This document shows, one piece after another, positions 1 through 64,000 of a stretch of 64,000 nt of DNA. A program made the position numbers and the translations under genes. Below the pieces are notes generated by a model, which had not been told where the DNA came from, ran no database searches, and saw only the letters and a program-made list of their open reading frames with translations. The stretch is from Komagataeibacter sp. FNDCR2 (GTDB lineage Bacteria > Pseudomonadota > Alphaproteobacteria > Acetobacterales > Acetobacteraceae): NCBI RefSeq assembly GCF_021295395.1, contig NZ_JAIWOU010000001.1, forward strand, positions 2,927,001-2,991,000. The letters are read 5' to 3'. The number at the start of each line of letters is the position of its first letter. Position 1 is the stretch's first letter.

Positions 1-18
1 CTGATCGGGCGGGCGTGA
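1..18 (+). CDS. C-terminal end of an upstream gene, partial
   Basis: Frame 1 reads Leu-Ile-Gly-Arg-Ala and then TGA at 16-18. The stop overlaps the ATG at 18-20 of the next gene, the usual arrangement of translationally coupled genes. Because the next gene resembles oxidase subunit IV, this is probably the end of an oxidase subunit (subunit III would be usual), but five residues cannot identify it. Confidence 0.4.
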   Translation: MIGRA

Positions 19-332
19 TGGCGCGTATCGTGGCGTGCTGGGTTCTGCTCATGCTGCTTTTTGGGGAAGAGCTGATCATGGCAAAAATCGGTTTCACCCC
101 CGGCATCTGCGCAGGCGCGGTCCTTATGGGGCTGATTATTGTATTCGGCTTCATGCGGATTGCGCAGGCACCGCCTCTGGCCGCGATATTTGCACTGGGC
201 GGCCTGTTCTGGCTGACAATATTACTGGCGCTAGGCAGTCTGGACAGCTTTACCCGAACAAATTTCGCCGTAGGCGACAGCCTGTCTTCCCGATCCCATC
301 ATGTACCAGCGTCACGGGGCGTCTCCCCCTGA
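18..332 (+). CDS. Cytochrome oxidase subunit IV-like small membrane protein
   Basis: About 104 residues with three hydrophobic segments (roughly residues 4-20, 28-46 and 52-73), followed by Leu-Asp-Ser-Phe-Thr-Arg-Thr. This matches the prokaryotic COX4 layout, in which the third helix ends in a D-x-x-T-R motif. A GTG at 15 is in frame just before the ATG at 18; I chose the ATG because it overlaps the upstream TGA. The hydrophilic tail of about 22 residues after the motif is longer than usual. It is the last gene of an operon whose other members lie outside the window. The subunit IV assignment rests on topology and the end motif only. Confidence 0.55.
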   Translation: MARIVACWVLLMLLFGEELIMAKIGFTPGICAGAVLMGLIIVFGFMRIAQAPPLAAIFALGGLFWLTILLALGSLDSFTRTNFAVGDSLSSRSHHVPASRGVSP

Positions 333-555
333 CATGGCCCGCGCATGTTTTCGAGGCCTGTTTTTCATCTTCCCCGATCAGCCGATCGCCCCGTTGATGC
401 GTTGAGACCAGATCAGGCTGGCGACCGGATATGGCGGGAACCGGCTCGGGGACCACGATCATGAAGATGCTGCGCATTCCACGGGTTTCAGGCAGGTCCG
501 ATACTTCGGCTGTACTGGCGGGTGCCGCCCAAACCTGCCGGGGTTGCGCCACGGC
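333..555. other. Intergenic region with no supported gene
   Basis: This 223-bp gap separates the oxidase-type gene from the RND pump. A 100-codon minus-strand frame crosses it but has no recognisable domain and runs antisense into both flanking genes. No clear hairpin terminator was seen. Confidence 0.4.
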
Positions 556-3500
556 ATGAATGCGATTGTCCGTCTCGCACTCGCGCGGCCCTATACATTC
601 GTGGTGATGGCCATCCTGATCGTTTTTATCGGTGTGCTGTCCGCCATCCGGACGCCGAAGGATATCTTTCCCGAAATCCGCATCCCCATCATTGCCGTGG
701 CCTGGACCTACAGCAACCTTTCACCGCAGGACATGTCGGGGCGCATCGAACTTCCGTTCCAGCGCGTCCTGACCACGACGGTGAACAATATCGAACATAT
801 CGAGGGGCAGTCGCTGACGGGGATCGGGGTTACGAAAATCTTCTTCCAGCCGGGAACCGATGTCCGCATCGCTAATGCGCAGGTTACGGCCATCGCCCAG
901 ACCATCCTCCGCCAGCTTCCCATTGGCACCACACCCCCGCTGATCCTCAATTACAGCGCCTCCACGGTGCCTATCGTCCAGCTTGCGCTGTCGGGCGCGG
1001 GCCTGAGCGAACAGCAATTGTATGATTATGGCTTCAACTTCATCCGCAACCGGCTGGTTACCGTGCCGGGGGCCGCCATTCCCTATCCCTATGGCGGCCG
1101 GGTGCGCCAGATCCAGATGGACCTTGACCCCGGGCAACTGCAATCGCGCGGCGTATCGGCGCAGGATGTAGGCAACGCGCTGACAAGCCAGACACAGATC
1201 ACGCCGGCTGGCTTCGTGAAGATTGGCGAGTACCAGTATAACTTCAGGTTGAACAATGCGCCGCTTTCCGTGGAGCTGCTGAACAGCCTGCCCGTGCGAA
1301 CGGTCAATGGCGCGGTGGTGCGCGTGCGCGATGTGGCCCATGTGCGTGATGGCTCAACGCCCCAGCAGAATGTGGTCCATGTGGACGGGCAGCGTTCCGC
1401 CCTGATGACGGTGCTGAAATCGGGCGCCACCTCCACCATCGCGATCGTGGCGGGGATCAAGGCGATGATGCCCGATGCGACGCGCGGATTGCCGAAGCAG
1501 CTCAGGCTCAAGCCCGTCAACGACCAGTCGCTGTTCGTGAAGGCCGCCGTGAACGGCGTGGTCCGCGAAGGCGCGATCGCGGCTGGCCTGACCAGCCTCA
1601 TGATCCTGCTGTTCCTGGGTTCGTGGCGGTCCACGCTTATCGTGGCCACGTCCATTCCCCTGTCGGTCCTGGGGGCAATTACGGCGCTTTCCGCGCTGGG
1701 GGAAACGCTGAATGTCATGACCTTGGGCGGTCTTGCGCTGGCCGTGGGCATCCTGGTGGATGAGGCCACGGTCACGATCGAGAATATCGAGCGTCATCTG
1801 GAAATGGGCAAGGATGTCCATGCCGCCATCATTGACGGATCGGGTGAGATCATCGTTCCGGCTTTTCTCTCGCTCATATGCATCTGCATCGTGTTCGTCC
1901 CGATGTTCTACCTGCCGGGCATCGCGGGTTTCCTGTTCGTGCCCATGGCGTTTTCGGTCATGTTCGCCATGGTGATGTCCTTTATCCTGTCACGCACGCT
2001 GGTCCCCACCATGGCCATGTTCCTGTTGCGGCCGCATGGGCAGGAAAACCAGACGGGTGGAAATCCCTTCACACATTTCCAGCAGGGGTTCGAGCGGCGT
2101 TTCGAAGCACTTCGTGCCGGTTATGGCGCGCTGCTTGCCGTCGTGCTGGACCATCGGGGCTGGTTTGTGGGCGGATTTTTCGGGTTCGCCATGCTGAGCA
2201 TGGGCCTGCTGCCTTTTCTGGGGCGCAATTTCTTCCCCCAGGTCGATGCCGGAACCCTGACACTGCACGTGCGCGGCCCGGTGGGGATGCGCATCGAGGA
2301 AACATCGGCCCTGTTCCAGCGTATCGAGAAGCGGATCCGCCAGCGCATTCCCCCAACGGAACTTGACTCGATCGCCGATAATATCGGCCTGCCCACCAGC
2401 GCCATCAACACGGCGTACAACGCCTCCGGCACGATCGGGCCGCAGGATGGCGACATTATCGTGGCGCTGAAGGAAGGCCATCGCCCCACCGGACACTACA
2501 TTCGCGTTCTCCGTGCCGAACTGCCCGGATTTTTCCCCGAAGCGACGTTTGCGTTCCTGCCATCGGACATTACCAGCCAGATCCTGAATTTCGGTGCGCC
2601 CGCGCCGATCGACATTCAGGTATCCGGTCCCAACCCGGACGAGACCCGCCAGTTCGCCCAGCGGATACTGCGCGCCATACGCCCGATCGACGGCCTGGTC
2701 GATGCCCGCATCCAGCAGCCCGGACATTACCCGGAACTGCGTTTTGATGCGGACCGCACCCGCATCAACCAGCTTGGCCTTACGGAAGGGGATGTGACCA
2801 GCAGCATCGCGACCTCAATTGCGGGCACGGTGCAGACGGCGCCGCTGTACTGGCTCGATCCCCACAGCATGGTCACCTATCCCATTGCGGTGCAGATGCC
2901 CGAATACCGGATCAGTTCGCTGGCGGATCTCATCGGGTTGCCGGTTACGGGCGTTTCGACAACCCAGCTACAGGTGCTGGGCGCGCTGGGCGCGCTGGGC
3001 ACGATTACGCGGGGCACGACTTCCCCGGTCGAGGCGCAGTACAACATCCGTTCGCTGATCGATGTGTTCGCGGCGGGGGATGGCCGTGATCTCGGCGCGA
3101 TCGCGGAGGATGTGCAAAGTGCATTGCGGCGTCTCGATCATGACCGCCCGGAGACGGTCACGGTCACGCTGCGTGGCCAGTATCAGGCCATGACGACTGC
3201 CTTTTCAGGCATGGGTTTCGGCCTGATGGGGGCGATCGTGCTGATCTACCTGCTGATTGTCATCAATTTCCAGAGCTGGACCGATCCCTGCATTGTCGTC
3301 CTTGCCCTGCCGGGCGCGCTGGCGGGCATATGCTGGATGCTGTTTGCGACACGCACGCCCCTTTCCGTTCCCGCGCTGACCGGGGCGATCATGTGCATGG
3401 GGGTGGCCACGGCGAACTCCATCCTTGTTATCAGCTTCTGCCGCGAACAGCTGGCGGAACATGGCGATACGATGCGCGCGGCCATAACGGCGGGCAGCAC

Positions 3501-3729
3501 CCGCCTGCGGCCCGTCATCATGACGGCGCTGGCCATGGTCATCGGCATGCTGCCCATGGCGCTGGGGCTGGGGGAAGGGGGAGAGCAGAACGCACCATTG
3601 GGCCGGGCGGTCATAGGGGGGCTGTTATTCGCCACCTGTGCCTCGCTGTTTTTCGTGCCTACGTTATTCGCCACGATTTATGACTGGCGCGCGCGCCATG
3701 GGGCGGATGGAGCACGCGCCCATGCCTGA
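556..3729 (+). CDS. RND-family efflux pump, inner-membrane permease
   Basis: About 1057 residues, normal for an AcrB/MexB-class proton-driven exporter. The N-terminus (MNAIVRLALARPYTF then a hydrophobic helix) and the early P-K-D-I-F-P-E segment are typical. Two repeats of one helix, a large periplasmic loop and five more helices are visible. The proton-relay helix reads G-I-L-V-D-E-A-T-V, an Asp-Glu pair where AcrB has Asp-Asp, and the later helix has A-T-A-N-S-I-L without the AcrB-type Lys. Both are seen in a branch of RND pumps. An in-frame TTG lies 12 bp upstream; ATG 556 was chosen because it gives the usual N-terminus. It overlaps the adaptor gene by 8 bp and forms an operon with the adaptor and outer-membrane factor. 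Substrate unknown. Confidence 0.9.
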   Translation: MNAIVRLALARPYTFVVMAILIVFIGVLSAIRTPKDIFPEIRIPIIAVAWTYSNLSPQDMSGRIELPFQRVLTTTVNNIEHIEGQSLTGIGVTKIFFQPGTDVRIANAQVTAIAQTILRQLPIGTTPPLILNYSASTVPIVQLALSGAGLSEQQLYDYGFNFIRNRLVTVPGAAIPYPYGGRVRQIQMDLDPGQLQSRGVSAQDVGNALTSQTQITPAGFVKIGEYQYNFRLNNAPLSVELLNSLPVRTVNGAVVRVRDVAHVRDGSTPQQNVVHVDGQRSALMTVLKSGATSTIAIVAGIKAMMPDATRGLPKQLRLKPVNDQSLFVKAAVNGVVREGAIAAGLTSLMILLFLGSWRSTLIVATSIPLSVLGAITALSALGETLNVMTLGGLALAVGILVDEATVTIENIERHLEMGKDVHAAIIDGSGEIIVPAFLSLICICIVFVPMFYLPGIAGFLFVPMAFSVMFAMVMSFILSRTLVPTMAMFLLRPHGQENQTGGNPFTHFQQGFERRFEALRAGYGALLAVVLDHRGWFVGGFFGFAMLSMGLLPFLGRNFFPQVDAGTLTLHVRGPVGMRIEETSALFQRIEKRIRQRIPPTELDSIADNIGLPTSAINTAYNASGTIGPQDGDIIVALKEGHRPTGHYIRVLRAELPGFFPEATFAFLPSDITSQILNFGAPAPIDIQVSGPNPDETRQFAQRILRAIRPIDGLVDARIQQPGHYPELRFDADRTRINQLGLTEGDVTSSIATSIAGTVQTAPLYWLDPHSMVTYPIAVQMPEYRISSLADLIGLPVTGVSTTQLQVLGALGALGTITRGTTSPVEAQYNIRSLIDVFAAGDGRDLGAIAEDVQSALRRLDHDRPETVTVTLRGQYQAMTTAFSGMGFGLMGAIVLIYLLIVINFQSWTDPCIVVLALPGALAGICWMLFATRTPLSVPALTGAIMCMGVATANSILVISFCREQLAEHGDTMRAAITAGSTRLRPVIMTALAMVIGMLPMALGLGEGGEQNAPLGRAVIGGLLFATCASLFFVPTLFATIYDWRARHGADGARAHA

Positions 3730-4894
3730 TACGCAGATATTGCCACAGGCGGCCCATAAACCGCGACTGGGGTGGATACTCCTTGGCGGGCTGTGCATCT
3801 TCGGGATCATCCTTCTGGTGGGAACGATTGTGCGCATCCATGCACGCCATCGGCTTCATGCCGTTAATCTCGCGTCCTTGGTTCCTGCCGTTACCATCGT
3901 GCATCCGGGTGGGCATGCCGTTGACACGCTGGTTCTGCCCGGTTTCCTTCAGGCATGGTACAGTGCGCCGGTCTATGCCCGGACCAGTGGCTACCTGCGG
4001 CGATGGTACGTCGATATCGGGCAGAAGGTGGACGAAGGCCAGACCCTGGCGGAAATTGATACGCCCGATGTGGATCTGCAGCTTGCCGCGGCAAAGGCGG
4101 CGCTGGGCACACGGACCGCGCAGCGTGATCTGGCGCGGATCACATCACGGCGGTGGGACCGTCTCATTGCGCAGAATGCCGTGTCCCAGCAGGAAACGGA
4201 CGAGCGCCGGGGCAACTTCGCGGCCAGCGAGGCAGCCCGCCACGAAGCGGCGGCGGATGTCGAGCGGTACGAGACACTTTCCGGATTCAAGCGCATTATT
4301 GCGCCATTTCCCGGGGTTGTGACCAGCCGCGCGACGGATATTGGCGCGCTGATCGTCGCGGGCACCGCCGCCAGCCAGCCGCTTTTTACGGTATCGGATG
4401 TAAGGCAGCTCCGGTTGTACGTGCGGGTGCCACAGGCCTATGCCGCGCGGATGCATGACGGTTTTCTGGCGCAGTTCACCGTGCCGGATTATCGTGACCG
4501 CAAGTTTGAGGCGCGTCTCCTGCATTCAGCGGATGCCGTTGATTCACAGTCGGGCACCATGCTGGTCCAGCTTGTCCATGACAATACGGACAACCTTCTC
4601 AAACCCGGGGCCTATGCGCAGGTCATCTTTACATTCCATGGGCCGGGGCCGCAGGCCCCCCCGTCCGTGCGTATTCCGGCCAGTTGCCTGCTGTTCCGAA
4701 GGGACCGGACAACCGTGGCGCTGGTGGATGACGATAATCACGTCAGGATACAGCCGGTCTCGATCCTGACGGATTTCGGTACGGAACTGGAAGTAACGGG
4801 ACTGACACCGCAAAGCCGGATCATCAACACGCCGCCGGACGACATCAGTGAGGGCGATCCGGTCAAACCCCGTGAGGATGGGCATGCGTCCTAA
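3722..4894 (+). CDS. RND efflux periplasmic adaptor (membrane fusion protein)
   Basis: About 390 residues. A single hydrophobic helix near residues 17-39 anchors it in the inner membrane. It is followed by a barrel-sandwich half (A-R-T-S-G-Y-L then D-I-G-Q-K-V-D-E-G-Q-T-L-A-E-I-D-T-P), an alpha-hairpin rich in Ala/Arg/Gln, the second lipoyl half (I-I-A-P-F-P-G-V-V-T) and a beta-barrel region. This is the HlyD/AcrA family order. ATG 3722 has GGAG about 9 bp upstream and overlaps the pump stop by 8 bp, so translation is probably coupled. It links the pump to the outer-membrane factor encoded next. Confidence 0.9.
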   Translation: MPDTQILPQAAHKPRLGWILLGGLCIFGIILLVGTIVRIHARHRLHAVNLASLVPAVTIVHPGGHAVDTLVLPGFLQAWYSAPVYARTSGYLRRWYVDIGQKVDEGQTLAEIDTPDVDLQLAAAKAALGTRTAQRDLARITSRRWDRLIAQNAVSQQETDERRGNFAASEAARHEAAADVERYETLSGFKRIIAPFPGVVTSRATDIGALIVAGTAASQPLFTVSDVRQLRLYVRVPQAYAARMHDGFLAQFTVPDYRDRKFEARLLHSADAVDSQSGTMLVQLVHDNTDNLLKPGAYAQVIFTFHGPGPQAPPSVRIPASCLLFRRDRTTVALVDDDNHVRIQPVSILTDFGTELEVTGLTPQSRIINTPPDDISEGDPVKPREDGHAS

Positions 4895-6284
4895 CTGGGG
4901 CAGGGGGGTCATGTTCCTCCTTTCCCTGCTTTGCGGATGTAACCTGGCCCCCCGTTACAGGAAACCGGCGGAGTCCGGCCTTCCCGCCACGTTCCGGGAA
5001 ACCGGGCCCTGGACCCCGGCCCGGCCAGCCGAGACCGCGCAGCGTGGCGACTGGTGGCTGGTCATGGGGGATGAAGGACTGAACCGGCTGGAGGACAGGA
5101 TTGAGCATGGCAGCCCGCAACTGGCCGCGGCCGTGGCGCGGTATGAGCAGGCCCGTGCCCTTGTCCGGCGCGCACGCGCCGACTTCTTCCCCCAGATCGA
5201 CGCCACGGCCAGCGCGCAGCGGGAACGCGCGCTGTTTCCGGCCACCGGTAATTATTATGAATACCGGGATTACGAGACGGGTGGCACCGTTTCATGGGAG
5301 CCCGACATATGGGGGCGTATCCGCAATCTGGTCGCCGCGGCGCGGGCGAATGCCCAGGCGAGCGCGGCCGATCTGGCGGGCATCCGTCTCAGCCTGGAAG
5401 GCGAACTGGGCGATGACTATTTCCAGCTATGCGGTCTTGATGCACGCATCAGCCTGCTGCAACGGACCGTGGCCGCCTATACGGCGTCCCTCGACCTGAC
5501 AACGAAGCGATTCATGGGCGGGGCCGCGAATGAACTCGATGTAGGGCGGGCGCGGACCCAGCTAAGCGCCACGCAGTCCCAACTGGAGCAGCAGATAGCG
5601 GATCGCGCGCTGGTCGAACACGCCATTGCCGTGCTGGTGGGGGAGCAGCCATCCACCTTCGCGCTGGCCCCTTCGGGCGGCCTTGCGCCCGTGCCGGCCA
5701 TTCCCGTAACGGCCCCTTCCCAACTGCTGGAACGCAGGCCGGATGTCGCGGCGGCAGAACGGCACATGGCGGCAGCGAATGCCCGGATCGGGGTGGCGCG
5801 GGCGGCCTTTTTTCCAAATATCACGCTGGGTGCGACGGGGGGGACGGAAAGTGTGACCGGCACCCTTCTGGCGGCGGGCAGCGGGGTCTGGGCACTGGGC
5901 CCGGCGCTGGCCACGCTGGCCATATTCGACGGGGGGCGGCGGTTCGCCAATCTGGCCGTCACCCATGCGGCCTATGTCGAGGCCGCCGCGAATTACCGGC
6001 AGACGGTACTGACCGCCTTTCGTGAAGTGGAGGACCAGCTTGCCCTGTTAAATCATCTGGCGGATGCGTCCGCGCGGCAGGAGGAAGCTGTCGTGGCGGC
6101 GGCGCGGACCACCTATCTGGCAACCCTCCAGTATCGGGAGGGGGCGGTGGATTACCTGCAGGTCGTTATTGCCCAGACCGCTGAATTACAGAGCCGCGAG
6201 GATCTGATCACGATCAATACGCGCCGCCTTATGGGGGGAATTGACCTTGTCCGCGCCATGGGGGGAGGCTGGCGCAACGGTTGA
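4884..6284 (+). CDS. RND efflux outer-membrane lipoprotein (NodT/OprM family)
   Basis: About 466 residues. The N-terminus has a basic start, a hydrophobic core and the lipobox L-L-C-G-C at about residues 16-20, so it is likely a lipoprotein. Next comes L-A-P-R-Y, the family signature, and two OEP repeats with long coiled helices (for example L-A-A-A-V-A-R-Y-E-Q-A-R and R-P-D-V-A-A-A-E). It would form the outer-membrane channel of the tripartite pump. ATG 4884 overlaps the adaptor gene and has a GAGG 7 bp upstream; an ATG 6 bp earlier is possible. Confidence 0.9.
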   Translation: MRPNWGRGVMFLLSLLCGCNLAPRYRKPAESGLPATFRETGPWTPARPAETAQRGDWWLVMGDEGLNRLEDRIEHGSPQLAAAVARYEQARALVRRARADFFPQIDATASAQRERALFPATGNYYEYRDYETGGTVSWEPDIWGRIRNLVAAARANAQASAADLAGIRLSLEGELGDDYFQLCGLDARISLLQRTVAAYTASLDLTTKRFMGGAANELDVGRARTQLSATQSQLEQQIADRALVEHAIAVLVGEQPSTFALAPSGGLAPVPAIPVTAPSQLLERRPDVAAAERHMAAANARIGVARAAFFPNITLGATGGTESVTGTLLAAGSGVWALGPALATLAIFDGGRRFANLAVTHAAYVEAAANYRQTVLTAFREVEDQLALLNHLADASARQEEAVVAAARTTYLATLQYREGAVDYLQVVIAQTAELQSREDLITINTRRLMGGIDLVRAMGGGWRNG

Positions 6285-6301
6285 GCCCGCCGGGCCCATG
6301 T

Positions 6302-6559
6302 TCACCGCCGCCGCCAGATGCCCGGCCGCCAGACATAGCCACGCGGGTACCACACCCAGCGTCCGGGCGCCCAGACATAGCCCCGGCGTGGTCGCGGCAC
6401 CATCTCACGGCGTGCGGGAGGAGGCGGAGGGCGCCGCACGATCACTCCGGGGGGTGGAGGCCCCACGATTACGGGAGGTTGCGCGTAAGCTTCCCCACCG
6501 GTCAGAAGGGCCGCCATGATTATCAGGACAGCCCATCCGTTCCTGTCATACATGATCAT
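6302..6559 (-). CDS. Small exported protein with Y-x-W-x-P-G-x-W repeats
   Basis: 85 residues. A signal peptide (hydrophobic core I-I-M-A-A-L-L, cleavage after A-Y-A near residue 26) is followed by a Pro/Arg-rich stretch. Two copies of Tyr-Val-Trp-x-Pro-Gly-x-Trp lie near the C-terminus. Such YXWXPGXW repeats occur in small periplasmic or surface proteins of unknown function. The start has AGGA upstream; a second in-frame ATG two codons later is also well spaced. It is convergent with the efflux operon, only 17 bp from the lipoprotein stop. Confidence 0.7.
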   Translation of the reverse strand: MIMYDRNGWAVLIIMAALLTGGEAYAQPPVIVGPPPPGVIVRRPPPPPARREMVPRPRRGYVWAPGRWVWYPRGYVWRPGIWRRR

Positions 6560-6735
6560 TGTTCCTGCACCCTTGCTGGGGGAAAATCGATCTGGACCCG
6601 TGTTGTTTTCGAGCAGGCGGACAGTCAGGAAATGGAAGAATATTTATTGAGGTAGGCCGACAGGAATGCCGGAGTTTCCGCATTATTTTGTGGATACGGG
6701 AATGAGTGTGAAATACAGCAGGGTATTTTCAACCG

Positions 6736-7035
6736 TTATTGCAACGGAGCCGCCTGTTTTGTGCGCTGTTGTCCGCTGGTGGCGGGTTCCGGGTTCTGGG
6801 GTGGGGAACCCGATGGGTATTGCTCGGGTTGTTCATGGGACTTCCTGTCCTGATGGAAAGACGGCCATGACTTTGATTCGGAACCCGTCAACCCACGTGA
6901 GGGCGGGGTGGTCGTAACCGGTTTCTCGGGCGACAGGGTGGACGGGGAGCGCGGCGTCTGCGCCATGCCTGCCGCCGGATAGCCAAAGGCCAGTACGGTC
7001 ATGCCTATGATTCCAAGACCTGCATGGTAAGACAT
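6736..7035 (-). CDS. Small exported Pro/Ser/Thr-rich protein, unknown function
   Basis: 99 residues. It begins with a clear signal sequence (M-S-Y-H-A-G-L-G-I-I-G-M-T-V-L-A-F-G) with likely cleavage after G-M-A near residue 24. The mature part is low-complexity, rich in Pro, Ser, Thr, Gln and Lys, with no domain I recognise. The start is decided by an excellent AGGAGG 6 bp before ATG at 7035-7033; the frame extends upstream to 7251 but that extension lacks such a site. The codon usage and strong ribosome-binding site support a real gene. Confidence 0.5.
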   Translation of the reverse strand: MSYHAGLGIIGMTVLAFGYPAAGMAQTPRSPSTLSPEKPVTTTPPSRGLTGSESKSWPSFHQDRKSHEQPEQYPSGSPPQNPEPATSGQQRTKQAAPLQ

Positions 7036-7216
7036 GGATGCCTCCTGATGAAGGGATATGCCGGAACGCTGTTTTTTAAGGGAAGGCTTTCGGTGCGGTC
7101 CCAACGATTTCAGGTAGGCGGAGGTTCCTGTACCCCGCATCCTTTCACTTCGATTATCCGATGGAACGGATTGTACGATCCGCAGTGGGTCGTGTCCTCT
7201 GTCTTTATGTGCAGGG

Positions 7217-7258
7217 CAATAAAAGTTTTTGGTCGTAAAAATATTCACCAAAAACTTC
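7217..7258. repeat. Short inverted-repeat element, minimal copy
   Basis: The arms AAGTTTTTGG (7223-7232) and CCAAAAACTT (7248-7257) form a 10-bp hairpin with a 15-nt loop. The left end CAATAAAAGTTTTTGG (7217-7232) recurs exactly at 12713-12728, and TTCACCA recurs near both right ends. It could also act as a terminator for the DeoR-type gene ending at 7303 on the minus strand. Confidence 0.6.
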
Positions 7259-7302
7259 TCATATTTAAAAAGTGTTCCCGGGTGGAATTTCAGGTTGGCC
7301 CG

Positions 7303-8136
7303 TCAACAGCACGCATGATCACCACAGACTTCAAGCGTGGCCCCGGCGGCAACCAGCTTTTCACGAATGGCGGGTTCAAGCTGGGTATCGGTCAGGACGA
7401 GATCAAAATCATCCATCCCCCCCAGACGGTACACCCCCCCCGTCTGGAACTTGGAACTGTCCGCCAGCAATATGGTCCGGTCGGATATTTCCATGAGTAC
7501 CCGCTTGATTTTGACAACATCGGGATTGTTCTGGAACGCGGTGGTGCCATGGATGACGGATGTGGACAGGAACATGGTGTCGGCATGGAGTCCACGCGCC
7601 GCCTGTTCGCATATCAGCCCGAAAAAGGCATTGCGGGGCCGGTTGTAATCTCCCCCCAGGCAGATCAGGCGCAGGTCGGAATACGGGGTAAGGGCCGTAA
7701 TCACGCCCATGGCGTTGGTGATGATGGTAAGGGGCGCCAGTGCGGGCAGCAGGGGGAGCATTTCGGCAACCGTGGTGGAATCATCCAACACCAGAACCTG
7801 TTCCGGCCGGATCAGGGATATGGCGTGCGTAATGATGGTCTGCTTGCTGTCGGTCGCCCGCGCCTTGCGGTAGGTGACGGTCTTGCGGGTGGCGGTGCGG
7901 TCACGCAGGGTGATGCCGCCGTGCAGTTTCTCGATCAACCCCTGCCGCGCCAGTGCGTTGGCGTCGCGGTGGATGGTCATGCGGCTGACGGCGAACCGCG
8001 CCGCCAGGTCATCGATCGTGGCGTTTCCCGTTTCAAACAGAAGGTCAAGAATACGCTGCTGGCGGCCAGCATTATCCCGGCGGCGGGGGGAAGGAGAGGA
8101 GTGGCGGGAAAGGGCCGGGGCCAGGTCATCGGTCAT
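7303..8136 (-). CDS. DeoR/GlpR-family transcriptional regulator, first of two
   Basis: 277 residues from ATG 8136, or 300 if the upstream start at 8205 is used; neither has a clear Shine-Dalgarno site. The N-terminal winged HTH (Q-Q-R-I-L-D-L-L, then V-S-R-M-T-I-H-R-D near residues 40-65) is DeoR-like. The C-terminal sugar-phosphate sensor contains D-D-S-T-T-V, I-T-N-A-M-G and L-L-A-D-S-S-K-F, the GlpR/DeoR pattern for binding phosphorylated ligands. It is divergent from the EryA-like kinase across a 224-bp AT-rich region with two palindromes. It is therefore the likely repressor of the tetritol operon, responding to a sugar or polyol phosphate. A paralogue is encoded inside the operon. Confidence 0.85.
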   Translation of the reverse strand: MTDDLAPALSRHSSPSPRRRDNAGRQQRILDLLFETGNATIDDLAARFAVSRMTIHRDANALARQGLIEKLHGGITLRDRTATRKTVTYRKARATDSKQTIITHAISLIRPEQVLVLDDSTTVAEMLPLLPALAPLTIITNAMGVITALTPYSDLRLICLGGDYNRPRNAFFGLICEQAARGLHADTMFLSTSVIHGTTAFQNNPDVVKIKRVLMEISDRTILLADSSKFQTGGVYRLGGMDDFDLVLTDTQLEPAIREKLVAAGATLEVCGDHACC

Positions 8137-8269
8137 GCGGGAAAGCGATCTTTGCCATAAGGAAGGGATGGATCCCGTGTGAAAATACCATTCACCCGAC
8201 CACATGCAATGTGTGTGTCAGGTTTATGCGGTCATTCAGGCGTGATGCGATCCGGTTCCCTCTCTCACG

Positions 8270-8287
8270 ATCACATATTTATGTGAT
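8270..8287. promoter_or_regulatory. Palindromic operator candidate upstream of the kinase
   Basis: Arms ATCACATA and TATGTGAT (8 bp each, central TT) lie in the divergent region between the DeoR-type gene and the EryA-like kinase. The size and symmetry suit a repressor dimer site. Assignment to either DeoR protein is inference. Confidence 0.5.
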
Positions 8288-8291
8288 ATAT

Positions 8292-8310
8292 ATAACATTT
8301 ATTATGTTAT
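8292..8310. promoter_or_regulatory. Second palindrome in the divergent region
   Basis: Arms ATAACAT (8292-8298) and ATGTTAT (8304-8310) are separated by 5 bp and lie 5 bp after the first palindrome. The area is very AT-rich compared with the genes, which also fits a promoter for the operon starting at 8361. Confidence 0.4.
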
Positions 8311-8360
8311 TTATTGCCGCCTGAATCCGTTGCCATCTGCTGGATATCGGGAGGTCAAGG

Positions 8361-9959
8361 ATGCGCCGGGACTTCATCATCGGAATTGACTGCGGGTCGA
8401 CAGCCACCAAGGCAGTCATTTTTTCACCAACCGGTCAGATCGTGGGTACGGGGCGCAGGCGACTGGCCCGGCACATGGACCGGCCCCACTATGTCGAGCG
8501 CGATATGGGCGAAGCATGGCTGGGCGTGGCCCAGACCATACGCATGGCCCTGGCGGATGCCGGCCTGTCCGGGCAGGCCATCGCGGCCGTGGGGATCACG
8601 GCCCATGGGGACGGGCTGTTCATGCTCGACCGCATGGGCAATCCGCTCGGGCGCGGGATCATGTCACTCGACAGCCGTGCGACCGCGCTGCATGAAAGCT
8701 GGCGACAGCGCGGCGTGCTGGACCAGCTCGTGCCGGTTGCGGGGCAACGGCCCTATGTCTATTCGGCCAGTACGTTACTGGCGTGGATACGCGATCATGA
8801 GCCGGAGCGTTATCATGCCATCGGCTCCATCCTGTTCGCCAAGGACTGGATCAGGCTCTGCCTGACGGGTGAAGTCGCAACCGACATGACCGAGGCCAGC
8901 ACCGCCTTCACCGATCTGCATACACAGCAGTATAGCAGGGAAATACTCGATATCCTGGGTCTTGGGGCGATACATGCCTGCCTGCCGCCCATGCTGGAAT
9001 CCTGCACGCGCGCGGGGGGCGTGACCCCGGCGGCCGCGGCGGCGACCGGCCTGCTTGCCGGCACCCCGGTGGCGGCCGGGCTGCATGACGTCACCGCCGC
9101 CGCCGTGGGCATGGGCCATACGTGCCCCGGTGACATGTCGCTTACCGCCGGGACTTTTTCCATCAACGAGGTTTTCCGCGATCATCCCGTAACGGGCGAT
9201 GGCTGGTCCTGCCGCGCGGGGTACCGCCGGGGGTTGTGGAACTGCATGGCGATCTCGCCCGCATCCTCCAGCAATCTGGAATGGATGGCGAAACTGCTGC
9301 TGCCCCATGACGGGGAGGCGACCGGCCTGCTGATGCGTGAAGTGGAAGCGCGTCTGGCCACCGCGCGAGAGGCGCGCACCGTGCCGCTTTTCCACCCCTT
9401 CCTGTTCGGTTCCCCCTATGCCGCGCCCGCCAGCGCGTCCTTTTTTGGCGTGCAGTCATGGCATGACCGCACGGACCTGTTCCAGGCCATGGTGGAGGGC
9501 ATGGTTTTCAACCACCGCATGCATGTCACCGCCCTGCGCCAGACCGGGGCCGTGGCGCGGCTGGGTGTGTCGGGTGGGGGAAGCGGCCAGCCCGCCATCG
9601 CCCAACTTTTTGCCGATGTGCTTGACATGCCGGTGGATATTTCCGGTGTGCGGGAAGCGGGTGCGCTGGGTGCCGCGCTGACGGCGGCGGTTGCGGTCGG
9701 TCTGTATCCCGATCTGGAACATGCGGTGGATGGGCTTGACGTCTCATGCACCACCTACCGCCCCGATGCGGCGCGCGTGGCGGTTTATGACAGCCTGTAC
9801 CACCGCTACGTTGCCCTGACGCGGGCCATGCGTCCGTTCTGGCAGTCCCTGTACGATATGACGCCCCAGCCGACGGACCAGCCGCCACAGCCCGCCATCC
9901 ATCCCGCCATTCCCCTGCACCTGTCGGGTGCGACCGTAATGGGAAGAATGCCCTCATGA
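8361..9959 (+). CDS. eryA: FGGY-family kinase, probable erythritol kinase
   Basis: 532 residues, normal for the FGGY family. The N-terminus G-I-D-C-G-S-T-A-T-K-A-V is the phosphate-binding loop of the first actin-like domain. G-V-S-G-G-G-S-G-Q-P-A-I-A-Q near residues 396-409 is the C-terminal FGGY signature. Context decides the substrate: the next gene is a GlpD-like dehydrogenase joined by ATGA overlap, followed by TpiA2- and RpiB-like isomerases, the set used in Brucella and rhizobia for erythritol via L-erythritol 4-phosphate. L-xylulose or another polyol kinase remains possible. The Pro/Gln-rich C-terminal tail (about residues 495-532) is an extra compared with typical members. Confidence 0.7.
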   Translation: MRRDFIIGIDCGSTATKAVIFSPTGQIVGTGRRRLARHMDRPHYVERDMGEAWLGVAQTIRMALADAGLSGQAIAAVGITAHGDGLFMLDRMGNPLGRGIMSLDSRATALHESWRQRGVLDQLVPVAGQRPYVYSASTLLAWIRDHEPERYHAIGSILFAKDWIRLCLTGEVATDMTEASTAFTDLHTQQYSREILDILGLGAIHACLPPMLESCTRAGGVTPAAAAATGLLAGTPVAAGLHDVTAAAVGMGHTCPGDMSLTAGTFSINEVFRDHPVTGDGWSCRAGYRRGLWNCMAISPASSSNLEWMAKLLLPHDGEATGLLMREVEARLATAREARTVPLFHPFLFGSPYAAPASASFFGVQSWHDRTDLFQAMVEGMVFNHRMHVTALRQTGAVARLGVSGGGSGQPAIAQLFADVLDMPVDISGVREAGALGAALTAAVAVGLYPDLEHAVDGLDVSCTTYRPDAARVAVYDSLYHRYVALTRAMRPFWQSLYDMTPQPTDQPPQPAIHPAIPLHLSGATVMGRMPS

Positions 9960-11668
9960 ATACCTGTATGCCGCCGGATCAGGCGCGAACGGAATTTGAT
10001 GTCATCATCATAGGCGCGGGAATCAACGGCGTCGGGCTGATGCGTGAACTGGCCCTACAGAACGTGCGGGTGCTGGTGGTGGACCGGGCGGATATCTGTT
10101 CGGGGGCGTCCTGCGCGCCATCGCGCCTGATCCATGGTGGCATCAAATATCTTGAAACGGGCGAATTCCGCCTGGTCGCGCAATCCACGCTGGAGCGTAA
10201 TCTGCTGCTGCGCAACGCCGCGCATATGGTGCATCCGCTGCCCACTACCGTGCCCGTTTCTTCATGGTTCGGGGGGATCGTGCCTTCCATCCGGCGGTTC
10301 ATGGGGCTGGGCGGCAAAATGGCTGACCGGGGCACCGTGGTGACGGAACTGGGAATGCTGATTTATGATTTCCTTGGCCGCCATAACCGGGTCATGCCGC
10401 GTCACCGCTTCTTCCCGCGCCGCCAGAGCCGGGCGCGCTGGCCGCATATGGCCAGCTCCGTCATGGCGACGGGTATGTATTACGACGCCGCGATAACCCA
10501 GCCCGAACGGCTGGGTTACGAGTGCGTGCGTGACGCCCTGATGACAGAGAGCGGATGCGTGATCGCGACCTATACACGCATCGAAGCCTTCCATGACGGC
10601 ACGCTGACCCTGCGGGATCGCCTGTCCGGTCGGTCGTGGCAGGCGCGGGCGCCGGTCATGGTCAATGCGGGCGGGGCGTGGATTGACCAGATCAATGCCA
10701 TACTGGGGCTGCGGACCCGCTATATCGACGGCACGAAGGGATCGCACCTGCTGTTGCGCCATGACGCGCTGCTGCGCGAACTGGATGGGCATATGGTCTA
10801 TTTCGGTACGCCGGATGGGCGCATCTGCCTTGCCTATCCATTTCTTGGGCACGTACTTGTCGGTTCCACCGATATACGGCAGGGCGACCCGGATACCGCC
10901 CTGTGCACCGATGAGGAGCAGGCCTACATGCTCGACATGCTGGGCGCCCTGTTTCCCGGGTTCAGGTTCAGCGCGGACGATGTGATCTACCGCTATTGCG
11001 GCGTGCGCCCGCTCCCCGCCTCCGGCGCATCCGATCCCGGTGCGATCAGTCGCGACCATATCGTGCATGAGGACAGGCTGGGCCCGGCCGCCCTTTTCTC
11101 GCTCGTGGGCGGGAAATGGACCACCTTTCGCGGCCTGGCGGAAGAGGTGGCCGATACCATCCTGCCGCGCCTGGGCAGGGCGCGACAGGTCTCGACCCGC
11201 CGGTTGCCTATTGGCGGGGGCAGGAATTTCCCCCCACCCGCCCGGCAGGCCATCTATACTGAAGGGATTGCCGAAGCATACGGCATCCCCCCCGAACGGG
11301 CGCGGACACTGTTTGCCCGCTATGGAACGCTGGCGCAGGACATTGCGCGGTTCTGCGCCCATGTATCCGACATGCCCCTGCGCAGCCTGCCCACCTACAC
11401 CCGGCGCGAGATCGCATTCATCGCGCGGTATGAACAGGTTCGCCATGCGGCGGATATTCTCTACCGGCGCACGACCATCGCCCTGTCCGGCGCGTTAACG
11501 CCCGATGTCGCGCGTGAAGTGGCGGAAGTGGCGGGTGACACCCTGGGGTGGGACGCGGATGAAATCCAGCGTCAGGCGCGTGATGCCTGGCAACAGGCTG
11601 AAACATGCCACCATATGGCCGCCCACCCCGTGCCGGAAACCGCGCGGCCTGAAGCGATTGGAGCCTGA
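9956..11668 (+). CDS. eryB: GlpD-like FAD dehydrogenase, probable erythritol-phosphate dehydrogenase
   Basis: 570 residues. The FAD-binding dinucleotide fold is near the N-terminus (I-I-I-G-A-G-I-N-G-V-G), followed by S-G-A-S-C-A-P-S-R-L-I-H-G-G-I-K-Y-L-E, the GlpD signature. A DAO domain and a GlpD-type C-terminal region (L-V-G-G-K-W-T-T-F-R) follow. In the ery pathway EryB oxidises L-erythritol 4-phosphate to L-3-tetrulose 4-phosphate and passes electrons to quinone. Its ATG overlaps the kinase stop (ATGA at 9956-9959). A plain glycerol-3-phosphate dehydrogenase cannot be excluded from sequence alone, but the neighbours favour EryB. Confidence 0.75.
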   Translation: MNTCMPPDQARTEFDVIIIGAGINGVGLMRELALQNVRVLVVDRADICSGASCAPSRLIHGGIKYLETGEFRLVAQSTLERNLLLRNAAHMVHPLPTTVPVSSWFGGIVPSIRRFMGLGGKMADRGTVVTELGMLIYDFLGRHNRVMPRHRFFPRRQSRARWPHMASSVMATGMYYDAAITQPERLGYECVRDALMTESGCVIATYTRIEAFHDGTLTLRDRLSGRSWQARAPVMVNAGGAWIDQINAILGLRTRYIDGTKGSHLLLRHDALLRELDGHMVYFGTPDGRICLAYPFLGHVLVGSTDIRQGDPDTALCTDEEQAYMLDMLGALFPGFRFSADDVIYRYCGVRPLPASGASDPGAISRDHIVHEDRLGPAALFSLVGGKWTTFRGLAEEVADTILPRLGRARQVSTRRLPIGGGRNFPPPARQAIYTEGIAEAYGIPPERARTLFARYGTLAQDIARFCAHVSDMPLRSLPTYTRREIAFIARYEQVRHAADILYRRTTIALSGALTPDVAREVAEVAGDTLGWDADEIQRQARDAWQQAETCHHMAAHPVPETARPEAIGA

Positions 11669-11671
11669 GCC

Positions 11672-12670
11672 ATGAACCGGTATGAACAGAAGATCGCCCG
11701 CATGGTCGCGGGAACCGATACGCCCGCCGATTTCATCCTGGCCGATGCGAAGGATGCGGACATGGCGGCCGGCATCAGCGCCATGGGCTCCAGCCGCGGT
11801 GTGGTAACGTCCTCCGCCTACCGTCCGCGCGGGGCGTATCTGAATGATATACGCGCCATGCTGGAGCAGGATATTGTCGATATCATGCTGGTTTCCGCCT
11901 CCAACCTGGAAATATTGACCAGGGAGGGCGCTTTTGAGGGCAGCCGCGTGCAGCCCGCCATCCGCGCCAACGACACCAGCGAATTATGGCGTGGCCGGGC
12001 CAGCCCCTATACGACCCAGAAATCGGTTCCGTTCCGTTCCGCCGCCCTGTCCGGGGCGCAGGCCCGGCTTGGCCTGTATTCCCTGACCTTCAATGGCGAC
12101 GCCGCGCAGGACGCCCATGCGCTGGAATGTTTCCGCAACTTTCGGGAGGAGGCGCACGAGCATGGGTTTTCCTATTTTCTGGAAGTATTCAACCCTAACG
12201 AGGGGCGGATTGCGCCACAGGATCATGGCGTGTTCCTCAATGACATGATTGTACGCACCCTTGCCGGGTTACGGCAGGCGGAACGTCCGGTTTTTCTCAA
12301 AATCCCCTATAACGGTACAGCGGCGCTGACGGAACTCTGCGCCTTTGACCCACGCATGGTCGTGGGGATCATGGGTGGGGGAAGCGGGACGACACGCGAC
12401 TGTCTGGAACTGCTGTATCAGGCGCAGGGCTGTGGCGCGCGGGCCGCGCTGTTTGGCCGCAAGATCCTTGACGCCGATGATCCGCTGCTGCTGGTTCAGG
12501 CCATGCGTCACGTTACGGATGGCGATCTCCTGCCCGATGAGGCAACGTGCCTTTACCACGAGACCCTGGCCGGAAAGGGCCGCCGCGCGACCCGCCCGCT
12601 GGGTGCGGACCGCCGCGTTACGGAAGCCTGCCTGCTCGATGGCCCGGTGCGCGCGGAGGTGGCGGGATAG
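11672..12670 (+). CDS. Aldolase-like TIM-barrel protein in the tetritol operon
   Basis: 332 residues. Hydrophobic strands alternate with helices as in a beta/alpha barrel. F-L-K-I-P-Y-N-G puts Lys210 where DeoC/FbaB/LacD-type class I aldolases often carry the Schiff-base lysine in a K-V/I-P-Y context. G-I-M-G-G-G-S-G-T-T (233-242) and F-G-R-K-I-L (261-266) resemble late phosphate-binding strands. It starts 3 bp after eryB with GGAG upstream. In Brucella this pathway needs EryC, a racemase of the xylose-isomerase superfamily; no such protein is encoded here, so this barrel protein may replace it or cleave the tetrulose phosphate. I do not recognise a named family with certainty. Confidence 0.6.
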   Translation: MNRYEQKIARMVAGTDTPADFILADAKDADMAAGISAMGSSRGVVTSSAYRPRGAYLNDIRAMLEQDIVDIMLVSASNLEILTREGAFEGSRVQPAIRANDTSELWRGRASPYTTQKSVPFRSAALSGAQARLGLYSLTFNGDAAQDAHALECFRNFREEAHEHGFSYFLEVFNPNEGRIAPQDHGVFLNDMIVRTLAGLRQAERPVFLKIPYNGTAALTELCAFDPRMVVGIMGGGSGTTRDCLELLYQAQGCGARAALFGRKILDADDPLLLVQAMRHVTDGDLLPDEATCLYHETLAGKGRRATRPLGADRRVTEACLLDGPVRAEVAG

Positions 12671-12712
12671 TCACCCTGAACGGTTATCCGAAACTGGATG
12701 ACTAATAAAAAA

Positions 12713-12794
12713 CAATAAAAGTTTTTGGGTGCCGCCTTTTTTCAAAAAGGCGGCGTCCCCTGAAGCGTTCTGAAAGAAGCTTCACCAGCACTTC
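12713..12794. repeat. Short hairpin element, longer copy
   Basis: The left end CAATAAAAGTTTTTGG is identical to 7217-7232. Inside is a GC-rich hairpin, GCCGCCTTTTT (12731-12741) with AAAAAGGCGGC (12744-12754), and a second GAAGC/GCTTC hairpin. The right end TTCACCA at 12781 matches the other copy. It lies 43 bp past a stop codon and could end transcription of the first operon. Confidence 0.6.
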
Positions 12795-13009
12795 GTTGCG
12801 GGCATACCCGCGCGCAGTGCCGCGGACATCGCAAAGGCGGAAGAGACCGGATGGGCGCTGGTCTTATGGTGATGATAGAAATAATCAGATATGAATACAT
12901 AAAGGCTGCAATTATTTTGCCTGTAATTTACTTGGTGAGAGCTTTTCCCGGCGGATCATGGGAACGTGATGGATCACCCGCATATGCGCAGGCAACGATA
13001 ACCCTTGTA

Positions 13010-13025
13010 GTGAGATATATCACAC
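13010..13025. promoter_or_regulatory. Near-palindromic operator candidate before the isomerase operon
   Basis: GTGAGATATATCACAC is symmetric except for one position pair. It shares a GTGAKATATAT core with the sequence at 8283-8293 in the kinase promoter region. It lies 46 bp before the isomerase start, suitable for repression by one of the two DeoR proteins. Confidence 0.4.
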
Positions 13026-13070
13026 ATGGAGCGTTACATATGAACGTTCCAGTCAGTGTGGAGATATCTG

Positions 13071-13835
13071 ATGCACCCTGTGCCTGTATGGGTCGGCACA
13101 AGCTGGAAAATGAACAAGGGACCAGCCGCCGCGATTGAAACGGCGCGCGCGCTGGCCGCCTTCACCCCGCCCGCGGGTGTGCAGCCGTTTGTGGTTCCGC
13201 CTTTTACATCGCTCAGGGATGTCTGCGCCATCCTGCACGACACCCCCGTGCTGACCGGCGCGCAGAACACGCACTGGGAGGACGCCGGGGCCTGGACGGG
13301 CGAGATTTCCCCCGCGATGGTGGCGGAATGCGGCGCGGATCTGGTGGAAATAGGCCATTCCGAACGCCGCGCCCATTTTGGTGAGACGGACTGGACCGTC
13401 AACCTGAAGGTCCATGCGGTGCTGCGCCATGGCATGCGGCCACTGGTCTGTATTGGCGATAGCGCGCAGGAACATGATTTTGGCGTAACGCGTGAGGTTC
13501 TCGCCCGCCAGATCATGATCGCGCTGCACGGTGTCTCGCCCCGCAAGATGGCGCGGGTGCTGGTGGCGTATGAACCCGTATGGGCGATTGGCGTGAACGG
13601 ACGGGCGGCGGAGGCAGGCTTCGTGGCTGAAACCCATGCCCATCTGCGCGCGGTGCTGGTACGGATCGCGGGGGAGGAAGCGGGTAGGTGCGTGCCGCTT
13701 CTGTACGGGGGCAGTGTCACGCGCGAAAACGCCCGCGCCTATACGCGGCTTGACAATATAGACGGGGTCTTTGTCGGGCGCGCCGCGTGGAATGTTACCG
13801 ACTTTGTGCAACTCATCAGGAGCGTGGCGCCATGA
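13071..13835 (+). CDS. eryH: Triosephosphate-isomerase-like tetrulose-phosphate isomerase
   Basis: 254 residues, full TIM length. Catalytic elements are intact: G-T-S-W-K-M-N near residue 8-14 (Asn, Lys), G-H-S-E-R-R (His), A-Y-E-P-V-W-A-I-G (Glu) and Y-G-G-S-V for phosphate. The G-T-S-W start differs from the usual G-N-W of housekeeping enzymes and is common in TpiA2-type paralogues. TpiA2/EryH isomerises D-3-tetrulose 4-phosphate in erythritol catabolism, and the DeoR and RpiB neighbours support this. ATG 13071 has GGAG 7 bp upstream; the frame is also open from GTG 13056. It is followed by the regulator with a 4-bp overlap. Confidence 0.75.
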   Translation: MHPVPVWVGTSWKMNKGPAAAIETARALAAFTPPAGVQPFVVPPFTSLRDVCAILHDTPVLTGAQNTHWEDAGAWTGEISPAMVAECGADLVEIGHSERRAHFGETDWTVNLKVHAVLRHGMRPLVCIGDSAQEHDFGVTREVLARQIMIALHGVSPRKMARVLVAYEPVWAIGVNGRAAEAGFVAETHAHLRAVLVRIAGEEAGRCVPLLYGGSVTRENARAYTRLDNIDGVFVGRAAWNVTDFVQLIRSVAP

Positions 13836-14650
13836 ACATGACGCATCTGGCTGAATCCCGCACCGTTGCCGCCCGCAGGCGCGCCATTGTCGATTACGTC
13901 ATCACGCGCGGCAATGTGGAGATTGATGAACTGGTCCACCGCTTTGAAACAAGCCGCATGACCATACATCGCGACCTGCACGCCCTGTCCGGGCAGGGGC
14001 TGGTGCGCAAGGTGCATGGCGGCGTGACGACCCTGCCCAACGGTATTGTCGAAAGCAGCATGCTTTACCGCCTGCGCCGCGCGGTCCGTGAAAAGAAGGC
14101 CATCGCGGCGCTGGCGGCGGGCATGATCGCATCGGGTGACGTGATCGCGCTGGATGATTCGACAACCGCGCGTTTCCTGTCGGACCATCTGGCCGGGATC
14201 GGCGCGCTGACGGTGCTGACCAACAGCCTTGGCATCGCCACCACGCTGGCGGGGGCGCCGGATATCAGGCTGCTGGCGCTTGGCGGGTGTTACCATCCCA
14301 CTTTCGATGCGTTTTTCGGGCTGTTATGCGAACAGGCCATTGGCGCGTTGCGGGTGAACACGCTGTTCATGTCGGTTTCCGCCATTCATGGGCTGGGCGC
14401 CTATCATCAGGAACAGGACATCGTAAAGGTCAAGCACGCGCTCATGCGCGCGGCGGACAGGCGCGTACTGCTGGCCGACAGCACCAAGTTCGGCGTGACC
14501 GCGCTGAACCGCCTGGCCGACCTTGGGGAATTCGATGTGCTGATAACCGACGATGGCCTGCCCCCGGATATACGCGACCACCTGCATGATCGCGGCATCA
14601 AGGTGCGTATGGCCCGCTCAAGCGCACCCGATACACTCAGGACGGCATGA
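13832..14650 (+). CDS. DeoR/GlpR-family transcriptional regulator, second of two
   Basis: About 272 residues from ATG 13832 ([10 protein letters not shown]), which overlaps the isomerase stop. The winged HTH has [10 protein letters not shown] then [10 protein letters not shown], and the sensor domain has D-D-S-T-T-A-R, L-T-N-S-L-G and L-L-A-D-S-T-K-F. It closely resembles the divergent regulator at 7303-8136, so the two are paralogues. Being inside the isomerase operon it probably regulates it, perhaps jointly with the first protein. A split of duties, one for erythritol and one for erythrulose, is possible but only a guess. Confidence 0.85.
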
Positions 14651-14684
14651 AACCACGATAGATCTCTCAATATGGAGAAGAACC

Positions 14685-15167
14685 ATGCGTATAGCCATTG
14701 GCGGCGATAGTGCCGGTAAGGGACTGGCCGGTATTCTCGTGCAGCATCTGATAGACCGGGGGGAGCATGACGTACTCGACATGTCCGCCCAGCAGGCGGG
14801 CAGTACGGAACCCTATGCCACGCTGAGTGAGCGGGTGGGTCTCGCCATCCTGTCTGGTGAGTTCGATCGCGGCATCCTGTGCTGTGGCACCGGCATCGGG
14901 GTGTGCATCGCGGCCAACAAGATACCGGCCATCCGCGCCGCCCTGACACACGATACCTATTCCGCCACGCGGGCCGCCCTGTCCAACAACGCGCATATCA
15001 TCACCATGGGGTCGCGGGTGATCGGTGTGGAGGTCGCCAAAGGCATTGTCGATGCCTGGCTGGCCAATGCATTCGACCCGCAGGGAGCATCGGCGCGCAA
15101 TGTCGCGGCGATCGACGCGCTGGGCCTGAAATACGCCAGCCATGTCCCCGCCACCACGGAATGCTGA
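14685..15167 (+). CDS. eryI: RpiB-type isomerase, probable erythrose-4-phosphate isomerase
   Basis: 160 residues, typical of ribose-5-phosphate isomerase [12 protein letters not shown] begins the Rossmann-like fold, and I-L-C-C-G-T-G-I-G contains the catalytic cysteine. [10 protein letters not shown] and [12 protein letters not shown] complete the active site. In the ery pathway the RpiB homologue EryI interconverts D-erythrulose 4-phosphate and D-erythrose 4-phosphate, delivering carbon to the pentose phosphate pathway. GGAGAAG precedes the ATG. A true RpiB role in ribose use is the alternative, since the ABC importer downstream is ribose-type. Confidence 0.75.
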
Positions 15168-15219
15168 ACATGGCCTGAAGCCCCCGGTGGAATGCCGGTA
15201 ACGGGAAAGAATAATAAAA

Positions 15220-16140
15220 ATGAAAATCGCTTTTCTGCTTTCCGCGCTGCTTGCATGCGCGCCATTGGCCGCCCGGGCGGCTGATACCGGCGCGCCCCTG
15301 CGCTTCGTGCTGATCCCCAAAACGGTTCATCCGTGGTTTGACAAGGTCAATACCGGCGCGCACGCGGCGGCCGACCTGCTGGGCAGGCTGACGGGCCGCA
15401 GGATCGAGATCGAATACCGCGCCCCGCAGACGGCGGATGTCTCATCGCAAAACGACATTATCGAACGCGCCGTTGCCACGCACCCCGACGGGCTCATTCT
15501 CGACCTGCTTGATGAAAAGGGCAATCACGCCACCATGCAGGAAGCGGTGGATGAAAAAGTCCCGATGACCGTGTTCGACTCCCTGCCGCCCGAAGGCATG
15601 GATGTGACAGCCGTGGGGGCGGATTTCTGTGAACAGGGCACCATCGCGGCCCAGCGCCTTGCCGGCCTGATCGGGGGGAAGGGGGAAGTCGCGATCATGA
15701 TGGGCGTGCCGACAGCGCCCAACCACAGCCTGCGCGCCCAGTGCGAGCGCACGGCCTTCGCCCGGTATCCGGGCATTACGGTGGTGGCGACCGGCATTGA
15801 CAACGACAGTATCGAAACCGCGCAGAAACAGGCCGCCGCCATCATGCAGGCGCATCCCGACTTGGCCGGCTGGGTGGCGTGCGATGCGTCCGGCCCGGTC
15901 GGGATCGGTCAGGCCATCCGTGAAAGCGGGCGCACGGGCAAGGTGCGCGAGGTCGGTCTCGATAACCTTAACGACATGATCCAGCTCATCCATGATGGCG
16001 TGGCGGATTCCTCGGCGTCCAGCCGCCCCGAAATGCAGGGCTACTGGGCCGTGGTCGCGGCATGGCAGCGCGCGCTGGGCCAGAAAACCCCCAAGTACAT
16101 CGATACGGGCATAGATGTGCTGACCAGTAAAAACATCTGA
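15220..16140 (+). CDS. ABC importer periplasmic sugar-binding protein
   Basis: 306 residues with a signal peptide cleaved after A-A-R-A near residue 20. The mature protein has the ribose/galactose-binding fold: F-V-L-I-P-K-T-V-H-P-W-F then D-G-L-I-L-D-L and G-V-P-T-A-P-N-H-S at the hinge. It should deliver a sugar or polyol to the ATPase and permease encoded next. Given the tetritol enzymes, erythritol or erythrulose is the likely ligand, comparable with EryG in Brucella and rhizobia. It starts 52 bp after the isomerase, in the same operon. Confidence 0.85.
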   Translation: MKIAFLLSALLACAPLAARAADTGAPLRFVLIPKTVHPWFDKVNTGAHAAADLLGRLTGRRIEIEYRAPQTADVSSQNDIIERAVATHPDGLILDLLDEKGNHATMQEAVDEKVPMTVFDSLPPEGMDVTAVGADFCEQGTIAAQRLAGLIGGKGEVAIMMGVPTAPNHSLRAQCERTAFARYPGITVVATGIDNDSIETAQKQAAAIMQAHPDLAGWVACDASGPVGIGQAIRESGRTGKVREVGLDNLNDMIQLIHDGVADSSASSRPEMQGYWAVVAAWQRALGQKTPKYIDTGIDVLTSKNI

Positions 16141-16168
16141 ACAGGTCCGTCATTAGGGAGTGATACCC

Positions 16169-17677
16169 ATGGCAGTTCTTCAGGTTGAATCCCTGCGCAA
16201 GGCCTATCCCGGCGTTGTCGCGCTCGATCATATCGACCTGACGCTCGAAGCGGGGAAGGTCCATATCCTCGCAGGGGAAAACGGGGCGGGAAAGTCCACG
16301 CTGATCAAGGTGCTGACCGGGCTGGTCACCCCCGACCAAGGCCGTGTGCTGATCGGGGGGCATGATGCGCTGGCTGATCGCAGCCTGTTTTCGCGCGTGG
16401 CGTATGTGCCGCAGGAACTGAACCTGTTTGCATCCATGAGCGTGGCGGAAAACATGTTCATGCCGTTCGCGCGCTCCGGCTTCGGTAGCATGATGCTGCC
16501 GAAAAAGGCGATGCAGGCCGCCGCGCGCAGGCTCATGACCCGCTTTGGCATGCATGCCCGTCCCGACCAGGCGGTCGGGCGTATAAGCGTGCCCGACCAG
16601 CAGTTGCTCCAGATCGCGCGCGCCGCCAGCCGGGAGGAATTCCGCGTGCTGATCCTGGATGAACCCACATCCTCGCTCACCTCCAGCGAAACGGACCACC
16701 TGTTCACCATCCTGCGCACGCTACGTGATGAAGGATGCGCGATCGTGTTCGTCTCCCACCGGATGGAGGAAATATTTGTGCTGGGCGATACCGTGACCGT
16801 CCTGCGCAATGGCCGCAGCGTGGGCACGTACCCCATGGCGGATATGGGGGAGCAGGAACTGATCCGCCTCATGTCCGGCAACACCGTACATCTGGAGGAG
16901 CGTTTCCAGCCACGCGCGATCGCGTGCGCGGAGGATGAGACGATCCTGAAAGTGGAGCATATGAGCGGCCCCGGCTTCACCGATGCGTCCTTCACGCTGC
17001 GGCGCGGCGAGATACTGGGCTTTGCCGGTCTGGTCGGCGCGGGGCGTTCGGAACTCATGCAGACCATGTTCGGCTACCACCGCGCCACGGCGGGGCGGTG
17101 CGTCGTGCATGGGCGCGAAATTCCCCGTGGCCGGCCGGACGGTGCGGTGGGTCTGGGCATGCTCTACCTGCCCGAGGAGCGCCGGCACCACGGTATCTTC
17201 CCGCTGCTGAGCGTGCGCGAGAACATTGGCATTTCCGTCCTGGGCCGGATCATGCGTGGCGGCGTCATTCCATCGGGTCGGGAGCGGCGCGTGGTGGCGG
17301 ATACGGTCGAACAGTTCGATGTGCGTACATCCTCGGTGGAAAAGAAGATCATGTACCTGTCGGGCGGCAACCAGCAGAAGGCGATCATCGGCCGCGCCAT
17401 GGCCTGCCATCCGCGCGTGCTGATCTTTGATGAACCGACCAAGGGCATCGACATCGGCACCAAATTCCAGATCTACCGCATCATGCGGCAACTGGCCGAG
17501 GACGGGGTGGGGATCATCCTCGTCTCATCCGAAATGGCGGAGCTGCAACGCTGCGCCACCCGCATCATCACCATGCATGCGGGCCGGATCACCGGCTCGT
17601 TCGATCAGGCCACGACCGACATCAACACACTTGTAGGCGCGATCATCGGCGCGCCGGAGGTTCGTCATGTCGCTTGA
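16169..17677 (+). CDS. ABC importer ATPase with two nucleotide-binding domains
   Basis: 502 residues with two fused ATPase domains, as in RbsA/EryE-type sugar importers. Domain 1 has Walker A G-E-N-G-A-G-K-S-T near residue 37-45 and Walker B L-I-L-D-E-P-T. Its signature region reads R-I-S-V-P-D-Q-Q-L rather than LSGGQ-like. Domain 2 has a degenerate Walker A (G-L-V-G-A-G-R-S-E) but a good signature (L-S-G-G-N-Q-Q-K) and Walker B (L-I-F-D-E-P-T-K-G-I-D). Such asymmetry is normal for this class. AGGGAG precedes ATG 16169; an in-frame GTG at 16160 is less well spaced. The gene overlaps the permease by 11 bp. Confidence 0.9.
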   Translation: MAVLQVESLRKAYPGVVALDHIDLTLEAGKVHILAGENGAGKSTLIKVLTGLVTPDQGRVLIGGHDALADRSLFSRVAYVPQELNLFASMSVAENMFMPFARSGFGSMMLPKKAMQAAARRLMTRFGMHARPDQAVGRISVPDQQLLQIARAASREEFRVLILDEPTSSLTSSETDHLFTILRTLRDEGCAIVFVSHRMEEIFVLGDTVTVLRNGRSVGTYPMADMGEQELIRLMSGNTVHLEERFQPRAIACAEDETILKVEHMSGPGFTDASFTLRRGEILGFAGLVGAGRSELMQTMFGYHRATAGRCVVHGREIPRGRPDGAVGLGMLYLPEERRHHGIFPLLSVRENIGISVLGRIMRGGVIPSGRERRVVADTVEQFDVRTSSVEKKIMYLSGGNQQKAIIGRAMACHPRVLIFDEPTKGIDIGTKFQIYRIMRQLAEDGVGIILVSSEMAELQRCATRIITMHAGRITGSFDQATTDINTLVGAIIGAPEVRHVA

Positions 17678-18683
17678 AACCACATTTCCCACCGCCCCGC
17701 CCACGCCACCGCGCCTGCCGCCGCTGCGCAGGCTGGCCGCGCGCTGCATGAGCAGCCCGCTGGGGGGCGTAATCGCGGCGCTTGTCATCATATTCGGCGT
17801 GTCGTGCCTGCTGTCGCCGCATTTCCTGACCAGCTTCAACCTCATGATCATGGCGCGCGCGCTGGCCTTTATCGGGCTGGTCACGATCGGGCAGTCCGTC
17901 CTCATGATCCTGGGGGAACTGGACCTGTCGGTCGGCGCCATTGGCGGGCTGGCGGGTATTACGGGGGGCATGCTCATGGTGCAGGCGGGTCTTGACCCGT
18001 GGCTGTCGCTTGGGCTGTGCCTGTTGCTGGGCACGCTGTGCGGCATGCTCAACGGCGTGCTGATTACCCGGCTGCGGCTTCATTCGCTGGTGCTGACCAT
18101 CGGCATGGCGGGCGTGTACGGCGGGGCCAACCTTGTCGTGACGAAAGGGGTCGCCATTACCGGCGTGCCCGGCGACATCTCGTTCCTTGGCCGGGGGGTG
18201 GTTTACGGGGTGCCGGTGCCCTTCGTCATCCTGCTCGCCTGCCTTGGCGTCGTGGGCTTCGTGATGGCGCGCACGCCGGTGGGACGGTATGTCTATGCGA
18301 TCGGCAGCAACCCCGAAGCGGCGCGCATGCTGGGCCTGCGGGTTGACGCCATCCGGGTCGCGGCCTTCGCCACGGCGGGGTTCCTGTCCGCCCTTGCGGG
18401 TATCCTCATGGTGGCGCGTCTGGGCACGGCGCAGCCTTCCATCGGGGATACGTGGGTGCTGGCCCCGATCGCCGCCGCCGTCATCGGTGGGGTCGCGACA
18501 ACGGGGGGGCTGGGCAGTCCGGTCGGCGCGGTGCTGGGTGCGGTGATCATCGGCATTATCGAAAACATCATCGTGCTGTTCGGCATCTCGCCTTACTGGC
18601 AGTCGATCGTCAGTGGCGGGATCGTCGTGCTGGCCATTTCCTTCGATTCACTGGCGCGGCGCTACATCCATCGCGATGCGTAG
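17667..18683 (+). CDS. ABC importer permease, ribose/RbsC type
   Basis: 338 residues with about 8-10 hydrophobic helices. It contains G-E-L-D-L-S-V-G-A-I (near residue 87-96), the family hallmark, and a coupling region N-P-E-A-A-R-M-L-G-L just before a late helix. It forms the channel for the importer encoded upstream and overlaps the ATPase gene by 11 bp. The kinase-like gene begins 37 bp downstream, so importer and kinase are probably co-transcribed. Confidence 0.9.
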   Translation: MSLETTFPTAPPTPPRLPPLRRLAARCMSSPLGGVIAALVIIFGVSCLLSPHFLTSFNLMIMARALAFIGLVTIGQSVLMILGELDLSVGAIGGLAGITGGMLMVQAGLDPWLSLGLCLLLGTLCGMLNGVLITRLRLHSLVLTIGMAGVYGGANLVVTKGVAITGVPGDISFLGRGVVYGVPVPFVILLACLGVVGFVMARTPVGRYVYAIGSNPEAARMLGLRVDAIRVAAFATAGFLSALAGILMVARLGTAQPSIGDTWVLAPIAAAVIGGVATTGGLGSPVGAVLGAVIIGIIENIIVLFGISPYWQSIVSGGIVVLAISFDSLARRYIHRDA

Positions 18684-18720
18684 GCGCACGGGCATTTCCT
18701 GACGGCAGGGAGACATGACA

Positions 18721-20502
18721 ATGACCAGAATTTGCGGTGATGCTTCCGAATTCGCCCTCTCGGCGCTGCATGGCTACAGCCTGGCCAACCGCCATCTGGT
18801 GCGCATGGTACGCGGTGGGGTCGTGCGGGCCACGCCGGGCCGGGCGGGCAAGGTGGCGGTGGTGGTGGGGGGTGGTTCAGGCCACTATCCCGCCTTTAAC
18901 GGCTATGTCGGCGCCGGATTTGCCGATGCCGCGGTGGCGGGGGACATCTTCGCCTCCCCCTCCACGCAGGCGATCCACGCCGTGGCGCGCAGGGCGGAAC
19001 GTGGGGGCGGGGTCATACTCGGGTTCGGGAATTACGCGGGCGATGTGCTGAACTTCGGCATTGCCGCCGACCGGCTGCGGGAAGCGGGCATTGACACCCG
19101 CCTGCTCGCCACCACCGATGACGTGGCCAGCGCCGATGCGGCCGATGCGGCGCGCAGGCGCGGTGTCGCGGGGGATCTCGCGGTTTTCAAGATCGTGGGG
19201 GCGGCGGCGGAGGCGGGGCTGGGCCTTGATGAAGTCGAGGCCATTGGCCAGCGCGCCAACCGCCAGACCCGGACCTTCGGCGTGGCGTTCGAGGGCTGCA
19301 CCCTGCCCGGTGAGCGGGCGCGCCTGTTCCACGTGCCCGAAAACCGTATGGCGCTCGGTCTGGGCGTGCATGGTGAACCCGGCGTGGATGAGCAGGATAT
19401 TCCCACCCCCGCCCAACTGGCGCACATCCTGTTCGACCGTATCGTGGCCGAACTGCCCGATGGTGCCTCCCGCCGTGTCGCCATCATCCTCAACGGGCTG
19501 GGCAGCACCACGCCCGAAGAGCTTTTCGTGCTGTGGGAGGCGCTTTCCCCCCTGCTGGCGCAGGCTGGCCTGACCGTGATCGCGCCATTGGTGGGCGAAT
19601 ACGTGACCAGCCTCGATATGGCGGGCTGTTCGCTGACCATGACGTGGCTGGACGCGGAACTGGAACATTACTGGCGCGCGCCGGTCGAGACCGCCGCCCT
19701 GCGCCATGCGGGCGTGGAGGGCGAGCCGGACATGGCGGATGCGGTGATGGAAGCCGAACCGGCCCCGATCCATGCCCCCGCCATCACGGCGGAGGGACGA
19801 CGCGGCGGGTTGTGCGTGGCCGATGTCATGACGCAACTGGCGCAGGCGCTGGCGGCGGCGGAAACGGAGCTGGGCCACATCGATGCCATAGCGGGCGATG
19901 GCGACCATGGGCAGGGCATGGCGCGGGGGGCGGGGGCTGCGCGCCATGCCGCCCGTGCCGCCGCCATGGCGCATGCGGGTGCCGCCACGGTGCTGGCCGC
20001 CGCCGCCGATGCGTGGGCCGACCGCGCGGGCGGCACATCCGGCGCGCTGTGGGGCGAAGGACTGCGCGCCTTCGCCATGGCGCTGGATGATGGGGGCATG
20101 CCCGATGCAACGCAACTGGCGGGTGGCGCGCGGCGGGCGATGGAGCGCGTGATGCAGCTTGGCAGGGCCCGGCCGGGCGACAAGACGCTGCTGGACGCGC
20201 TCGTGCCGTTTGTCGAGACACTGGAGCGGGAATGCGCCATGGGGCATGCCGTGTCCGATGCCTGGGGCATTGCCGCCAGTGCCGCGCAACAGGCGGCGGA
20301 TGCCACGCGTGACCTCATGCCCCGGATCGGCCGCGCGCGCACCCATGGCGCGCGCAGCCTGGGCCATCCGGATGCGGGCGCCCTTTCACTGGCGCTCTGC
20401 CTGCGCGTGGTGGGGGAACATCTGGGTGATGTCAGGCAGCCTTCAACGGACATGGCCTGCATGGCCGGTGAAACGCGCGATCCCCTCCAGCCCCGGGCCT
20501 GA
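18721..20502 (+). CDS. Dihydroxyacetone-kinase family protein, candidate erythrulose kinase
   Basis: 593 residues, a DhaK-DhaL fusion. The DhaK part has V-V-G-G-G-S-G-H-Y-P and D-I-F-A-S-P-S, with G-L-G-V-H-G-E-P-G carrying the substrate-binding His. The DhaL part has I-A-G-D-G-D-H-G with the metal-binding Asp residues. True DHA kinases usually have G-S-G-H-E-P; the Tyr here is a form I associate with tetrulose kinases (LerK/DerK type). Position at the end of the tetritol/ABC operon suggests phosphorylation of imported erythrulose, which acetic acid bacteria form by periplasmic oxidation of erythritol. Dihydroxyacetone kinase for glycerol products is the main alternative. AGGGAG is 8 bp before ATG 18721. 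Confidence 0.7.
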   Translation: MTRICGDASEFALSALHGYSLANRHLVRMVRGGVVRATPGRAGKVAVVVGGGSGHYPAFNGYVGAGFADAAVAGDIFASPSTQAIHAVARRAERGGGVILGFGNYAGDVLNFGIAADRLREAGIDTRLLATTDDVASADAADAARRRGVAGDLAVFKIVGAAAEAGLGLDEVEAIGQRANRQTRTFGVAFEGCTLPGERARLFHVPENRMALGLGVHGEPGVDEQDIPTPAQLAHILFDRIVAELPDGASRRVAIILNGLGSTTPEELFVLWEALSPLLAQAGLTVIAPLVGEYVTSLDMAGCSLTMTWLDAELEHYWRAPVETAALRHAGVEGEPDMADAVMEAEPAPIHAPAITAEGRRGGLCVADVMTQLAQALAAAETELGHIDAIAGDGDHGQGMARGAGAARHAARAAAMAHAGAATVLAAAADAWADRAGGTSGALWGEGLRAFAMALDDGGMPDATQLAGGARRAMERVMQLGRARPGDKTLLDALVPFVETLERECAMGHAVSDAWGIAASAAQQAADATRDLMPRIGRARTHGARSLGHPDAGALSLALCLRVVGEHLGDVRQPSTDMACMAGETRDPLQPRA

Positions 20503-20520
20503 AGCCGGACCCGGGCCCGG
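20493..20520. terminator. Hairpin between convergent genes
   Basis: CCGGGCC (20493-20499) and GGCCCGG (20514-20520) can pair. The hairpin covers the end of the kinase gene and lies before the convergent regulator stop. There is no T-tract, so it is only a weak terminator candidate. Confidence 0.3.
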
Positions 20521-20555
20521 AACCCGCGTGATGAAGCGGAGCGGGGAGACATCAT

Positions 20556-21506
20556 TCAGGCGCGTTTCGTGGCGGGCGCGCCGGTCAGGCTGCGTATCTT
20601 GCGGTGCAGGGTGGAGCGGCTGATGCCCAGCATCCGCGCCGCCACCGCCACCTTGCCGCGTGCGCTGGCCAGCGCCGTGTCGATCGCCATGATCTGCGCG
20701 TCACGCAATGGCGTGGTGGGGGGCGAGGTATCGTTCAGCAGGCACAGGCTTACGTCCTGCGCGGGGGCAATGCCCATATGCTGCCGGGCGGCATGGGTCG
20801 CCCCCACCACCCGGCGTTCCGGATCGAGCGCCAGCATGGGTACGGACGGACCCTCCGCCATGCCCAGGATCATGATGGTATGATTGCGGTACCGATCCAT
20901 GAAACACGCCTGTTCGATCTGACGGGCCGCCTGCAGCAGGCAGGTCGCGATCAGCATGCCGTTGGTACTGTCGCCCACGGACCGGAACGTGCTGGCGTTG
21001 ATGGCTCCGGCAAGGCGGCCCGCCGCGTCATAAACCGGCATGGCGATGCAGCTCAGCCCGTGCAGCCTGCTGCGCCAGTGCTGGTTGCGGTGAACGCTCA
21101 CGCCCCGATGTTCGGCAAGGCAGGTTCCAATGCCATTGGTGCCCGCGCTGCGCTCATGCCACAGGGCGCCGGGCCATAGCTGCCAGCGGCGGCACCCGCG
21201 CTGCATGTCCGCGCCCGTTCTGTGCGCAACCACGACCCCACCGGCGCTGGACAGCATGACGGTATACCCCACGGGTTCCACCGCCGCGTGCACCCGGTCC
21301 ATTTCCGGCCCCGCGAAGTGCAGCATCCGGCCCATCTGCTGGCAGCACTGGCGCAGTTCGGCGCCCGACAGCATATCGGGCAGCGCGGGTGTCGCGGGGT
21401 CAAGGTTGTAGTCATGTTGGCATCGCCGCCATGAGGCTTCCAGCCCGGCCTGGAGTGCGGGCGTGGTGGCAGGGGCGGAAGACAGGAAACGTGGACTACG
21501 CAACAT
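20556..21506 (-). CDS. AcoR-like regulator lacking the AAA+ domain
   Basis: About 316 residues from ATG 21506; the frame continues to 21587 but that part overlaps a perfect palindrome. The N-terminal region W-R-R-C-Q-H-D-Y-N-L-D is typical of AcoR/DhaR. A GAF-like sensor follows (N-G-I-G-T-C-L-A-E-H-R, then A-M-P-V-Y-D-A-A-G-R-L-A-G). The C-terminal Fis-type HTH is A-A-R-M-L-G-I-S-R-S-T-L-H-R-K-I-R. There is no Walker A/B and no G-A-F-T-G-A loop, so the sigma-54 activation domain is missing entirely. It is divergent from acoABC and probably controls it, but it cannot work as a classical sigma-54 activator. Confidence 0.8.
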   Translation of the reverse strand: MLRSPRFLSSAPATTPALQAGLEASWRRCQHDYNLDPATPALPDMLSGAELRQCCQQMGRMLHFAGPEMDRVHAAVEPVGYTVMLSSAGGVVVAHRTGADMQRGCRRWQLWPGALWHERSAGTNGIGTCLAEHRGVSVHRNQHWRSRLHGLSCIAMPVYDAAGRLAGAINASTFRSVGDSTNGMLIATCLLQAARQIEQACFMDRYRNHTIMILGMAEGPSVPMLALDPERRVVGATHAARQHMGIAPAQDVSLCLLNDTSPPTTPLRDAQIMAIDTALASARGKVAVAARMLGISRSTLHRKIRSLTGAPATKRA

Positions 21507-21567
21507 GCTGTATTCTTTTTTTCCGGCACTGATATGCGTGTGAGGTGGCGCGTAAACTCCCGGCCAG

Positions 21568-21587
21568 GTGTCGCGGTTTCGCGACAC
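21568..21587. promoter_or_regulatory. Perfect palindrome upstream of acoA
   Basis: GTGTCGCG and CGCGACAC flank a GTTT spacer. It lies in the divergent gap, 62 bp before the regulator start and 144 bp before acoA. The TGTC-GACA symmetry is of the type bound by Fis-HTH proteins of the AcoR/NtrC group, so the adjacent regulator is the natural candidate to bind it. Confidence 0.55.
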
Positions 21588-21730
21588 TTCGTACTGTGTC
21601 CGTCACATGGGTGTGAAAGACGGCAGGCCATTCTTGCCCGGCCATTCCATGCGGGTGTGTGCTGCGTGGGTACCCGCCCGCACCCCGTGTGCCCAATGGG
21701 CGGGACCAGTAAGGAACAGGGGAAATACCC

Positions 21731-22696
21731 ATGCAAATAGCGCGTGAAACGCTGCTGCGCTCATACCGGGCCATGCGCACCATCCGCATGTTTGAAGAGC
21801 GTCTGCATGTTGAATTCGCAACCGGCGAAATTCCCGGTTTCGTCCACCTCTATTGCGGCGAGGAAGCCTCCGCCGTAGGGGTGTGCGCCAATCTTACGGA
21901 TAATGACACCATCGCCAGCACCCATCGCGGCCATGGCCACTGCATTGCCAAGGGCGTGGAAGTTGGCGGCATGATGTCCGAAATTTACGGGCGCAGCACC
22001 GGCGTATGCCGGGGCAAGGGCGGCTCGATGCACATAGCCGACCTGACATGCGGCATGCTGGGGGCCAATGGCATCGTGGGCGGTGGCCCCCCGCTGATCT
22101 GTGGCGCGGCGCTGTCGCACAAGACCCTGCGTGACGGCGGGGTTGCCGTCGCCTTTTATGGTGATGGCGCCTCCAACGAAGGCACGACGCTCGAAAGCCT
22201 CAACCTCGCCATGGTCTGGCAGTTGCCCGCCGTTTTCGTGGTGGAGGACAATGGCTATGGCGAGGCCACCAGTTCCTCCTACGCCTGCGCGGGCACCCAG
22301 AAGGCGCGCGCCGCGGGTTTTGGCATGCCGTATATCGAATGCGACGGGTCGGACTATTTCGCCGTCCATCAGGCGGCGGGTGAGGCGATTGCCCATGCGC
22401 GCGAGGGCAAGGGCCCGGTCATGCTGCATGTCCACCTGACACGCTGGTACGGCCATTTTGAAGGGGACGCCATGACCTACCGCGCCGCGGATGAAGTGCC
22501 GAAGGCGCGGAGCGAGCATGACTGCCTCAAGCTGTTTCGGGACCGTGTGACGCAGGCGGGCCTGCTTGACGCCAGCGTGCTCGATGAAATCGACGCCGCC
22601 GTGGCGGACGAGATCGAGGCCGCCGTAATGAAAGCGAAGGATGATCCGCTACCGCAGGCGCCCGACCTTCTGGCCGATGTGTATGTCCGGTACTGA
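21731..22696 (+). CDS. acoA: Acetoin dehydrogenase E1 alpha, thiamine-diphosphate dependent
   Basis: 321 residues. The order is typical of 2-oxoacid/acetoin dehydrogenase E1 alpha: Y-R-A-M-R-T-I-R-M-F-E-E-R-L at the N-terminus, H-R-G-H-G-H, G-K-G-G-S-M-H, and the ThDP motif G-D-G-A-S-N-E-G-T (about 146-154) ending in E-D-N-G-Y. Short E1 alpha proteins of about 320 residues next to a lipoyl-hydrolase type E2 are characteristic of acetoin dehydrogenase rather than pyruvate dehydrogenase. The enzyme cleaves acetoin to acetaldehyde and acetyl-CoA. First gene of acoABC. Confidence 0.85.
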   Translation: MQIARETLLRSYRAMRTIRMFEERLHVEFATGEIPGFVHLYCGEEASAVGVCANLTDNDTIASTHRGHGHCIAKGVEVGGMMSEIYGRSTGVCRGKGGSMHIADLTCGMLGANGIVGGGPPLICGAALSHKTLRDGGVAVAFYGDGASNEGTTLESLNLAMVWQLPAVFVVEDNGYGEATSSSYACAGTQKARAAGFGMPYIECDGSDYFAVHQAAGEAIAHAREGKGPVMLHVHLTRWYGHFEGDAMTYRAADEVPKARSEHDCLKLFRDRVTQAGLLDASVLDEIDAAVADEIEAAVMKAKDDPLPQAPDLLADVYVRY

Positions 22697-22728
22697 TCCG
22701 ATCCCTTCAGGAACGAAAGAAGCGAACA

Positions 22729-23757
22729 ATGAGCAAGAAAAGCTTTCGTCAGGCCATTAACGAGGCCCTGCGCCAGGAAATGCGCCGCGATCCCACCGTG
22801 GTCCTGATGGGTGAGGACGTGGCCGGTGGCCGTGGTGGATCGGCGGGCATAACGGATGCATGGGGCGGCGTTCTGGGCGTGACCAAGGGACTGCTGGAGG
22901 AATTTGGCGATACCCGCGTCCTCGACACCCCCATTACCGAAGCCTCCTATATCGGCGCTGCCGCCGGTGCGGCGGTGACGGGCCTGCGCCCGGTGGCGGA
23001 ACTGATGTTTGTCGATTTTGTCGGCTCCTGCCTTGACCAGATCATGAACCAGGCCGCGAAGTTCCGGTACATGTTCGGCGGCAAGGCGCGCACGCCGCTG
23101 GTCATCCGCGCCATGTACGGCGCGGGATTCAACGCCGCCGCCCAGCATAGCCAGGCGCTGTATCCGCTGTTCACCCATATTCCGGGGCTGAAGGTTGTCG
23201 TGCCTTCCTCCCCCTATGAAGCCAAGGGCCTGCTGATTTCAGCCATCCGTGACGACGATCCCGTCATCTTCCTTGAAAACAAGGTGATGTATGATGACGA
23301 GGAGGAGGTGCCCGACGAGGCCTATACCATCCCGCTGGGGGAGGCGAACCTGACGCGCGAGGGCAACGATGTCACCATCGTCGCCTTCGGCCGCATGGTC
23401 GGGCTTGCCAACCAGGCGGCTGACCGGCTGGACAGGAAGGGGATAAGCTGTACGGTCATCGACCCGCGCACCACATCGCCGCTCGACCGGGAAACGATAC
23501 TGGAATGCGTGGCGGATACCGGCAGGCTGGTCATTGTTGACGAATCAAGCCCGCGCTGCAACATGGCGACCGATGTCGCGGCCCTGGTGGCGGAAGAAGC
23601 GTTCGATACGCTGCGCGCGCCCATCCGCCGCGTGGTGCCCCCCCATACGCCGGTGCCGTTCGCCACGGTTCTGGAAACGCTTTACCTGCCCAGTGTGGAA
23701 AAGATCGAGGCGGCGGTCACCGCCACCATGAACCATCGTGTTGTGGAGAAAGTCTGA
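22729..23757 (+). CDS. acoB: Acetoin dehydrogenase E1 beta
   Basis: 342 residues, standard length. M-G-E-D-V-A-G, D-T-P-I-T-E-A-S-Y-I-G-A-A-A-G-A-A, F-V-D-F and Q-I-M-N-Q-A-A-K-F-R-Y-M-F-G-G follow the E1 beta transketolase-type pattern. It pairs with AcoA to form the alpha2beta2 E1. It starts 33 bp after acoA and ends 1 bp before the acoC start codon. Confidence 0.88.
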   Translation: MSKKSFRQAINEALRQEMRRDPTVVLMGEDVAGGRGGSAGITDAWGGVLGVTKGLLEEFGDTRVLDTPITEASYIGAAAGAAVTGLRPVAELMFVDFVGSCLDQIMNQAAKFRYMFGGKARTPLVIRAMYGAGFNAAAQHSQALYPLFTHIPGLKVVVPSSPYEAKGLLISAIRDDDPVIFLENKVMYDDEEEVPDEAYTIPLGEANLTREGNDVTIVAFGRMVGLANQAADRLDRKGISCTVIDPRTTSPLDRETILECVADTGRLVIVDESSPRCNMATDVAALVAEEAFDTLRAPIRRVVPPHTPVPFATVLETLYLPSVEKIEAAVTATMNHRVVEKV

Positions 23758-23758
23758 C

Positions 23759-24907
23759 ATGGCCCAGGACATCACCCCCATTACCATGCCCAAATTCGGC
23801 CTGGCCATGACGGAAGGCAAGATTGCCGGCTGGATGGTCGCGCCGGATACGGACATAAAGACCGGCGATGAACTGGTTGATATCGAGACCAGCAAGATCA
23901 CCAATACCTTCGAAAGCCCCGTGACCGGCAGGCTGCGCCGGCAGGTCGCGGCGAATGGTGAGACGCTGCCCGTCGGTGCACTGATCGGCGTGGTCGCGGA
24001 TGCGGCGGTCAGCGATGCGGACATTGATGCGTTCATCAGCCGTTTCCAGGCGGATTTCGCCGCCACCGCGGGCGAGGCGGGCACGGACGCCCCGGTGGAT
24101 GAGCCGGTCATGGTGACGGTGGGCAGTCATACCCTGCGCGTGCATGACCGGGGCACGGGGGAGGAGACGCCTCTCGTGCTCATTCACGGCTTTGGCGGCG
24201 ACCTGAAGAACTGGATGCTCAACCACGCCGCACTGGCACAGGGGCGGCGCGTCATCGCCTTCGACCTGCCGGGGCATGGTGGTTCATCCAAGGATGTCGG
24301 GCCGGGCACGCTGGCTTTCTTCGCGGAGGTCACGGCACAGTTGCTGGCCCATCTCAAGCTGGGGCGCGTGCATGTTCTCGGTCATTCGCTGGGGGGCGGC
24401 ATCGCGCTGACACTGGCGCAGATGGCGCCGCAGAGCGTGGCCTCGCTTACGCTCATCGCCCCGGCCGGGCTGGGGGCGCAGATCAACATGGAATTCATCA
24501 ACGGCTTTATCGAGGCCGACCGTGTGCGTACGTTGCAGGATGTCCTGAAATATCTGGTACATGACAAATCCCTCATCGGGCGGCGCATGGCGGATGATGT
24601 GTTGCGTTACAAACGCCTTGACGGGGCGGAGGCGGCCCTGCGCACCATCTCGGCCGCGTGCTTTCCCAATGGCAGGCAGGGGGATGACCTGCGCCCGGTC
24701 GTGGAGGCCGCCGATCTGCCCATAACCCTGATATGGGGTCACGAAGATGAAATCCTGCCCGTCACCGGGGCGGATGGCCTGCCCGCACGTATTGTGCGGC
24801 ACATCCTGCCCGACATCGGGCATATGCCGCAACTGGAAGCCGCCAGCAAGGTCAACACGCTTGTTGCCGACTTCATCAAAAGCCCCGACCTTGTAAAAAC
24901 ACCCTGA
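23759..24907 (+). CDS. acoC: Acetoin dehydrogenase E2: lipoyl domain fused to alpha/beta hydrolase fold
   Basis: 382 residues. The N-terminal lipoyl domain (about 1-80) carries the lipoylated Lys in D-I-E-T-S-K-I-T-N. An Ala/Asp-rich linker leads to an alpha/beta-hydrolase domain with H-G-F-G-G-D, G-H-S-L-G-G-G (nucleophile Ser) and a late Asp/His pair. This fused form is the hallmark of AcoC, in which the hydrolase-like domain acts as acetyltransferase. ATG 23759 follows a GGAG and is 1 bp after the acoB stop. No dihydrolipoamide dehydrogenase (E3) follows, so E3 must come from elsewhere. Confidence 0.88.
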   Translation: MAQDITPITMPKFGLAMTEGKIAGWMVAPDTDIKTGDELVDIETSKITNTFESPVTGRLRRQVAANGETLPVGALIGVVADAAVSDADIDAFISRFQADFAATAGEAGTDAPVDEPVMVTVGSHTLRVHDRGTGEETPLVLIHGFGGDLKNWMLNHAALAQGRRVIAFDLPGHGGSSKDVGPGTLAFFAEVTAQLLAHLKLGRVHVLGHSLGGGIALTLAQMAPQSVASLTLIAPAGLGAQINMEFINGFIEADRVRTLQDVLKYLVHDKSLIGRRMADDVLRYKRLDGAEAALRTISAACFPNGRQGDDLRPVVEAADLPITLIWGHEDEILPVTGADGLPARIVRHILPDIGHMPQLEAASKVNTLVADFIKSPDLVKTP

Positions 24908-24943
24908 CAGGCGGGGCAGGCTCCATTCACGACACCCGCAACG

Positions 24944-24975
24944 AAAGGGGAGGGGCGCAGCGGCCTCTCCCCTTA
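24944..24975 (+). terminator. Hairpin terminator candidate after acoC
   Basis: AAGGGGAG (24945-24952) pairs with CTCCCCTT (24967-24974) across a GC-rich loop, 37 bp after the acoC stop. No long T run follows, so it may be a weak or factor-assisted terminator. The remaining 260 bp to the next gene is AT-rich at 25015-25075 and otherwise shows nothing identifiable. Confidence 0.45.
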
Positions 24976-25238
24976 ACTGTTGGGATTTCATGCCCTTCAT
25001 CATCGGGGGGTGCATAAGTAATCGTGAAAGAAATAAAAGCAAATTTAGTGTAAATGATGATCATATGGTCATGTAGTGTTGTTGAGAGCGGGTTTCGCTT
25101 TTACCGCCTGTTACTTACCCAAAAATACGCACGGCATGCCTGTCCAGTACCGGCGCCTGTGTATTCACCCGTATTTCCAAAGACGCGGCAAAACAGAAAA
25201 GGCCGGACTGGAACACCAGTCATGGCATGGGAATAATA

Positions 25239-26708
25239 ATGTTTGTCGGAATCGATCTGGGCACTTCGGCCCTGAAAGCCGTTCTGGTGGATGACAGCCA
25301 GCAGGTTGTCGGTAGCCACGCCTATCCATTACGTGTCAGTTCCCCGCATCCCGGCTGGAACGAGCAGGCGCCGCAGGACTGGTGGACCGGCCTGCTGGCC
25401 GCGATGGACGCCCTTGCCCATGCCCACCCGCGTGAAATGGCGGCGGTCAGGGGCATCGGCCTGTCCGGTCAGCAGCATGGCGCGGTCCTGCTGGGGCGGA
25501 ATGGGGATGTGCTGCGTCCCTGCATCCTGTGGAACGACGTGCGCGCCGCCGCGCAGTGCCATGTGTTTGAACACAGGTTTCCCCAAAGCAGGCAGGTCTG
25601 TGGCAACATGGCCATGCCGGGTTTCACCGCCCCCAAGCTGATATGGGTGGCGCAGAACGAGCCGGATGTTTTCCGCGCCACCCACCATGTTCTCCTGCCC
25701 AAGGCGTGGCTGCGCTACCGTATGACGGGCGAAATGATCGAGGACATGTCCGACGCCTCCGGCTCCCTGTGGCTTGATGTGGGGGGACGGCAGTGGTCGG
25801 ATGCGGCGCTGGCGGCAACGGAACTTACCCGTGACGCCATGCCCGCGCTGGTGGAGGGGACGGCGCGCGCGGGCACGCTCCATACCGCCCTGGCCGGGCG
25901 GTGGGGCATGGCGGCGCGTCCGGTCCTGGCGGGAAGTGCCGGGGATAACGCCGCCGGTGCGGTGGGGCTGGGTGCGGTCGGGGCCGGGTCGTCCTTCCTT
26001 TCGCTGGGAACTTCGGGGGTACTGTGGGTGACGACGGATCGCTTCCGCCCGCATCCGCAGGGGGGCATCCACGCATTCTGTCACGCCGTGCCCGGAATGT
26101 GGCATCAGATGGGGGTAACGCTTTCCGCTGCCTCCGCCCTCGCATGGTGGGCGCGGACGACCGGCATGAGCGAGCAGGCGCTGCTGGCGGAACTGCCGGA
26201 ACGGATTGCACGGCCTTCGCCTGTCATTTTCCTGCCCTACCTTTCGGGTGAGCGCACACCGCATAATGACGGCACGATCCGTGGGGTTTTTGCCGGCCTG
26301 TCGCATGGCGCCACCCGTGCCGACATGACGCAGGCGGTGCTGGAAGGGGTCGCGTTCTCGTTCCGGGACATTGTGGATGTGCTGGCCGAGGCAGGCTCCA
26401 TCCTGACCGGGGCGGATGTAATCGGCGGCGGTTCCAACAGTCGTGTCTGGGTGTCCATTCTGGCCAGTGTCACGGGGCTGTCGCTGCACCGGCTGGCCCA
26501 TGGGGAGCAGGGCGGGGCGTTTGGCGCGGCCCGCCTTGCGCGCATCGCCGTAACGGGGGAGACGGTGGAGAGCGTCTGCCAGCCGCAGCGGCGCGAGGAA
26601 ACACTGGATCCCGACCCGGAGCTTGGCGCGGCCTATGCCGCCACGCTGGCGCGTTACCGTGCGCTCTACCCCGCCATTCGGGGCGCGATGGAGACCTGTC
26701 CGGCCTGA
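25239..26708 (+). CDS. xylB: Xylulokinase
   Basis: 489 residues. M-F-V-G-I-D-L-G-T-S-A-L-K-A-V is the FGGY phosphate loop, and G-L-S-G-Q-Q-H-G-A-V near residue 74-83 is the xylulokinase signature in which the Gln-Gln-His region contacts the sugar. I-L-W-N-D-V-R and a late G-G-G-S-N-S-R motif complete the fold. It phosphorylates D-xylulose to D-xylulose 5-phosphate for the pentose phosphate pathway. ATG 25239 has a GGGAA 7 bp upstream; an in-frame ATG at 25227 is also possible. A sugar symporter lies two genes downstream. Confidence 0.88.
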   Translation: MFVGIDLGTSALKAVLVDDSQQVVGSHAYPLRVSSPHPGWNEQAPQDWWTGLLAAMDALAHAHPREMAAVRGIGLSGQQHGAVLLGRNGDVLRPCILWNDVRAAAQCHVFEHRFPQSRQVCGNMAMPGFTAPKLIWVAQNEPDVFRATHHVLLPKAWLRYRMTGEMIEDMSDASGSLWLDVGGRQWSDAALAATELTRDAMPALVEGTARAGTLHTALAGRWGMAARPVLAGSAGDNAAGAVGLGAVGAGSSFLSLGTSGVLWVTTDRFRPHPQGGIHAFCHAVPGMWHQMGVTLSAASALAWWARTTGMSEQALLAELPERIARPSPVIFLPYLSGERTPHNDGTIRGVFAGLSHGATRADMTQAVLEGVAFSFRDIVDVLAEAGSILTGADVIGGGSNSRVWVSILASVTGLSLHRLAHGEQGGAFGAARLARIAVTGETVESVCQPQRREETLDPDPELGAAYAATLARYRALYPAIRGAMETCPA

Positions 26709-26807
26709 GTCCCTGCCGCAGTCCCTGCCGCGCATGAAAAAACTGGTGGCCAGTTTCGTACCATCGGGTCACAAATCAGGCAGGAACAGGAAAATGGATG
26801 GACAGTT

Positions 26808-27938
26808 ATGAAAAAAGGCTTGTTGCACACGATCTTCCATCACCGCGTCTGGGGCGCCGCCGCACTGGCGGTGCTGGCGTGCGCGAACGCATTCGCGGCG
26901 GATAGTGTGGACCACGGGGCCGCGCCGAGCGGCAACATCGCGGTCATGGCCCGCTTTTCGGACATGCAGCCATCGGGTATCGCAGTCCTGCATGACGGGC
27001 GGATCATCCTCTCCTTTCCCCGCAGCGCCGCCGACCACAAGGGACCGCGCGTGGCCCTGCTGCATGAGGGCAGGGCCCTGCCTTTTCCCGATGCGGCGAC
27101 ACAGGCGCGGTTCATCTCCCCCCTTGGCATGACAGTGGATGCGACAGGCCGGTTATGGATTATTGATGAAGGAACCGTCGCGGGGCAGAAGGAGCCGCCC
27201 ACCCCCGCCCTGATCGGGCTGGACGGGCATACCGGCCATATTGTGGCGACCATTCCACTGGGCAGCGGCGCCACGCGCCCGGACAGCCATGTCAATGACG
27301 TGCGCGTGGACATGACACATGGCGCGCAGGGTACGGCATATGTGAGCGATACGTCGCTTATGGACCATCCGGCCATTATTGTTGTTGATATTGCAACGGG
27401 TTACGCGCGCCGTGTGCTGGAAAACGTCCCCTCGACCCGTGCCGAGCCGGGTTTTGCCATGGAACTTGACGGGCAGATGCTGCGCTATGACATGGCGCAC
27501 CCGGTCATGGGGCAGGGGGGAATAGATGGCGTGACGCTGAGTACGGATTCGGACAGGCTCTACTGGCAGCCCCTTTCGGGCCGCCGGTTGTACAGCGCGC
27601 CAACCGCCATGCTGGCCGATGCGGCCGTGTCCCCCACGCAACTGGAACAGTCCGTGCGTGACGAGGGGGAAGACGCGGTCGTGGACGGCATGGCGACCGG
27701 GCCGGACAACACCCTGTACCTGACCGATATTGAACGCCATGCCGTGTTGCGCCGTACGGCGGATGGGCACCTGTCCGTCGTGGCGCATGACCCCCGCCTG
27801 ATCGCCCCCGACGGCCTTGCCCTGAAAGATGACGCCCTGTGGCTGACCGTGGGGCAGTGGGGGCGTCTGCCCGTGTTCCATAACGGGCGCGACCTGCAGG
27901 AACGGCCATGGCTGGTGGTGCGCATCCCCCTGAAATAA
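26808..27938 (+). CDS. Major royal jelly/Yellow-family exported beta-propeller protein
   Basis: 376 residues. A signal peptide ends at A-N-A-F-A-A near residue 30. The mature protein has repeated propeller-like segments, for example P-S-G-I-A-V-L-H-D-G-R-I-I, L-G-M-T-V-D-A-T-G-R-L-W-I-I-D and Y-V-S-D-T-S-L-M-D-H-P-A-I-I-V-V-D. These match bacterial MRJP/Yellow proteins, which resemble SMP-30/gluconolactonase propellers. It could act on a lactone or sugar acid in the periplasm; this is inference from its place between xylulokinase and a sugar symporter. The family has no settled bacterial function. Confidence 0.75.
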   Translation: MKKGLLHTIFHHRVWGAAALAVLACANAFAADSVDHGAAPSGNIAVMARFSDMQPSGIAVLHDGRIILSFPRSAADHKGPRVALLHEGRALPFPDAATQARFISPLGMTVDATGRLWIIDEGTVAGQKEPPTPALIGLDGHTGHIVATIPLGSGATRPDSHVNDVRVDMTHGAQGTAYVSDTSLMDHPAIIVVDIATGYARRVLENVPSTRAEPGFAMELDGQMLRYDMAHPVMGQGGIDGVTLSTDSDRLYWQPLSGRRLYSAPTAMLADAAVSPTQLEQSVRDEGEDAVVDGMATGPDNTLYLTDIERHAVLRRTADGHLSVVAHDPRLIAPDGLALKDDALWLTVGQWGRLPVFHNGRDLQERPWLVVRIPLK

Positions 27939-27970
27939 GCCAGAGCGGCAAGCTGAAAGAATGCAGAGAA

Positions 27971-29338
27971 ATGGCGCATGACAGGCAGACGGCTTCGGGT
28001 TCCGGCATTGTAAACCTGATCGCGGCGGTCGCCGCGACGGGCGGCCTGCTGTTCGGGTATGATACCGGGATCATATCCGCCGCCCTGTTGCAGATCACGC
28101 GCGATTTCGCACTGGAGACGCTGGGCCAGCAGATCGTGACATCGGCCATCGTGGCCGGTGCGCTGGGGGGCTGTCTTGTGGCGGCCCCCCTGTCGGACAG
28201 GCTGGGGCGGCGGTACATGATCATGTTCGCGGCCCTGGTCTTCATTATCGGCACGCTGGTCGCCTCCCTTTCCCCATCGGTGGAGCTGCTGGTCTTCGCG
28301 CGGTTCATCCTTGGGCTGGCTGTGGGGATGTGTTCACAGATCGTGCCTGTCTATATCGCGGAAATCGCCCCGCGTGAGACACGCGGGCAGATGGTCGTGC
28401 TGTTCCAGCTTGCGGTGGTGTTTGGCATTCTGGTCTCCTTCATTGCGGGGTACCTGTGCCGCAACCAGACCTGGCGGCTCATGTTCGGCCTGGGGGTGGT
28501 GCCGGCGGTCATCCTGTTCGTCGGCATGTCGCTGCTGCCACGCAGCCCGCGCTGGCTGGCCATGAAGGGCAATCTGGAAGGGGCGTTTGAAGTGCTGCGT
28601 CGCCTGCGGCGCGACCCGGCGGCGGCGCGCACGGAACTCGACACCATCATCGCCATGCATGATGAGCAGGCCCCATGGTCCGCGCTGTTGCAGCCATGGG
28701 TGCGCCCGGCTGTCGTGGCGTCGGTGGGGGTGGCGCTGTTCTGCCAGATTACCGGCATCAACGCCGTACTGTATTATGCGCCAACCATTTTCGCCGGGGT
28801 GGGATTTGGCCAGAACTCGGCATTGCTGACATCCATCGCCATTGGTGTGGCGATGGTCCTGTCCACCGCGTTCGGGAGCTGGGCGGTGGATGCATGGGGG
28901 CGGCGCAGTCTGCTGCTGCGGCTGATCCCCGGAGCCGTCATCTCGCTTATGGTGCTGGGCCTGATGTTCGCCATCGGCTCGACCAGCGGGCTCGATACAT
29001 GGATCACGGCGATAGCGGTCGTGTGCTACGCGGTCTTTAACGTGGGGAGCCTGTCGGTGGCGGTCTGGCTGGTGGGGGCCGAGGTTTATCCGCTGTCGTG
29101 CCGTAGCAAGGGCATGAGCCTTGTGGCCGCGACGCACTGGTCGGCGGACCTGCTGATTTCACTTACGACCCTGTCTCTGGTGCAGGCGCTGGGGGCGGCG
29201 GGAACGTTCTGGATGTACGCCGCCATCAATCTTGTCGCTCTGGTGTTTGTATGGCGATACGTGCCCGAAACGCGCGGTCACTCGCTGGAGAAAATCGAGG
29301 CGAGCCTGAAGGCCGGTACATTCTATGAAATGACCTGA
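27971..29338 (+). CDS. Sugar:H+ symporter of the MFS sugar-porter family
   Basis: 455 residues with 12 predicted helices. Family signatures are present: G-G-L-L-F-G-Y-D-T-G-I-I-S-A in helix 1, D-R-L-G-R-R between helices 2 and 3, P-V-Y-I-A-E-I-A-P after helix 4 and Q-I-T-G-I-N-A-V-L-Y-Y in helix 7, ending with P-E-T-R-G. This is the XylE/GalP/AraE type. Substrate is likely a pentose or hexose; D-xylose is attractive because of the neighbouring xylulokinase. ATG 27971 was chosen to give the usual short cytoplasmic start. Confidence 0.9.
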   Translation: MAHDRQTASGSGIVNLIAAVAATGGLLFGYDTGIISAALLQITRDFALETLGQQIVTSAIVAGALGGCLVAAPLSDRLGRRYMIMFAALVFIIGTLVASLSPSVELLVFARFILGLAVGMCSQIVPVYIAEIAPRETRGQMVVLFQLAVVFGILVSFIAGYLCRNQTWRLMFGLGVVPAVILFVGMSLLPRSPRWLAMKGNLEGAFEVLRRLRRDPAAARTELDTIIAMHDEQAPWSALLQPWVRPAVVASVGVALFCQITGINAVLYYAPTIFAGVGFGQNSALLTSIAIGVAMVLSTAFGSWAVDAWGRRSLLLRLIPGAVISLMVLGLMFAIGSTSGLDTWITAIAVVCYAVFNVGSLSVAVWLVGAEVYPLSCRSKGMSLVAATHWSADLLISLTTLSLVQALGAAGTFWMYAAINLVALVFVWRYVPETRGHSLEKIEASLKAGTFYEMT

Positions 29339-29923
29339 CCCCGTATGCGGGCATGGCCCTGTTTTTTTATGGTGTAGTGTTCCCGCCCCGATAAGGCTGA
29401 AGGACGCGGAGGGGGATGGTGTTCCTCTTCCCCCTATGGCGCGCCCGCATGCGCTGCGCCATCGTGCCCTGTGATGTGGGCGGGTGGATATGTACCCGCC
29501 CGGTTCCCTGTATTCATCCCTGCCGACATCCTGAAAAAAACGGGTCCGGTTCCCCTGTCCGGTCGCGGGTGGGGTTGGGGTAAGATGTTACGATTTCAGA
29601 ACTGTTTTCGCGCCTGATCCCCTGTGATCGTGTGGGGCGTTATACCTTATTCTGCTTTTCATATACCTTTTTGTGCGTATTTGTTGCGGGTTAGCAACTT
29701 CCTGCTATATCGTGAAAATGGCTAAAAACTGCTGAACACAAGGGTCATGAAGCCGGGAAACCACACGGGAGAAATTTTACTAAAATTGTTAGTGTTTTCA
29801 TATAAGTCTCAATATGTGTGATTTATAAGAAAATTACGGAATGATTTGTGTATATTTTTCTTATAACATGCAACCTGCGTTATCGAGCCGCCCGTAATCC
29901 ACGAGAAGCATGAGGGAGAAGAA
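29339..29923. other. 585-bp intergenic region with hairpins and an AT-rich promoter zone
   Basis: Two hairpins lie downstream of the symporter: AGGGGGA/TCCCCCT (29410-29416 and 29429-29435) and GGGCGGGT/ACCCGCCC (29478-29485 and 29494-29501). From about 29590 the sequence becomes AT-rich with runs of T, probably the promoter zone for the LysR-type gene. No coding frame is supported. Confidence 0.5.
29478..29501 (+). terminator. Perfect 8-bp hairpin downstream of the symporter
   Basis: GGGCGGGT and ACCCGCCC flank an 8-nt loop about 140 bp after the stop. No T-tract follows. It may end the xylulokinase-symporter transcript. Confidence 0.35.
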
Positions 29924-31219
29924 ATGGAACTGTCCGCGTTAATCTATTTCGTCTCGCTGGTTGACCATAAATCAACCCATGATGCCGCATCCGTCCTGAA
30001 TGTCAGCCAGTCCACCATCAGCCACGCCGTGTCCGCGCTGGAACACGCCATGGCGGCCCCGCTTATTACGCGCGGCGTGCGCCGCCGGAACCATACCGGC
30101 ATTACCACCGCCTATGGGCAGAACCTCTATCGGTCTTCCGTCATGCTGCTGCACTGGTGCGCCGATCTGCTTTCAGGCAAAACAGTGCGCACGCCCCGGC
30201 TGGCGCTGGATCTTTATTCCGGCCGGCGCGTCACGCTTCCCGGCCTGTCGGATGAGAGCCTGCAACGCATCATGCGCTCCAACCTGAGCCTGCGCATGAT
30301 CGGTCACTTCCTGACCGTGTGCGACGTGGGCAGCATTGCGGGGGCCGCGCGCAGGTTATTGCTGACCCAGCCCACGGTTACGCGGCAGCTTCATAAACTG
30401 GAAAGCATTGTCGGGTCATCCTTGCTGGTCCGCTCCACCTGCGGGGTGCAGCCCACCGCGTCCGCGCGGCTGCTCATTCAGGGGTGCCAGTCCATAGACA
30501 GGATGTACCGCCGGATCATGAAGGATGAAAACATCAGCTATTTCCTTCAGACCCGGGCGCTGCACCTGGCGGCGATGATGCCATCGAGCCCGGACAGTTC
30601 GCTGACCATCCTTCTGGCCACGCTGGTGCGTTACTGGCGCGAAAAGCGCTTTACGCCCCCCCTGTCCATTTCCACCACCGCGGCCCCCACCATCATCGCC
30701 GGTCTGGTCAATGCGGATTATGATGTGGGACTGTGCGACCTGGTTGACCTGCCATCGCATTTCCAGTCCGTCGATGTCGAAACGCAGAACCTGTTTCTCG
30801 TGCTGCCCATGAACAGTACGGAATCAGCCGCCATGTCGCTGCCCACCATCATGGGTGGCCATGTCCTCGCCGTGCCGGGGTTCGGCACCGGCCTGCGCCG
30901 CCTGACCGATATGTTTCTTGAAAACGAGGGGATCACACCGGCAGGCATCGTTGAAACGCAGTCCCTGTCGCTTCTGCTGCGGCTTGTCATCGATGGTACC
31001 TGCTGCGCGCTGCTTCCGGCGGGATCGTTCCATGCGGCCAATGTGCGCGCCATTCCCCTGCCACGGCGCTACCGCATGACAACCCGGCTGGTCTGGAAAG
31101 CCAGCCATGCCGATATGGCGAGCATCGACCGGCTCAGGCGCAGCATCATGGAAATACAGTCGCAGCGCCCCCGCGCGGTCACCACCCGGTCGCGCCCGGC
31201 GCACGCGAATGCGGCATGA
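29924..31219 (+). CDS. LysR-type regulator with two HTH domains
   Basis: 431 residues, about 120 more than a normal LysR protein. The first HTH spans residues 2-60 (A-A-S-V-L-N-V-S-Q-S-T-I-S-H-A-V-S-A-L-E). A second LysR-type HTH spans about 121-181 (A-A-R-R-L-L-L-T-Q-P-T-V-T-R-Q-L-H-K-L-E). The effector domain follows at about 210-410. The gene is first in the ergothioneine-type locus and its stop overlaps the MFS start (ATGA at 31216-31219). It is therefore both the likely regulator and a member of the operon. Unlike most LysR regulators it is not divergent from its targets. Confidence 0.85.
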   Translation: MELSALIYFVSLVDHKSTHDAASVLNVSQSTISHAVSALEHAMAAPLITRGVRRRNHTGITTAYGQNLYRSSVMLLHWCADLLSGKTVRTPRLALDLYSGRRVTLPGLSDESLQRIMRSNLSLRMIGHFLTVCDVGSIAGAARRLLLTQPTVTRQLHKLESIVGSSLLVRSTCGVQPTASARLLIQGCQSIDRMYRRIMKDENISYFLQTRALHLAAMMPSSPDSSLTILLATLVRYWREKRFTPPLSISTTAAPTIIAGLVNADYDVGLCDLVDLPSHFQSVDVETQNLFLVLPMNSTESAAMSLPTIMGGHVLAVPGFGTGLRRLTDMFLENEGITPAGIVETQSLSLLLRLVIDGTCCALLPAGSFHAANVRAIPLPRRYRMTTRLVWKASHADMASIDRLRRSIMEIQSQRPRAVTTRSRPAHANAA

Positions 31220-32442
31220 ACAGCCTGACCTCCATCTACCGCGTCACCAGTCCGTGGCGGCGTCGCGGGGTTGTGGCGCTGCTGGTCCTGGCGGGCGGCA
31301 TAAGCTATATCGACCGCTCCGCGCTATCGGTCGGCAACATGGCGATTGTGGCCGACATGCACTTTTCCGATACGCAGATGGGGTGGATGCTTTCGGCGTT
31401 CGCATGGTCCTATCTGGTGTTCCAGGTTCCGGCGGGTCTCCTGTCCGACCGCTGGGGCGGGCGCGTCGTGCTGGGGGTCAGCCTGGTCATCTGGTCGCTG
31501 GCCCAGATCGCTTTTGGCCTGGTTTCGGGCGTGTGGGCTTTCTTTGCATGCCGCGCGCTGCTGGGCGCGGGGGAAGCGCCGCTTTTCCTTGCCGGGACAG
31601 GGGTGATCACGCGCTGGTTCCGGCCGGAGGAACGCGGCGGCCCCATCGGGCTGTTCAATGCGTCCTCCACCCTGGGGCCTGCCATTGCCCCGCCGCTGCT
31701 GCTGGCCATCATGAGTGTGTGGGGCTGGCGGGACATGTTCATCACCGTGGGCTGCGCCAGCCTGCTGCTGGCATTCGTCTGGCTGGCGGTGTATCGCGAT
31801 CCGGAGCAGGTGGTGGTGCGCGCCACGCGGCGGCCCCCTACGCGCACCCATCTGGCCTACCTGCTGAAACAGCGTTCGACATGGGTGCTGGCCACGGGTT
31901 TCGTCGGGGTCATCTATATTACCTGGCTATATGGCGCGTGGCTGCCGGCATACCTGCAGAAGGTCCATCATCTGACGTTGCGGCAGGCGGCGCTGTTATC
32001 CGCGTTGCCGCAACTGTTCGGTTTCCTTGGCAGCGTGCTGGGTGGTTTCCTGACCGACTGGCTGGGCCGCCGGGGTGCATCACCCGTCATCGCCTGCCGC
32101 ACGCCCCTTGTCTGGGGGCTGGTCTGCGCTTCCGTCGCGACCGTAATGGCCGCGGTCATCCCATCCCTGGGCCTGTCCGTCGCCCTGATCTGCGTAGCGC
32201 TGTTTTCCGGCGGGATCGCCATGACCAGCGGCTGGGCGCTCGGGGCGGTCATCGTGACTGAAGACCGCGTGGCGACCATGGAATCAATTCAGAATACAGG
32301 GGGCTCCCTTGGGGGCGCGCTTGCGCCCGCCCTGACCGGGATGATCGCCGATCACTTCGGCTCGTTTGTCCCGTCCCTTCTTGTTGCTGGCGCCATCGGC
32401 TTTCTGTGCGCCGGAATTTATCGGTACGGCCTGAACGAATAG
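31216..32442 (+). CDS. MFS transporter, anion:cation symporter (ACS) type
   Basis: 408 residues with 12 helices. Y-I-D-R-S-A-L-S-V in helix 1, A-F-A-W-S-Y-L-V-F-Q-V-P-A-G-L-L-S-D-R-W-G-G-R and R-A-L-L-G-A-G-E-A-P are typical of the ACS family, which carries organic anions such as hexuronates, tartrate or allantoate. Here it is co-translated with the regulator by a 4-bp overlap. It may take up ergothioneine or an intermediate such as thiourocanate, or export a product. Substrate is inferred from context only. Confidence 0.85.
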   Translation: MNSLTSIYRVTSPWRRRGVVALLVLAGGISYIDRSALSVGNMAIVADMHFSDTQMGWMLSAFAWSYLVFQVPAGLLSDRWGGRVVLGVSLVIWSLAQIAFGLVSGVWAFFACRALLGAGEAPLFLAGTGVITRWFRPEERGGPIGLFNASSTLGPAIAPPLLLAIMSVWGWRDMFITVGCASLLLAFVWLAVYRDPEQVVVRATRRPPTRTHLAYLLKQRSTWVLATGFVGVIYITWLYGAWLPAYLQKVHHLTLRQAALLSALPQLFGFLGSVLGGFLTDWLGRRGASPVIACRTPLVWGLVCASVATVMAAVIPSLGLSVALICVALFSGGIAMTSGWALGAVIVTEDRVATMESIQNTGGSLGGALAPALTGMIADHFGSFVPSLLVAGAIGFLCAGIYRYGLNE

Positions 32443-32449
32443 TTCAGGC
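32429..32449 (+). terminator. Hairpin spanning the stop codon of the MFS gene
   Basis: GCCTGAAC (32429-32436) and GTTCAGGC (32442-32449) pair perfectly with a 5-nt loop, and the UAG stop lies in the hairpin. It may reduce read-through from regulator/MFS into the receptor gene or act as a stability element. Confidence 0.4.
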
Positions 32450-32511
32450 GCCCTTCGGAACATTCACGCCCATATCCACTCGGTCCGGGTGCAGGAAAAG
32501 GATATAAACCT

Positions 32512-34857
32512 ATGGACTTCCGGAAAAATCTGGCACGTTCGACACTTATGGCCACCGTAGCAGCATTCGCACCCTATCACGCATGGGCGGCCGATGCATC
32601 GCCACCAGAACATGCCACCCATTCCCCTGACACAACAAAGACGCATGCCACCCGGGCGCAGCGTGTTCTCAGGCATCAGGCAAGCGAGACCATTTCGGTT
32701 TTCGGCCATGGGTCAACCCGGCAGATGACAAGCGTGACCCGGACCATGATGGAACAGAGCGTGCCCGGCACCTCCCCCATGAAGGTGCTGAACCAGTTGC
32801 CGGGCATTGTGTACCAGTCGGCCGACCCGTTCGGGGCGTATGAGTATTCAAGCTCGCTGTACATGCGTGGCTTTTCACAGAACCAGATCGGTTTCACGCT
32901 CGATGATATTCCGTTGGGCGACCAGCAGTTCAACAACTATAACGGCCTGAGCATCACGCGCGCGATTACGACCGACAACGTGGGGGGCGCCGATGTGTCG
33001 CAGGGCGCGGGCGCGGTGGATGTGGCGTCCAACAGTAATCTTGGCGGCGCCATCCAGTTCCATTCCCTCGATCCCTCCCATACCCGTGGCGGCACGGTGG
33101 AGCAGACATTCGGCAGCAACCAGACATTCCGCACCTTCGCCCGTATCAACAGCGGCGATCTGAACAGCAGCGGCACGCGCTTTTACGCATCCTATGCCCG
33201 CACGGACATGAACCTGTGGAAGGGTGGGGGCTATGACTATTCCGATCAGGTCAATGCCAAGATTGTGCAGCCGCTGGCCAATGACTCATCCATCAAGGCG
33301 TTTTTTGACTGGAGTTCGACCCAGCAGTTCGATTACCAGGACATGACCCAGAACTACCTGAGCACGATCGGCCCCAAGCTCGCCAACTATTACCCGAACT
33401 ATACCGCGGCCTATCAGGCGGCGCAGGGGATCTATCCCGCGCAGTACCAGAAATCCAACGACCCGTATGACGCCGCCTATTACGCAGGCACCGCCAACCG
33501 CGTGGATTACTTTGGCGGTATCACGCTTGATGAAAACCTGTCATCGCACCTGAACTGGAAAACGACGGTTTATGGCCATGGGGACAGTGGCTACAGCACA
33601 TGGACCACGCCCTATATGCCTTCGCCCAACGGCGCGCCCCTGTCGCAGCGCGTGCAGGATCCGGGCATCCAGCGTGGTGGTTTCCTTTCCGCCGTGACCT
33701 ATGGCATCGCCCGGCACAAGATCAATGCCGGCGTCTGGTATGAATATGGCCGGTTTACCGAGGGGCGCTCCTTTGCCGAAGCGCCGCTTCTGGGGCAGGG
33801 AACGCTGGGCAACCCGACGGATGGGTACCCCTCCAACGTATTCGCCACGCCATGGCAGGAAATCTTCCATAGCAATACCTTTACATTCCACCTGCAGGAC
33901 ACGTTTCAGGTCATGAAAAACCTGAAGATCAACGCGGGTTTCAAATCCATGATCGTCTCGGCGGGCAATACCGTGCCGACCCAGAATGTCGCGGCGAACG
34001 GGGGGCTGATCGCGCAGGGCAACCTGACGGCGGCGGACGCCTTCCTGCCGCAGGTCTCCGCCGCATGGCGCTTCCTGCCGCATCATGAACTGTTCTTCGA
34101 TGTGTCGAAGAACATGCGCACCTACCCCGAAGATGGCTTCACCACCAACGTCTCCGCCACCCCATGGACGGAAACCCAGAGCGCGTTCCAGTCCACCAAG
34201 AACCAGCTACGCCCGGAAAAGGACTGGGTTTACGAACTGGGTTACCGCTACACCACACCCATGCTCAGCGGGCTGGTCTCGCTCTATCGCGTCAACTTCT
34301 CCAACCGCCTGCAGCTCATCACCTCCAATCACGGGATCAACCCGCAGACCGCGATCAGCAATGTCGGCGGTGTGACCACCAATGGCGCGGAAGCCAGCTT
34401 TACCGTGCGCCCGACAGATGGCCTGTCGATCTATAACTCCTTTTCCTACGCCCATTCCACCTATGACCAGAATGTCGTGACCACGAATGGTATCGAGCCC
34501 ACACGCGGCAAGCTCATACCGAACTATCCCACGTTCATGTACAAGGGCAGCATTTCCTATTCCTGGCATCACTTCAAGGCGAACCTGGATGGTAACTACA
34601 TATCCAGCCGCCAGTTGACCTATACGAACGATGCCCATGTGCCTGGCTACTTCCTGGCCAATTTCGGCATGCATTACAACTTCGGGGACTACAAGTTCCT
34701 CAAGGGCATCAACGCCAGCTTCAATGTCTATAACCTGTTCAACAAGACATATGTCGCAACGACCAATGAACTGGGGAATACATTCACGGCGGGCTACAAT
34801 TACTTCCTGATGGGCGCGCCACGGCAGTTCTTTGGTACGATCAGCACCAATTTCTGA
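32512..34857 (+). CDS. TonB-dependent outer-membrane receptor
   Basis: 781 residues. A signal peptide is cleaved after Y-H-A-W-A (about residue 26). A TonB-box-like E-T-I-S-V-F-G (about 59-65) leads into a plug domain with L-N-Q-L-P-G-I, R-G-F-S-Q-N-Q-I and G-A-V-D-V-A-S-N-S-N-L-G-G-A-I. The beta-barrel ends with a terminal Phe (T-I-S-T-N-F), as required for outer-membrane insertion. Position inside the ergothioneine-type locus suggests active uptake of that compound or a complex of it. A ferric-siderophore role is the general alternative for this family. Confidence 0.88.
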   Translation: MDFRKNLARSTLMATVAAFAPYHAWAADASPPEHATHSPDTTKTHATRAQRVLRHQASETISVFGHGSTRQMTSVTRTMMEQSVPGTSPMKVLNQLPGIVYQSADPFGAYEYSSSLYMRGFSQNQIGFTLDDIPLGDQQFNNYNGLSITRAITTDNVGGADVSQGAGAVDVASNSNLGGAIQFHSLDPSHTRGGTVEQTFGSNQTFRTFARINSGDLNSSGTRFYASYARTDMNLWKGGGYDYSDQVNAKIVQPLANDSSIKAFFDWSSTQQFDYQDMTQNYLSTIGPKLANYYPNYTAAYQAAQGIYPAQYQKSNDPYDAAYYAGTANRVDYFGGITLDENLSSHLNWKTTVYGHGDSGYSTWTTPYMPSPNGAPLSQRVQDPGIQRGGFLSAVTYGIARHKINAGVWYEYGRFTEGRSFAEAPLLGQGTLGNPTDGYPSNVFATPWQEIFHSNTFTFHLQDTFQVMKNLKINAGFKSMIVSAGNTVPTQNVAANGGLIAQGNLTAADAFLPQVSAAWRFLPHHELFFDVSKNMRTYPEDGFTTNVSATPWTETQSAFQSTKNQLRPEKDWVYELGYRYTTPMLSGLVSLYRVNFSNRLQLITSNHGINPQTAISNVGGVTTNGAEASFTVRPTDGLSIYNSFSYAHSTYDQNVVTTNGIEPTRGKLIPNYPTFMYKGSISYSWHHFKANLDGNYISSRQLTYTNDAHVPGYFLANFGMHYNFGDYKFLKGINASFNVYNLFNKTYVATTNELGNTFTAGYNYFLMGAPRQFFGTISTNF

Positions 34858-34873
34858 TCCATCCGGCCGCCTG

Positions 34874-34900
34874 CCTGCCCCGTGGCGCGACCGGGGCGGG
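34874..34900 (+). terminator. GC-rich hairpin after the TonB-dependent receptor
   Basis: CCTGCCCCG (34874-34882) pairs with CGGGGCGGG (34892-34900), one pair being G-T. It lies 17 bp after the stop and 32 bp before the next start. It may cause partial termination within the locus. Confidence 0.4.
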
Positions 34901-34931
34901 TGGAAATACCATGTGATGAAGGACAAGCGCC

Positions 34932-36212
34932 GTGCAGACGCCCCCCATGCGACATCGTAACCTGATTATGGCGGCCTCCATCGGCAACCTTCTGGAATGG
35001 TACGATTTTACGGTTTACGCCCTGTTCGCCCGCTATATCGGGGAAGCGGTTTTCCGCTCCGCCGATGGTTTTTCCCAACTGGCGCAAAGCCTGCTGGTTT
35101 TTGGCCTGGGCACGGTGGCCCGCCCCATGGGCGCATTCATGCTGGGGCTGTATGCGGACCGGCACGGACGCAGGAAGGCCCTGTCGCTTACATGCGTTCT
35201 CATGGGGGTGGGGGCTGCCCTGATCCTTCTCGACCCGCCCTATGCCCGCATCGGTCGGCTGTCCATCGTGGTGCTGTGCTGCGCGCGGCTGTTGCAGGGG
35301 ATCTGCGCGGGGGGCGAAATCGGCAGCGCCACGGCCTTTCTCAATGAACAGGCGCCGCGTCACCGGCGCGGGCTGGCGGGGTCGTTCCTGCAGGCCACGA
35401 TGGGGCTTTCCAATATCCTTGGCGCGGGGGTCGCGGCCGTGCTGACCGCCGTGCTGACACAGGCGCAACTGGGGGCGTGGGGCTGGCGCGTGCCGTTCGC
35501 GATCGGGCTGGCCATCATCCCCGTCGGGCTCTATTTGCGCGGGGCGATGCCCGCCGATATGCCAGCGGCCCGCAACACGCCCGATACCGCCATTTTGCGC
35601 GAACTGTTCACCACGTACCGGAAAAACGTTTTCCTCGCCTTGTGCATGTCCATCCTGTGGGCGACGGCGCCGTACAGCCTGATCATCTATTTCCCGCTTT
35701 ACATGCAGGGTTCTTTCGGTGTTTCGGCCCATGCCAGTTACGTCGCCTTCATGACCGGGAACGTCGCCCTTGTCGGTGGGTCGCTGCTGGCAGGCCTGCT
35801 GGCGGACCGGGTCGGGGCATGGCGCATGCTGTCCGGTAGCGCGCTGGCGCTGGCGGTCGTGCCCGTGCTGCTGACCTCCGCGCTGCCCGCCCATCCGGGC
35901 CTGCTGGCGATGGTGGGGGTCGAGACCGGGTTATGCGCGCTGGTCGCCCTTTATGTAGGTGTGGCGCCGCTGGGTATCGCAAGCCTTTTTCCGCGCCCTG
36001 TCCGCGCCAGTGGCATCGCGATCGGGTACAACGCCGCGATGGTGGTTTTTGGCGGTTTTGCCCCTGCATTCCTGAGCATGCTCGGGGCGCGGCAGCACAT
36101 GCTTCTGGCCCCTGCTTTCTATGTCACGTTCACGGCGCTCCCGGCACTGGCGGCGCTTGCCGTAAGTGCAGGATATTTTGGCCCGGCGCGTACAGTGCAG
36201 CCGAAGGCATAG
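34932..36212 (+). CDS. MFS transporter, metabolite:H+ symporter (MHS) type
   Basis: 426 residues. The helix-1 motif A-A-S-I-G-N-L-L-E-W-Y-D-F is diagnostic of the MHS family (ProP, KgtP, ShiA). F-G-L-G-T-V-A-R-P-M-G-A and D-R-H-G-R-R-K-A-L follow. ProP-type members carry zwitterionic betaines, and ergothioneine is a trimethylated betaine, so this is the best candidate for its inner-membrane uptake. GTG 34932 is preceded by GAAGGA; an in-frame ATG is at 34947. It sits 19 bp before the ergothionase-like gene. Confidence 0.88.
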   Translation: MQTPPMRHRNLIMAASIGNLLEWYDFTVYALFARYIGEAVFRSADGFSQLAQSLLVFGLGTVARPMGAFMLGLYADRHGRRKALSLTCVLMGVGAALILLDPPYARIGRLSIVVLCCARLLQGICAGGEIGSATAFLNEQAPRHRRGLAGSFLQATMGLSNILGAGVAAVLTAVLTQAQLGAWGWRVPFAIGLAIIPVGLYLRGAMPADMPAARNTPDTAILRELFTTYRKNVFLALCMSILWATAPYSLIIYFPLYMQGSFGVSAHASYVAFMTGNVALVGGSLLAGLLADRVGAWRMLSGSALALAVVPVLLTSALPAHPGLLAMVGVETGLCALVALYVGVAPLGIASLFPRPVRASGIAIGYNAAMVVFGGFAPAFLSMLGARQHMLLAPAFYVTFTALPALAALAVSAGYFGPARTVQPKA

Positions 36213-36231
36213 CTTGCGCAGGGATAAGCAT

Positions 36232-37830
36232 ATGACCGGCGACACTATAAATGCGACACTATCCGCACGGGGAGACGGCATGATGAAGCACACCACGGAT
36301 GTTGTTCTGACGGGACATGACCTGTGCCTGACACAGATCGCCAGAATAGCCGATGGTGCCTGTGTAACCCTTTCGGCCGAAGGGATGAAGCGCATGGCGG
36401 CCAGCCATGCCACCCTGCTGTCGCTGCTGGCGGAAGGAAGCGAGGTCTATGGCACCACCAGCATGGTCGGGGCCTTTAAGGACTGCGACATCCCTACGGA
36501 CGACCCGACGGCCTATGCCCGGCGGCTGCTGCGTTCGCATGCGCTGGGGTCCGGTCCGGCATTTGACGTGCGTGAGGTCAGGGCGGCCATGGCCATCCGG
36601 CTCAATGGGCTGTTAAGCGGCCAGACGGGCGCGTCCCCCGCGCTGGCGCGTGCCCTGCGGGATCTGCTCAATGCCCGGATTACGCCGGTCGTGCGCATTT
36701 ATGGTTCGATCGGGTGCGCCGATGTCGGGCTGATGTCGCATATAGGCAAGGCCCTGCTGGGTGATGGGGATGTCATGGTACCGGGGCATGATGCGCCGCA
36801 GCCCGCCATGGCCATGCTGCGTCGCCACGGGCTGTCCCCGCTTGTTCCGGGGCCGAAGGACATCATGACCGTCCTGTCCAGCAATGCGCTGTCGGTCGCC
36901 ACGGTCGCCCTTTCGGTGACTGAACTGCGGCGTACATTGCCGGTCAGCCTGGGGGTGTATGGTCTGTCCTGCGCGGGATTTGGCGCGTTCCGCGCGCCCT
37001 GGCAGGCAGCACTTGGCAACGGCACGATGGCTGAAAGGCGCGTGGCCGCGTTCGTTGCGCAGGCGATGCGGGGTGATGCCTGGGTTTCGCGTGGGCATAT
37101 CCACGACCCGTTATGCTTCCGTTGCCTGCCACAGACCGGGGGGGCGCTTCTCGCAGCCCTGCTGCGGGTGGAGACGGCGTTGCACCATGCCTTCAACCAC
37201 TGTGATGACAATCCGCTTCTGGTCGGGGGCGAGATCCTGACATCCGGTGGGTCGCTGCTGCTGGAACTGACGCTGGATGTGCAGATGCTGCTGCAGGCGG
37301 TCGCGCATTACGCGCGCGGTTCCATGGGGCGCATCCTGACCCTGTGCCGCGACGACCTGTCCGGCCTGCCGCGCAACCTTACCCTGCATGTGGGATATGA
37401 CATCGCATTCGGCGCGGCGACGAAGCTGGCGGTTGATCTGGGCACCCGCATCCTGCGGGAAGCCGCACCGGCTTCACTGTACCAGGTGCCCGTCGCCAAC
37501 GGGGTGGAGGATGAAGCCTCCTACCTTCCCATGGCGGGGCGCGCGCTTGAGCTGCAGGTCAACCTGCTGCACCGGCTGGTTGCGCAGGAAGCCGTCACCG
37601 CCTTTCAGGCGGTGCACCTGTCGGGCAATGAAAGCGTGCTGCACGGTATGGCGGGGCATCTGTACGCCCGGCTGGCCACGTGCATCGAACCGGTCAACGA
37701 TCACATCCCGCTCTGCACTGTTTTTGACGCCGCGCGTGATGTCCTGTTCACCGGCGAAACCGCAATATCCGGCCCGTCCAGCCTCCTGTTCGGGTCTGAC
37801 AGCATCTTACGGGAGCATGAAAATGCATGA
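36232..37830 (+). CDS. HAL-family lyase without MIO triad, probable ergothionase
   Basis: 532 residues, HutH size and fold. V-Y-G-T-T-S at 72-77 keeps the family Tyr (Tyr73). The region that normally reads G-S-V-G-A-S-G-D-L reads G-S-I-G-C-A-D-V at 158-165, so the Ala-Ser-Gly that forms the MIO cofactor is gone. Other HutH active-site segments also differ: H-D-P-L-C-F-R-C replaces Q-D-x-Y-S-L-R, and S-G-G-S-L-L replaces the N-F-H-G region. Lys398 replaces a small residue. Ergothionase is a known MIO-free member that expels trimethylamine from ergothioneine to give thiourocanate. Neighbouring genes encode the next four steps. AGGGA is 8 bp before ATG 36232. Confidence 0.8.
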   Translation: MTGDTINATLSARGDGMMKHTTDVVLTGHDLCLTQIARIADGACVTLSAEGMKRMAASHATLLSLLAEGSEVYGTTSMVGAFKDCDIPTDDPTAYARRLLRSHALGSGPAFDVREVRAAMAIRLNGLLSGQTGASPALARALRDLLNARITPVVRIYGSIGCADVGLMSHIGKALLGDGDVMVPGHDAPQPAMAMLRRHGLSPLVPGPKDIMTVLSSNALSVATVALSVTELRRTLPVSLGVYGLSCAGFGAFRAPWQAALGNGTMAERRVAAFVAQAMRGDAWVSRGHIHDPLCFRCLPQTGGALLAALLRVETALHHAFNHCDDNPLLVGGEILTSGGSLLLELTLDVQMLLQAVAHYARGSMGRILTLCRDDLSGLPRNLTLHVGYDIAFGAATKLAVDLGTRILREAAPASLYQVPVANGVEDEASYLPMAGRALELQVNLLHRLVAQEAVTAFQAVHLSGNESVLHGMAGHLYARLATCIEPVNDHIPLCTVFDAARDVLFTGETAISGPSSLLFGSDSILREHENA

Positions 37831-39181
37831 ACTTGTCCTGACCGGGGCGGTCGTGACCTGCGCGGGAATACTGCGCGATGGCTGGATCGCGGTCGATCAC
37901 GGGCGCATTTCCCGCTTTGGGCAGGGGACGCCCCCACAGGCCACGAAAACGGAAAACCATGGCGAGGCCCTGCTTCTTCCCGGCGGGATTGACGCGCAGG
38001 TCCATTCCCGCTCCCAGAAGGGGCAGGAAGATTTCATCTGGACCACCCGATCCGCCGCGGCGGGGGGCGTCACCACCATTGCCGACATGCCTTATGACGA
38101 TGGCTTTCTGGTCTGTACCGCCGAGCGCCTGCGGCTGAAGGCGCGGGAGGCCGCCGAGCAGGCGCGCGTGGATTTTGCCCTGTGGGGCACCATCGCGCCC
38201 GCCGATGGGCCGGTCCATATTGCCGATATGGCGGCGGCGGGGGCATGCGCCTTCAAATTTTCCACTTTCGGCACCGATCCCGAGCGTTTCCCACGCATTC
38301 CGGCCGATCTTCTGGCCGAATGTTTCAGCGCCGTCGCCCGCTGCGGCCTGGTCGCGGGCGTGCATAACGAACATGACGCGATGGTGCGCGCCCATATCCG
38401 CCGCGTGGCGGAATCCGGCGTGACCGACTGGCGCGCCCATGGCCTGTCCCGTCCCCCGTTGTCCGAGGCGCTGGCCACGGCTGAAATTTACGAAATCGCG
38501 GCGGCGACCGGCTGCTCGGCCCATGTGGTGCATGCGTCCATCATTCGGGGCTACGAACTCTGTGCCGCATACCGCCGCCAGGGCTTCGACACCACCATCG
38601 AGGCCTGCATCCACTACCTGACGCTGGATGAGGAACACGACGTCGCGCGCCTGGGTGGCAAGGCCAAGATCAACCCGCCCATCCGCCCCCGGCGGGAGGT
38701 CGAGGGCATATGGGCGCATCTGGTGGCCGGGAACGTGAGCGTGGTTTCAACGGACCATGTCTCTTGGAGCGAGGGACGCAAGACCAGCCCGAACATGCTG
38801 GAAAATGCATCCGGCGCGCCGTCGCTTGAAATCCTTTACCCGCTTTTCCTGACCGAACTGTCACGCCGGGGGCTTTCGGCCAGCCTCGCGGCACGGCTGC
38901 TGGCGGAAAACCCGGCGCGCCTGTTCCGCCTGTCCTGCCGCAAGGGGGGCATCGCCATCGGGCGTGATGCGGACATCACGGTCGCCCGGGCGGAAAGCTG
39001 GACCTACGACCCACGGGCCAGCGGCAACGCCTTCGCCACCTGGAGCCCCTATGAGGGCCGGACGCTGGACTGGCGCATCGCGGCCACCTACCTGCGTGGC
39101 CAGCGCATATTCGATGGCGCGCAGGTTCTGGCCCCGCCGGGCACGGGGCGGTTCGTAACCCCCGAAGGGTGCGGCGCATGA
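37823..39181 (+). CDS. Hydantoinase-like amidohydrolase, probable hydantoin-5-propionate hydrolase
   Basis: 452 residues of the dihydropyrimidinase/allantoinase superfamily. P-G-G-I-D-A-Q-V-H-S-R-S (52-63) has Gln59-Val-His61 where most members have His-x-His. Lys145 (F-K-F-S) is the likely carbamylated lysine; His181, His234/237 and Asp311 (S-T-D-H) complete a binuclear metal site. In the ergothioneine route this enzyme opens hydantoin-5-propionate to N-carbamoyl-glutamate. ATG 37823 overlaps the lyase stop by 8 bp and has GGAG 7 bp upstream; an ATG at 37817 is too close to it. The altered first His may be a subfamily trait. Confidence 0.78.
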   Translation: MHELVLTGAVVTCAGILRDGWIAVDHGRISRFGQGTPPQATKTENHGEALLLPGGIDAQVHSRSQKGQEDFIWTTRSAAAGGVTTIADMPYDDGFLVCTAERLRLKAREAAEQARVDFALWGTIAPADGPVHIADMAAAGACAFKFSTFGTDPERFPRIPADLLAECFSAVARCGLVAGVHNEHDAMVRAHIRRVAESGVTDWRAHGLSRPPLSEALATAEIYEIAAATGCSAHVVHASIIRGYELCAAYRRQGFDTTIEACIHYLTLDEEHDVARLGGKAKINPPIRPRREVEGIWAHLVAGNVSVVSTDHVSWSEGRKTSPNMLENASGAPSLEILYPLFLTELSRRGLSASLAARLLAENPARLFRLSCRKGGIAIGRDADITVARAESWTYDPRASGNAFATWSPYEGRTLDWRIAATYLRGQRIFDGAQVLAPPGTGRFVTPEGCGA

Positions 39182-40440
39182 ACATGTCCACCCTTTCATC
39201 GCATATCCAGCCCGAGCGGCTATGGGCCGATCTCATGGAACTTGGGACGATGACCGATCCCGACCAGCCTTATACCCGCCGCTCCTTTTCCGCGCGTTTT
39301 CTGGATGGGCGCGGCTGGTTGCGGCACCGTTTCCAGCAGGCGGGCCTGTCATGCCGGATCGATGCGGCGGGCAACCTGATCGGACGCCGCAGCGCCGTAT
39401 CGCCCGACGCACGTACGATCATGACCGGCTCGCATTCCGATACCGTGCCCGGCGGCGGCAGGTTCGATGGCATACTGGGCGTGCTGGCAGGGCTGGAAAT
39501 CGCGCGCGCGATGCGTGATGGCGGCGTCACGCTGGCGCATCATTTCGAAGTAACCGATTTCCTGGCCGAAGAGCCGAGCGATTTCGGCCTGTCGTGCATT
39601 GGCAGTCGCGGCATGACGGACAGCCTGACACCCCGGCATCTCGCCCTGCGCGCGCCATGGGGCGAAACCCTGGCCGATGCCATAAACCGCATGGGCGGCG
39701 ATGCGTCCCGCCTGTCCCATGCGCAACGCCATGACATCGCGGCCTTCATGGAACTGCATATCGAGCAGGGCATCGTGCTGGAGCGTGAGGGCACGGAGGT
39801 CGGCATTGTCGAGGCCATTGTGGGCGTCACCCGCATCGAGGTCATTTTTTCGGGGCGCGCGGATCATGCCGGCACGACCCCCATGGACTGCCGACGTGAC
39901 GCCATGGTTGCGGCGGCGGGGCTGATTACCGCCGTCTCGCATCTGGGGCGTGATGCGGCGCGGGCGGGCAGGGGGCATGTCACGGCGACATGCGGCATTG
40001 TGGAGGTGCTGCCCAATGCGTCCAATGTCATCCCGCGTCAGGCCCGGCTGGTGATCGACATCCGCGTGAGTGAACGCGATGCCTGTGAACGCCTGCTGGC
40101 CCAGCTTCGCGCCGTCGCCGCCGCGCAGGCCGCGGCCTGTGACGTGACACTGGCGCGCTTTGAAATCCAGTCCGACTCCCCCCCCGTTGCCTGTAGCCCG
40201 CTCCTTGCCGACTTTCTGGAAACGGCGGCGGGCGCGCTGGGCCTGTCATCGCGCCGCATGGTTTCGGGGGCGGGGCATGATGCGGCGTTCCTTGCGCGCG
40301 TGGCGCCCAGCGCCATGGTTTTCATTCCCTGCCGCGATGGCCGCAGCCATGACCCGGATGAATGGATCACGGCGCACGACGCCGCCAACGGCACGCGCGT
40401 GCTGGCCGACGCGATCATGGCGGCGGACGCCGCGACCTGA
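39178..40440 (+). CDS. Zn-dependent N-carbamoyl-amino-acid hydrolase, probable carbamoyl-glutamate hydrolase
   Basis: 420 residues of the M20/AllC-HyuC family. Metal and catalytic positions are visible: G-S-H-S-D-T-V (His86), G-R-F-D-G (Asp97), A-E-E-P (Glu131/132), L-H-I-E-Q-G (His194), and a late I-T-A-H-D-A. Family members hydrolyse N-carbamoyl-L-amino acids or allantoate. Here the likely reaction is N-carbamoyl-glutamate to L-glutamate, ammonia and CO2, the last step of ergothioneine breakdown. Its ATG overlaps the hydantoinase stop (ATGA). Confidence 0.85.
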   Translation: MNMSTLSSHIQPERLWADLMELGTMTDPDQPYTRRSFSARFLDGRGWLRHRFQQAGLSCRIDAAGNLIGRRSAVSPDARTIMTGSHSDTVPGGGRFDGILGVLAGLEIARAMRDGGVTLAHHFEVTDFLAEEPSDFGLSCIGSRGMTDSLTPRHLALRAPWGETLADAINRMGGDASRLSHAQRHDIAAFMELHIEQGIVLEREGTEVGIVEAIVGVTRIEVIFSGRADHAGTTPMDCRRDAMVAAAGLITAVSHLGRDAARAGRGHVTATCGIVEVLPNASNVIPRQARLVIDIRVSERDACERLLAQLRAVAAAQAAACDVTLARFEIQSDSPPVACSPLLADFLETAAGALGLSSRRMVSGAGHDAAFLARVAPSAMVFIPCRDGRSHDPDEWITAHDAANGTRVLADAIMAADAAT

Positions 40441-40484
40441 ATGCATACGAAAACAACCCGTCCTTTACTTCATGAGGTCCGACT

Positions 40485-41591
40485 GTGGGTAGAATACTTG
40501 TAGCCAGAGATGTCGAAGCCGCCATTCGCGGCGGTTCGATTTTTGCCTGTGGCGGGGGCGGATGGGTCGAACATGGCCGCATGCTGGGAACCGCCGCCGT
40601 CAATGCCGGCCAGCCCGAACTGGTCGGCATGGATGAAATCGCGGATGACGCCATCATCGCCACGGCGGCCGCCATCGGCGCGCCCGCCAGCACCACGCAG
40701 TGGGAAATGCTGGGCGTCGATTACGTCAATGCCGTGCGGCTGGTGCAAAAGGAACTGGGGGCGCCGATCTATGGTCTCATGATCGGGCAGAACGGCAAGT
40801 CCAGCACCCTCAACGCCTGGCTGCCGGGCGCCATTCTGGGCACCAAGGTAGTTGACGCCGTGGGCGACATGCGCGCCCACCCCACGGGCGACATGGGCTC
40901 GATCGGCATGGCCAATTCCCCCCTGCCCATGATCCAGGCGGTGGTGGGCGGCAACCGGGCGAACCACGCCTATATCGAGATGGTGGCGAAAGGGGCCACG
41001 GCCCGTATCTCGCCCATCTTGCGTACGGCGTCCGATATGTCGGGTGGTTTTATCGCCTCCTGCCGTAACCCCTTGCCAGCGTCCTATGTCCGCGCCCATG
41101 CCGCCGCCGGTGGCATTTCACGGGCACTGAAGCTGGGGGAAGTCGTGCTGGAGGCGGAAAGGAAAAACGGGCACGCCGTGATTGACGCCATCGTGCGCGA
41201 ACTCGACGGCTGTATCATGGCGCAGGGGCGTGTCAGCGCGAAGAATGTGCGTTATACCGATGAAGCCTTTGATATCGGGACCATAACGGTCGGGTCCGGT
41301 TCGTCCGCCGTGGTGCTGCATGTCATGAACGAATACATGGCCGTGGAGACACCGGACGGGCAGCGCCTTGCATCCTTTCCCGATGTCATCACCACCCTTG
41401 CCCCCAGCGGCTACCCGCTGAGTGTGGGTGAAGTGGAAGAGGGCATGGACATTCTTGTGCTCCATGTCGAGAAAACGAAGTTTCCCCTTTCTTCCAGTGT
41501 CGTTGACCCGGCGGTCTATCCGCCGGTTGAACGCGCGCTGGGTATCGAACTTGCATCCTACGCCATAGCCGGAAGGAAACAGGACTCATGA
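40485..41591 (+). CDS. DUF917-family protein, probable thiohydantoin desulfurase
   Basis: 368 residues. The early C-G-G-G-G-W-V motif and the order of Gly-rich segments (I-G-M-A-N-S-P-L-P, D-I-G-T-I-T-V-G-S-G-S) match DUF917, now called the S-methyl-thiohydantoin desulfurase domain. In ergothioneine catabolism a DUF917 enzyme removes sulfur from 2-thiohydantoin-5-propionate to give hydantoin-5-propionate and sulfide. GTG 40485 is preceded by GAGG 8 bp upstream. It is linked to the next gene by a 4-bp overlap. DUF917 also occurs as hydantoinase partners, so function rests on the full set of neighbours. Confidence 0.78.
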   Translation: MGRILVARDVEAAIRGGSIFACGGGGWVEHGRMLGTAAVNAGQPELVGMDEIADDAIIATAAAIGAPASTTQWEMLGVDYVNAVRLVQKELGAPIYGLMIGQNGKSSTLNAWLPGAILGTKVVDAVGDMRAHPTGDMGSIGMANSPLPMIQAVVGGNRANHAYIEMVAKGATARISPILRTASDMSGGFIASCRNPLPASYVRAHAAAGGISRALKLGEVVLEAERKNGHAVIDAIVRELDGCIMAQGRVSAKNVRYTDEAFDIGTITVGSGSSAVVLHVMNEYMAVETPDGQRLASFPDVITTLAPSGYPLSVGEVEEGMDILVLHVEKTKFPLSSSVVDPAVYPPVERALGIELASYAIAGRKQDS

Positions 41592-43234
41592 TGCCGCGAC
41601 GTTTTGAAGTCACATCGGGCAACACGCTGCGCTGTCGTGGCTGGCGACAGGAAGGGCTGCTGCGCCTGCTGGAAAACGTGCTGAGCGTGGGCGAGGACCC
41701 GGACAATCTGGTCGTTTACGCGGCATTGGGGCGCGCCGCGCGCAACTGGCCCGCGCATGACGCCATCGTCTCGACACTGAAGACCATGGCGGATGATGAA
41801 ACGCTGATCGTGCAGTCCGGCAAGCCGATCGGGGTGGTCAGGACGCATGCGGGCGCGCCCATCATCATCATGGCGAACTGCAACATGATCGGCCAGTGGG
41901 CGAAGGCGGAGGAATTCTACCGGCTGGAAAAGATGGGCCTGATCTGCTGGGGCGGCCTTACGGCGGGGGACTGGCAGTATATCGGCTCACAGGGTGTCAT
42001 TCAGGGCACCTATGAAATTTTCCGCCGCATTGCCGAACAGCATTTTGACAGCAGCCTTGCCGGCCGCCTGATCCTGACATCGGGGCTGGGGGGCATGGGG
42101 GGGGCGCAGCCGCTGGCCGGAAGGCTGGCCGGAGCCGTGATCCTGTGTGTCGAGATCAATCCCGAACGGATCGAAAAACGCATCCAGTCCGGCTATCTCC
42201 AGCACCGGGCCGATACGCTGGATGAGGCGCTGGCCATGGTCGGGGCCGCGCAGGCCCGGGGGGAGGCCTGTTCTATCGGGCTTACGGGAAACGCTGCCGA
42301 AATCTTCCCCCAAATTCTGGCGCGCGGTATCGCGCCCGACATCGTGACGGACCAGACTTCGGCCCATGACCTGGTGTACGGCTATATTCCCGCCGGGATC
42401 AGCCTTGATGAGGTGGAACAGCTTCGCCGTGACGATCCGCAACGCCTGATGGCGCTGTCATCGCAGTCCATTGTCCACCATGTGCGCGCCATGCTGGACT
42501 TCCGCAGGAACGGATCGGTCGTTTTCGATAATGGCAATCTCATCCGCACGCAGGCGCATAAAGCCGGGGTCAGCGACGCGTTCGACATTCCCATCTTCAC
42601 CGAAGCCTATCTGCGCCCGCTTTTTGCCCGCGCCATTGGCCCGTTCCGCTGGATCGCCCTTTCCAACGATCCGGAAGACATCCGCAAGATAGATGATTAC
42701 CTGCTCGAAACATTCGCGCGGGATGCCTCCGTCGTCAACTGGATCACCCTGGCGCGCCAGTACATTCCCTTTGAAGGACTGCCCGCGCGCATTGCATGGA
42801 TCGGTCATGAATCCCGCACCATGGTCGGGCTTGCCGTGAACCGGATGGTGCGTGACGGTGTTCTGTCCGGCCCCGTGGCCTTTACGCGCGACCATCTGGA
42901 TGCTGGCGCCATGGCGCATCCCAATATCATGACCGAGAACATGAAGGATGGCTCGGACGCCATTGCCGACTGGCCTTTGCTCAACGCCATGCTGGCCTGC
43001 TCATCGCAGGCCGATCTTGTCGCGATCCATTCCGGCGGCGGTGGATATGCCGGTTATATGACCAGTTCCGGCATAACCGTAATCGCGGATGGTTCGGCGC
43101 AGGCGGACGAACGGCTGCAAAAAACCCTGACCAATGATACCAGCCTTGGCGTCATGCGCTATGCCGATGCGGGATATGAGGAAGCGTATGACGAAGCGGA
43201 CAAGCGCGGTATTCGCTATCTTTCGGTTAAATAG
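41588..43234 (+). CDS. Urocanase-family protein, probable thiourocanate hydratase
   Basis: 548 residues, urocanase size. G-R-A-A-R-N-W, Q-S-G-K-P-I-G-V, T-A-G-D-W-Q-Y-I-G-S-Q-G-V-I-Q-G-T-Y and the NAD+ site G-L-G-G-M-G-G-A-Q-P-L-A are clear. Differences from HutU lie around the active site: G-L-P-A-R-I-A-W replaces the usual R-I-C-W, so the urocanase Cys is Ala, and H-S-G-G-G-G-Y-A-G-Y replaces H-H-G-G-G-V-G-M-G-Y. These fit a change of substrate from urocanate to thiourocanate. It is the last gene of the operon, followed by a hairpin. Confidence 0.8.
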   Translation: MMPRRFEVTSGNTLRCRGWRQEGLLRLLENVLSVGEDPDNLVVYAALGRAARNWPAHDAIVSTLKTMADDETLIVQSGKPIGVVRTHAGAPIIIMANCNMIGQWAKAEEFYRLEKMGLICWGGLTAGDWQYIGSQGVIQGTYEIFRRIAEQHFDSSLAGRLILTSGLGGMGGAQPLAGRLAGAVILCVEINPERIEKRIQSGYLQHRADTLDEALAMVGAAQARGEACSIGLTGNAAEIFPQILARGIAPDIVTDQTSAHDLVYGYIPAGISLDEVEQLRRDDPQRLMALSSQSIVHHVRAMLDFRRNGSVVFDNGNLIRTQAHKAGVSDAFDIPIFTEAYLRPLFARAIGPFRWIALSNDPEDIRKIDDYLLETFARDASVVNWITLARQYIPFEGLPARIAWIGHESRTMVGLAVNRMVRDGVLSGPVAFTRDHLDAGAMAHPNIMTENMKDGSDAIADWPLLNAMLACSSQADLVAIHSGGGGYAGYMTSSGITVIADGSAQADERLQKTLTNDTSLGVMRYADAGYEEAYDEADKRGIRYLSVK

Positions 43235-43244
43235 GGTGCGAGTG

Positions 43245-43267
43245 CTCCCGTAGCTGCCTTACGGGAG
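43245..43267 (+). terminator. Hairpin at the end of the ergothioneine-type operon
   Basis: CTCCCGTA (43245-43252) and TACGGGAG (43260-43267) pair perfectly with a 7-nt loop, 10 bp after the urocanase-like stop. Only GGGGCTTGAG follows, without a T run. Because a recombinase gene starts directly after it, it might instead be part of a recombination site. Confidence 0.5.
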
Positions 43268-43283
43268 GGGCTTGAGTTCCGGC

Positions 43284-44333
43284 ATGCCGCCTGCCATCGT
43301 GGTGTCCATGTCTTCCGATCCGCCTCCTCCCTTGCCCCGGCTGACCGGGGGTGCGGGCATTCCGCCTGTGGGGGGAGAAGTGCGCGGGCCGCTAACCCCG
43401 GCCGGGGTTGCGGCACTGGAGGCCGCGACCGATTTCGCCCAGCGCGCCACAGCCCCCGCGACCCTGCGCGCCTATCGCGCCGACTGGGCGCATTTCCAGA
43501 ACTGGTGCGACAGAACCGGGTTCTGCCCCCTGCCGGCGGAACCCCGGGTGGTGGGGGCCTATCTTGCCAGTCTGGCCGAAGATTTCGCGCCTGCCACCAT
43601 CCGCCGCAGGCTGGCGGCCATAGGCAAGGCCCATCGCTTTGGGGACCTGCCATGGAATCCGGGGCATCGGGATATTCAGGGGCCATTACAGGGCGTATTG
43701 CGTACGCAACGCCGTCCGGTCAGCAAGCCGGTGGCGGTGCGCCGGAACCTGCTTGGGCAGTTGCTGGCGACCTGCGACCTGACGCCCCGTGGCCGCCGTG
43801 ACCGGGCGCTGCTGCTGGTCGGTTTTGCCGCCGCCCTGCGCCGCTCCGAACTGGTGGGCCTGCATGTGGAGGATATTACGCCCACTGAAACGGGCGTAAG
43901 GCTGCACATCCGCGCAAGCAAGACCGACCAGACCGGGGAGGGGGCGATGATCGGCCTTGCCCATGGACAGCAGGCGCAGACCTGCCCGGTCCGGGCGCTG
44001 GCGGCCTGGCAGGCGGTGGCCCGGCGTGGCGCGGGGCCGCTGTTTCGCAAGGTGGATGCGAATGGCCGGATCCGCGAAAAGGCGCTTCATCCCGATGCCG
44101 TGCGCCAGATCCTGCATCGCCGGGGTGTCATGGCCGGCCTGCCTGCCGATGTCCTGACGCGCCTTACCCCGCATGGGCTGCGTTCGGGCTTCATTACCGA
44201 AGCGTATCTGGCCGATGTGCGGGAGGAGGAAATCCGCCGCCATGTCCGCCATCGCGACCCGCGCAGTACGCGGGGCTATATCGAACTGCTTGACCTTGTT
44301 ATCGACACGCCCGCGGGAAAAATCGGCCTGTAA
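43284..44333 (+). CDS. Tyrosine-type site-specific recombinase
   Basis: 349 residues. An N-terminal SAM-like DNA-binding domain (A-P-A-T-L-R-A-Y-R-A-D-W-A-H-F-Q-N-W-C) is followed by the catalytic domain. It has the first Arg in A-A-L-R-R-S-E-L-V-G-L, the box H-G-L-R-S-G-F-I, H-V-R-H-R-D and the nucleophile Tyr in S-T-R-G-Y-I-E. All catalytic positions appear intact. Start codons at 43272 (TTG), 43284 and 43308 are all possible. No excisionase or phage genes accompany it, so it may be a remnant marking an integrated island or a plasmid-type resolvase. Confidence 0.82.
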   Translation: MPPAIVVSMSSDPPPPLPRLTGGAGIPPVGGEVRGPLTPAGVAALEAATDFAQRATAPATLRAYRADWAHFQNWCDRTGFCPLPAEPRVVGAYLASLAEDFAPATIRRRLAAIGKAHRFGDLPWNPGHRDIQGPLQGVLRTQRRPVSKPVAVRRNLLGQLLATCDLTPRGRRDRALLLVGFAAALRRSELVGLHVEDITPTETGVRLHIRASKTDQTGEGAMIGLAHGQQAQTCPVRALAAWQAVARRGAGPLFRKVDANGRIREKALHPDAVRQILHRRGVMAGLPADVLTRLTPHGLRSGFITEAYLADVREEEIRRHVRHRDPRSTRGYIELLDLVIDTPAGKIGL

Positions 44334-44964
44334 GTGGCGCGATCGCAAGGCCACGCCACAGGAGCAAGCTTGCGCTGGTCCGCATGCGGTGGGGCACCAC
44401 GTAACGGATGAAGGGTGCGGAGATCACGTATTCGCGTCCATGGATGATGGTAAACCGGATAGAGGCAAGAAAAGCGCCATATTCCTGCTTTTTTCAGGGC
44501 CAGCGGGTATTGAAGCCCTATAAATATCCCCAAGGCGTAGAGCAACCTGTGGCAGGGAAAGCCCGTTATTATGGTCACGAATTTTCTTTTCAAATAGAAA
44601 GAGGTTCTCTGTGCCGGACTATATGCGGAAAAAAGCCGTTTCCTTTAACGGCTCCCTCGCCCGATCGGGTCATGCGCCAGTCAGGCGTTTCCCTGTCCGG
44701 AAGACTTTGTGAAAGTAACAGGCTGTCTTCATTCGTGGTTCAAGAAATAATAAAATAATTCACGATCAAGGCAAAAAAGACCCACAGACATTCCATTAAA
44801 AACCGCCACATTCCCGATGTTCCAGCCTTAACCGCCACAGGGGCGGGGCGGGTCGGGCAATGCTGGTGCCGTGTTGTCCATCCGTGCCGGGCGCAATGCG
44901 TCCCGTCCCCGAGAACTGGTTCTGCTTTTGGATTCACGATATTCATTTACGTGAGGTTTAGGGC
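44334..44964. other. 630-bp intergenic region, no supported gene
   Basis: The stretch is less GC-rich than its surroundings. One hairpin is visible, AGCCGTT (44634-44640) with AACGGCT (44647-44653). Open frames of 116 (plus) and 68 codons (minus) lack domain, ribosome-binding site and convincing codon use. No attachment-site duplication could be identified by eye. Confidence 0.45.
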
Positions 44965-46608
44965 ATGCGCGTTCCTCATGAATCGGTAATTCCGTTTTCT
45001 GTCTGTCGATACTTTTCCGTAATCATGAATACATGCCGTGTCCGGTCTGTACTGCTGCGATGCTGCATGGCGGGTTTTCTTGGTTTCATGACCCTGTCCG
45101 GTGGTCCGGCGCGGGCGGCCAGTAGCGCGGATACGCAGTCACCTCCGGCACAGACATCGCAGGGGCTTCAACTGCCCCAGTGGCTGCGCAACATTCTGGG
45201 GGAAAAAAGCCAGCCAAGTGGCCCCCCCCAGGTGTCCAACCCCACCCCGTATGCCGAGACGCAACCCACGACCCCAACTTATGAAGCGATCCCGAGCTTT
45301 CTGAACGCACCCTATGGCCCGCCATCATTCGGTCCCCCCTTCGGCACGACCCATATGCTGGGAGACTGGGGGGGGATCCAGCCATGGCTCCAGAAGCGCG
45401 GACTGTATTTTGCCTTTGACGTGTATGAAGATATCGCGGGCAATGTGGCGGGCGGCAGGAAACAGGATTACACGGCCACCGGTCAGGTCGGTTCCACGCT
45501 TGATGTCGATTGGGACAAACTCCTGCACCCCGCCGGCGCATGGGCCCGGGACTTATGGCTCCATATGCTGGTGGTCAACGGGAATGGCCGTAACCTGAGC
45601 CGGATTTACGGCGATAACGATAATCAGGTCCAGCAGATTTACGGTAGTCGTGGCAATGTTGTCGCGCATCTTGTCTGGGCCTATTTCGAGAAGGCGTGGC
45701 TTGACCACAAGGTTGACCTGTCGGTTGGCTGGATTCCGACCGGCGTGTTTTTCCAGAACTCTCCATGGGTCTGCAATTACATGAACGTGTGGCTATGCGG
45801 CGGGGAGGCGCCGACCAAGTACCTTACCGGCGCGCGCGGATGGCCTTCGGGTAATATCGGCACTGTCCTGCGTCTCATGCCGGTGAAGGAGGTGTATGTC
45901 ATGGGCGGTCTGTTCGCCGTTTCACCGCATCCCTATAACGGCGGCATTTCCGGCTGGTCATGGGGGCAGGACGGGCTGGGCAAATTATCCACCCAGGTTG
46001 AAATCGGCTGGTTGCCCGCATTCGGCCGTAACCACCTTGTCGGTCATTACAAACTTGGGGGGATGTATGACAATTCGCGCTATAATGATCTTTATGAGGA
46101 CATAAATGGAAATCCATGGGTCATAAGCGGGTTGAGCCCGCGTAAGCAGAGCGGCCAGACCTCGGTATGGGTCATAGCTGACCAGATGCTGGTCCGCCGG
46201 GGCTCAGGTGAGCTCAACGGTCTTGTTCTTGGTGGATATTACGCTTATGCTTCCGGCCAGACATCACAGATCAATCATACACTTGTTGCCGTCCTGATGG
46301 ATACCGGGGCGCTGTGGCATCGCCCGCTTGATAGTGTGGGCATAGCTTTTCTATGGTCGCGTTTCAGCCACTCCGCCATCCTGTCACAGGAACTTGCGGC
46401 CAGCCACGGCCTTCCCCTGCCCGGCGCCAATTTTGGCGTGCCGTATGGTATTCAGGGGCACGAGGCGATTTACGAGGCCTATTACGGCGTTCACATTCTC
46501 GATGGGCTGTCGATCAAGCCGGATTTCCAGTATGTCAATCATGTAGGTGGAACAACGGTTTTCAAGGATGCGGTGGTGCTCAGCACGGCTGTCAACATTG
46601 CTTTTTGA
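44965..46608 (+). CDS. oprB: Carbohydrate-selective porin, OprB family
   Basis: 547 residues, or 527 from the ATG at 45025. A signal peptide ends in G-G-P-A-R-A-A. A Pro/Gln-rich spacer (about residues 55-120) is followed by the OprB barrel start, L-G-D-W-G-G-I-Q-P-W-L-Q-K-R-G-L-Y-F-A-F-D, which is diagnostic. The chain ends in Ala-Phe with terminal Phe as expected for an outer-membrane barrel. GAGG lies 9 bp before 44965. Members allow passive uptake of sugars and are common in acetic acid bacteria. No sugar gene is directly adjacent. Confidence 0.85.
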   Translation: MRVPHESVIPFSVCRYFSVIMNTCRVRSVLLRCCMAGFLGFMTLSGGPARAASSADTQSPPAQTSQGLQLPQWLRNILGEKSQPSGPPQVSNPTPYAETQPTTPTYEAIPSFLNAPYGPPSFGPPFGTTHMLGDWGGIQPWLQKRGLYFAFDVYEDIAGNVAGGRKQDYTATGQVGSTLDVDWDKLLHPAGAWARDLWLHMLVVNGNGRNLSRIYGDNDNQVQQIYGSRGNVVAHLVWAYFEKAWLDHKVDLSVGWIPTGVFFQNSPWVCNYMNVWLCGGEAPTKYLTGARGWPSGNIGTVLRLMPVKEVYVMGGLFAVSPHPYNGGISGWSWGQDGLGKLSTQVEIGWLPAFGRNHLVGHYKLGGMYDNSRYNDLYEDINGNPWVISGLSPRKQSGQTSVWVIADQMLVRRGSGELNGLVLGGYYAYASGQTSQINHTLVAVLMDTGALWHRPLDSVGIAFLWSRFSHSAILSQELAASHGLPLPGANFGVPYGIQGHEAIYEAYYGVHILDGLSIKPDFQYVNHVGGTTVFKDAVVLSTAVNIAF

Positions 46609-46826
46609 GATGTTATTTGAAAAATGAGTGCCGCAGTCGTCCGGGCATCTCTTCCGGATTGGAAATGTTTAGTCACTACTTGTGAGTATGCAAAGTAATG
46701 ATAATTATAAAAGTAAATATACAACTATAAATAATGCAGTTCCCCGAACTTTCCCCATATGCAGAACGTTTTTCAGGCATCCCGCCGCATCATGTGGCAT
46801 GGGTTTGAAAAGAAAGATGATCATTC

Positions 46827-47606
46827 ATGTCTCTCGTTGGGAAAGTCGCCGTCGTTACGGGTGCCGCACAGGGGATCGGGCGCGGTATCGCGCTGCGCCT
46901 GGCGCGGGAGGGGGCGGATCTGGCTCTGGTGGACCTCAACCCGGAGCGTCTGGCCGGGGTGCGCGCGGAAGTGGAAGCGCTTGGTCGCAAGGCAATTACG
47001 CTGAATGCCGATATCAGCGTGCGCGAACAGGTTTTTTCGGTTGTCGATCAGGCTCTGGACCAGTTGGGCGGCGTTGACATCATGGTCAATAATGCCGGAG
47101 TGGCGCAGGTCAAGGCCCTGCTGGATGTAACTCCCGAAGACATGGACCGTATTTTCCAGATCAATGTGGCCGGAACGTTATGGGGCATTCAGGCGGCGGC
47201 ACAGGCGTTCAGGAAACAGTCCCGCACGGGCAAGATAATCAATGCCTGTTCAATAGCCGGGCATGAGGGGTATGCGTTTCTCGGTGTCTATTGTGCAACC
47301 AAGTTCGCTGTCAGGGGACTGACGCAGGCTGCGGCAAAGGAACTTGCCAGCTTTGGTATTACCGTAAACGCCTATTGCCCCGGTGTGGTCGGGACGGATA
47401 TGTGGGTGGATATAGACAGGCGCATGGCCGAAGCAACCGGCGCGGAAGTGGGCGAGACCTATCGCAAATATGTCAGTGGCATCACGCTCGGCCGGGCAGA
47501 GACGCCGGATGACGTCGCCAGTTTTGTCGCGTGGCTTGCCGGGCCGGATTCAGATTACATGACAGGACAGTCCGTGTTGATTGATGGGGGAATAGTCTTC
47601 CGCTAA
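46827..47606 (+). CDS. Short-chain dehydrogenase, acetoin/diacetyl reductase type
   Basis: 259 residues. T-G-A-A-Q-G-I-G-R-G-I is the NAD-binding loop, N-N-A-G the structural motif, and Y-C-A-T-K the catalytic Tyr-x-x-x-Lys. V-N-A-Y-C-P-G-V-V-G-T-D-M-W closely follows the acetoin reductase/meso-2,3-butanediol dehydrogenase pattern. It would interconvert acetoin and 2,3-butanediol or reduce diacetyl with NADH. The 218 bp upstream is AT-rich and probably holds its own promoter. The aco operon that degrades acetoin is 22 kb away in this window. Confidence 0.75.
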   Translation: MSLVGKVAVVTGAAQGIGRGIALRLAREGADLALVDLNPERLAGVRAEVEALGRKAITLNADISVREQVFSVVDQALDQLGGVDIMVNNAGVAQVKALLDVTPEDMDRIFQINVAGTLWGIQAAAQAFRKQSRTGKIINACSIAGHEGYAFLGVYCATKFAVRGLTQAAAKELASFGITVNAYCPGVVGTDMWVDIDRRMAEATGAEVGETYRKYVSGITLGRAETPDDVASFVAWLAGPDSDYMTGQSVLIDGGIVFR

Positions 47607-47660
47607 TTCCCCATCATATTGGACTGTTCACGATCAGACTATTTTGCAGTCATGAGGTTA

Positions 47661-48461
47661 CTATGGATGAAGGGGTTGGCTGGTGGTCAGGAATGTTTCC
47701 ACAAGCGCCAGAAAAGCCGCGGGCGCCTGCGCATGCACCCAATGACCGGCATCCTTGATGACATCCAGCCGGTAATGGGGAAAAAGCTGTCGCATGACGG
47801 GATAGTTATCCGGCTGGATATAGTGTGAACGTCCCCCGGCAATGAATAGCGTGGGACCATCATAATGCGTTCCCGGTGCCATGGTGGGCCATCCGACGAT
47901 CGCGGGCATGGAAGCGGCGATTTCGTGTATTCCAATGTTCCAGCGCGGCTTTTCACCCAGATCAAGGTTCATGAGCATAAGGTCACGAACAGGTTTGTCG
48001 GAAATGACCTGCGCCAGCCAGGCTTCGGCACCGGCACGGTCAAGGAAGTCGGGCAAGGGCAGTGCAGCCAGTTTCCGGGCAAGCTGGTCGGACTGGGCAA
48101 ACCCGCCCTGACCGGGCGCGATATCGGCAACCAGCAGGGCATGGACCGCAGCCGGGTGCCGCAGGGCAAGCATCATGGCCGTCTTGCCGCCCATTGAATG
48201 CCCGATTACCGTTGCGGGCAGGGCGTTATGCGCCGCAAGTGTTTCATGCACATCCGCGGCGAGGGTGGGATAATCCATTGGCCCATGCGGGCTTTTTCCA
48301 TGGTTGCGCAGATCCAGCGCCAGCGTGCGGTGGGTCGCGGCAATGCGCCGTTGGAAAAAGCCAAAATTGCGTGCGCGCCCAAACAGCCCATGAAGGAATA
48401 CGACGGGCGGACGGGACAGGTCACCATTTTCCGGTCCGAGTTCGATGACATTGAGAAGCAT
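47661..48461 (-). CDS. Alpha/beta hydrolase, YbfF-like esterase
   Basis: 266 residues. H-G-L-F-G-R-A-R-N-F-G near the N-terminus is the oxyanion region, D-L-R-N-H-G-K-S-P-H is the YbfF hallmark, and G-H-S-M-G-G-K holds the nucleophile serine. Late Asp (near D-A-G-H-W) and His complete the triad. YbfF-type enzymes hydrolyse short acyl esters and acyl-CoA; the physiological substrate is unknown. It is convergent with the SDR and follows the GT87-type gene on the same strand. Confidence 0.8.
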   Translation of the reverse strand: MLLNVIELGPENGDLSRPPVVFLHGLFGRARNFGFFQRRIAATHRTLALDLRNHGKSPHGPMDYPTLAADVHETLAAHNALPATVIGHSMGGKTAMMLALRHPAAVHALLVADIAPGQGGFAQSDQLARKLAALPLPDFLDRAGAEAWLAQVISDKPVRDLMLMNLDLGEKPRWNIGIHEIAASMPAIVGWPTMAPGTHYDGPTLFIAGGRSHYIQPDNYPVMRQLFPHYRLDVIKDAGHWVHAQAPAAFLALVETFLTTSQPLHP

Positions 48462-48603
48462 GGGTACGCAGGTTCCTGTTTTTGGGTCAGCTATAGGGAA
48501 CCATCATACCCCAGGTTACGGAAATTGCTGAAACAGGCTTCAAACTCTGGATATAAATGTTGGAGCGGAAGGTAGAATGGCTCCAGATCAGGATTGCGCA
48601 AAG

Positions 48604-48639
48604 GGGGCAGGATTCGCGCGCCAGTCGCGGGCCTGCCCC
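48604..48639 (-). terminator. Hairpin after the GT87-type gene
   Basis: GGGGCAGG (48604-48611) pairs with CCTGCCCC (48632-48639). On the minus strand it follows the GT87-type stop by about 43 bp. No T run is present. Confidence 0.35.
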
Positions 48640-48681
48640 GTAGCCCAGATATGTTGGAAAATACGTTTGTATATTTCCTTG

Positions 48682-50046
48682 TCAGGGCGGGCCGGTTGTT
48701 CGGTCCATGATGGCAGGGGGCAGAAGGTCGTCATTCGCGCTCATCCCCAGGGGCACGTCCTCATCATTGCCGATCAGGGAGGGGATATCGATCAGGACAG
48801 GTGGCTGGACTGTTTGAGAGACATGGAGAGCATACCGGAACAGGGAGAACAGAAAAAGCATCCCGCCCAGAAACCAAAGGGAGGCCAGGGATCGCGCCGC
48901 CCATGTCGCTATCGGTTCTGGTAAGGATATGGGATAGAGAACCGGCAGGGAGGAGAGAACGATACTGCCCCAGACCAGTGATGATGTCATCGGGCCATTA
49001 TCGAGTGGCAGGCGCCCGGTAATATAAAAGCTCCATGGCAGCAGAAGAAGCAGATAGTAATGCGTCCACGAGACCGGGCTTGTTACGATACAGAAAGTCA
49101 CCAGCAGGCTGAAATCGAATATATCCGCGACATGGGGATCTGGCGCACGCGTGGCCATAAACTCTTTTCGCCATTTCCAGCCAGTGTAACCCGTTAATAA
49201 CAGAAGGAAGAGCGGAATATTTTTTACAAGAATATGGATATTGCCCGAAACATCCTGTCCATGCCAGTCGTGCAGGTAGGTAGGCCCCGTCTGCAAACGT
49301 AGCAGGAAGGCGCTGACAGACTGATTGTTGAAGGCTCCGATAGGTTTTGTCGAGAACTCTACTATGCAATGCTCATACCATTCATGCGTTATTGACGGCC
49401 CAAAAAATATTATGGACGATACGGCCATTATTACTATGACGGATGTGCTGGACAGGGCGGCACGGTAGTTGCGGCGATAGAAAAAATACAGAATGAAAAT
49501 GGAAATCATCGGTTTTATTGATGCGGCCATGCCTATTATAAGGCCAGCCGTGTACATCCACCTGCGTTGGATAAGCAATAACGTGCCGATGAGAGCGAAC
49601 AGTATAAAATGCGTGGTATTGCCCATGGCCATAAGGCTGTACCATAATGGCCCATTCGCCAGAAATATCAGCGCAAGGATGATTTTTGTTTTTGGATCGC
49701 ATCCTTTTGCGAGTAATAAAAATGCGCCGATTGTAGCCAGAATACCCAGAAAAAGAAAAATCTGCTCCGCTACTTCATGCCTGAACCCTGCGAATGGCAC
49801 GAACAGGTAGGACTCGATCGGCCAGTTGACGAATTCAGCCTGTTCGATCAATGGCCGCAGAGCCTGCGGACCACCCCGGATCACCGCCAGTCCCGCAGCA
49901 TAATACGCTTTTCGAAAATCTACCTGAAAAGGGGGGAGATGCCCCCCGATAGGGAAAGAGTTATATATATTTATTGATATAAGAAGAAGCAGTATAAATA
50001 ATACTGCCTGCCTTGCTATGAAAAGCCATGTTACGTTGCGCAACAC
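48682..50046 (-). CDS. Multi-pass membrane glycosyltransferase, GT87/DUF2029 type
   Basis: 454 residues with about 10 hydrophobic helices. D-F-R-K-A-Y-Y-A-A-G near residue 43-52 puts an Asp at the end of the first loop, as in polyprenol-phosphate-dependent mannosyltransferases. K-P-M-I-S-I and T-S-P-V-S-W-T-H-Y-Y-L-L-L-L-L-P are typical of GT87. It probably adds a sugar to a surface polymer or lipid from the periplasmic side. The gene is AT-richer than its neighbours, suggesting transfer. GTG 50046 is the start. The C-terminal 40 residues are hydrophilic. Confidence 0.7.
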   Translation of the reverse strand: MLRNVTWLFIARQAVLFILLLLISINIYNSFPIGGHLPPFQVDFRKAYYAAGLAVIRGGPQALRPLIEQAEFVNWPIESYLFVPFAGFRHEVAEQIFLFLGILATIGAFLLLAKGCDPKTKIILALIFLANGPLWYSLMAMGNTTHFILFALIGTLLLIQRRWMYTAGLIIGMAASIKPMISIFILYFFYRRNYRAALSSTSVIVIMAVSSIIFFGPSITHEWYEHCIVEFSTKPIGAFNNQSVSAFLLRLQTGPTYLHDWHGQDVSGNIHILVKNIPLFLLLLTGYTGWKWRKEFMATRAPDPHVADIFDFSLLVTFCIVTSPVSWTHYYLLLLLPWSFYITGRLPLDNGPMTSSLVWGSIVLSSLPVLYPISLPEPIATWAARSLASLWFLGGMLFLFSLFRYALHVSQTVQPPVLIDIPSLIGNDEDVPLGMSANDDLLPPAIMDRTTGPP

Positions 50047-50615
50047 ACGCCCCCATCAATATAACAGGCCCCACCAAAATAACGGGATTGAGCCAGACAG
50101 ATACCCCTAACGCGACAGTTACAAATTGTTTCATTGGCTGAATTCAAATCGATGTGAAAGGAATTCCCATAACTTCATTATGTCGTTGTTGATGGCTGTC
50201 CACACTGTCTTGCACCGAAATCGTTACGATCTTGGTGTAAAGACGCCTGACCTGCGGTAGGTCCCCGGAATAATTTCCAGTAAATACGTGTTAATTCATG
50301 TGTAAATGATTTTTCCTGCTGGCCTTGTGTGCGAGGGAGAAGAAGAGGGGATTGTAAGGTTGTGCCCCGCTCACGTCATGGATTATGACTTCGTGCCGCA
50401 TGCTGGAGTGTTCATTGCGTGAGGCAGGACGACATGCCGGTCATAATGGCCGTGCGGGAGAGTGGAGTATTTTCAAGGTCATCGTAACCTTATGCATCAT
50501 CTGCATGATACGGACGTAGATTGATCGCGGGCTTTATTTTCTTCAGCCAGTTCTGGAACTGTCAGCTTCGATCCTGTTCAGGATAACAGTTCCGGAAACA
50601 AACCAGGGGACCCAG
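50047..50615. other. Divergent intergenic region, 569 bp
   Basis: It separates the GT87-type gene from UDP-glucose dehydrogenase and should carry promoters in both directions. The GC content is low, with AT-rich blocks near 50090-50180 and 50270-50310. No RNA gene, long palindrome or coding frame could be supported. Confidence 0.45.
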
Positions 50616-51950
50616 GTGCGCATTGCTATGATCGGTGGAGGCTATGTAGGATTGGTCTCCGGCACATGTTTCGCGGAATTCGGCACGGATGTCGCCATTG
50701 TTGAAACCAATCCCGACCGTCTCGCCGCCCTGCGGGAAGGGCGAATCCCGATTTACGAACCCGGGCTGGACCGTCTGGTTGAAGATAACGTGGCGGCGGG
50801 CCGCCTGACCTTTGGTGATGATATTGCCACCGCCATCAGGGGTGTCGACGCCGTGTTCCTGGCTGTGGGCACGCCCTCGCGCCGGGGCGACGGACAGGCG
50901 GATACAAGTTACGTTTATGCCGCGGTTGAGCAGGTTGCCCGCGCGGCGGATGGATATACCCTTATCGTAACAAAATCCACCGTCCCGGTCGGTACTGGCC
51001 GTGAAATCGCCCGCATCGTGCGGGAGACACGGCCTGACCTTGATTTTGATATCGCCTCGAACCCGGAATTCCTGCGTGAAGGCAACGCCATTCAGGATTT
51101 CATGCGGCCCGACCGTGTCATTATCGGCACGGACCAGCACAAGCCGGGCGGCACCACGCGCGCGCAGGATATTCTGCGCAGGCTTTATCGCCCGCTCTAC
51201 CTGCTTGAAACCCCGATCGTATTCACCGGGCTGGAGACGGCGGAGCTGATAAAATATTCAGCCAACTCGTTTCTGGCGATGAAGATCACCTTCATCAACG
51301 AAATTGCGGATCTGTGTGAAAAAGTGGGCGCGAACGTGACGGATGTCGCGCGCTCCATCGGGCTGGACGGGCGCATAGGCAAGAAGTTCCTGCACCCCAG
51401 CCCCGGCTTTGGTGGCTCCTGCTTTCCCAAGGATACCCGCGCGCTGACGGCAATCGGCCGTAACGCGGGTTCTCCCGTGCGCCTGATCGAGACGACGGTA
51501 GCGGTCAATGAAGCGCGCATGCAGGACATGGCCACACGGATCATCGCCTTTGCCGGGGGGGATGTGAGTGGCCTGACGGTCGGCGTGCTTGGCCTGACCT
51601 TCAAGCCGGAAACGGATGATATGCGCGAGGCGGCGTCCATCACCATCCTGACCCGGCTTGACAGGGCGGGGGCGCGTATCCGGGCCTTTGATCCCGCGGG
51701 CATGGAAACCGCCCGCGCCGTGCTGCCTGCCTCCGTTACCTATTGCCGCGATGCCGTGGCGGTGGCCGAGGGGGCGGATCTTGTCGTGGTGCTGACGGAA
51801 TGGAACGAATTCCGCTCGCTTTCTCCCGATAAGCTGAAAAAGCAGATGAAAGGCCGCAAGATCGCGGATCTGCGTAATATCTGGGATCCGCAGGCCATAA
51901 GGGAGGCCGGGTTCGACTATATCTCGCTCGGGCGGCCGGGGCATATGTGA
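50616..51950 (+). CDS. ugd: UDP-glucose 6-dehydrogenase
   Basis: 444 residues. M-R-I-A-M-I-G-G-G-Y-V-G-L-V is the NAD-binding loop; T-K-S-T-V-P-V-G-T and N-P-E-F-L-R-E-G follow. The catalytic cysteine is Cys269 in P-G-F-G-G-S-C-F-P-K-D. It oxidises UDP-glucose to UDP-glucuronate, a precursor for acidic exopolysaccharides. GTG 50616 is preceded by AGGGGA. No other polysaccharide gene is adjacent apart from the divergent GT87-type protein. Confidence 0.93.
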   Translation: MRIAMIGGGYVGLVSGTCFAEFGTDVAIVETNPDRLAALREGRIPIYEPGLDRLVEDNVAAGRLTFGDDIATAIRGVDAVFLAVGTPSRRGDGQADTSYVYAAVEQVARAADGYTLIVTKSTVPVGTGREIARIVRETRPDLDFDIASNPEFLREGNAIQDFMRPDRVIIGTDQHKPGGTTRAQDILRRLYRPLYLLETPIVFTGLETAELIKYSANSFLAMKITFINEIADLCEKVGANVTDVARSIGLDGRIGKKFLHPSPGFGGSCFPKDTRALTAIGRNAGSPVRLIETTVAVNEARMQDMATRIIAFAGGDVSGLTVGVLGLTFKPETDDMREAASITILTRLDRAGARIRAFDPAGMETARAVLPASVTYCRDAVAVAEGADLVVVLTEWNEFRSLSPDKLKKQMKGRKIADLRNIWDPQAIREAGFDYISLGRPGHM

Positions 51951-52093
51951 TCCCCTTCGGGCCATCTCCATCCGCCGCGTGCCGGGGCAACAGGGTCACA
52001 AATCTGTGTCTGCGGGTCTGGAATGGTTAAGTCACTCGCATCCCTAATGGAAATTTCCTTATATTTTAAAAGATAATTATTCAGGAGAAGATC

Positions 52094-52864
52094 ATGGGGC
52101 GTGTATCGGGAAAAGTGGCGCTTGTTACGGGTGCGGCGCTTGGTATCGGCAAGGCCACGGCCCTGCTGCTGGCGCGTGAGGGCGCGAAGGTGGTTGTGGC
52201 CGATCTCAAGGAAAAGGAAGGCCAGGCCATCGTGGCCGAAATTGAATCCGCTGGCGGCGAAGCCATGTTCGTTTCCCTCAATGTAACGGCGGAAGCGGAT
52301 TGGGAAAAAGCCATGGCGGCCATTACCGGCAGGTTCGGCCGGCTGGATATCGCGGTCAATAACGCGGGTATCCTGTACAATGGCTCCGTTGAGACAACCA
52401 GCCTTGCGGACTGGCGGCGTGTGCAGTCCGTCAATCTGGACGGGGTGTTTCTCGGCACGCGGTACGCGGTGGAAGCCATGAAGCCCCATGGCGGCGGTTC
52501 GATCATCAATCTCTCCTCGATCGAGGGGCTGATCGGCGATCCCGCCCTTGCCGCCTATAACGCCAGCAAGGGCGGCGTACGGCTTTTTACAAAATCCGCG
52601 GCCCTGCACTGCGCGCGCTCGGGTTACAAGATCCGGGTCAATTCCATCCATCCCGGTTATATCTGGACCCCTATGGTGCAGGGCTTTACCGCCGAAACCC
52701 CCGATCAGGTGGCCGCGCGCCAGAAACTGATCGACCTGCATCCGCTCGGCCATCTGGGTGAACCGGATGACATTGCGTATGGCATCGTGTTCCTTGCATC
52801 CGACGAATCAAAGTTCATGACGGGCAGTGAACTGGTGATTGATGGCGGGTACACCGCGCAGTAA
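52094..52864 (+). CDS. Short-chain dehydrogenase/reductase, substrate unknown
   Basis: 256 residues. T-G-A-A-L-G-I-G-K-A is the cofactor loop, D-L-K-E-K after strand 2 suggests NAD preference, N-N-A-G-I-L, and Y-N-A-S-K is catalytic. It resembles cyclopentanol dehydrogenase or 3-beta-hydroxysteroid/cyclohexanol-type SDRs (H-P-G-Y-I-W-T-P-M). These act on secondary alcohols. AGGAGA lies before the ATG. It is convergent with the PEP-hydrolase-like gene across a strong hairpin. Confidence 0.8.
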   Translation: MGRVSGKVALVTGAALGIGKATALLLAREGAKVVVADLKEKEGQAIVAEIESAGGEAMFVSLNVTAEADWEKAMAAITGRFGRLDIAVNNAGILYNGSVETTSLADWRRVQSVNLDGVFLGTRYAVEAMKPHGGGSIINLSSIEGLIGDPALAAYNASKGGVRLFTKSAALHCARSGYKIRVNSIHPGYIWTPMVQGFTAETPDQVAARQKLIDLHPLGHLGEPDDIAYGIVFLASDESKFMTGSELVIDGGYTAQ

Positions 52865-52880
52865 CGCGCTTTCCACCCAT

Positions 52881-52908
52881 CCGGCCACGATCCTTGATCC
52901 GTGGCCGG
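52881..52908. terminator. Bidirectional hairpin terminator
   Basis: CCGGCCACG (52881-52889) and CGTGGCCGG (52900-52908) form a perfect 9-bp stem between two convergent genes, 17 bp from the SDR stop and 28 bp from the opposing stop. Confidence 0.6.
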
Positions 52909-52935
52909 GAACGTCCAGCGCGATGCGTCTCTCCC

Positions 52936-53766
52936 TCAGCGGGTCATTGCCTTGAAGTTGCGGGTCTGCTCGGTCAGGGCGACCTCCACGGGCAGGCGCT
53001 CCATGCTCGACGCACCGTAAAAGCCGTGGCAGTCGGGACAGGCCGAAAGTACTTTCTGCGCATCGGCGGGCATGGCGATCGGGCCGCCATGGCACAGGAT
53101 GATGATGTCGGAGCGGATCGTGCGGGCCGCTTCCGTAATCTCGTTAATCAGGGTGATCGAGTCCTCCAGCGTGAAGGCGGTTTCCGCCCCGATGGCGCCC
53201 CCCGTGGTCAGGCCCATATGGGCGACCAGCACATCAGCCCCCGCCCTGGCCATGTCCACTGCCTGCGCGGGATCGAAGACGTAGGGGGTGGTCAGCAGGT
53301 CCTTGCGGTTGGCGCGGGCGACCACATCCACCTCAAGGCTGTAGCTCATGCCGGTTTCCTCAAGGTTCTTGCGGAAGGTGCCGTCAATCAGCCCGACGGT
53401 GGGAAAGTTCTGGATGCCTGAAAAGCCGATGCGTTTCACGTCATCGAGAAACACGTCAAAATCCACGAACGGGTCGGTGCCGTTCACCCCGGCCAGAACG
53501 GGCGTGTGCGGGACAACGGGCAGCACTTCGCGCGCCATTTCCATAACGATCTGGTTGGCGTTGCCATAGGCCAGGATACCCGCCAGCGACCCCCGGCCCG
53601 CCATGCGGTAACGGCCGGAATTGTAGATCACGATCAGGTCGATCCCGCCCGCCGCCTCGCATTTGGCGGACAGGCCGGTGCCCGCGCCACCGCCTACAAT
53701 GGGTTTGCGCGCGGCAATCAGGCTGCGGAATTTGGCCAGGATGTCACTGCGGGGAATGCTGGGCAT
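52936..53766 (-). CDS. PEP-hydrolase-like TIM-barrel protein, Tm-1 C-terminal homologue
   Basis: 276 residues. [11 protein letters not shown] near residue 23-33, [17 protein letters not shown] and [11 protein letters not shown] are characteristic of the phosphoenolpyruvate-hydrolase-like family (PF09370). It starts inside the end of the Tm-1-like gene with a 23-bp overlap, so translation is probably coupled. In plants and fungi the tomato Tm-1 type protein carries both halves in one chain. Biochemical function in bacteria is unsettled. Confidence 0.8.
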
Positions 53767-54976
53767 TATCGGTGCTCTCCATAAAGATGCGGGAAAATTC
53801 GTCTGCCAGCGCCGCGGCGAAGGCCGGGTCGTTGATGGCATGGGGAAGGCGGATCAGGCGGCGGCGCGCGGTCTGTTCCAGCGTCCGCGCCAGTGCCGCA
53901 TAAAAGGCTTCATCCGCTTCGGGGTCGTAAAAGGGACCGCCCGGCCGGTCGAGGGAGGAAAACCCCCCTTCGGGATACAGGAAGCGGACCTCGCCTTCGC
54001 ATCGGTTCAGTTGCCGGCCGATCATGCGCCCCATTTCACCGCATTCAGCGGCACTGGTGCGCATGAGGGTGATCTGGGGGTTGTGTTCGACCAGCCTGCG
54101 CTGGCGGTAGTGTTCGGGCACCGTGTCGCGCGCCCCGAAATTGACCATGTCCAGCCCCCCGCAACTGCCGACATAGGGCAGTCCCGTGCGAATGGGCGCG
54201 CCCAGGCGGTCGGCGTCACAGGGGAATATGCCGCCTGCCACCAGATCACAGAACTCGGTCAGCGTTACGTCAACCAGGCCGCGTATCGTCCCGTCATCCG
54301 CCAGCCGTTCCATGGCCCGCCCGCCGGTGCCGGTGGCGTGGAAGACAAGACAGTCAAACCGCCCGGACAACTGGTGCACGACCTGATCGACGCAGGGCGT
54401 CGTCACGCCGAACATGGTCAGCCCGATGGCGGGGCGGGGATCGGCCCGGCTTGCGCAGGGCGCCTGCACCATGCCCGCCATGGCATGGGCGGCATTGCAT
54501 AAAATCACGCGCGAGAGGCGGTTCAGCCCCTCCATGTCCGTCACGGAATACAGCATCGCAATATCGGAGCCGCCCACATAGGGCGCGGTATTGCCCGACG
54601 CCACGGTGGAGACGACCAGCTTGGGCAGGCCAAGCGGCAGGGCCTGCAATGCCGGGGCCACCAGCGCCGTTCCCCCCGAACCGCCAATGGCGATCACGCC
54701 TGCCATGTCCGTGCAGCGGGTCAGGTAATGGCGCAGCGCCTCCGCCATGGCCCCGATGGAACGCCCCCGGTCACCGCAGAACACGGCGCCTTCGCCCCGT
54801 GGGTGGAAACCGGCGACGGTACGGGCGCTTATGTCGGCCTGCGCCGGGGCCTGCCGTGTGCTGACATCCACAATGCGGGCGGCCACGCCGCTGTCACGCA
54901 GGGTGCTGGCAATATAGCCAAGCTCGGCCTGCTTCGTATCGCAGGTGCCAAGCACATAGACATATCGCGTGGTCAT
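53744..54976 (-). CDS. Tm-1-like ATP-binding protein (UPF0261)
   Basis: 410 residues. Y-V-L-G-T-C-D-T-K at the start, [24 protein letters not shown] and the late H-A-I-N-D-P-A-F-A are signature segments of UPF0261. The tomato virus-resistance protein Tm-1 has this domain at its N-terminus and binds ATP. It lies 1 bp after the MFS stop and overlaps the PEP-hydrolase-like gene. The pair is often neighbours in bacteria. Substrate and role unknown. Confidence 0.85.
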
Positions 54977-54977
54977 C

Positions 54978-56165
54978 CTACGCGCCTCCGCGCCGTGCGT
55001 TCAGCAGGCCAAGGACAACGCCGACCCCGCCGGTGGCGCACAACCCGCCCAGCAGGAACACGATGTCATACCCGTAACGGTCCGCGAGCAGACCGGCGAG
55101 CGGTCCAGTCGCGCCATAGGCCAGATCCTGGAACGCGGCGAAGCCACCAAGCGCCGTGCCACGCATATGCGGTGGCACCACCCGCACGACCTCCACCCCC
55201 AGCGAGGGATAGACCATGGAACACCCGGCCCCCGTCAGCACCGCCCCGGCAAGCGCGAGGAAGGGTGAGGGCGCGCACCACAGCAGGTACTGCCCCGCCG
55301 CTTCGATCGTAAGCGACAGCGCCGCCACCCGCAGCCCGCCAATCCGGTCGGGCAGATGCCCGCAGGTGAAGCGGCCCGCCACGAAGGCCAGCCCGAAACA
55401 GGTCAGCCCCAGCCCGGCATAAGGCCAGTGCGCATGGATGAAGCGCAGCGGCAGGAACGCGCCCAGGGCCGCGAACCCGACCCCCTGCAGCGCCACGGCG
55501 ATACCCTGCCAGCGGATGGTGCCCAGGATATGCCAGAAAGGGGGCCTGCCCCCGGCATGCGTGGGGGAGGGCGGAACGGCGTGCACCAGCGCCAGCCCGA
55601 TCAGCGGCAGCAGGGCGGAAACCAGCATGAGCGCGCCCATGCCCGCCTGTTCATAAATGGCCAGTCCGATCGGCCCGCCCACGGCAAAGGCGCCATACAT
55701 GGCGGCCCCCGTCCATGCCAGCACGCGCCCCGCGCGCTGCTGCCCCATAAGGCCGATACCCCAGCCAAGCATGCCCACGATCGTCAGGCTTTCCCCGATG
55801 CCCAGCAGCAGCCTGCCCGCCAGCAGGATGATGTAGCGCGCGCCGCCGGGCAGCATGGTCAGGCCGGACAGCGCGCAGACCAGGCTGGCCGCGACATAGA
55901 TGGCCAGCCCCCCGCGCATGCAGGACCGGCCGCCCTTCGTATCGGCGAACGCCCCGGCGTGGTTGCGGCTGAGAATGGTGGAAAAGAACGCGATCCCGAC
56001 CGCCAGCCCGGCCAGCCCGTTGCCGTAGCCGGGCCAGTGCAGGATGGATACGGGTATGGCCGCCAGCGGCAGGGCCACCGCCATGTAGGACAGGAACAGC
56101 GCGATGGCGAGACGCGCCAGCAACCGTAGCGGCGCGGGATCAGATTTCACGTGTGATGCGCACAT
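54978..56165 (-). CDS. MFS transporter, YfcJ/YhhS-like
   Basis: 395 residues from ATG 56165; the frame continues upstream but over the monooxygenase gene. About 12 helices are seen, with L-G-I-G-E-S-L-T-I-V-G, S-R-N-H-A-G-A-F-A-D and F-V-A-G-R-F-T-C-G-H-L-P-D-R-I-G-G. This resembles the YhhS/YfcJ group of small-metabolite exporters. It overlaps the monooxygenase stop by 26 bp and is 1 bp from the Tm-1-like gene, so it is part of the same operon. Substrate unknown. Confidence 0.8.
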   Translation of the reverse strand: MCASHVKSDPAPLRLLARLAIALFLSYMAVALPLAAIPVSILHWPGYGNGLAGLAVGIAFFSTILSRNHAGAFADTKGGRSCMRGGLAIYVAASLVCALSGLTMLPGGARYIILLAGRLLLGIGESLTIVGMLGWGIGLMGQQRAGRVLAWTGAAMYGAFAVGGPIGLAIYEQAGMGALMLVSALLPLIGLALVHAVPPSPTHAGGRPPFWHILGTIRWQGIAVALQGVGFAALGAFLPLRFIHAHWPYAGLGLTCFGLAFVAGRFTCGHLPDRIGGLRVAALSLTIEAAGQYLLWCAPSPFLALAGAVLTGAGCSMVYPSLGVEVVRVVPPHMRGTALGGFAAFQDLAYGATGPLAGLLADRYGYDIVFLLGGLCATGGVGVVLGLLNARRGGA

Positions 56166-56436
56166 GCAGCGGCTCGGCCAGCGCGGTTTTGAACACCTCC
56201 GCCATCGCACGGAAATGTGGCGTGGTTTCATGTTCCGTCAGGGCTTCGGGGCTGGCCCAGCGCTCCACGAACACGAAAACATCCGGGTCGCTGATATCGC
56301 GATGGCACTGGTAGGACAGGTTGGTCTTTTCCTGCCGGGATGCGGCGACGCACTGCCGGATGGCGTCAAGCGCCGCCTTTTCCTGCGCGGGGTGGACGCG
56401 CAGGGTCGCGATGACGGTAATGGGCTGTTCTGACAT
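56140..56436 (-). CDS. Small ABM-family monooxygenase (YgiN-like)
   Basis: 98 residues with the ferredoxin-like ABM layout: I-T-V-I-A-T-L-R-V-H-P, a helix, N-L-S-Y-Q-C-H-R-D, F-V-F-V-E-R-W-A-S-P-E-A-L and E-H-E-T-T-P-H-F. Members act on quinols or small aromatic or keto compounds without cofactor, or have unknown roles. It is the first gene of the minus-strand operon with the MFS, Tm-1-like and PEP-hydrolase-like genes. Confidence 0.8.
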   Translation of the reverse strand: MSEQPITVIATLRVHPAQEKAALDAIRQCVAASRQEKTNLSYQCHRDISDPDVFVFVERWASPEALTEHETTPHFRAMAEVFKTALAEPLHVRITREI

Positions 56437-56482
56437 GGATGATCCTGCCTGATCCTGTTATCTGTCGGCAGCATAAGGGGGT

Positions 56483-56522
56483 GTGACACTTTCCATCTAG
56501 GAAGAAAGTGTCACGTGACACT
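56483..56522. promoter_or_regulatory. Overlapping palindromes before the monooxygenase operon
   Basis: GTGACACTTTC (56483-56493) and GAAAGTGTCAC (56504-56514) form a perfect 11-bp inverted repeat with a 10-nt spacer. AGTGTCACGTGACACT (56507-56522) is also a perfect palindrome, giving three GTGACACT half-sites. It lies 47 bp upstream of the monooxygenase start and reaches into the MocR-type stop codon. A repressor site or a terminator are both possible. Confidence 0.55.
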
Positions 56523-57872
56523 ATTCCCCATCTCCTCACGAACCCGGCGCAGGCGGCGCAGGGCTTCGGTCAGGTCGGGCAGGGAGGCGGGGCCAAGGCT
56601 CAGGCGTATGCCCGCCTGCGTGGCGCGCGCCGGATCCGCCATGAATGGCTGCGGTGGGCTGACCCTTACATCCTGCGCCGCCGCGCGGGTGGTGAATGGC
56701 ACGGCCTGCGCCATTTCCAGCGGTATCCATGCATGAAAGGCGTCATAGGGCGGCGGCGTGAGGTAAGGCCCCATTATGCGCAGGGCCAGTTCGCGCCTGC
56801 GCCCGGCTTCCCCCCGCAACGCCTGGCGCACCGAGGCCGCCGTGCCATCCTGCATCCACTGCGCCATCATGGCGTAGGAGAGGGGAGCGATCATGAGCGA
56901 TGAATTCAGCAACGCCTCCCGCGCCGCGGGCATGAAGGCCACGGGTGGCGCCACGGCGCCGATGCGCAGGCCGGGGCTGAGGGTCTTGGACAGGCTGCTG
57001 ATGTAGAAAGTCCGCTCCGGCGCCAGCGTGACCAGCGGCGGCAGGCTGTCATCATGGGCGCAGTCATAGACATCATCCTCGATGATCAGGGCGTCATGGG
57101 CGTGGCACAGGCGCGCGATGTCGTGCCTGCGCGCGTGGTCCATGGTGGCCGTGGTGGGGTTGTGCATGGTGGGCGTGACATACACGATGCAGCGCCCCGG
57201 CCCGTGGCGGCTCAGGGCGTGTTCCAGGCTGTCAGGGCGCATGCCGTGCCGGTCCATGGCCAGACCGCATGCGGCCAGCCCCGCCTGGCGGATCAGCCCC
57301 AGCATGCCGGGATAGGTCAGTTCCTCGGTCAGGATGTGGGACGCCGCGCCCCGCCCCGCCGCCAGCGCCACGCCCAGCGCCTGTTGCGCGCCGCTGGCCA
57401 GCAGCAGGCGCTCGGGCGGTATGTCCACGCCCAGTTCGGCCAGCCAGTGGCTCATGATGCGCCGATGCTCGATATGCCCCGCGACAGGGGGATATACATT
57501 GAACAGCGCCGGATCGACCGTGCGGGCCAGGCGTGAGAGCGTGCGCGTCAGGGCGCGGTCACTGAACATTGGCGGCGGCATGTTGGCGGACAGGTCCAGC
57601 ATCCGCCCCGAACTGCCGGGGCGCGAGGCGACAAAGGTGCCCCGCCCCCGTATGCTGCGCACCAGTCCGCGCCGTTCAAGCACGGCATAGGCGCGGGTGA
57701 CGCTGCCCACGCCTATGCCCAGCCGCCATGCAAGGTCACGATGGGCGGGCAGGCGGTCGCCCGCATCCAGTTTTTCAGCCAGTATGTCGCCCGCCAGCGC
57801 ATCGGCCAGACGCTCGGCGGGGGAGGTATCGCCCGCCGGGATATGGGGGCGCCATGGGGAGCGCAGGCGCAT
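56511..57872 (-). CDS. MocR-type regulator (GntR HTH fused to aminotransferase fold)
   Basis: 453 residues. The GntR-type winged HTH occupies about residues 15-85 (A-H-R-D-L-A-W-R-L-G-I-G-V-G-S-V-T-R-A-Y). The rest is a fold-type I aminotransferase with the PLP lysine in I-S-S-L-S-K-T-L-S-P-G-L-R-I-G. MocR proteins use PLP as a sensor for an amine or amino acid. It is divergent from the sugar MFS gene and upstream of the monooxygenase operon, so either may be the target. The open frame continues to 58061, but the usual MocR N-terminus starts at 57872; ATG 57923 is an alternative. Confidence 0.82.
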   Translation of the reverse strand: MRLRSPWRPHIPAGDTSPAERLADALAGDILAEKLDAGDRLPAHRDLAWRLGIGVGSVTRAYAVLERRGLVRSIRGRGTFVASRPGSSGRMLDLSANMPPPMFSDRALTRTLSRLARTVDPALFNVYPPVAGHIEHRRIMSHWLAELGVDIPPERLLLASGAQQALGVALAAGRGAASHILTEELTYPGMLGLIRQAGLAACGLAMDRHGMRPDSLEHALSRHGPGRCIVYVTPTMHNPTTATMDHARRHDIARLCHAHDALIIEDDVYDCAHDDSLPPLVTLAPERTFYISSLSKTLSPGLRIGAVAPPVAFMPAAREALLNSSLMIAPLSYAMMAQWMQDGTAASVRQALRGEAGRRRELALRIMGPYLTPPPYDAFHAWIPLEMAQAVPFTTRAAAQDVRVSPPQPFMADPARATQAGIRLSLGPASLPDLTEALRRLRRVREEMGNSVT

Positions 57873-58033
57873 GACCGTCCAGCCTGTCCTGTTGTCAGGG
57901 AAGGGGCAGCCATAGCAGGTCATGCCAGCGCACGGAATATGGGCATGACGGCTGCCAGTGGCGTCCGAACCTGTTACGGTTCCGACGTGAGGTGGCGCGA
58001 TGGCCGCGCGGCATGGGGAAGGGAGGGCGGGAT

Positions 58034-59329
58034 TTGACCCGACAGCATCTGGTACCGCCACGCGGGGGATACGGCGCGCGGCCCCTGATTGTCATGGCGG
58101 CGCTGTTTTTCATCATCGGGTTCGTGACATGGCTGAACGGCCCGTTGATAACCTTCGTGCAGGTTGCCTTCGGCCTGGGGCCGGTGGGCGCGTTTCTGGT
58201 GCCGATGTGTTTCTACCTGTCCTATTTTTTCTGCGCGATCCCGGCGATGGGGCTGGCGCGGCGCACGGGGCTGCGTAACGGGATCATGGTCGCGCTGGCC
58301 GTCATGGCCGGGGGAACGCTTGCCTTCGGGGAATGTGTGGGCCTGCGCTGGTACCCCGGCGCGCTGGCGGGCCTGTCCGTGCTGGGGGCGGGACTGACGC
58401 TACTGCAGGTTACGGTCAACCCGTATGTGACCCTGCTGGGGGCCGCGCATCATGCCGCGCGGCGTATCGCGATCATGGGTATTGCCAATAAGGTGTCTGG
58501 AATTATCGCACCTGTTGTATTTTCATTTCTGGTCATGCGCGATATCGGGGGTGTCGCCAGCCATCTGGCCATGGCGGGAACGCCGCAGGCACGCGCCTCC
58601 GTACTGGCCGCCTTTGCGCATGCGGTCGTGGGGCCCTATCGCGCCATGGCCGTGATACTGCTGCTTGTCGCGGTTGGGCTGCGCCATGCCGGACTGCCCG
58701 ATATCCATCTGGATGACCGGCCAGCCCCCCGTTCATCCCACGGCCCTGCCTTCGCCCTGCGCATGGGCGCGCGGGCATGGGCGGGCGTGGGCGTGGTGTT
58801 CATGTATGTGGGGGCCGAAGTCATGGCGGGTGACGGCATCGGCCTTTACGGCGGGCAGGCCGGCCTGTCGCTGGGGCAGGTCAGGTTCCTGACCTCGCTG
58901 ACGCTGGCGGCCATGCTGTGCGGCTATGTGATCGGTACGGTCATGGTGCCTGCGGTGTTCGGCCAGCGGACCTATCTGGCGTTATCCGCCATTATGGGCA
59001 TGGTGCTGTGCCTTGCGGCGGTGCTGGCGCAGGGCATGGGGTCAGTCCTGTGCGTGGCGCTGTTCGGTCTGGCCAACGCCATGATGATGCCAATCCTGTT
59101 CCCGCTTGTGCTGGGGCTGGCGGGGCCGTGGCGGAGCCAGGCCACGACCCTGCTGGTCATGGCGTTTTCAGGTGGCGGCGTGATGCCACAGGTTTTTGCG
59201 CTCCTGATCCCCCATGTCGGGGTCAAGGCCGCTTTCATGGGCCTTATCATGCTGTCCTACACCTGTATCCTGCTTTACGCGCTTATGCTGTGGCGGCGCG
59301 GGGTGCCGGGCGGGGAAACCGTGGCATAA
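58034..59329 (+). CDS. Sugar MFS transporter, FHS/NagP-like
   Basis: About 431 residues. F-F-I-I-G-F-V-T-W-L-N-G-P-L-I in helix 1 and Q-V-T-V-N-P-Y-V-T-L-L-G are the glucose/galactose-fucose (FHS) family signatures. Because a beta-N-acetylhexosaminidase follows with overlapping codons, N-acetylglucosamine or chitobiose is a likely substrate, as for NagP. TTG 58034 has GGGAGGG 6-7 bp upstream and is my preferred start; GTG 57992 and ATG 58013 are in frame but have no good ribosome-binding site. Confidence 0.78.
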   Translation: MTRQHLVPPRGGYGARPLIVMAALFFIIGFVTWLNGPLITFVQVAFGLGPVGAFLVPMCFYLSYFFCAIPAMGLARRTGLRNGIMVALAVMAGGTLAFGECVGLRWYPGALAGLSVLGAGLTLLQVTVNPYVTLLGAAHHAARRIAIMGIANKVSGIIAPVVFSFLVMRDIGGVASHLAMAGTPQARASVLAAFAHAVVGPYRAMAVILLLVAVGLRHAGLPDIHLDDRPAPRSSHGPAFALRMGARAWAGVGVVFMYVGAEVMAGDGIGLYGGQAGLSLGQVRFLTSLTLAAMLCGYVIGTVMVPAVFGQRTYLALSAIMGMVLCLAAVLAQGMGSVLCVALFGLANAMMMPILFPLVLGLAGPWRSQATTLLVMAFSGGGVMPQVFALLIPHVGVKAAFMGLIMLSYTCILLYALMLWRRGVPGGETVA

Positions 59330-59355
59330 TGGCGTATCCACCGCTGAGGAAAAAC

Positions 59356-61518
59356 ATGATCGCCATGCGCCGTGTCCGCCGTTTCAGGTTTCTGGCCCTG
59401 CTGCTGTGCATGGGAAGTGCGCAGGCTGTGACAGGTTACGGTCTTGCGGCGCCCGCCCTCATGCCGCAGCCGGTTTTCTATCAGCCCCAGCCCGGCAGCC
59501 TTGCATTGACCGGCGGTGTGCGGGTTGTCTGGCAGGGTGCGCGTCCGGCGCTGCTGGATCGGGCGGTGGCGCGTTTTTCACACCGGCTGGCCATGTTGTC
59601 GGCCCGTGATGCCGCGCCCGGGCAGTCCGCCGGGCTGACCCTGCGCATCCGCTGTGTGAACGCCGACCCGGCCATGCTGTCCATCCACATGAAGGAGCAT
59701 TACCACCTTCAGACCGATGCAGAAGGGGCAACGCTGGTGGCCGATGGCCCGGCGGGCGTACTGCGTGGATTGAGCACCCTGCTGCAACTGGTGGAACGGC
59801 ACGATAGCGGCCCGGTTCTGGACGCGGCGGTGATTGATGACAGCCCGCGTTTTGCGTGGCGCGGCGTGATGGTGGATGTCAGCCGCCATTTCATGTCCGT
59901 CGCGGCGCTGGAGCGGCAGCTCGACATGATGGAACTGACCCGGCTGAATGTCGTGCATCTCCATCTTTCCGATGGGCAGGGTTTTCGGGTGGAAAGCCGC
60001 CTTTACCCACGCCTGCAACAGGTCGCATCCCATGGGGAATATTACACGCAGCGGCAGATACGCGCGCTGGTGGCCTATGCCGCCGACCGGGGCATCCGGG
60101 TCGTGCCGGAATTCGATGCGCCGGGCCACAGCTACGCCGTGTTGCAGGCCTATCCCCAATATGCCGCGCAGCCGGTTACGACGCCCATGGATCCCAAGCG
60201 GGTGGTCCGGGCGGCCATGGACCCGTCCAATCCGCAGACCTATGTGTTCCTTGCCCGGCTTTATCATGAAATGGCCGGCCTGTTCCCCGATGCCTATTTT
60301 CATGTGGGCGGGGACGAGGTCCGCCCTGACGAATGGACGGGTAACCCCCATATTGCCGCGTTCATGAAACGGCATGGCCATGCGGATGTCGCGGCCTTGC
60401 AGGCCGTCTTCACCCAGCGCGTGTATGCCATGCTGGCGCGTGAGGGAAAGGTCATGATGGGCTGGGATGAACTGATCGACGCGCCGGTACCGGCCAGTAT
60501 CGTCATCGAACCGTGGCGCGGCTCGCGCTACACGGTTGCCGCCGCCGCCGCCGGGCATCCGGTTGTGGTCTCCGCCGGGTATTATCTGGACCTGCTGCTG
60601 CCCGCCGCCGAGTATTACCGCGTTGATCCGCTTGACCCGCAGGGCAACGGCCTGCCGCCCGATCAGGTGGCACGCGCCAATGCGCCCGCGCTCGACGCCT
60701 TCACGCTGGATCCCGCCGCGCGCATGACGCCTGAGCTGGCCGGGCATGTCATGGGCGCGGAAGCGCCGTTATGGACTGAAATCGTGACGGAGGAGATGCT
60801 GGACGCCCGGCTGTGGCCCCGCTGCGCCGCCCTGGCCGAGCGGTTCTGGTCGCCCGCCAGCGTGCGTGATGAAACCAGCCTCGCCCTTCGCCTGCCCGTG
60901 GTGCAGTCGGAACTGGAACTGCTGGGCAATCGCGCCACCGCCGATACCCATCGCATGATGGCGCGTCTGGCGCCGGACGATACGACGCCCCTGTCAGTCC
61001 TGCTATCCGTCACCAGCCCGGTACGCAATTACGCCCATAACCATGTTTTCGGCCCCAGCCATGTCGCCCCGACCCCCATCCCGCGCCCGCTGGACCGCGC
61101 GGCTGACATCGCCACGCCAGACAGTTTCGAGGCCGCTGCCTTCGCGCGCGATGTGCGGGCCTATCTGGCAGGTCGGCACGATCTGGCGGCGGGTCTGCGC
61201 GCCCGGCTGGAAAACTGGCGTGGCAACGACGCGCGCCTGCGGGACATGGCGGCGGGCGATCCGGCCCTGCGGGAGGTTCTGCCCGCCTCCGCCCTGCTGG
61301 CGCAACTGGCGCAGGCCGGGCTGGATGCTCTGGACGACACCCCGGCAGGAAGCTGGCGCGCGCGGGCGGATGCCGCCGTGGGCATGGCCCGGGCCCAGTT
61401 CGATGCGTCACGCTCCCTGCTGCGCGTGAGAACCATGCCCCAGCCCGCGGGCGACCTGCTTCAGGAGACCATGCCCGCCATCGCGCTGCTGGTGCAGGCC
61501 ACGGACCAGCCACATTAA
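59356..61518 (+). CDS. Beta-N-acetylhexosaminidase, GH20
   Basis: 720 residues. A signal peptide ends around A-Q-A or Y-G-L-A-A (residues 20-32). The GH20b N-terminal domain covers about 35-165. The catalytic barrel starts at R-G-V-M-V-D-V-S-R-H-F and has H-V-G-G-D-E at 316-321, where Asp320 and Glu321 are the substrate-assisted catalytic pair. A C-terminal helical region of about 170 residues is extra. It removes GlcNAc or GalNAc from chitooligosaccharides or cell-wall fragments in the periplasm. GAGGA is 5-6 bp before ATG 59356. Confidence 0.88.
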   Translation: MIAMRRVRRFRFLALLLCMGSAQAVTGYGLAAPALMPQPVFYQPQPGSLALTGGVRVVWQGARPALLDRAVARFSHRLAMLSARDAAPGQSAGLTLRIRCVNADPAMLSIHMKEHYHLQTDAEGATLVADGPAGVLRGLSTLLQLVERHDSGPVLDAAVIDDSPRFAWRGVMVDVSRHFMSVAALERQLDMMELTRLNVVHLHLSDGQGFRVESRLYPRLQQVASHGEYYTQRQIRALVAYAADRGIRVVPEFDAPGHSYAVLQAYPQYAAQPVTTPMDPKRVVRAAMDPSNPQTYVFLARLYHEMAGLFPDAYFHVGGDEVRPDEWTGNPHIAAFMKRHGHADVAALQAVFTQRVYAMLAREGKVMMGWDELIDAPVPASIVIEPWRGSRYTVAAAAAGHPVVVSAGYYLDLLLPAAEYYRVDPLDPQGNGLPPDQVARANAPALDAFTLDPAARMTPELAGHVMGAEAPLWTEIVTEEMLDARLWPRCAALAERFWSPASVRDETSLALRLPVVQSELELLGNRATADTHRMMARLAPDDTTPLSVLLSVTSPVRNYAHNHVFGPSHVAPTPIPRPLDRAADIATPDSFEAAAFARDVRAYLAGRHDLAAGLRARLENWRGNDARLRDMAAGDPALREVLPASALLAQLAQAGLDALDDTPAGSWRARADAAVGMARAQFDASRSLLRVRTMPQPAGDLLQETMPAIALLVQATDQPH

Positions 61519-61527
61519 GGGGCGTAA

Positions 61528-62703
61528 TCAGCCCGCATGCAGGGCGATGGCGGCGGCGGTCGCGACATCGTGGCGCAGGGCCACGACATTGCCGTGCCCG
61601 TCCGGATGGACGCGGTTGGTCAGGATCATCACGTAGCTGTCGCTTTGCGGGTCGATCCATAACGAGGTTCCGGTAAAGCCGGTATGCCCGAACGAACCGA
61701 CGGGAAAGCCGTCGCCCCGCGCGCTGGAATAATGGGTGGCGATGTCCCACCCCAATCCGCGCAGGTCCGCCCTGCCTGCCGGTTGCTGGGGCGTGGTCAT
61801 CAGAAGCACCGTATCGCGTCGCAGCGGGAACGGGCTGCCGGGGCGTCCCGCGCGGCGGTCCAGCAGGGCCAGCGCGTAGCGGCAGACATCATCGGCATCG
61901 GAGAAAAGCCCCGCATGGCCCGCGACCCCGCCCATGCGGCGCGCGGTCGGATCATGCACCACGCCGCGCAGCATGTGGCCCGTCTCGTCCACCTGTGTCG
62001 GCGCGATCCGGGGCAGGAGGCTGGCGGCGGGGCGGAAGCAGGAATGATCCAGACCCATGGGGCGCAGGATATGCCGGGTGGCATAGACATCCAGCGGCAG
62101 GCCGGTCAGTTTTTCAAGCAGGAAGCCAAGTGCGAGATAATTGATGTCGCTATAGACGAATTTCTGCCCCGCGGGCAGGTCGGGGCGGCTGTTCATGGTA
62201 AGGCTGCGGGCCTGATCGTGGCCCTGCCACTGTTCCACCAGATCAAGGTCGGGGGGCAGGCCGGAATAATGGGTCAGCAGGTGCCGGATGGTGATGTCTT
62301 TTTTTCCACAGGCCGCGAATTCCGGCAGGTAGGTGCTTAGCGGGGTATCCAGCCCGATCAGCCCGCCTTCCCATAACTGCATGATGCACGGCGCGGTAAT
62401 GAGGGATTTGGTCAGCGACGCCATGTCGAACACCGTATCCCACGTCATGCGCTGTGCCACGGGGCTTATGGCGCGCTGGCCATATACCGCGCGGTGCAGG
62501 ACACGCCCATGCTGGCCTATCGCGCAGACAACACCCACGGTTTCATGCGTGCTGACCGCGCGGCGCAGCCTGTCGTCAACGGCGCTCATATCCAGCGGCC
62601 TGCCCCGGGCCGCGTGGGGCGTGATGGCGGACAGGATCAGGCCCATGCCAGTGGCCATCGCCCCGCGTCGTGTCTGCAGCGGGGCGGCGGGGCGGTGGGG
62701 CAT
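61528..62703 (-). CDS. Exported serine hydrolase of the beta-lactamase/PBP fold
   Basis: 391 residues with an N-terminal signal-like region (G-M-G-L-I-L-S-A-I-T-P-H-A-A-R-G). S-L-T-K holds the nucleophile serine and general-base lysine, Y-S-D-I-N is the second motif (Tyr-x-Asn form), and F-G-H-T-G-F-T-G is the third. This is the class C beta-lactamase/esterase/D-peptidase family. It is convergent with the GH20 gene, with only 9 bp between stops. Muropeptide processing is attractive next to a hexosaminidase, but esterase activity is equally possible. AGGA lies 8-9 bp before the start. Confidence 0.82.
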   Translation of the reverse strand: MPHRPAAPLQTRRGAMATGMGLILSAITPHAARGRPLDMSAVDDRLRRAVSTHETVGVVCAIGQHGRVLHRAVYGQRAISPVAQRMTWDTVFDMASLTKSLITAPCIMQLWEGGLIGLDTPLSTYLPEFAACGKKDITIRHLLTHYSGLPPDLDLVEQWQGHDQARSLTMNSRPDLPAGQKFVYSDINYLALGFLLEKLTGLPLDVYATRHILRPMGLDHSCFRPAASLLPRIAPTQVDETGHMLRGVVHDPTARRMGGVAGHAGLFSDADDVCRYALALLDRRAGRPGSPFPLRRDTVLLMTTPQQPAGRADLRGLGWDIATHYSSARGDGFPVGSFGHTGFTGTSLWIDPQSDSYVMILTNRVHPDGHGNVVALRHDVATAAAIALHAG

Positions 62704-62983
62704 GCTTGGGATCCTGACAGCGGAAAAATAAGGGGGTGTCGCCCCGGGCGGGCGGCGGCAGGCCCCTTATTATAGGAGAAGGCGCGGTTACAGTATAAAA
62801 GAGTATTGCGCGCAGCGGATCGGCAGGACGTCTGAAGCATATTCTGATAGTATCGGCTGCGTTGCCAGACATTCGCTGGCATCATGCCGCAGGGGCTTCC
62901 AGCGATTGCATGCGTTGCGTGCATGACATACCGGGTGGCAGGTTTGGCTGGTATGCTTCACCCGGAATAGTGAGGATGGCCAG

Positions 62984-63178
62984 ATGGACAACTATTTTGA
63001 TGACGAAGGCGCGCATGGTGAGGAAATCGGTGACGAAACCACCACGCTGATCCAGGAGATCATCAATGCCCTGGAAACCGCGCTTTCCACAATGAAGGAA
63101 ACCGACCCCGCGCATGCACGGTTGTGCGAAGCCGCGGACAAGGCCGATGCCCTTCAGAATATTTTAAGGACCATGTAA
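62984..63178 (+). CDS. Small acidic protein, 64 residues, unknown
   Basis: The protein starts M-D-N-Y-F-D-D-E and consists mainly of amphipathic helix with heptad-like Leu/Ile/Ala spacing (I-I-N-A-L-E-T-A-L-S-T-M). It has many Asp/Glu and no signal or membrane segment. GAGG 9 bp before the ATG supports translation. No family recognised. The 280 bp upstream to the serine hydrolase start holds no other supported feature. Confidence 0.5.
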   Translation: MDNYFDDEGAHGEEIGDETTTLIQEIINALETALSTMKETDPAHARLCEAADKADALQNILRTM

Positions 63179-63353
63179 TCAGGGGGATGACGGTTTCGCG
63201 CCCCGGATGGCGGAACTGGCCGGTATTGATATCCCATCATGCCTGTTGCGGGATGATGCCAGCCATCAGGATAAGCCGATGACATACGGAACAGAAACGG
63301 CGGATTTTCAGGGGGATGTGTCACTTACTGCCCCGCCCTTGTCAGGAAAGGGG

Positions 63354-63427
63354 TGGAGGTCTGGGCGGGAATCGAACCCACATTCGCGGATTTGCAGTCC
63401 GCTGCATCACCATTCTGCCACCAGACC
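63354..63427 (-). tRNA. tRNA-Cys(GCA)
   Basis: On the minus strand a 7-bp acceptor stem GGTCTGG/CCAGACC encloses D, anticodon and T arms. The anticodon stem GCGGA/TCCGC encloses loop C-T-GCA-A-A, giving anticodon GCA. The T loop reads GGTTCGATTCC. Discriminator base T is followed by an encoded CCA (63354-63356). Confidence 0.93.
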
Positions 63428-63607
63428 TCAGCGACACAGGGGCTATATCTGCCGAAATGCGCGGCAGGTCAAGCCGTTGTGTGCAGGTTTACCGTTGTTC
63501 CCCTGTCAAAGCGGCGCATAAAGTAGGAAAACTGCCGGGAAAATTCCGTCCGTTCCCTCGGGCGGTCGAGTCACGCCCCATCAGGCACAGTGTTTCAAGG
63601 AAAAGTT

Positions 63608-64000
63608 ATGGATAAGACAGACCCCGATTACGCGCCGTTCGATTTCGTGGCGGCCAGACAGCGCATGGTGGATGCGCAGGTCCGTCCCTCACAGGTCAGT
63701 AATCCGTCCGTGATCGCCGCCATGCGCGCGCTGCCGCGCGAACTGGCCGTGCCCGATTCCCTGCGTGCCTTCGCCTATTCCGACAACAGCCTGCCATTGG
63801 GGGAGGGACGCTACCTGACGGAACCGCGTGTGATCGCACGCATGCTGCAGGTTGCCGAAATCTCGCAGGGGGAGCGGGTGCTGGTGGTGGGGGCAGGCAC
63901 CGGCTACCTGGCGGCGCTGCTGGCCACCATGGAGCTGGATCTTACGGTCATCGCGCTCGAATCGGAAGCGCGCCTGGCCGAGATCGGCAAGGCGCTGTGC
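63608..64000 (+). CDS. pcm: Protein-L-isoaspartate O-methyltransferase, partial (cut by window end)
   Basis: 131 codons are visible. R-Q-R-M-V-D-A-Q-V-R-P-S-Q-V is the typical bacterial start, E-P-R-V-I-A-R-M-L-Q and V-L-V-V-G-A-G-T-G-Y-L-A-A-L-L form the SAM-binding site, and A-L-E-S follows at strand 2. The enzyme methylates isoaspartyl residues for repair; many alphaproteobacterial members lie before a TolC-type gene. AAGGA precedes the ATG. The C-terminal part lies beyond the window. Confidence 0.85.
   Translation, partial: MDKTDPDYAPFDFVAARQRMVDAQVRPSQVSNPSVIAAMRALPRELAVPDSLRAFAYSDNSLPLGEGRYLTEPRVIARMLQVAEISQGERVLVVGAGTGYLAALLATMELDLTVIALESEARLAEIGKALC

Follow-up and report, generated by a model that had tools for sequence, protein, structure and literature searches.

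A predicted ergothionase lacking the MIO tripeptide in an ergothioneine catabolic operon of Komagataeibacter

The window analyzed here, a 64,000-nucleotide stretch of the Komagataeibacter sp. FNDCR2 genome, contains a gene for a HAL-fold lyase from which the MIO-forming Ala-Ser-Gly has disappeared, and this raises the question of what such an enzyme could eliminate. A quaternary ammonium group is its own leaving group, and an earlier note made from the sequence alone had argued for the loss of trimethylamine rather than ammonia, in the manner of ergothionase. Comparison of the gene, its neighbors, and its relatives makes it very likely that the product is an ergothionase (ergothioneine trimethylamine-lyase, ErtA), predicted to catalyze the opening step of an operon for breakdown of the antioxidant ergothioneine. 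Judged by its sequence, the lyase would be a divergent ergothionase of an already known enzyme type, novel in the group of bacteria that carries it and familiar in its chemistry. Table 1 lists the features discussed below.

Table 1. Coordinates of the operon genes and of selected lyase residues in the window
Feature	Coordinates	Strand	Basis or remark
LysR-type regulator, 431 aa, candidate operon regulator	29924..31219	+	Two HTH_1 matches; in 14/14 loci
Other MFS transporter	31216..32442	+	MFS_1; in 14/14 loci
TonB-dependent receptor, candidate outer-membrane ergothioneine uptake	32512..34857	+	Pfam Plug and barrel; in 14/14 loci
MFS transporter, candidate inner-membrane ergothioneine importer	34932..36212	+	Pfam MFS_1 and Sugar_tr; ends 19 bases before lyase gene
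Predicted ergothionase (ErtA), MIO-less HAL-fold trimethylamine lyase	36232..37830	+	PF00221, best PDB match, alignment, tree
Alternative lyase starts	36280 or 36283	+	ATGATG at residues 17-18
Tyr73, candidate catalytic base	36448..36450	+	Tyr in 25/25 ert-linked lyases, T. denticola ergothionase, HutH
Codons 158-165, GSIGCADV, former MIO loop	36703..36726	+	Alignment; one residue shorter than HutH, Cys162 at HutH Ala position
Arg297, candidate carboxylate-binding residue	37120..37122	+	In 25/25 ert-linked lyases, also T. denticola ergothionase, HutH
Lys398	37423..37425	+	Lys in T. denticola ergothionase and 24/25 ert-linked lyases, Arg in Deinococcus; Val in the two HutH compared
Glu426	37507..37509	+	Glu in 24/25 ert-linked lyases, T. 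denticola ergothionase, HutH; Asp in Deinococcus
ErtD, hydantoin-5-propionate amidohydrolase	37820..39181	+	NF058538, 741.7 bits, cut-off 600; 11-base overlap with lyase gene
ErtE, N-carbamyl-L-glutamate amidohydrolase	39169..40440	+	NF058540, 560.1 bits, cut-off 520
Thiohydantoin desulfurase (S-Me-THD/DUF917 family)	40485..41591	+	NF058529, 596.1 bits, cut-off 440; S-methyl model 274.8, below cut-off 450
Thiourocanate hydratase (urocanase homolog)	41588..43234	+	NF058530, 1005.2 bits, cut-off 930; S-methyl model 750.8, below cut-off 880

The lyase gene and its former MIO loop

The lyase reading frame is uninterrupted from an ATG to the stop codon and encodes 532 residues. The protein belongs to the HAL family (PF00221, Lyase_aromatic; 280.6 bits against a Pfam cut-off of 27.3), and the names of its Pfam and NCBIfam matches are those of ammonia-lyases and aminomutases, the NCBIfam ones scoring below their cut-offs; general family models would name the gene an ammonia-lyase. 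The HutH equivalog of NCBIfam, TIGR01225, gives 192.2 bits, far under its cut-off of 539. No ergothionase-named NCBIfam model matched the window lyase or any of 10 further lyases; as these include the Burkholderia and Paracoccus proteins, the absence of a match is uninformative, and NCBIfam was dropped as a judge of lyase identity. The true start codon may be one of the two alternatives in Table 1 instead of 36232, since an in-frame GTG aligns with window residue 21 in 13 of 14 relatives, the window itself has the two adjacent ATG codons, and residues 1 through 20 are modeled by AlphaFold2 with very low confidence (pLDDT <50).

Alignment with HutH from P. putida and with the HutH of the host bears out how the earlier note had described the loop: GSIGCADV stands at residues 158 through 165 opposite GSVGASGDL, one residue is deleted, and Ala-Ser-Gly is gone from the MIO site. 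An intact Ala-Ser-Gly elsewhere at the active site would have spoken against the note; it was looked for throughout the protein and none was found, the look-alikes being GSG at 106 and TSG at 337 through 339, which aligns with an S-G-G run of HutH. The QDxYSLR and NFHG regions are rewritten as had been claimed, reading HDPLCFR (291 through 297) and TSGGSLLLEL (337 through 346), respectively. Lys398, also called new in the note, is indeed present where both HutH have Val, and the deletion is real relative to HutH; neither is a novelty, since Treponema denticola ergothionase has both.

All 15 aligned Acetobacteraceae lyases (52 to 89% identity to the window lyase) have an identical loop from Y157 through V165, which is thus not a sequencing slip; Tyr73, Arg297, Lys398, and Glu426 are likewise invariant in all 15. 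A wider set of 25 ert-linked lyases comprises these 15, seven of rhizobial type, and those of Burkholderia arboris, Paracoccus denitrificans, and a Deinococcus. None has Ala-Ser-Gly at the MIO site, and eight have the tripeptide elsewhere in the chain. Position 162 is Cys in 22 of the 25 (all 22 Acetobacteraceae and rhizobial-type sequences) and Glu in B. arboris, P. denitrificans, and the Deinococcus, as in T. denticola. Some columns do not vary over 25 sequences (the 15 Acetobacteraceae, the seven of rhizobial type, and the three Glu-type lyases of B. arboris, P. denitrificans, and T. denticola) and read otherwise in the two HutH, among them those of Lys83, Asp84, Asn218, Asp325, and Lys398; these five residues, together with Tyr73, Arg297, and Glu426, all match T. 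denticola ergothionase in the alignment. The loop that follows Tyr73 is G-T-T-S-M in the 15 Acetobacteraceae lyases (YGTTSM as opposed to a YGxN loop). The Deinococcus lyase (L058:10048-11583, on a plasmid of Deinococcus sp. KNUC1210) lies beside ertB-E homologs, has Arg for Lys398 and Asp for Glu426, and perhaps represents a different solution for the same step; the ertD homolog at this locus is annotated as two pieces.

Composition, conservation, and distribution of the operon

The hydratase, desulfurase, ErtD, and ErtE encoded beside the lyase all score over curated cut-offs, and the block thereby has the content of an ergothioneine catabolic operon. It agrees with the gene set that carries the Ert names in NCBIfam 20.0 in its four later enzymes and in the adjoining lyase; what the acetic acid bacterial loci add to that set is a TonB receptor, two MFS genes, and a LysR regulator. 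With the general hutU (urocanase) model, too, the hydratase scores over the cut-off (709.9 bits against 375), and the best NCBIfam match of the MFS protein encoded at 34932..36212 is a metabolite/H+ symporter (280 bits, below the cut-off of 443). From this MFS gene through the hydratase gene, neighbors either overlap by 4 to 13 bases (lyase/ertD, 11; ertD/ertE, 13; desulfurase/hydratase, 4) or lie 19 to 44 bases apart. No operon gene besides the lyase was seen in the Pfam and NCBIfam matches to be able to make thiourocanate. Because the downstream enzymes need thiourocanate and the lyase is the sole gene of the block apparently able to make it, the lyase is the probable source.

Searching with the lyase as query gathered 14 loci (L003 through L016), all from Acetobacteraceae (Komagataeibacter, Gluconobacter, Acetobacter, and Gluconacetobacter), and the nine-gene order is kept in every one. 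Identities to 13 of these relatives (K. melaceti excluded) are 52 to 59% for the lyase, 61 to 64% for ErtE, 73 to 76% for ErtD, 78 to 82% for the hydratase, and 82 to 85% for the desulfurase, which makes the lyase the least conserved of the five operon enzymes; the TonB receptor is 70 to 76% identical, and the regulator and MFS genes (50 to 61%) are as variable as the lyase. On a plasmid of Rhizobium sp. SL42, genes of these four later enzymes come after a lyase gene, their order unchanged.

Beyond the 14 loci, 17 further ert loci were compared, among them four that had originally been located through the lyase (L040 through L043); L044, which has no ert genes, and L050 and L051, with weak or no desulfurase homology, were excluded. 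The lyase lies within the stretch read in 10 of the 17 and is absent from it in seven (L048, L052 through L056, and L059), and strict co-occurrence of lyase and ert genes was rejected for that reason. These clusters may use outside thiourocanate or keep a lyase elsewhere. When counting started from the desulfurase, a lyase was present in 9 of 15 cases, made up of four of five genomes of the phylum with a desulfurase over the cut-off (host excluded) and 5 of 10 plasmid records (60 to 80% identity). In one of the loci, L054, the desulfurase match is in three pieces.

A desulfurase over the cut-off was found in 6 of 299 sampled Acetobacteraceae genomes. The operon, lyase included, is present in three of the six (the host, G566, and G669), and in the other three (G440, G459, and G517) the desulfurase is alone in the stretch read (L087 through L089, with L087 at a contig end); L085 and L086 probably belong to the same genomes as L016 and L013 and were not counted as new loci. 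One further locus, L090, where the desulfurase is under the cut-off, has only distant hydratase and desulfurase homologs. At the level of the genus, thiourocanate hydratase scores over the cut-off in 2 of 19 genomes, the host and G694, whose lyase is 88% identical and matches that of K. melaceti (L003). Six genus genomes were compared at the gene upstream of the operon (27908-29338): five have this gene with no operon after it, and G694 has the operon. The operon is thus a sporadic, accessory set. A tyrosine recombinase gene (43272-44333) lies 37 bases past the operon; it is present in K. melaceti and absent from the stretches of the other 13 relatives. Its position next to the operon, taken with the patchy distribution, hints at a mobile origin.

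Likeness to ergothionase and weighing of the readings

A 2026 paper describes ergothionase as an enzyme without MIO that yields trimethylamine and thiourocanic acid (PMC13405746). The top PDB sequence match of the window lyase is the T. denticola ergothionase (6s7j/6s7q; E = 9.1e-51), followed by a Thermoplasma lyase (1e-34) and P. putida HutH (3.2e-26); with a 15-sequence profile, ergothionase is again first (1.2e-70, next match 2e-54). Identity is 30.6% over 448 positions to T. denticola ergothionase and 26.6% to P. putida HutH. The lyase shares with the Treponema enzyme the HAL fold, the lack of the MIO tripeptide, the one-residue deletion, the Lys at position 398, and the conserved Tyr, Arg, and Glu; it differs in overall sequence, in the former MIO loop, where the Treponema enzyme has SSIGEGD with Glu in place of Cys162, and in the loop after Tyr73 (YGTTSMVG instead of YGLNRGVG). 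With HutH it shares family and fold, but not the Ala-Ser-Gly or the Val at position 398. Burkholderia sp. HME13 has an ergothionase according to two papers (PMC13405746 and PMC7653990). The lyase of B. arboris (L043) was assumed to stand in for this enzyme; its gene is accompanied by those for a desulfurase, a hydratase, ErtD, ErtE, and a related MFS protein, and the B. arboris lyase keeps the deletion and the Lys, but is 32.9% identical to the window lyase and has a Glu-type loop, GSIGEAD.

A maximum-likelihood tree of 29 rows places the window lyase in an acetic acid bacterial clade (99/99) that joins the rhizobial type (100/99), and these two together with T. denticola, Burkholderia, and Paracoccus (25 rows) are split from two HutH and two other lyases with 96/90 support; several branches are long, that of the acetic acid bacterial clade included, and the program warned of false joins. 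The top PDB match, the shared deletion and Lys, this split, and the four linked ert enzymes, whose operon the note had left unmentioned, support the proposal of a MIO-less lyase that would eliminate trimethylamine as ergothionase does. The structure prediction that the earlier note had suggested, run as an AlphaFold2 model from 15 close sequences (window and L003 through L016), has a mean pLDDT of 74.1 and a pTM of 0.80, with the former MIO loop (159 through 163) and other active-site loops below 50. Foldseek ranks 7tqr, a Thermoplasma histidine ammonia lyase entry, first and ergothionase second, and the fold scores are nearly tied (7tqr, Z = 36.2, rmsd 2.9, 469 aligned; 6s7j_A, Z = 36.0, rmsd 2.8, 479 aligned). 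The model therefore supports the HAL fold and does not separate ergothionase from the ammonia lyases; given this tie and the low-confidence active-site loops, it was dropped as an arbiter.

In the mechanism that we propose, a primary amine would not be activated for want of MIO, and ergothioneine would bring its own leaving group, trimethylammonium. Tyr73 would serve as the base, Lys398 and its neighbors would act on the 2-thioimidazole, and Arg297 would hold the carboxylate; with the beta proton removed, trimethylamine would leave and thiourocanate would result. Hydratase, desulfurase, hydantoinase, and carbamoylase would then convert thiourocanate to glutamate, setting free sulfide, CO2, and ammonia, and the TonB receptor and MFS proteins may bring the substrate in.

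Several observations weigh against an ergothionase: the low identity to the Treponema enzyme, the tie in fold scores, the long tree branches, the YGTTSM loop, and Cys for Glu in the former MIO loop, to which are added the 7 of 17 other ert loci with no such lyase and the three of six desulfurase genomes with no other ert gene in the stretch read, and the occurrence of lyases that lack both Ala-Ser-Gly and ert genes. An identity of only 30.6% and an altered active-site loop would also suit a trimethylamine lyase acting on a compound related to ergothioneine, such as hercynine (which has no sulfur), ergothioneine sulfonate, or S-methyl-ergothioneine, and differently composed clusters do exist, as at L059, where a molybdopterin S/N-oxide reductase is encoded beside urocanase and DUF917 genes. 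We consider such a substrate improbable, as the hydratase and the desulfurase score over the cut-offs of the plain thiourocanate and thiohydantoin models but under those of both S-methyl models (Table 1), which speaks against an S-methyl-ergothioneine degradation set, and with hercynine a desulfurase would presumably be needless.

A diverged histidine (or other aromatic) ammonia-lyase, MIO-independent or weakened, would agree with the names of the Pfam and NCBIfam matches, with the lyase being the least conserved of the five enzymes, and with a lyase devoid of Ala-Ser-Gly about 2 kb from urocanase in two genus genomes; we nonetheless give it practically no credence, because the HutH equivalog score is so far under its cut-off, a separate HutH with Ala-Ser-Gly is encoded elsewhere in the genome, the neighbors are thiourocanate enzymes, and Tyr73, Arg297, Lys398, and Glu426 do not vary among the Acetobacteraceae. 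Conservation below that of the other operon enzymes could equally point to a non-catalytic or regulatory HAL-fold protein retained in the operon, but this is scarcely credible when 24 or 25 of 25 ert-linked lyases retain Tyr, Arg, Lys, and Glu and no other operon gene is seen to make thiourocanate. Read as an ergothionase, the gene would place acetic acid bacteria among the likely ergothioneine consumers that release trimethylamine. From a BLAST search with the Burkholderia sequence, the 2026 paper concludes that only a limited number of genera have ergothionase, and it also warns of divergent homologs (PMC13405746); the acetic acid bacterial clade, at ~33% identity to the Burkholderia homolog, would be such a case.

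Candidate uptake genes and other MIO-less lyases

All 14 acetic acid bacterial loci contain the TonB receptor gene and the MFS gene that precedes the lyase, both being fixed parts of this operon, and in B. arboris and P. denitrificans an MFS protein 42 to 45% identical is encoded directly before the lyase. In G692, a genome of the same genus, a TonB receptor 46% identical to that of the window (L107:6776-9187) directly precedes a MIO-less lyase. Together, these arrangements suggest that receptor and MFS protein may import ergothioneine or similar betaines. A study on Corynebacterium suggests that its ProP does not carry ergothioneine (PMC12689799), which is mildly against a ProP-like MFS protein as the carrier. 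If ergothioneine proves to be what the transporters carry, an outer-membrane route for its uptake would be defined; among the titles listed in literature searches for ergothioneine with Acetobacter, Komagataeibacter, or TonB-dependent, none is about this operon or such a receptor. The joint proposal that the lyases of acetic acid bacteria and those of rhizobial type constitute a separate subclass of ergothionase, the Cys type, with its own thione handling and that the acetic acid bacterial operon encodes dedicated ergothioneine uptake, by a TonB-dependent receptor and an MFS symporter, is tentative and, taken as a whole, rather doubtful. The EgtD model for ergothioneine synthesis found no match in the host.

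The second PF00221 gene of the host, directly after urocanase, encodes the HutH with intact Ala-Ser-Gly, and among the 19 genus genomes the tripeptide is present in eight of eight lyases encoded directly beside urocanase, the host included. In G693 and G694, no directly adjoining HutH was matched; both have a lyase of about 500 residues (L102:1411-2910 and L105:1411-2913) that lies about 2 kb from urocanase on the opposite strand and has GSVGYLTHM replacing GSVGASGDLAPLAH, with no Ala-Ser-Gly. By its sequence this appears to be a further kind of MIO-less lyase, and the tripeptide has thus been lost outside ert operons as well. Its loss was accordingly rejected as proof of an ergothionase, given also the lyase of L044 and two lyases of L107, which have neither the tripeptide nor ert genes. 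Two of these, L107:12070-13557 and L044:8944-10524, have GSIGAAD for GSxGASGD, and the stretches read around them contain no ert genes; near the former is an ORF that we take to be UbiD-like. The other L107 lyase (9187-10929), which follows the TonB receptor in G692, is a PF00221 protein of 580 residues with GSLGEGDL, no Ala-Ser-Gly, and apparently no Lys opposite Lys398; its hydrophobic N terminus looks like a signal peptide, and it is possibly a periplasmic MIO-less lyase.
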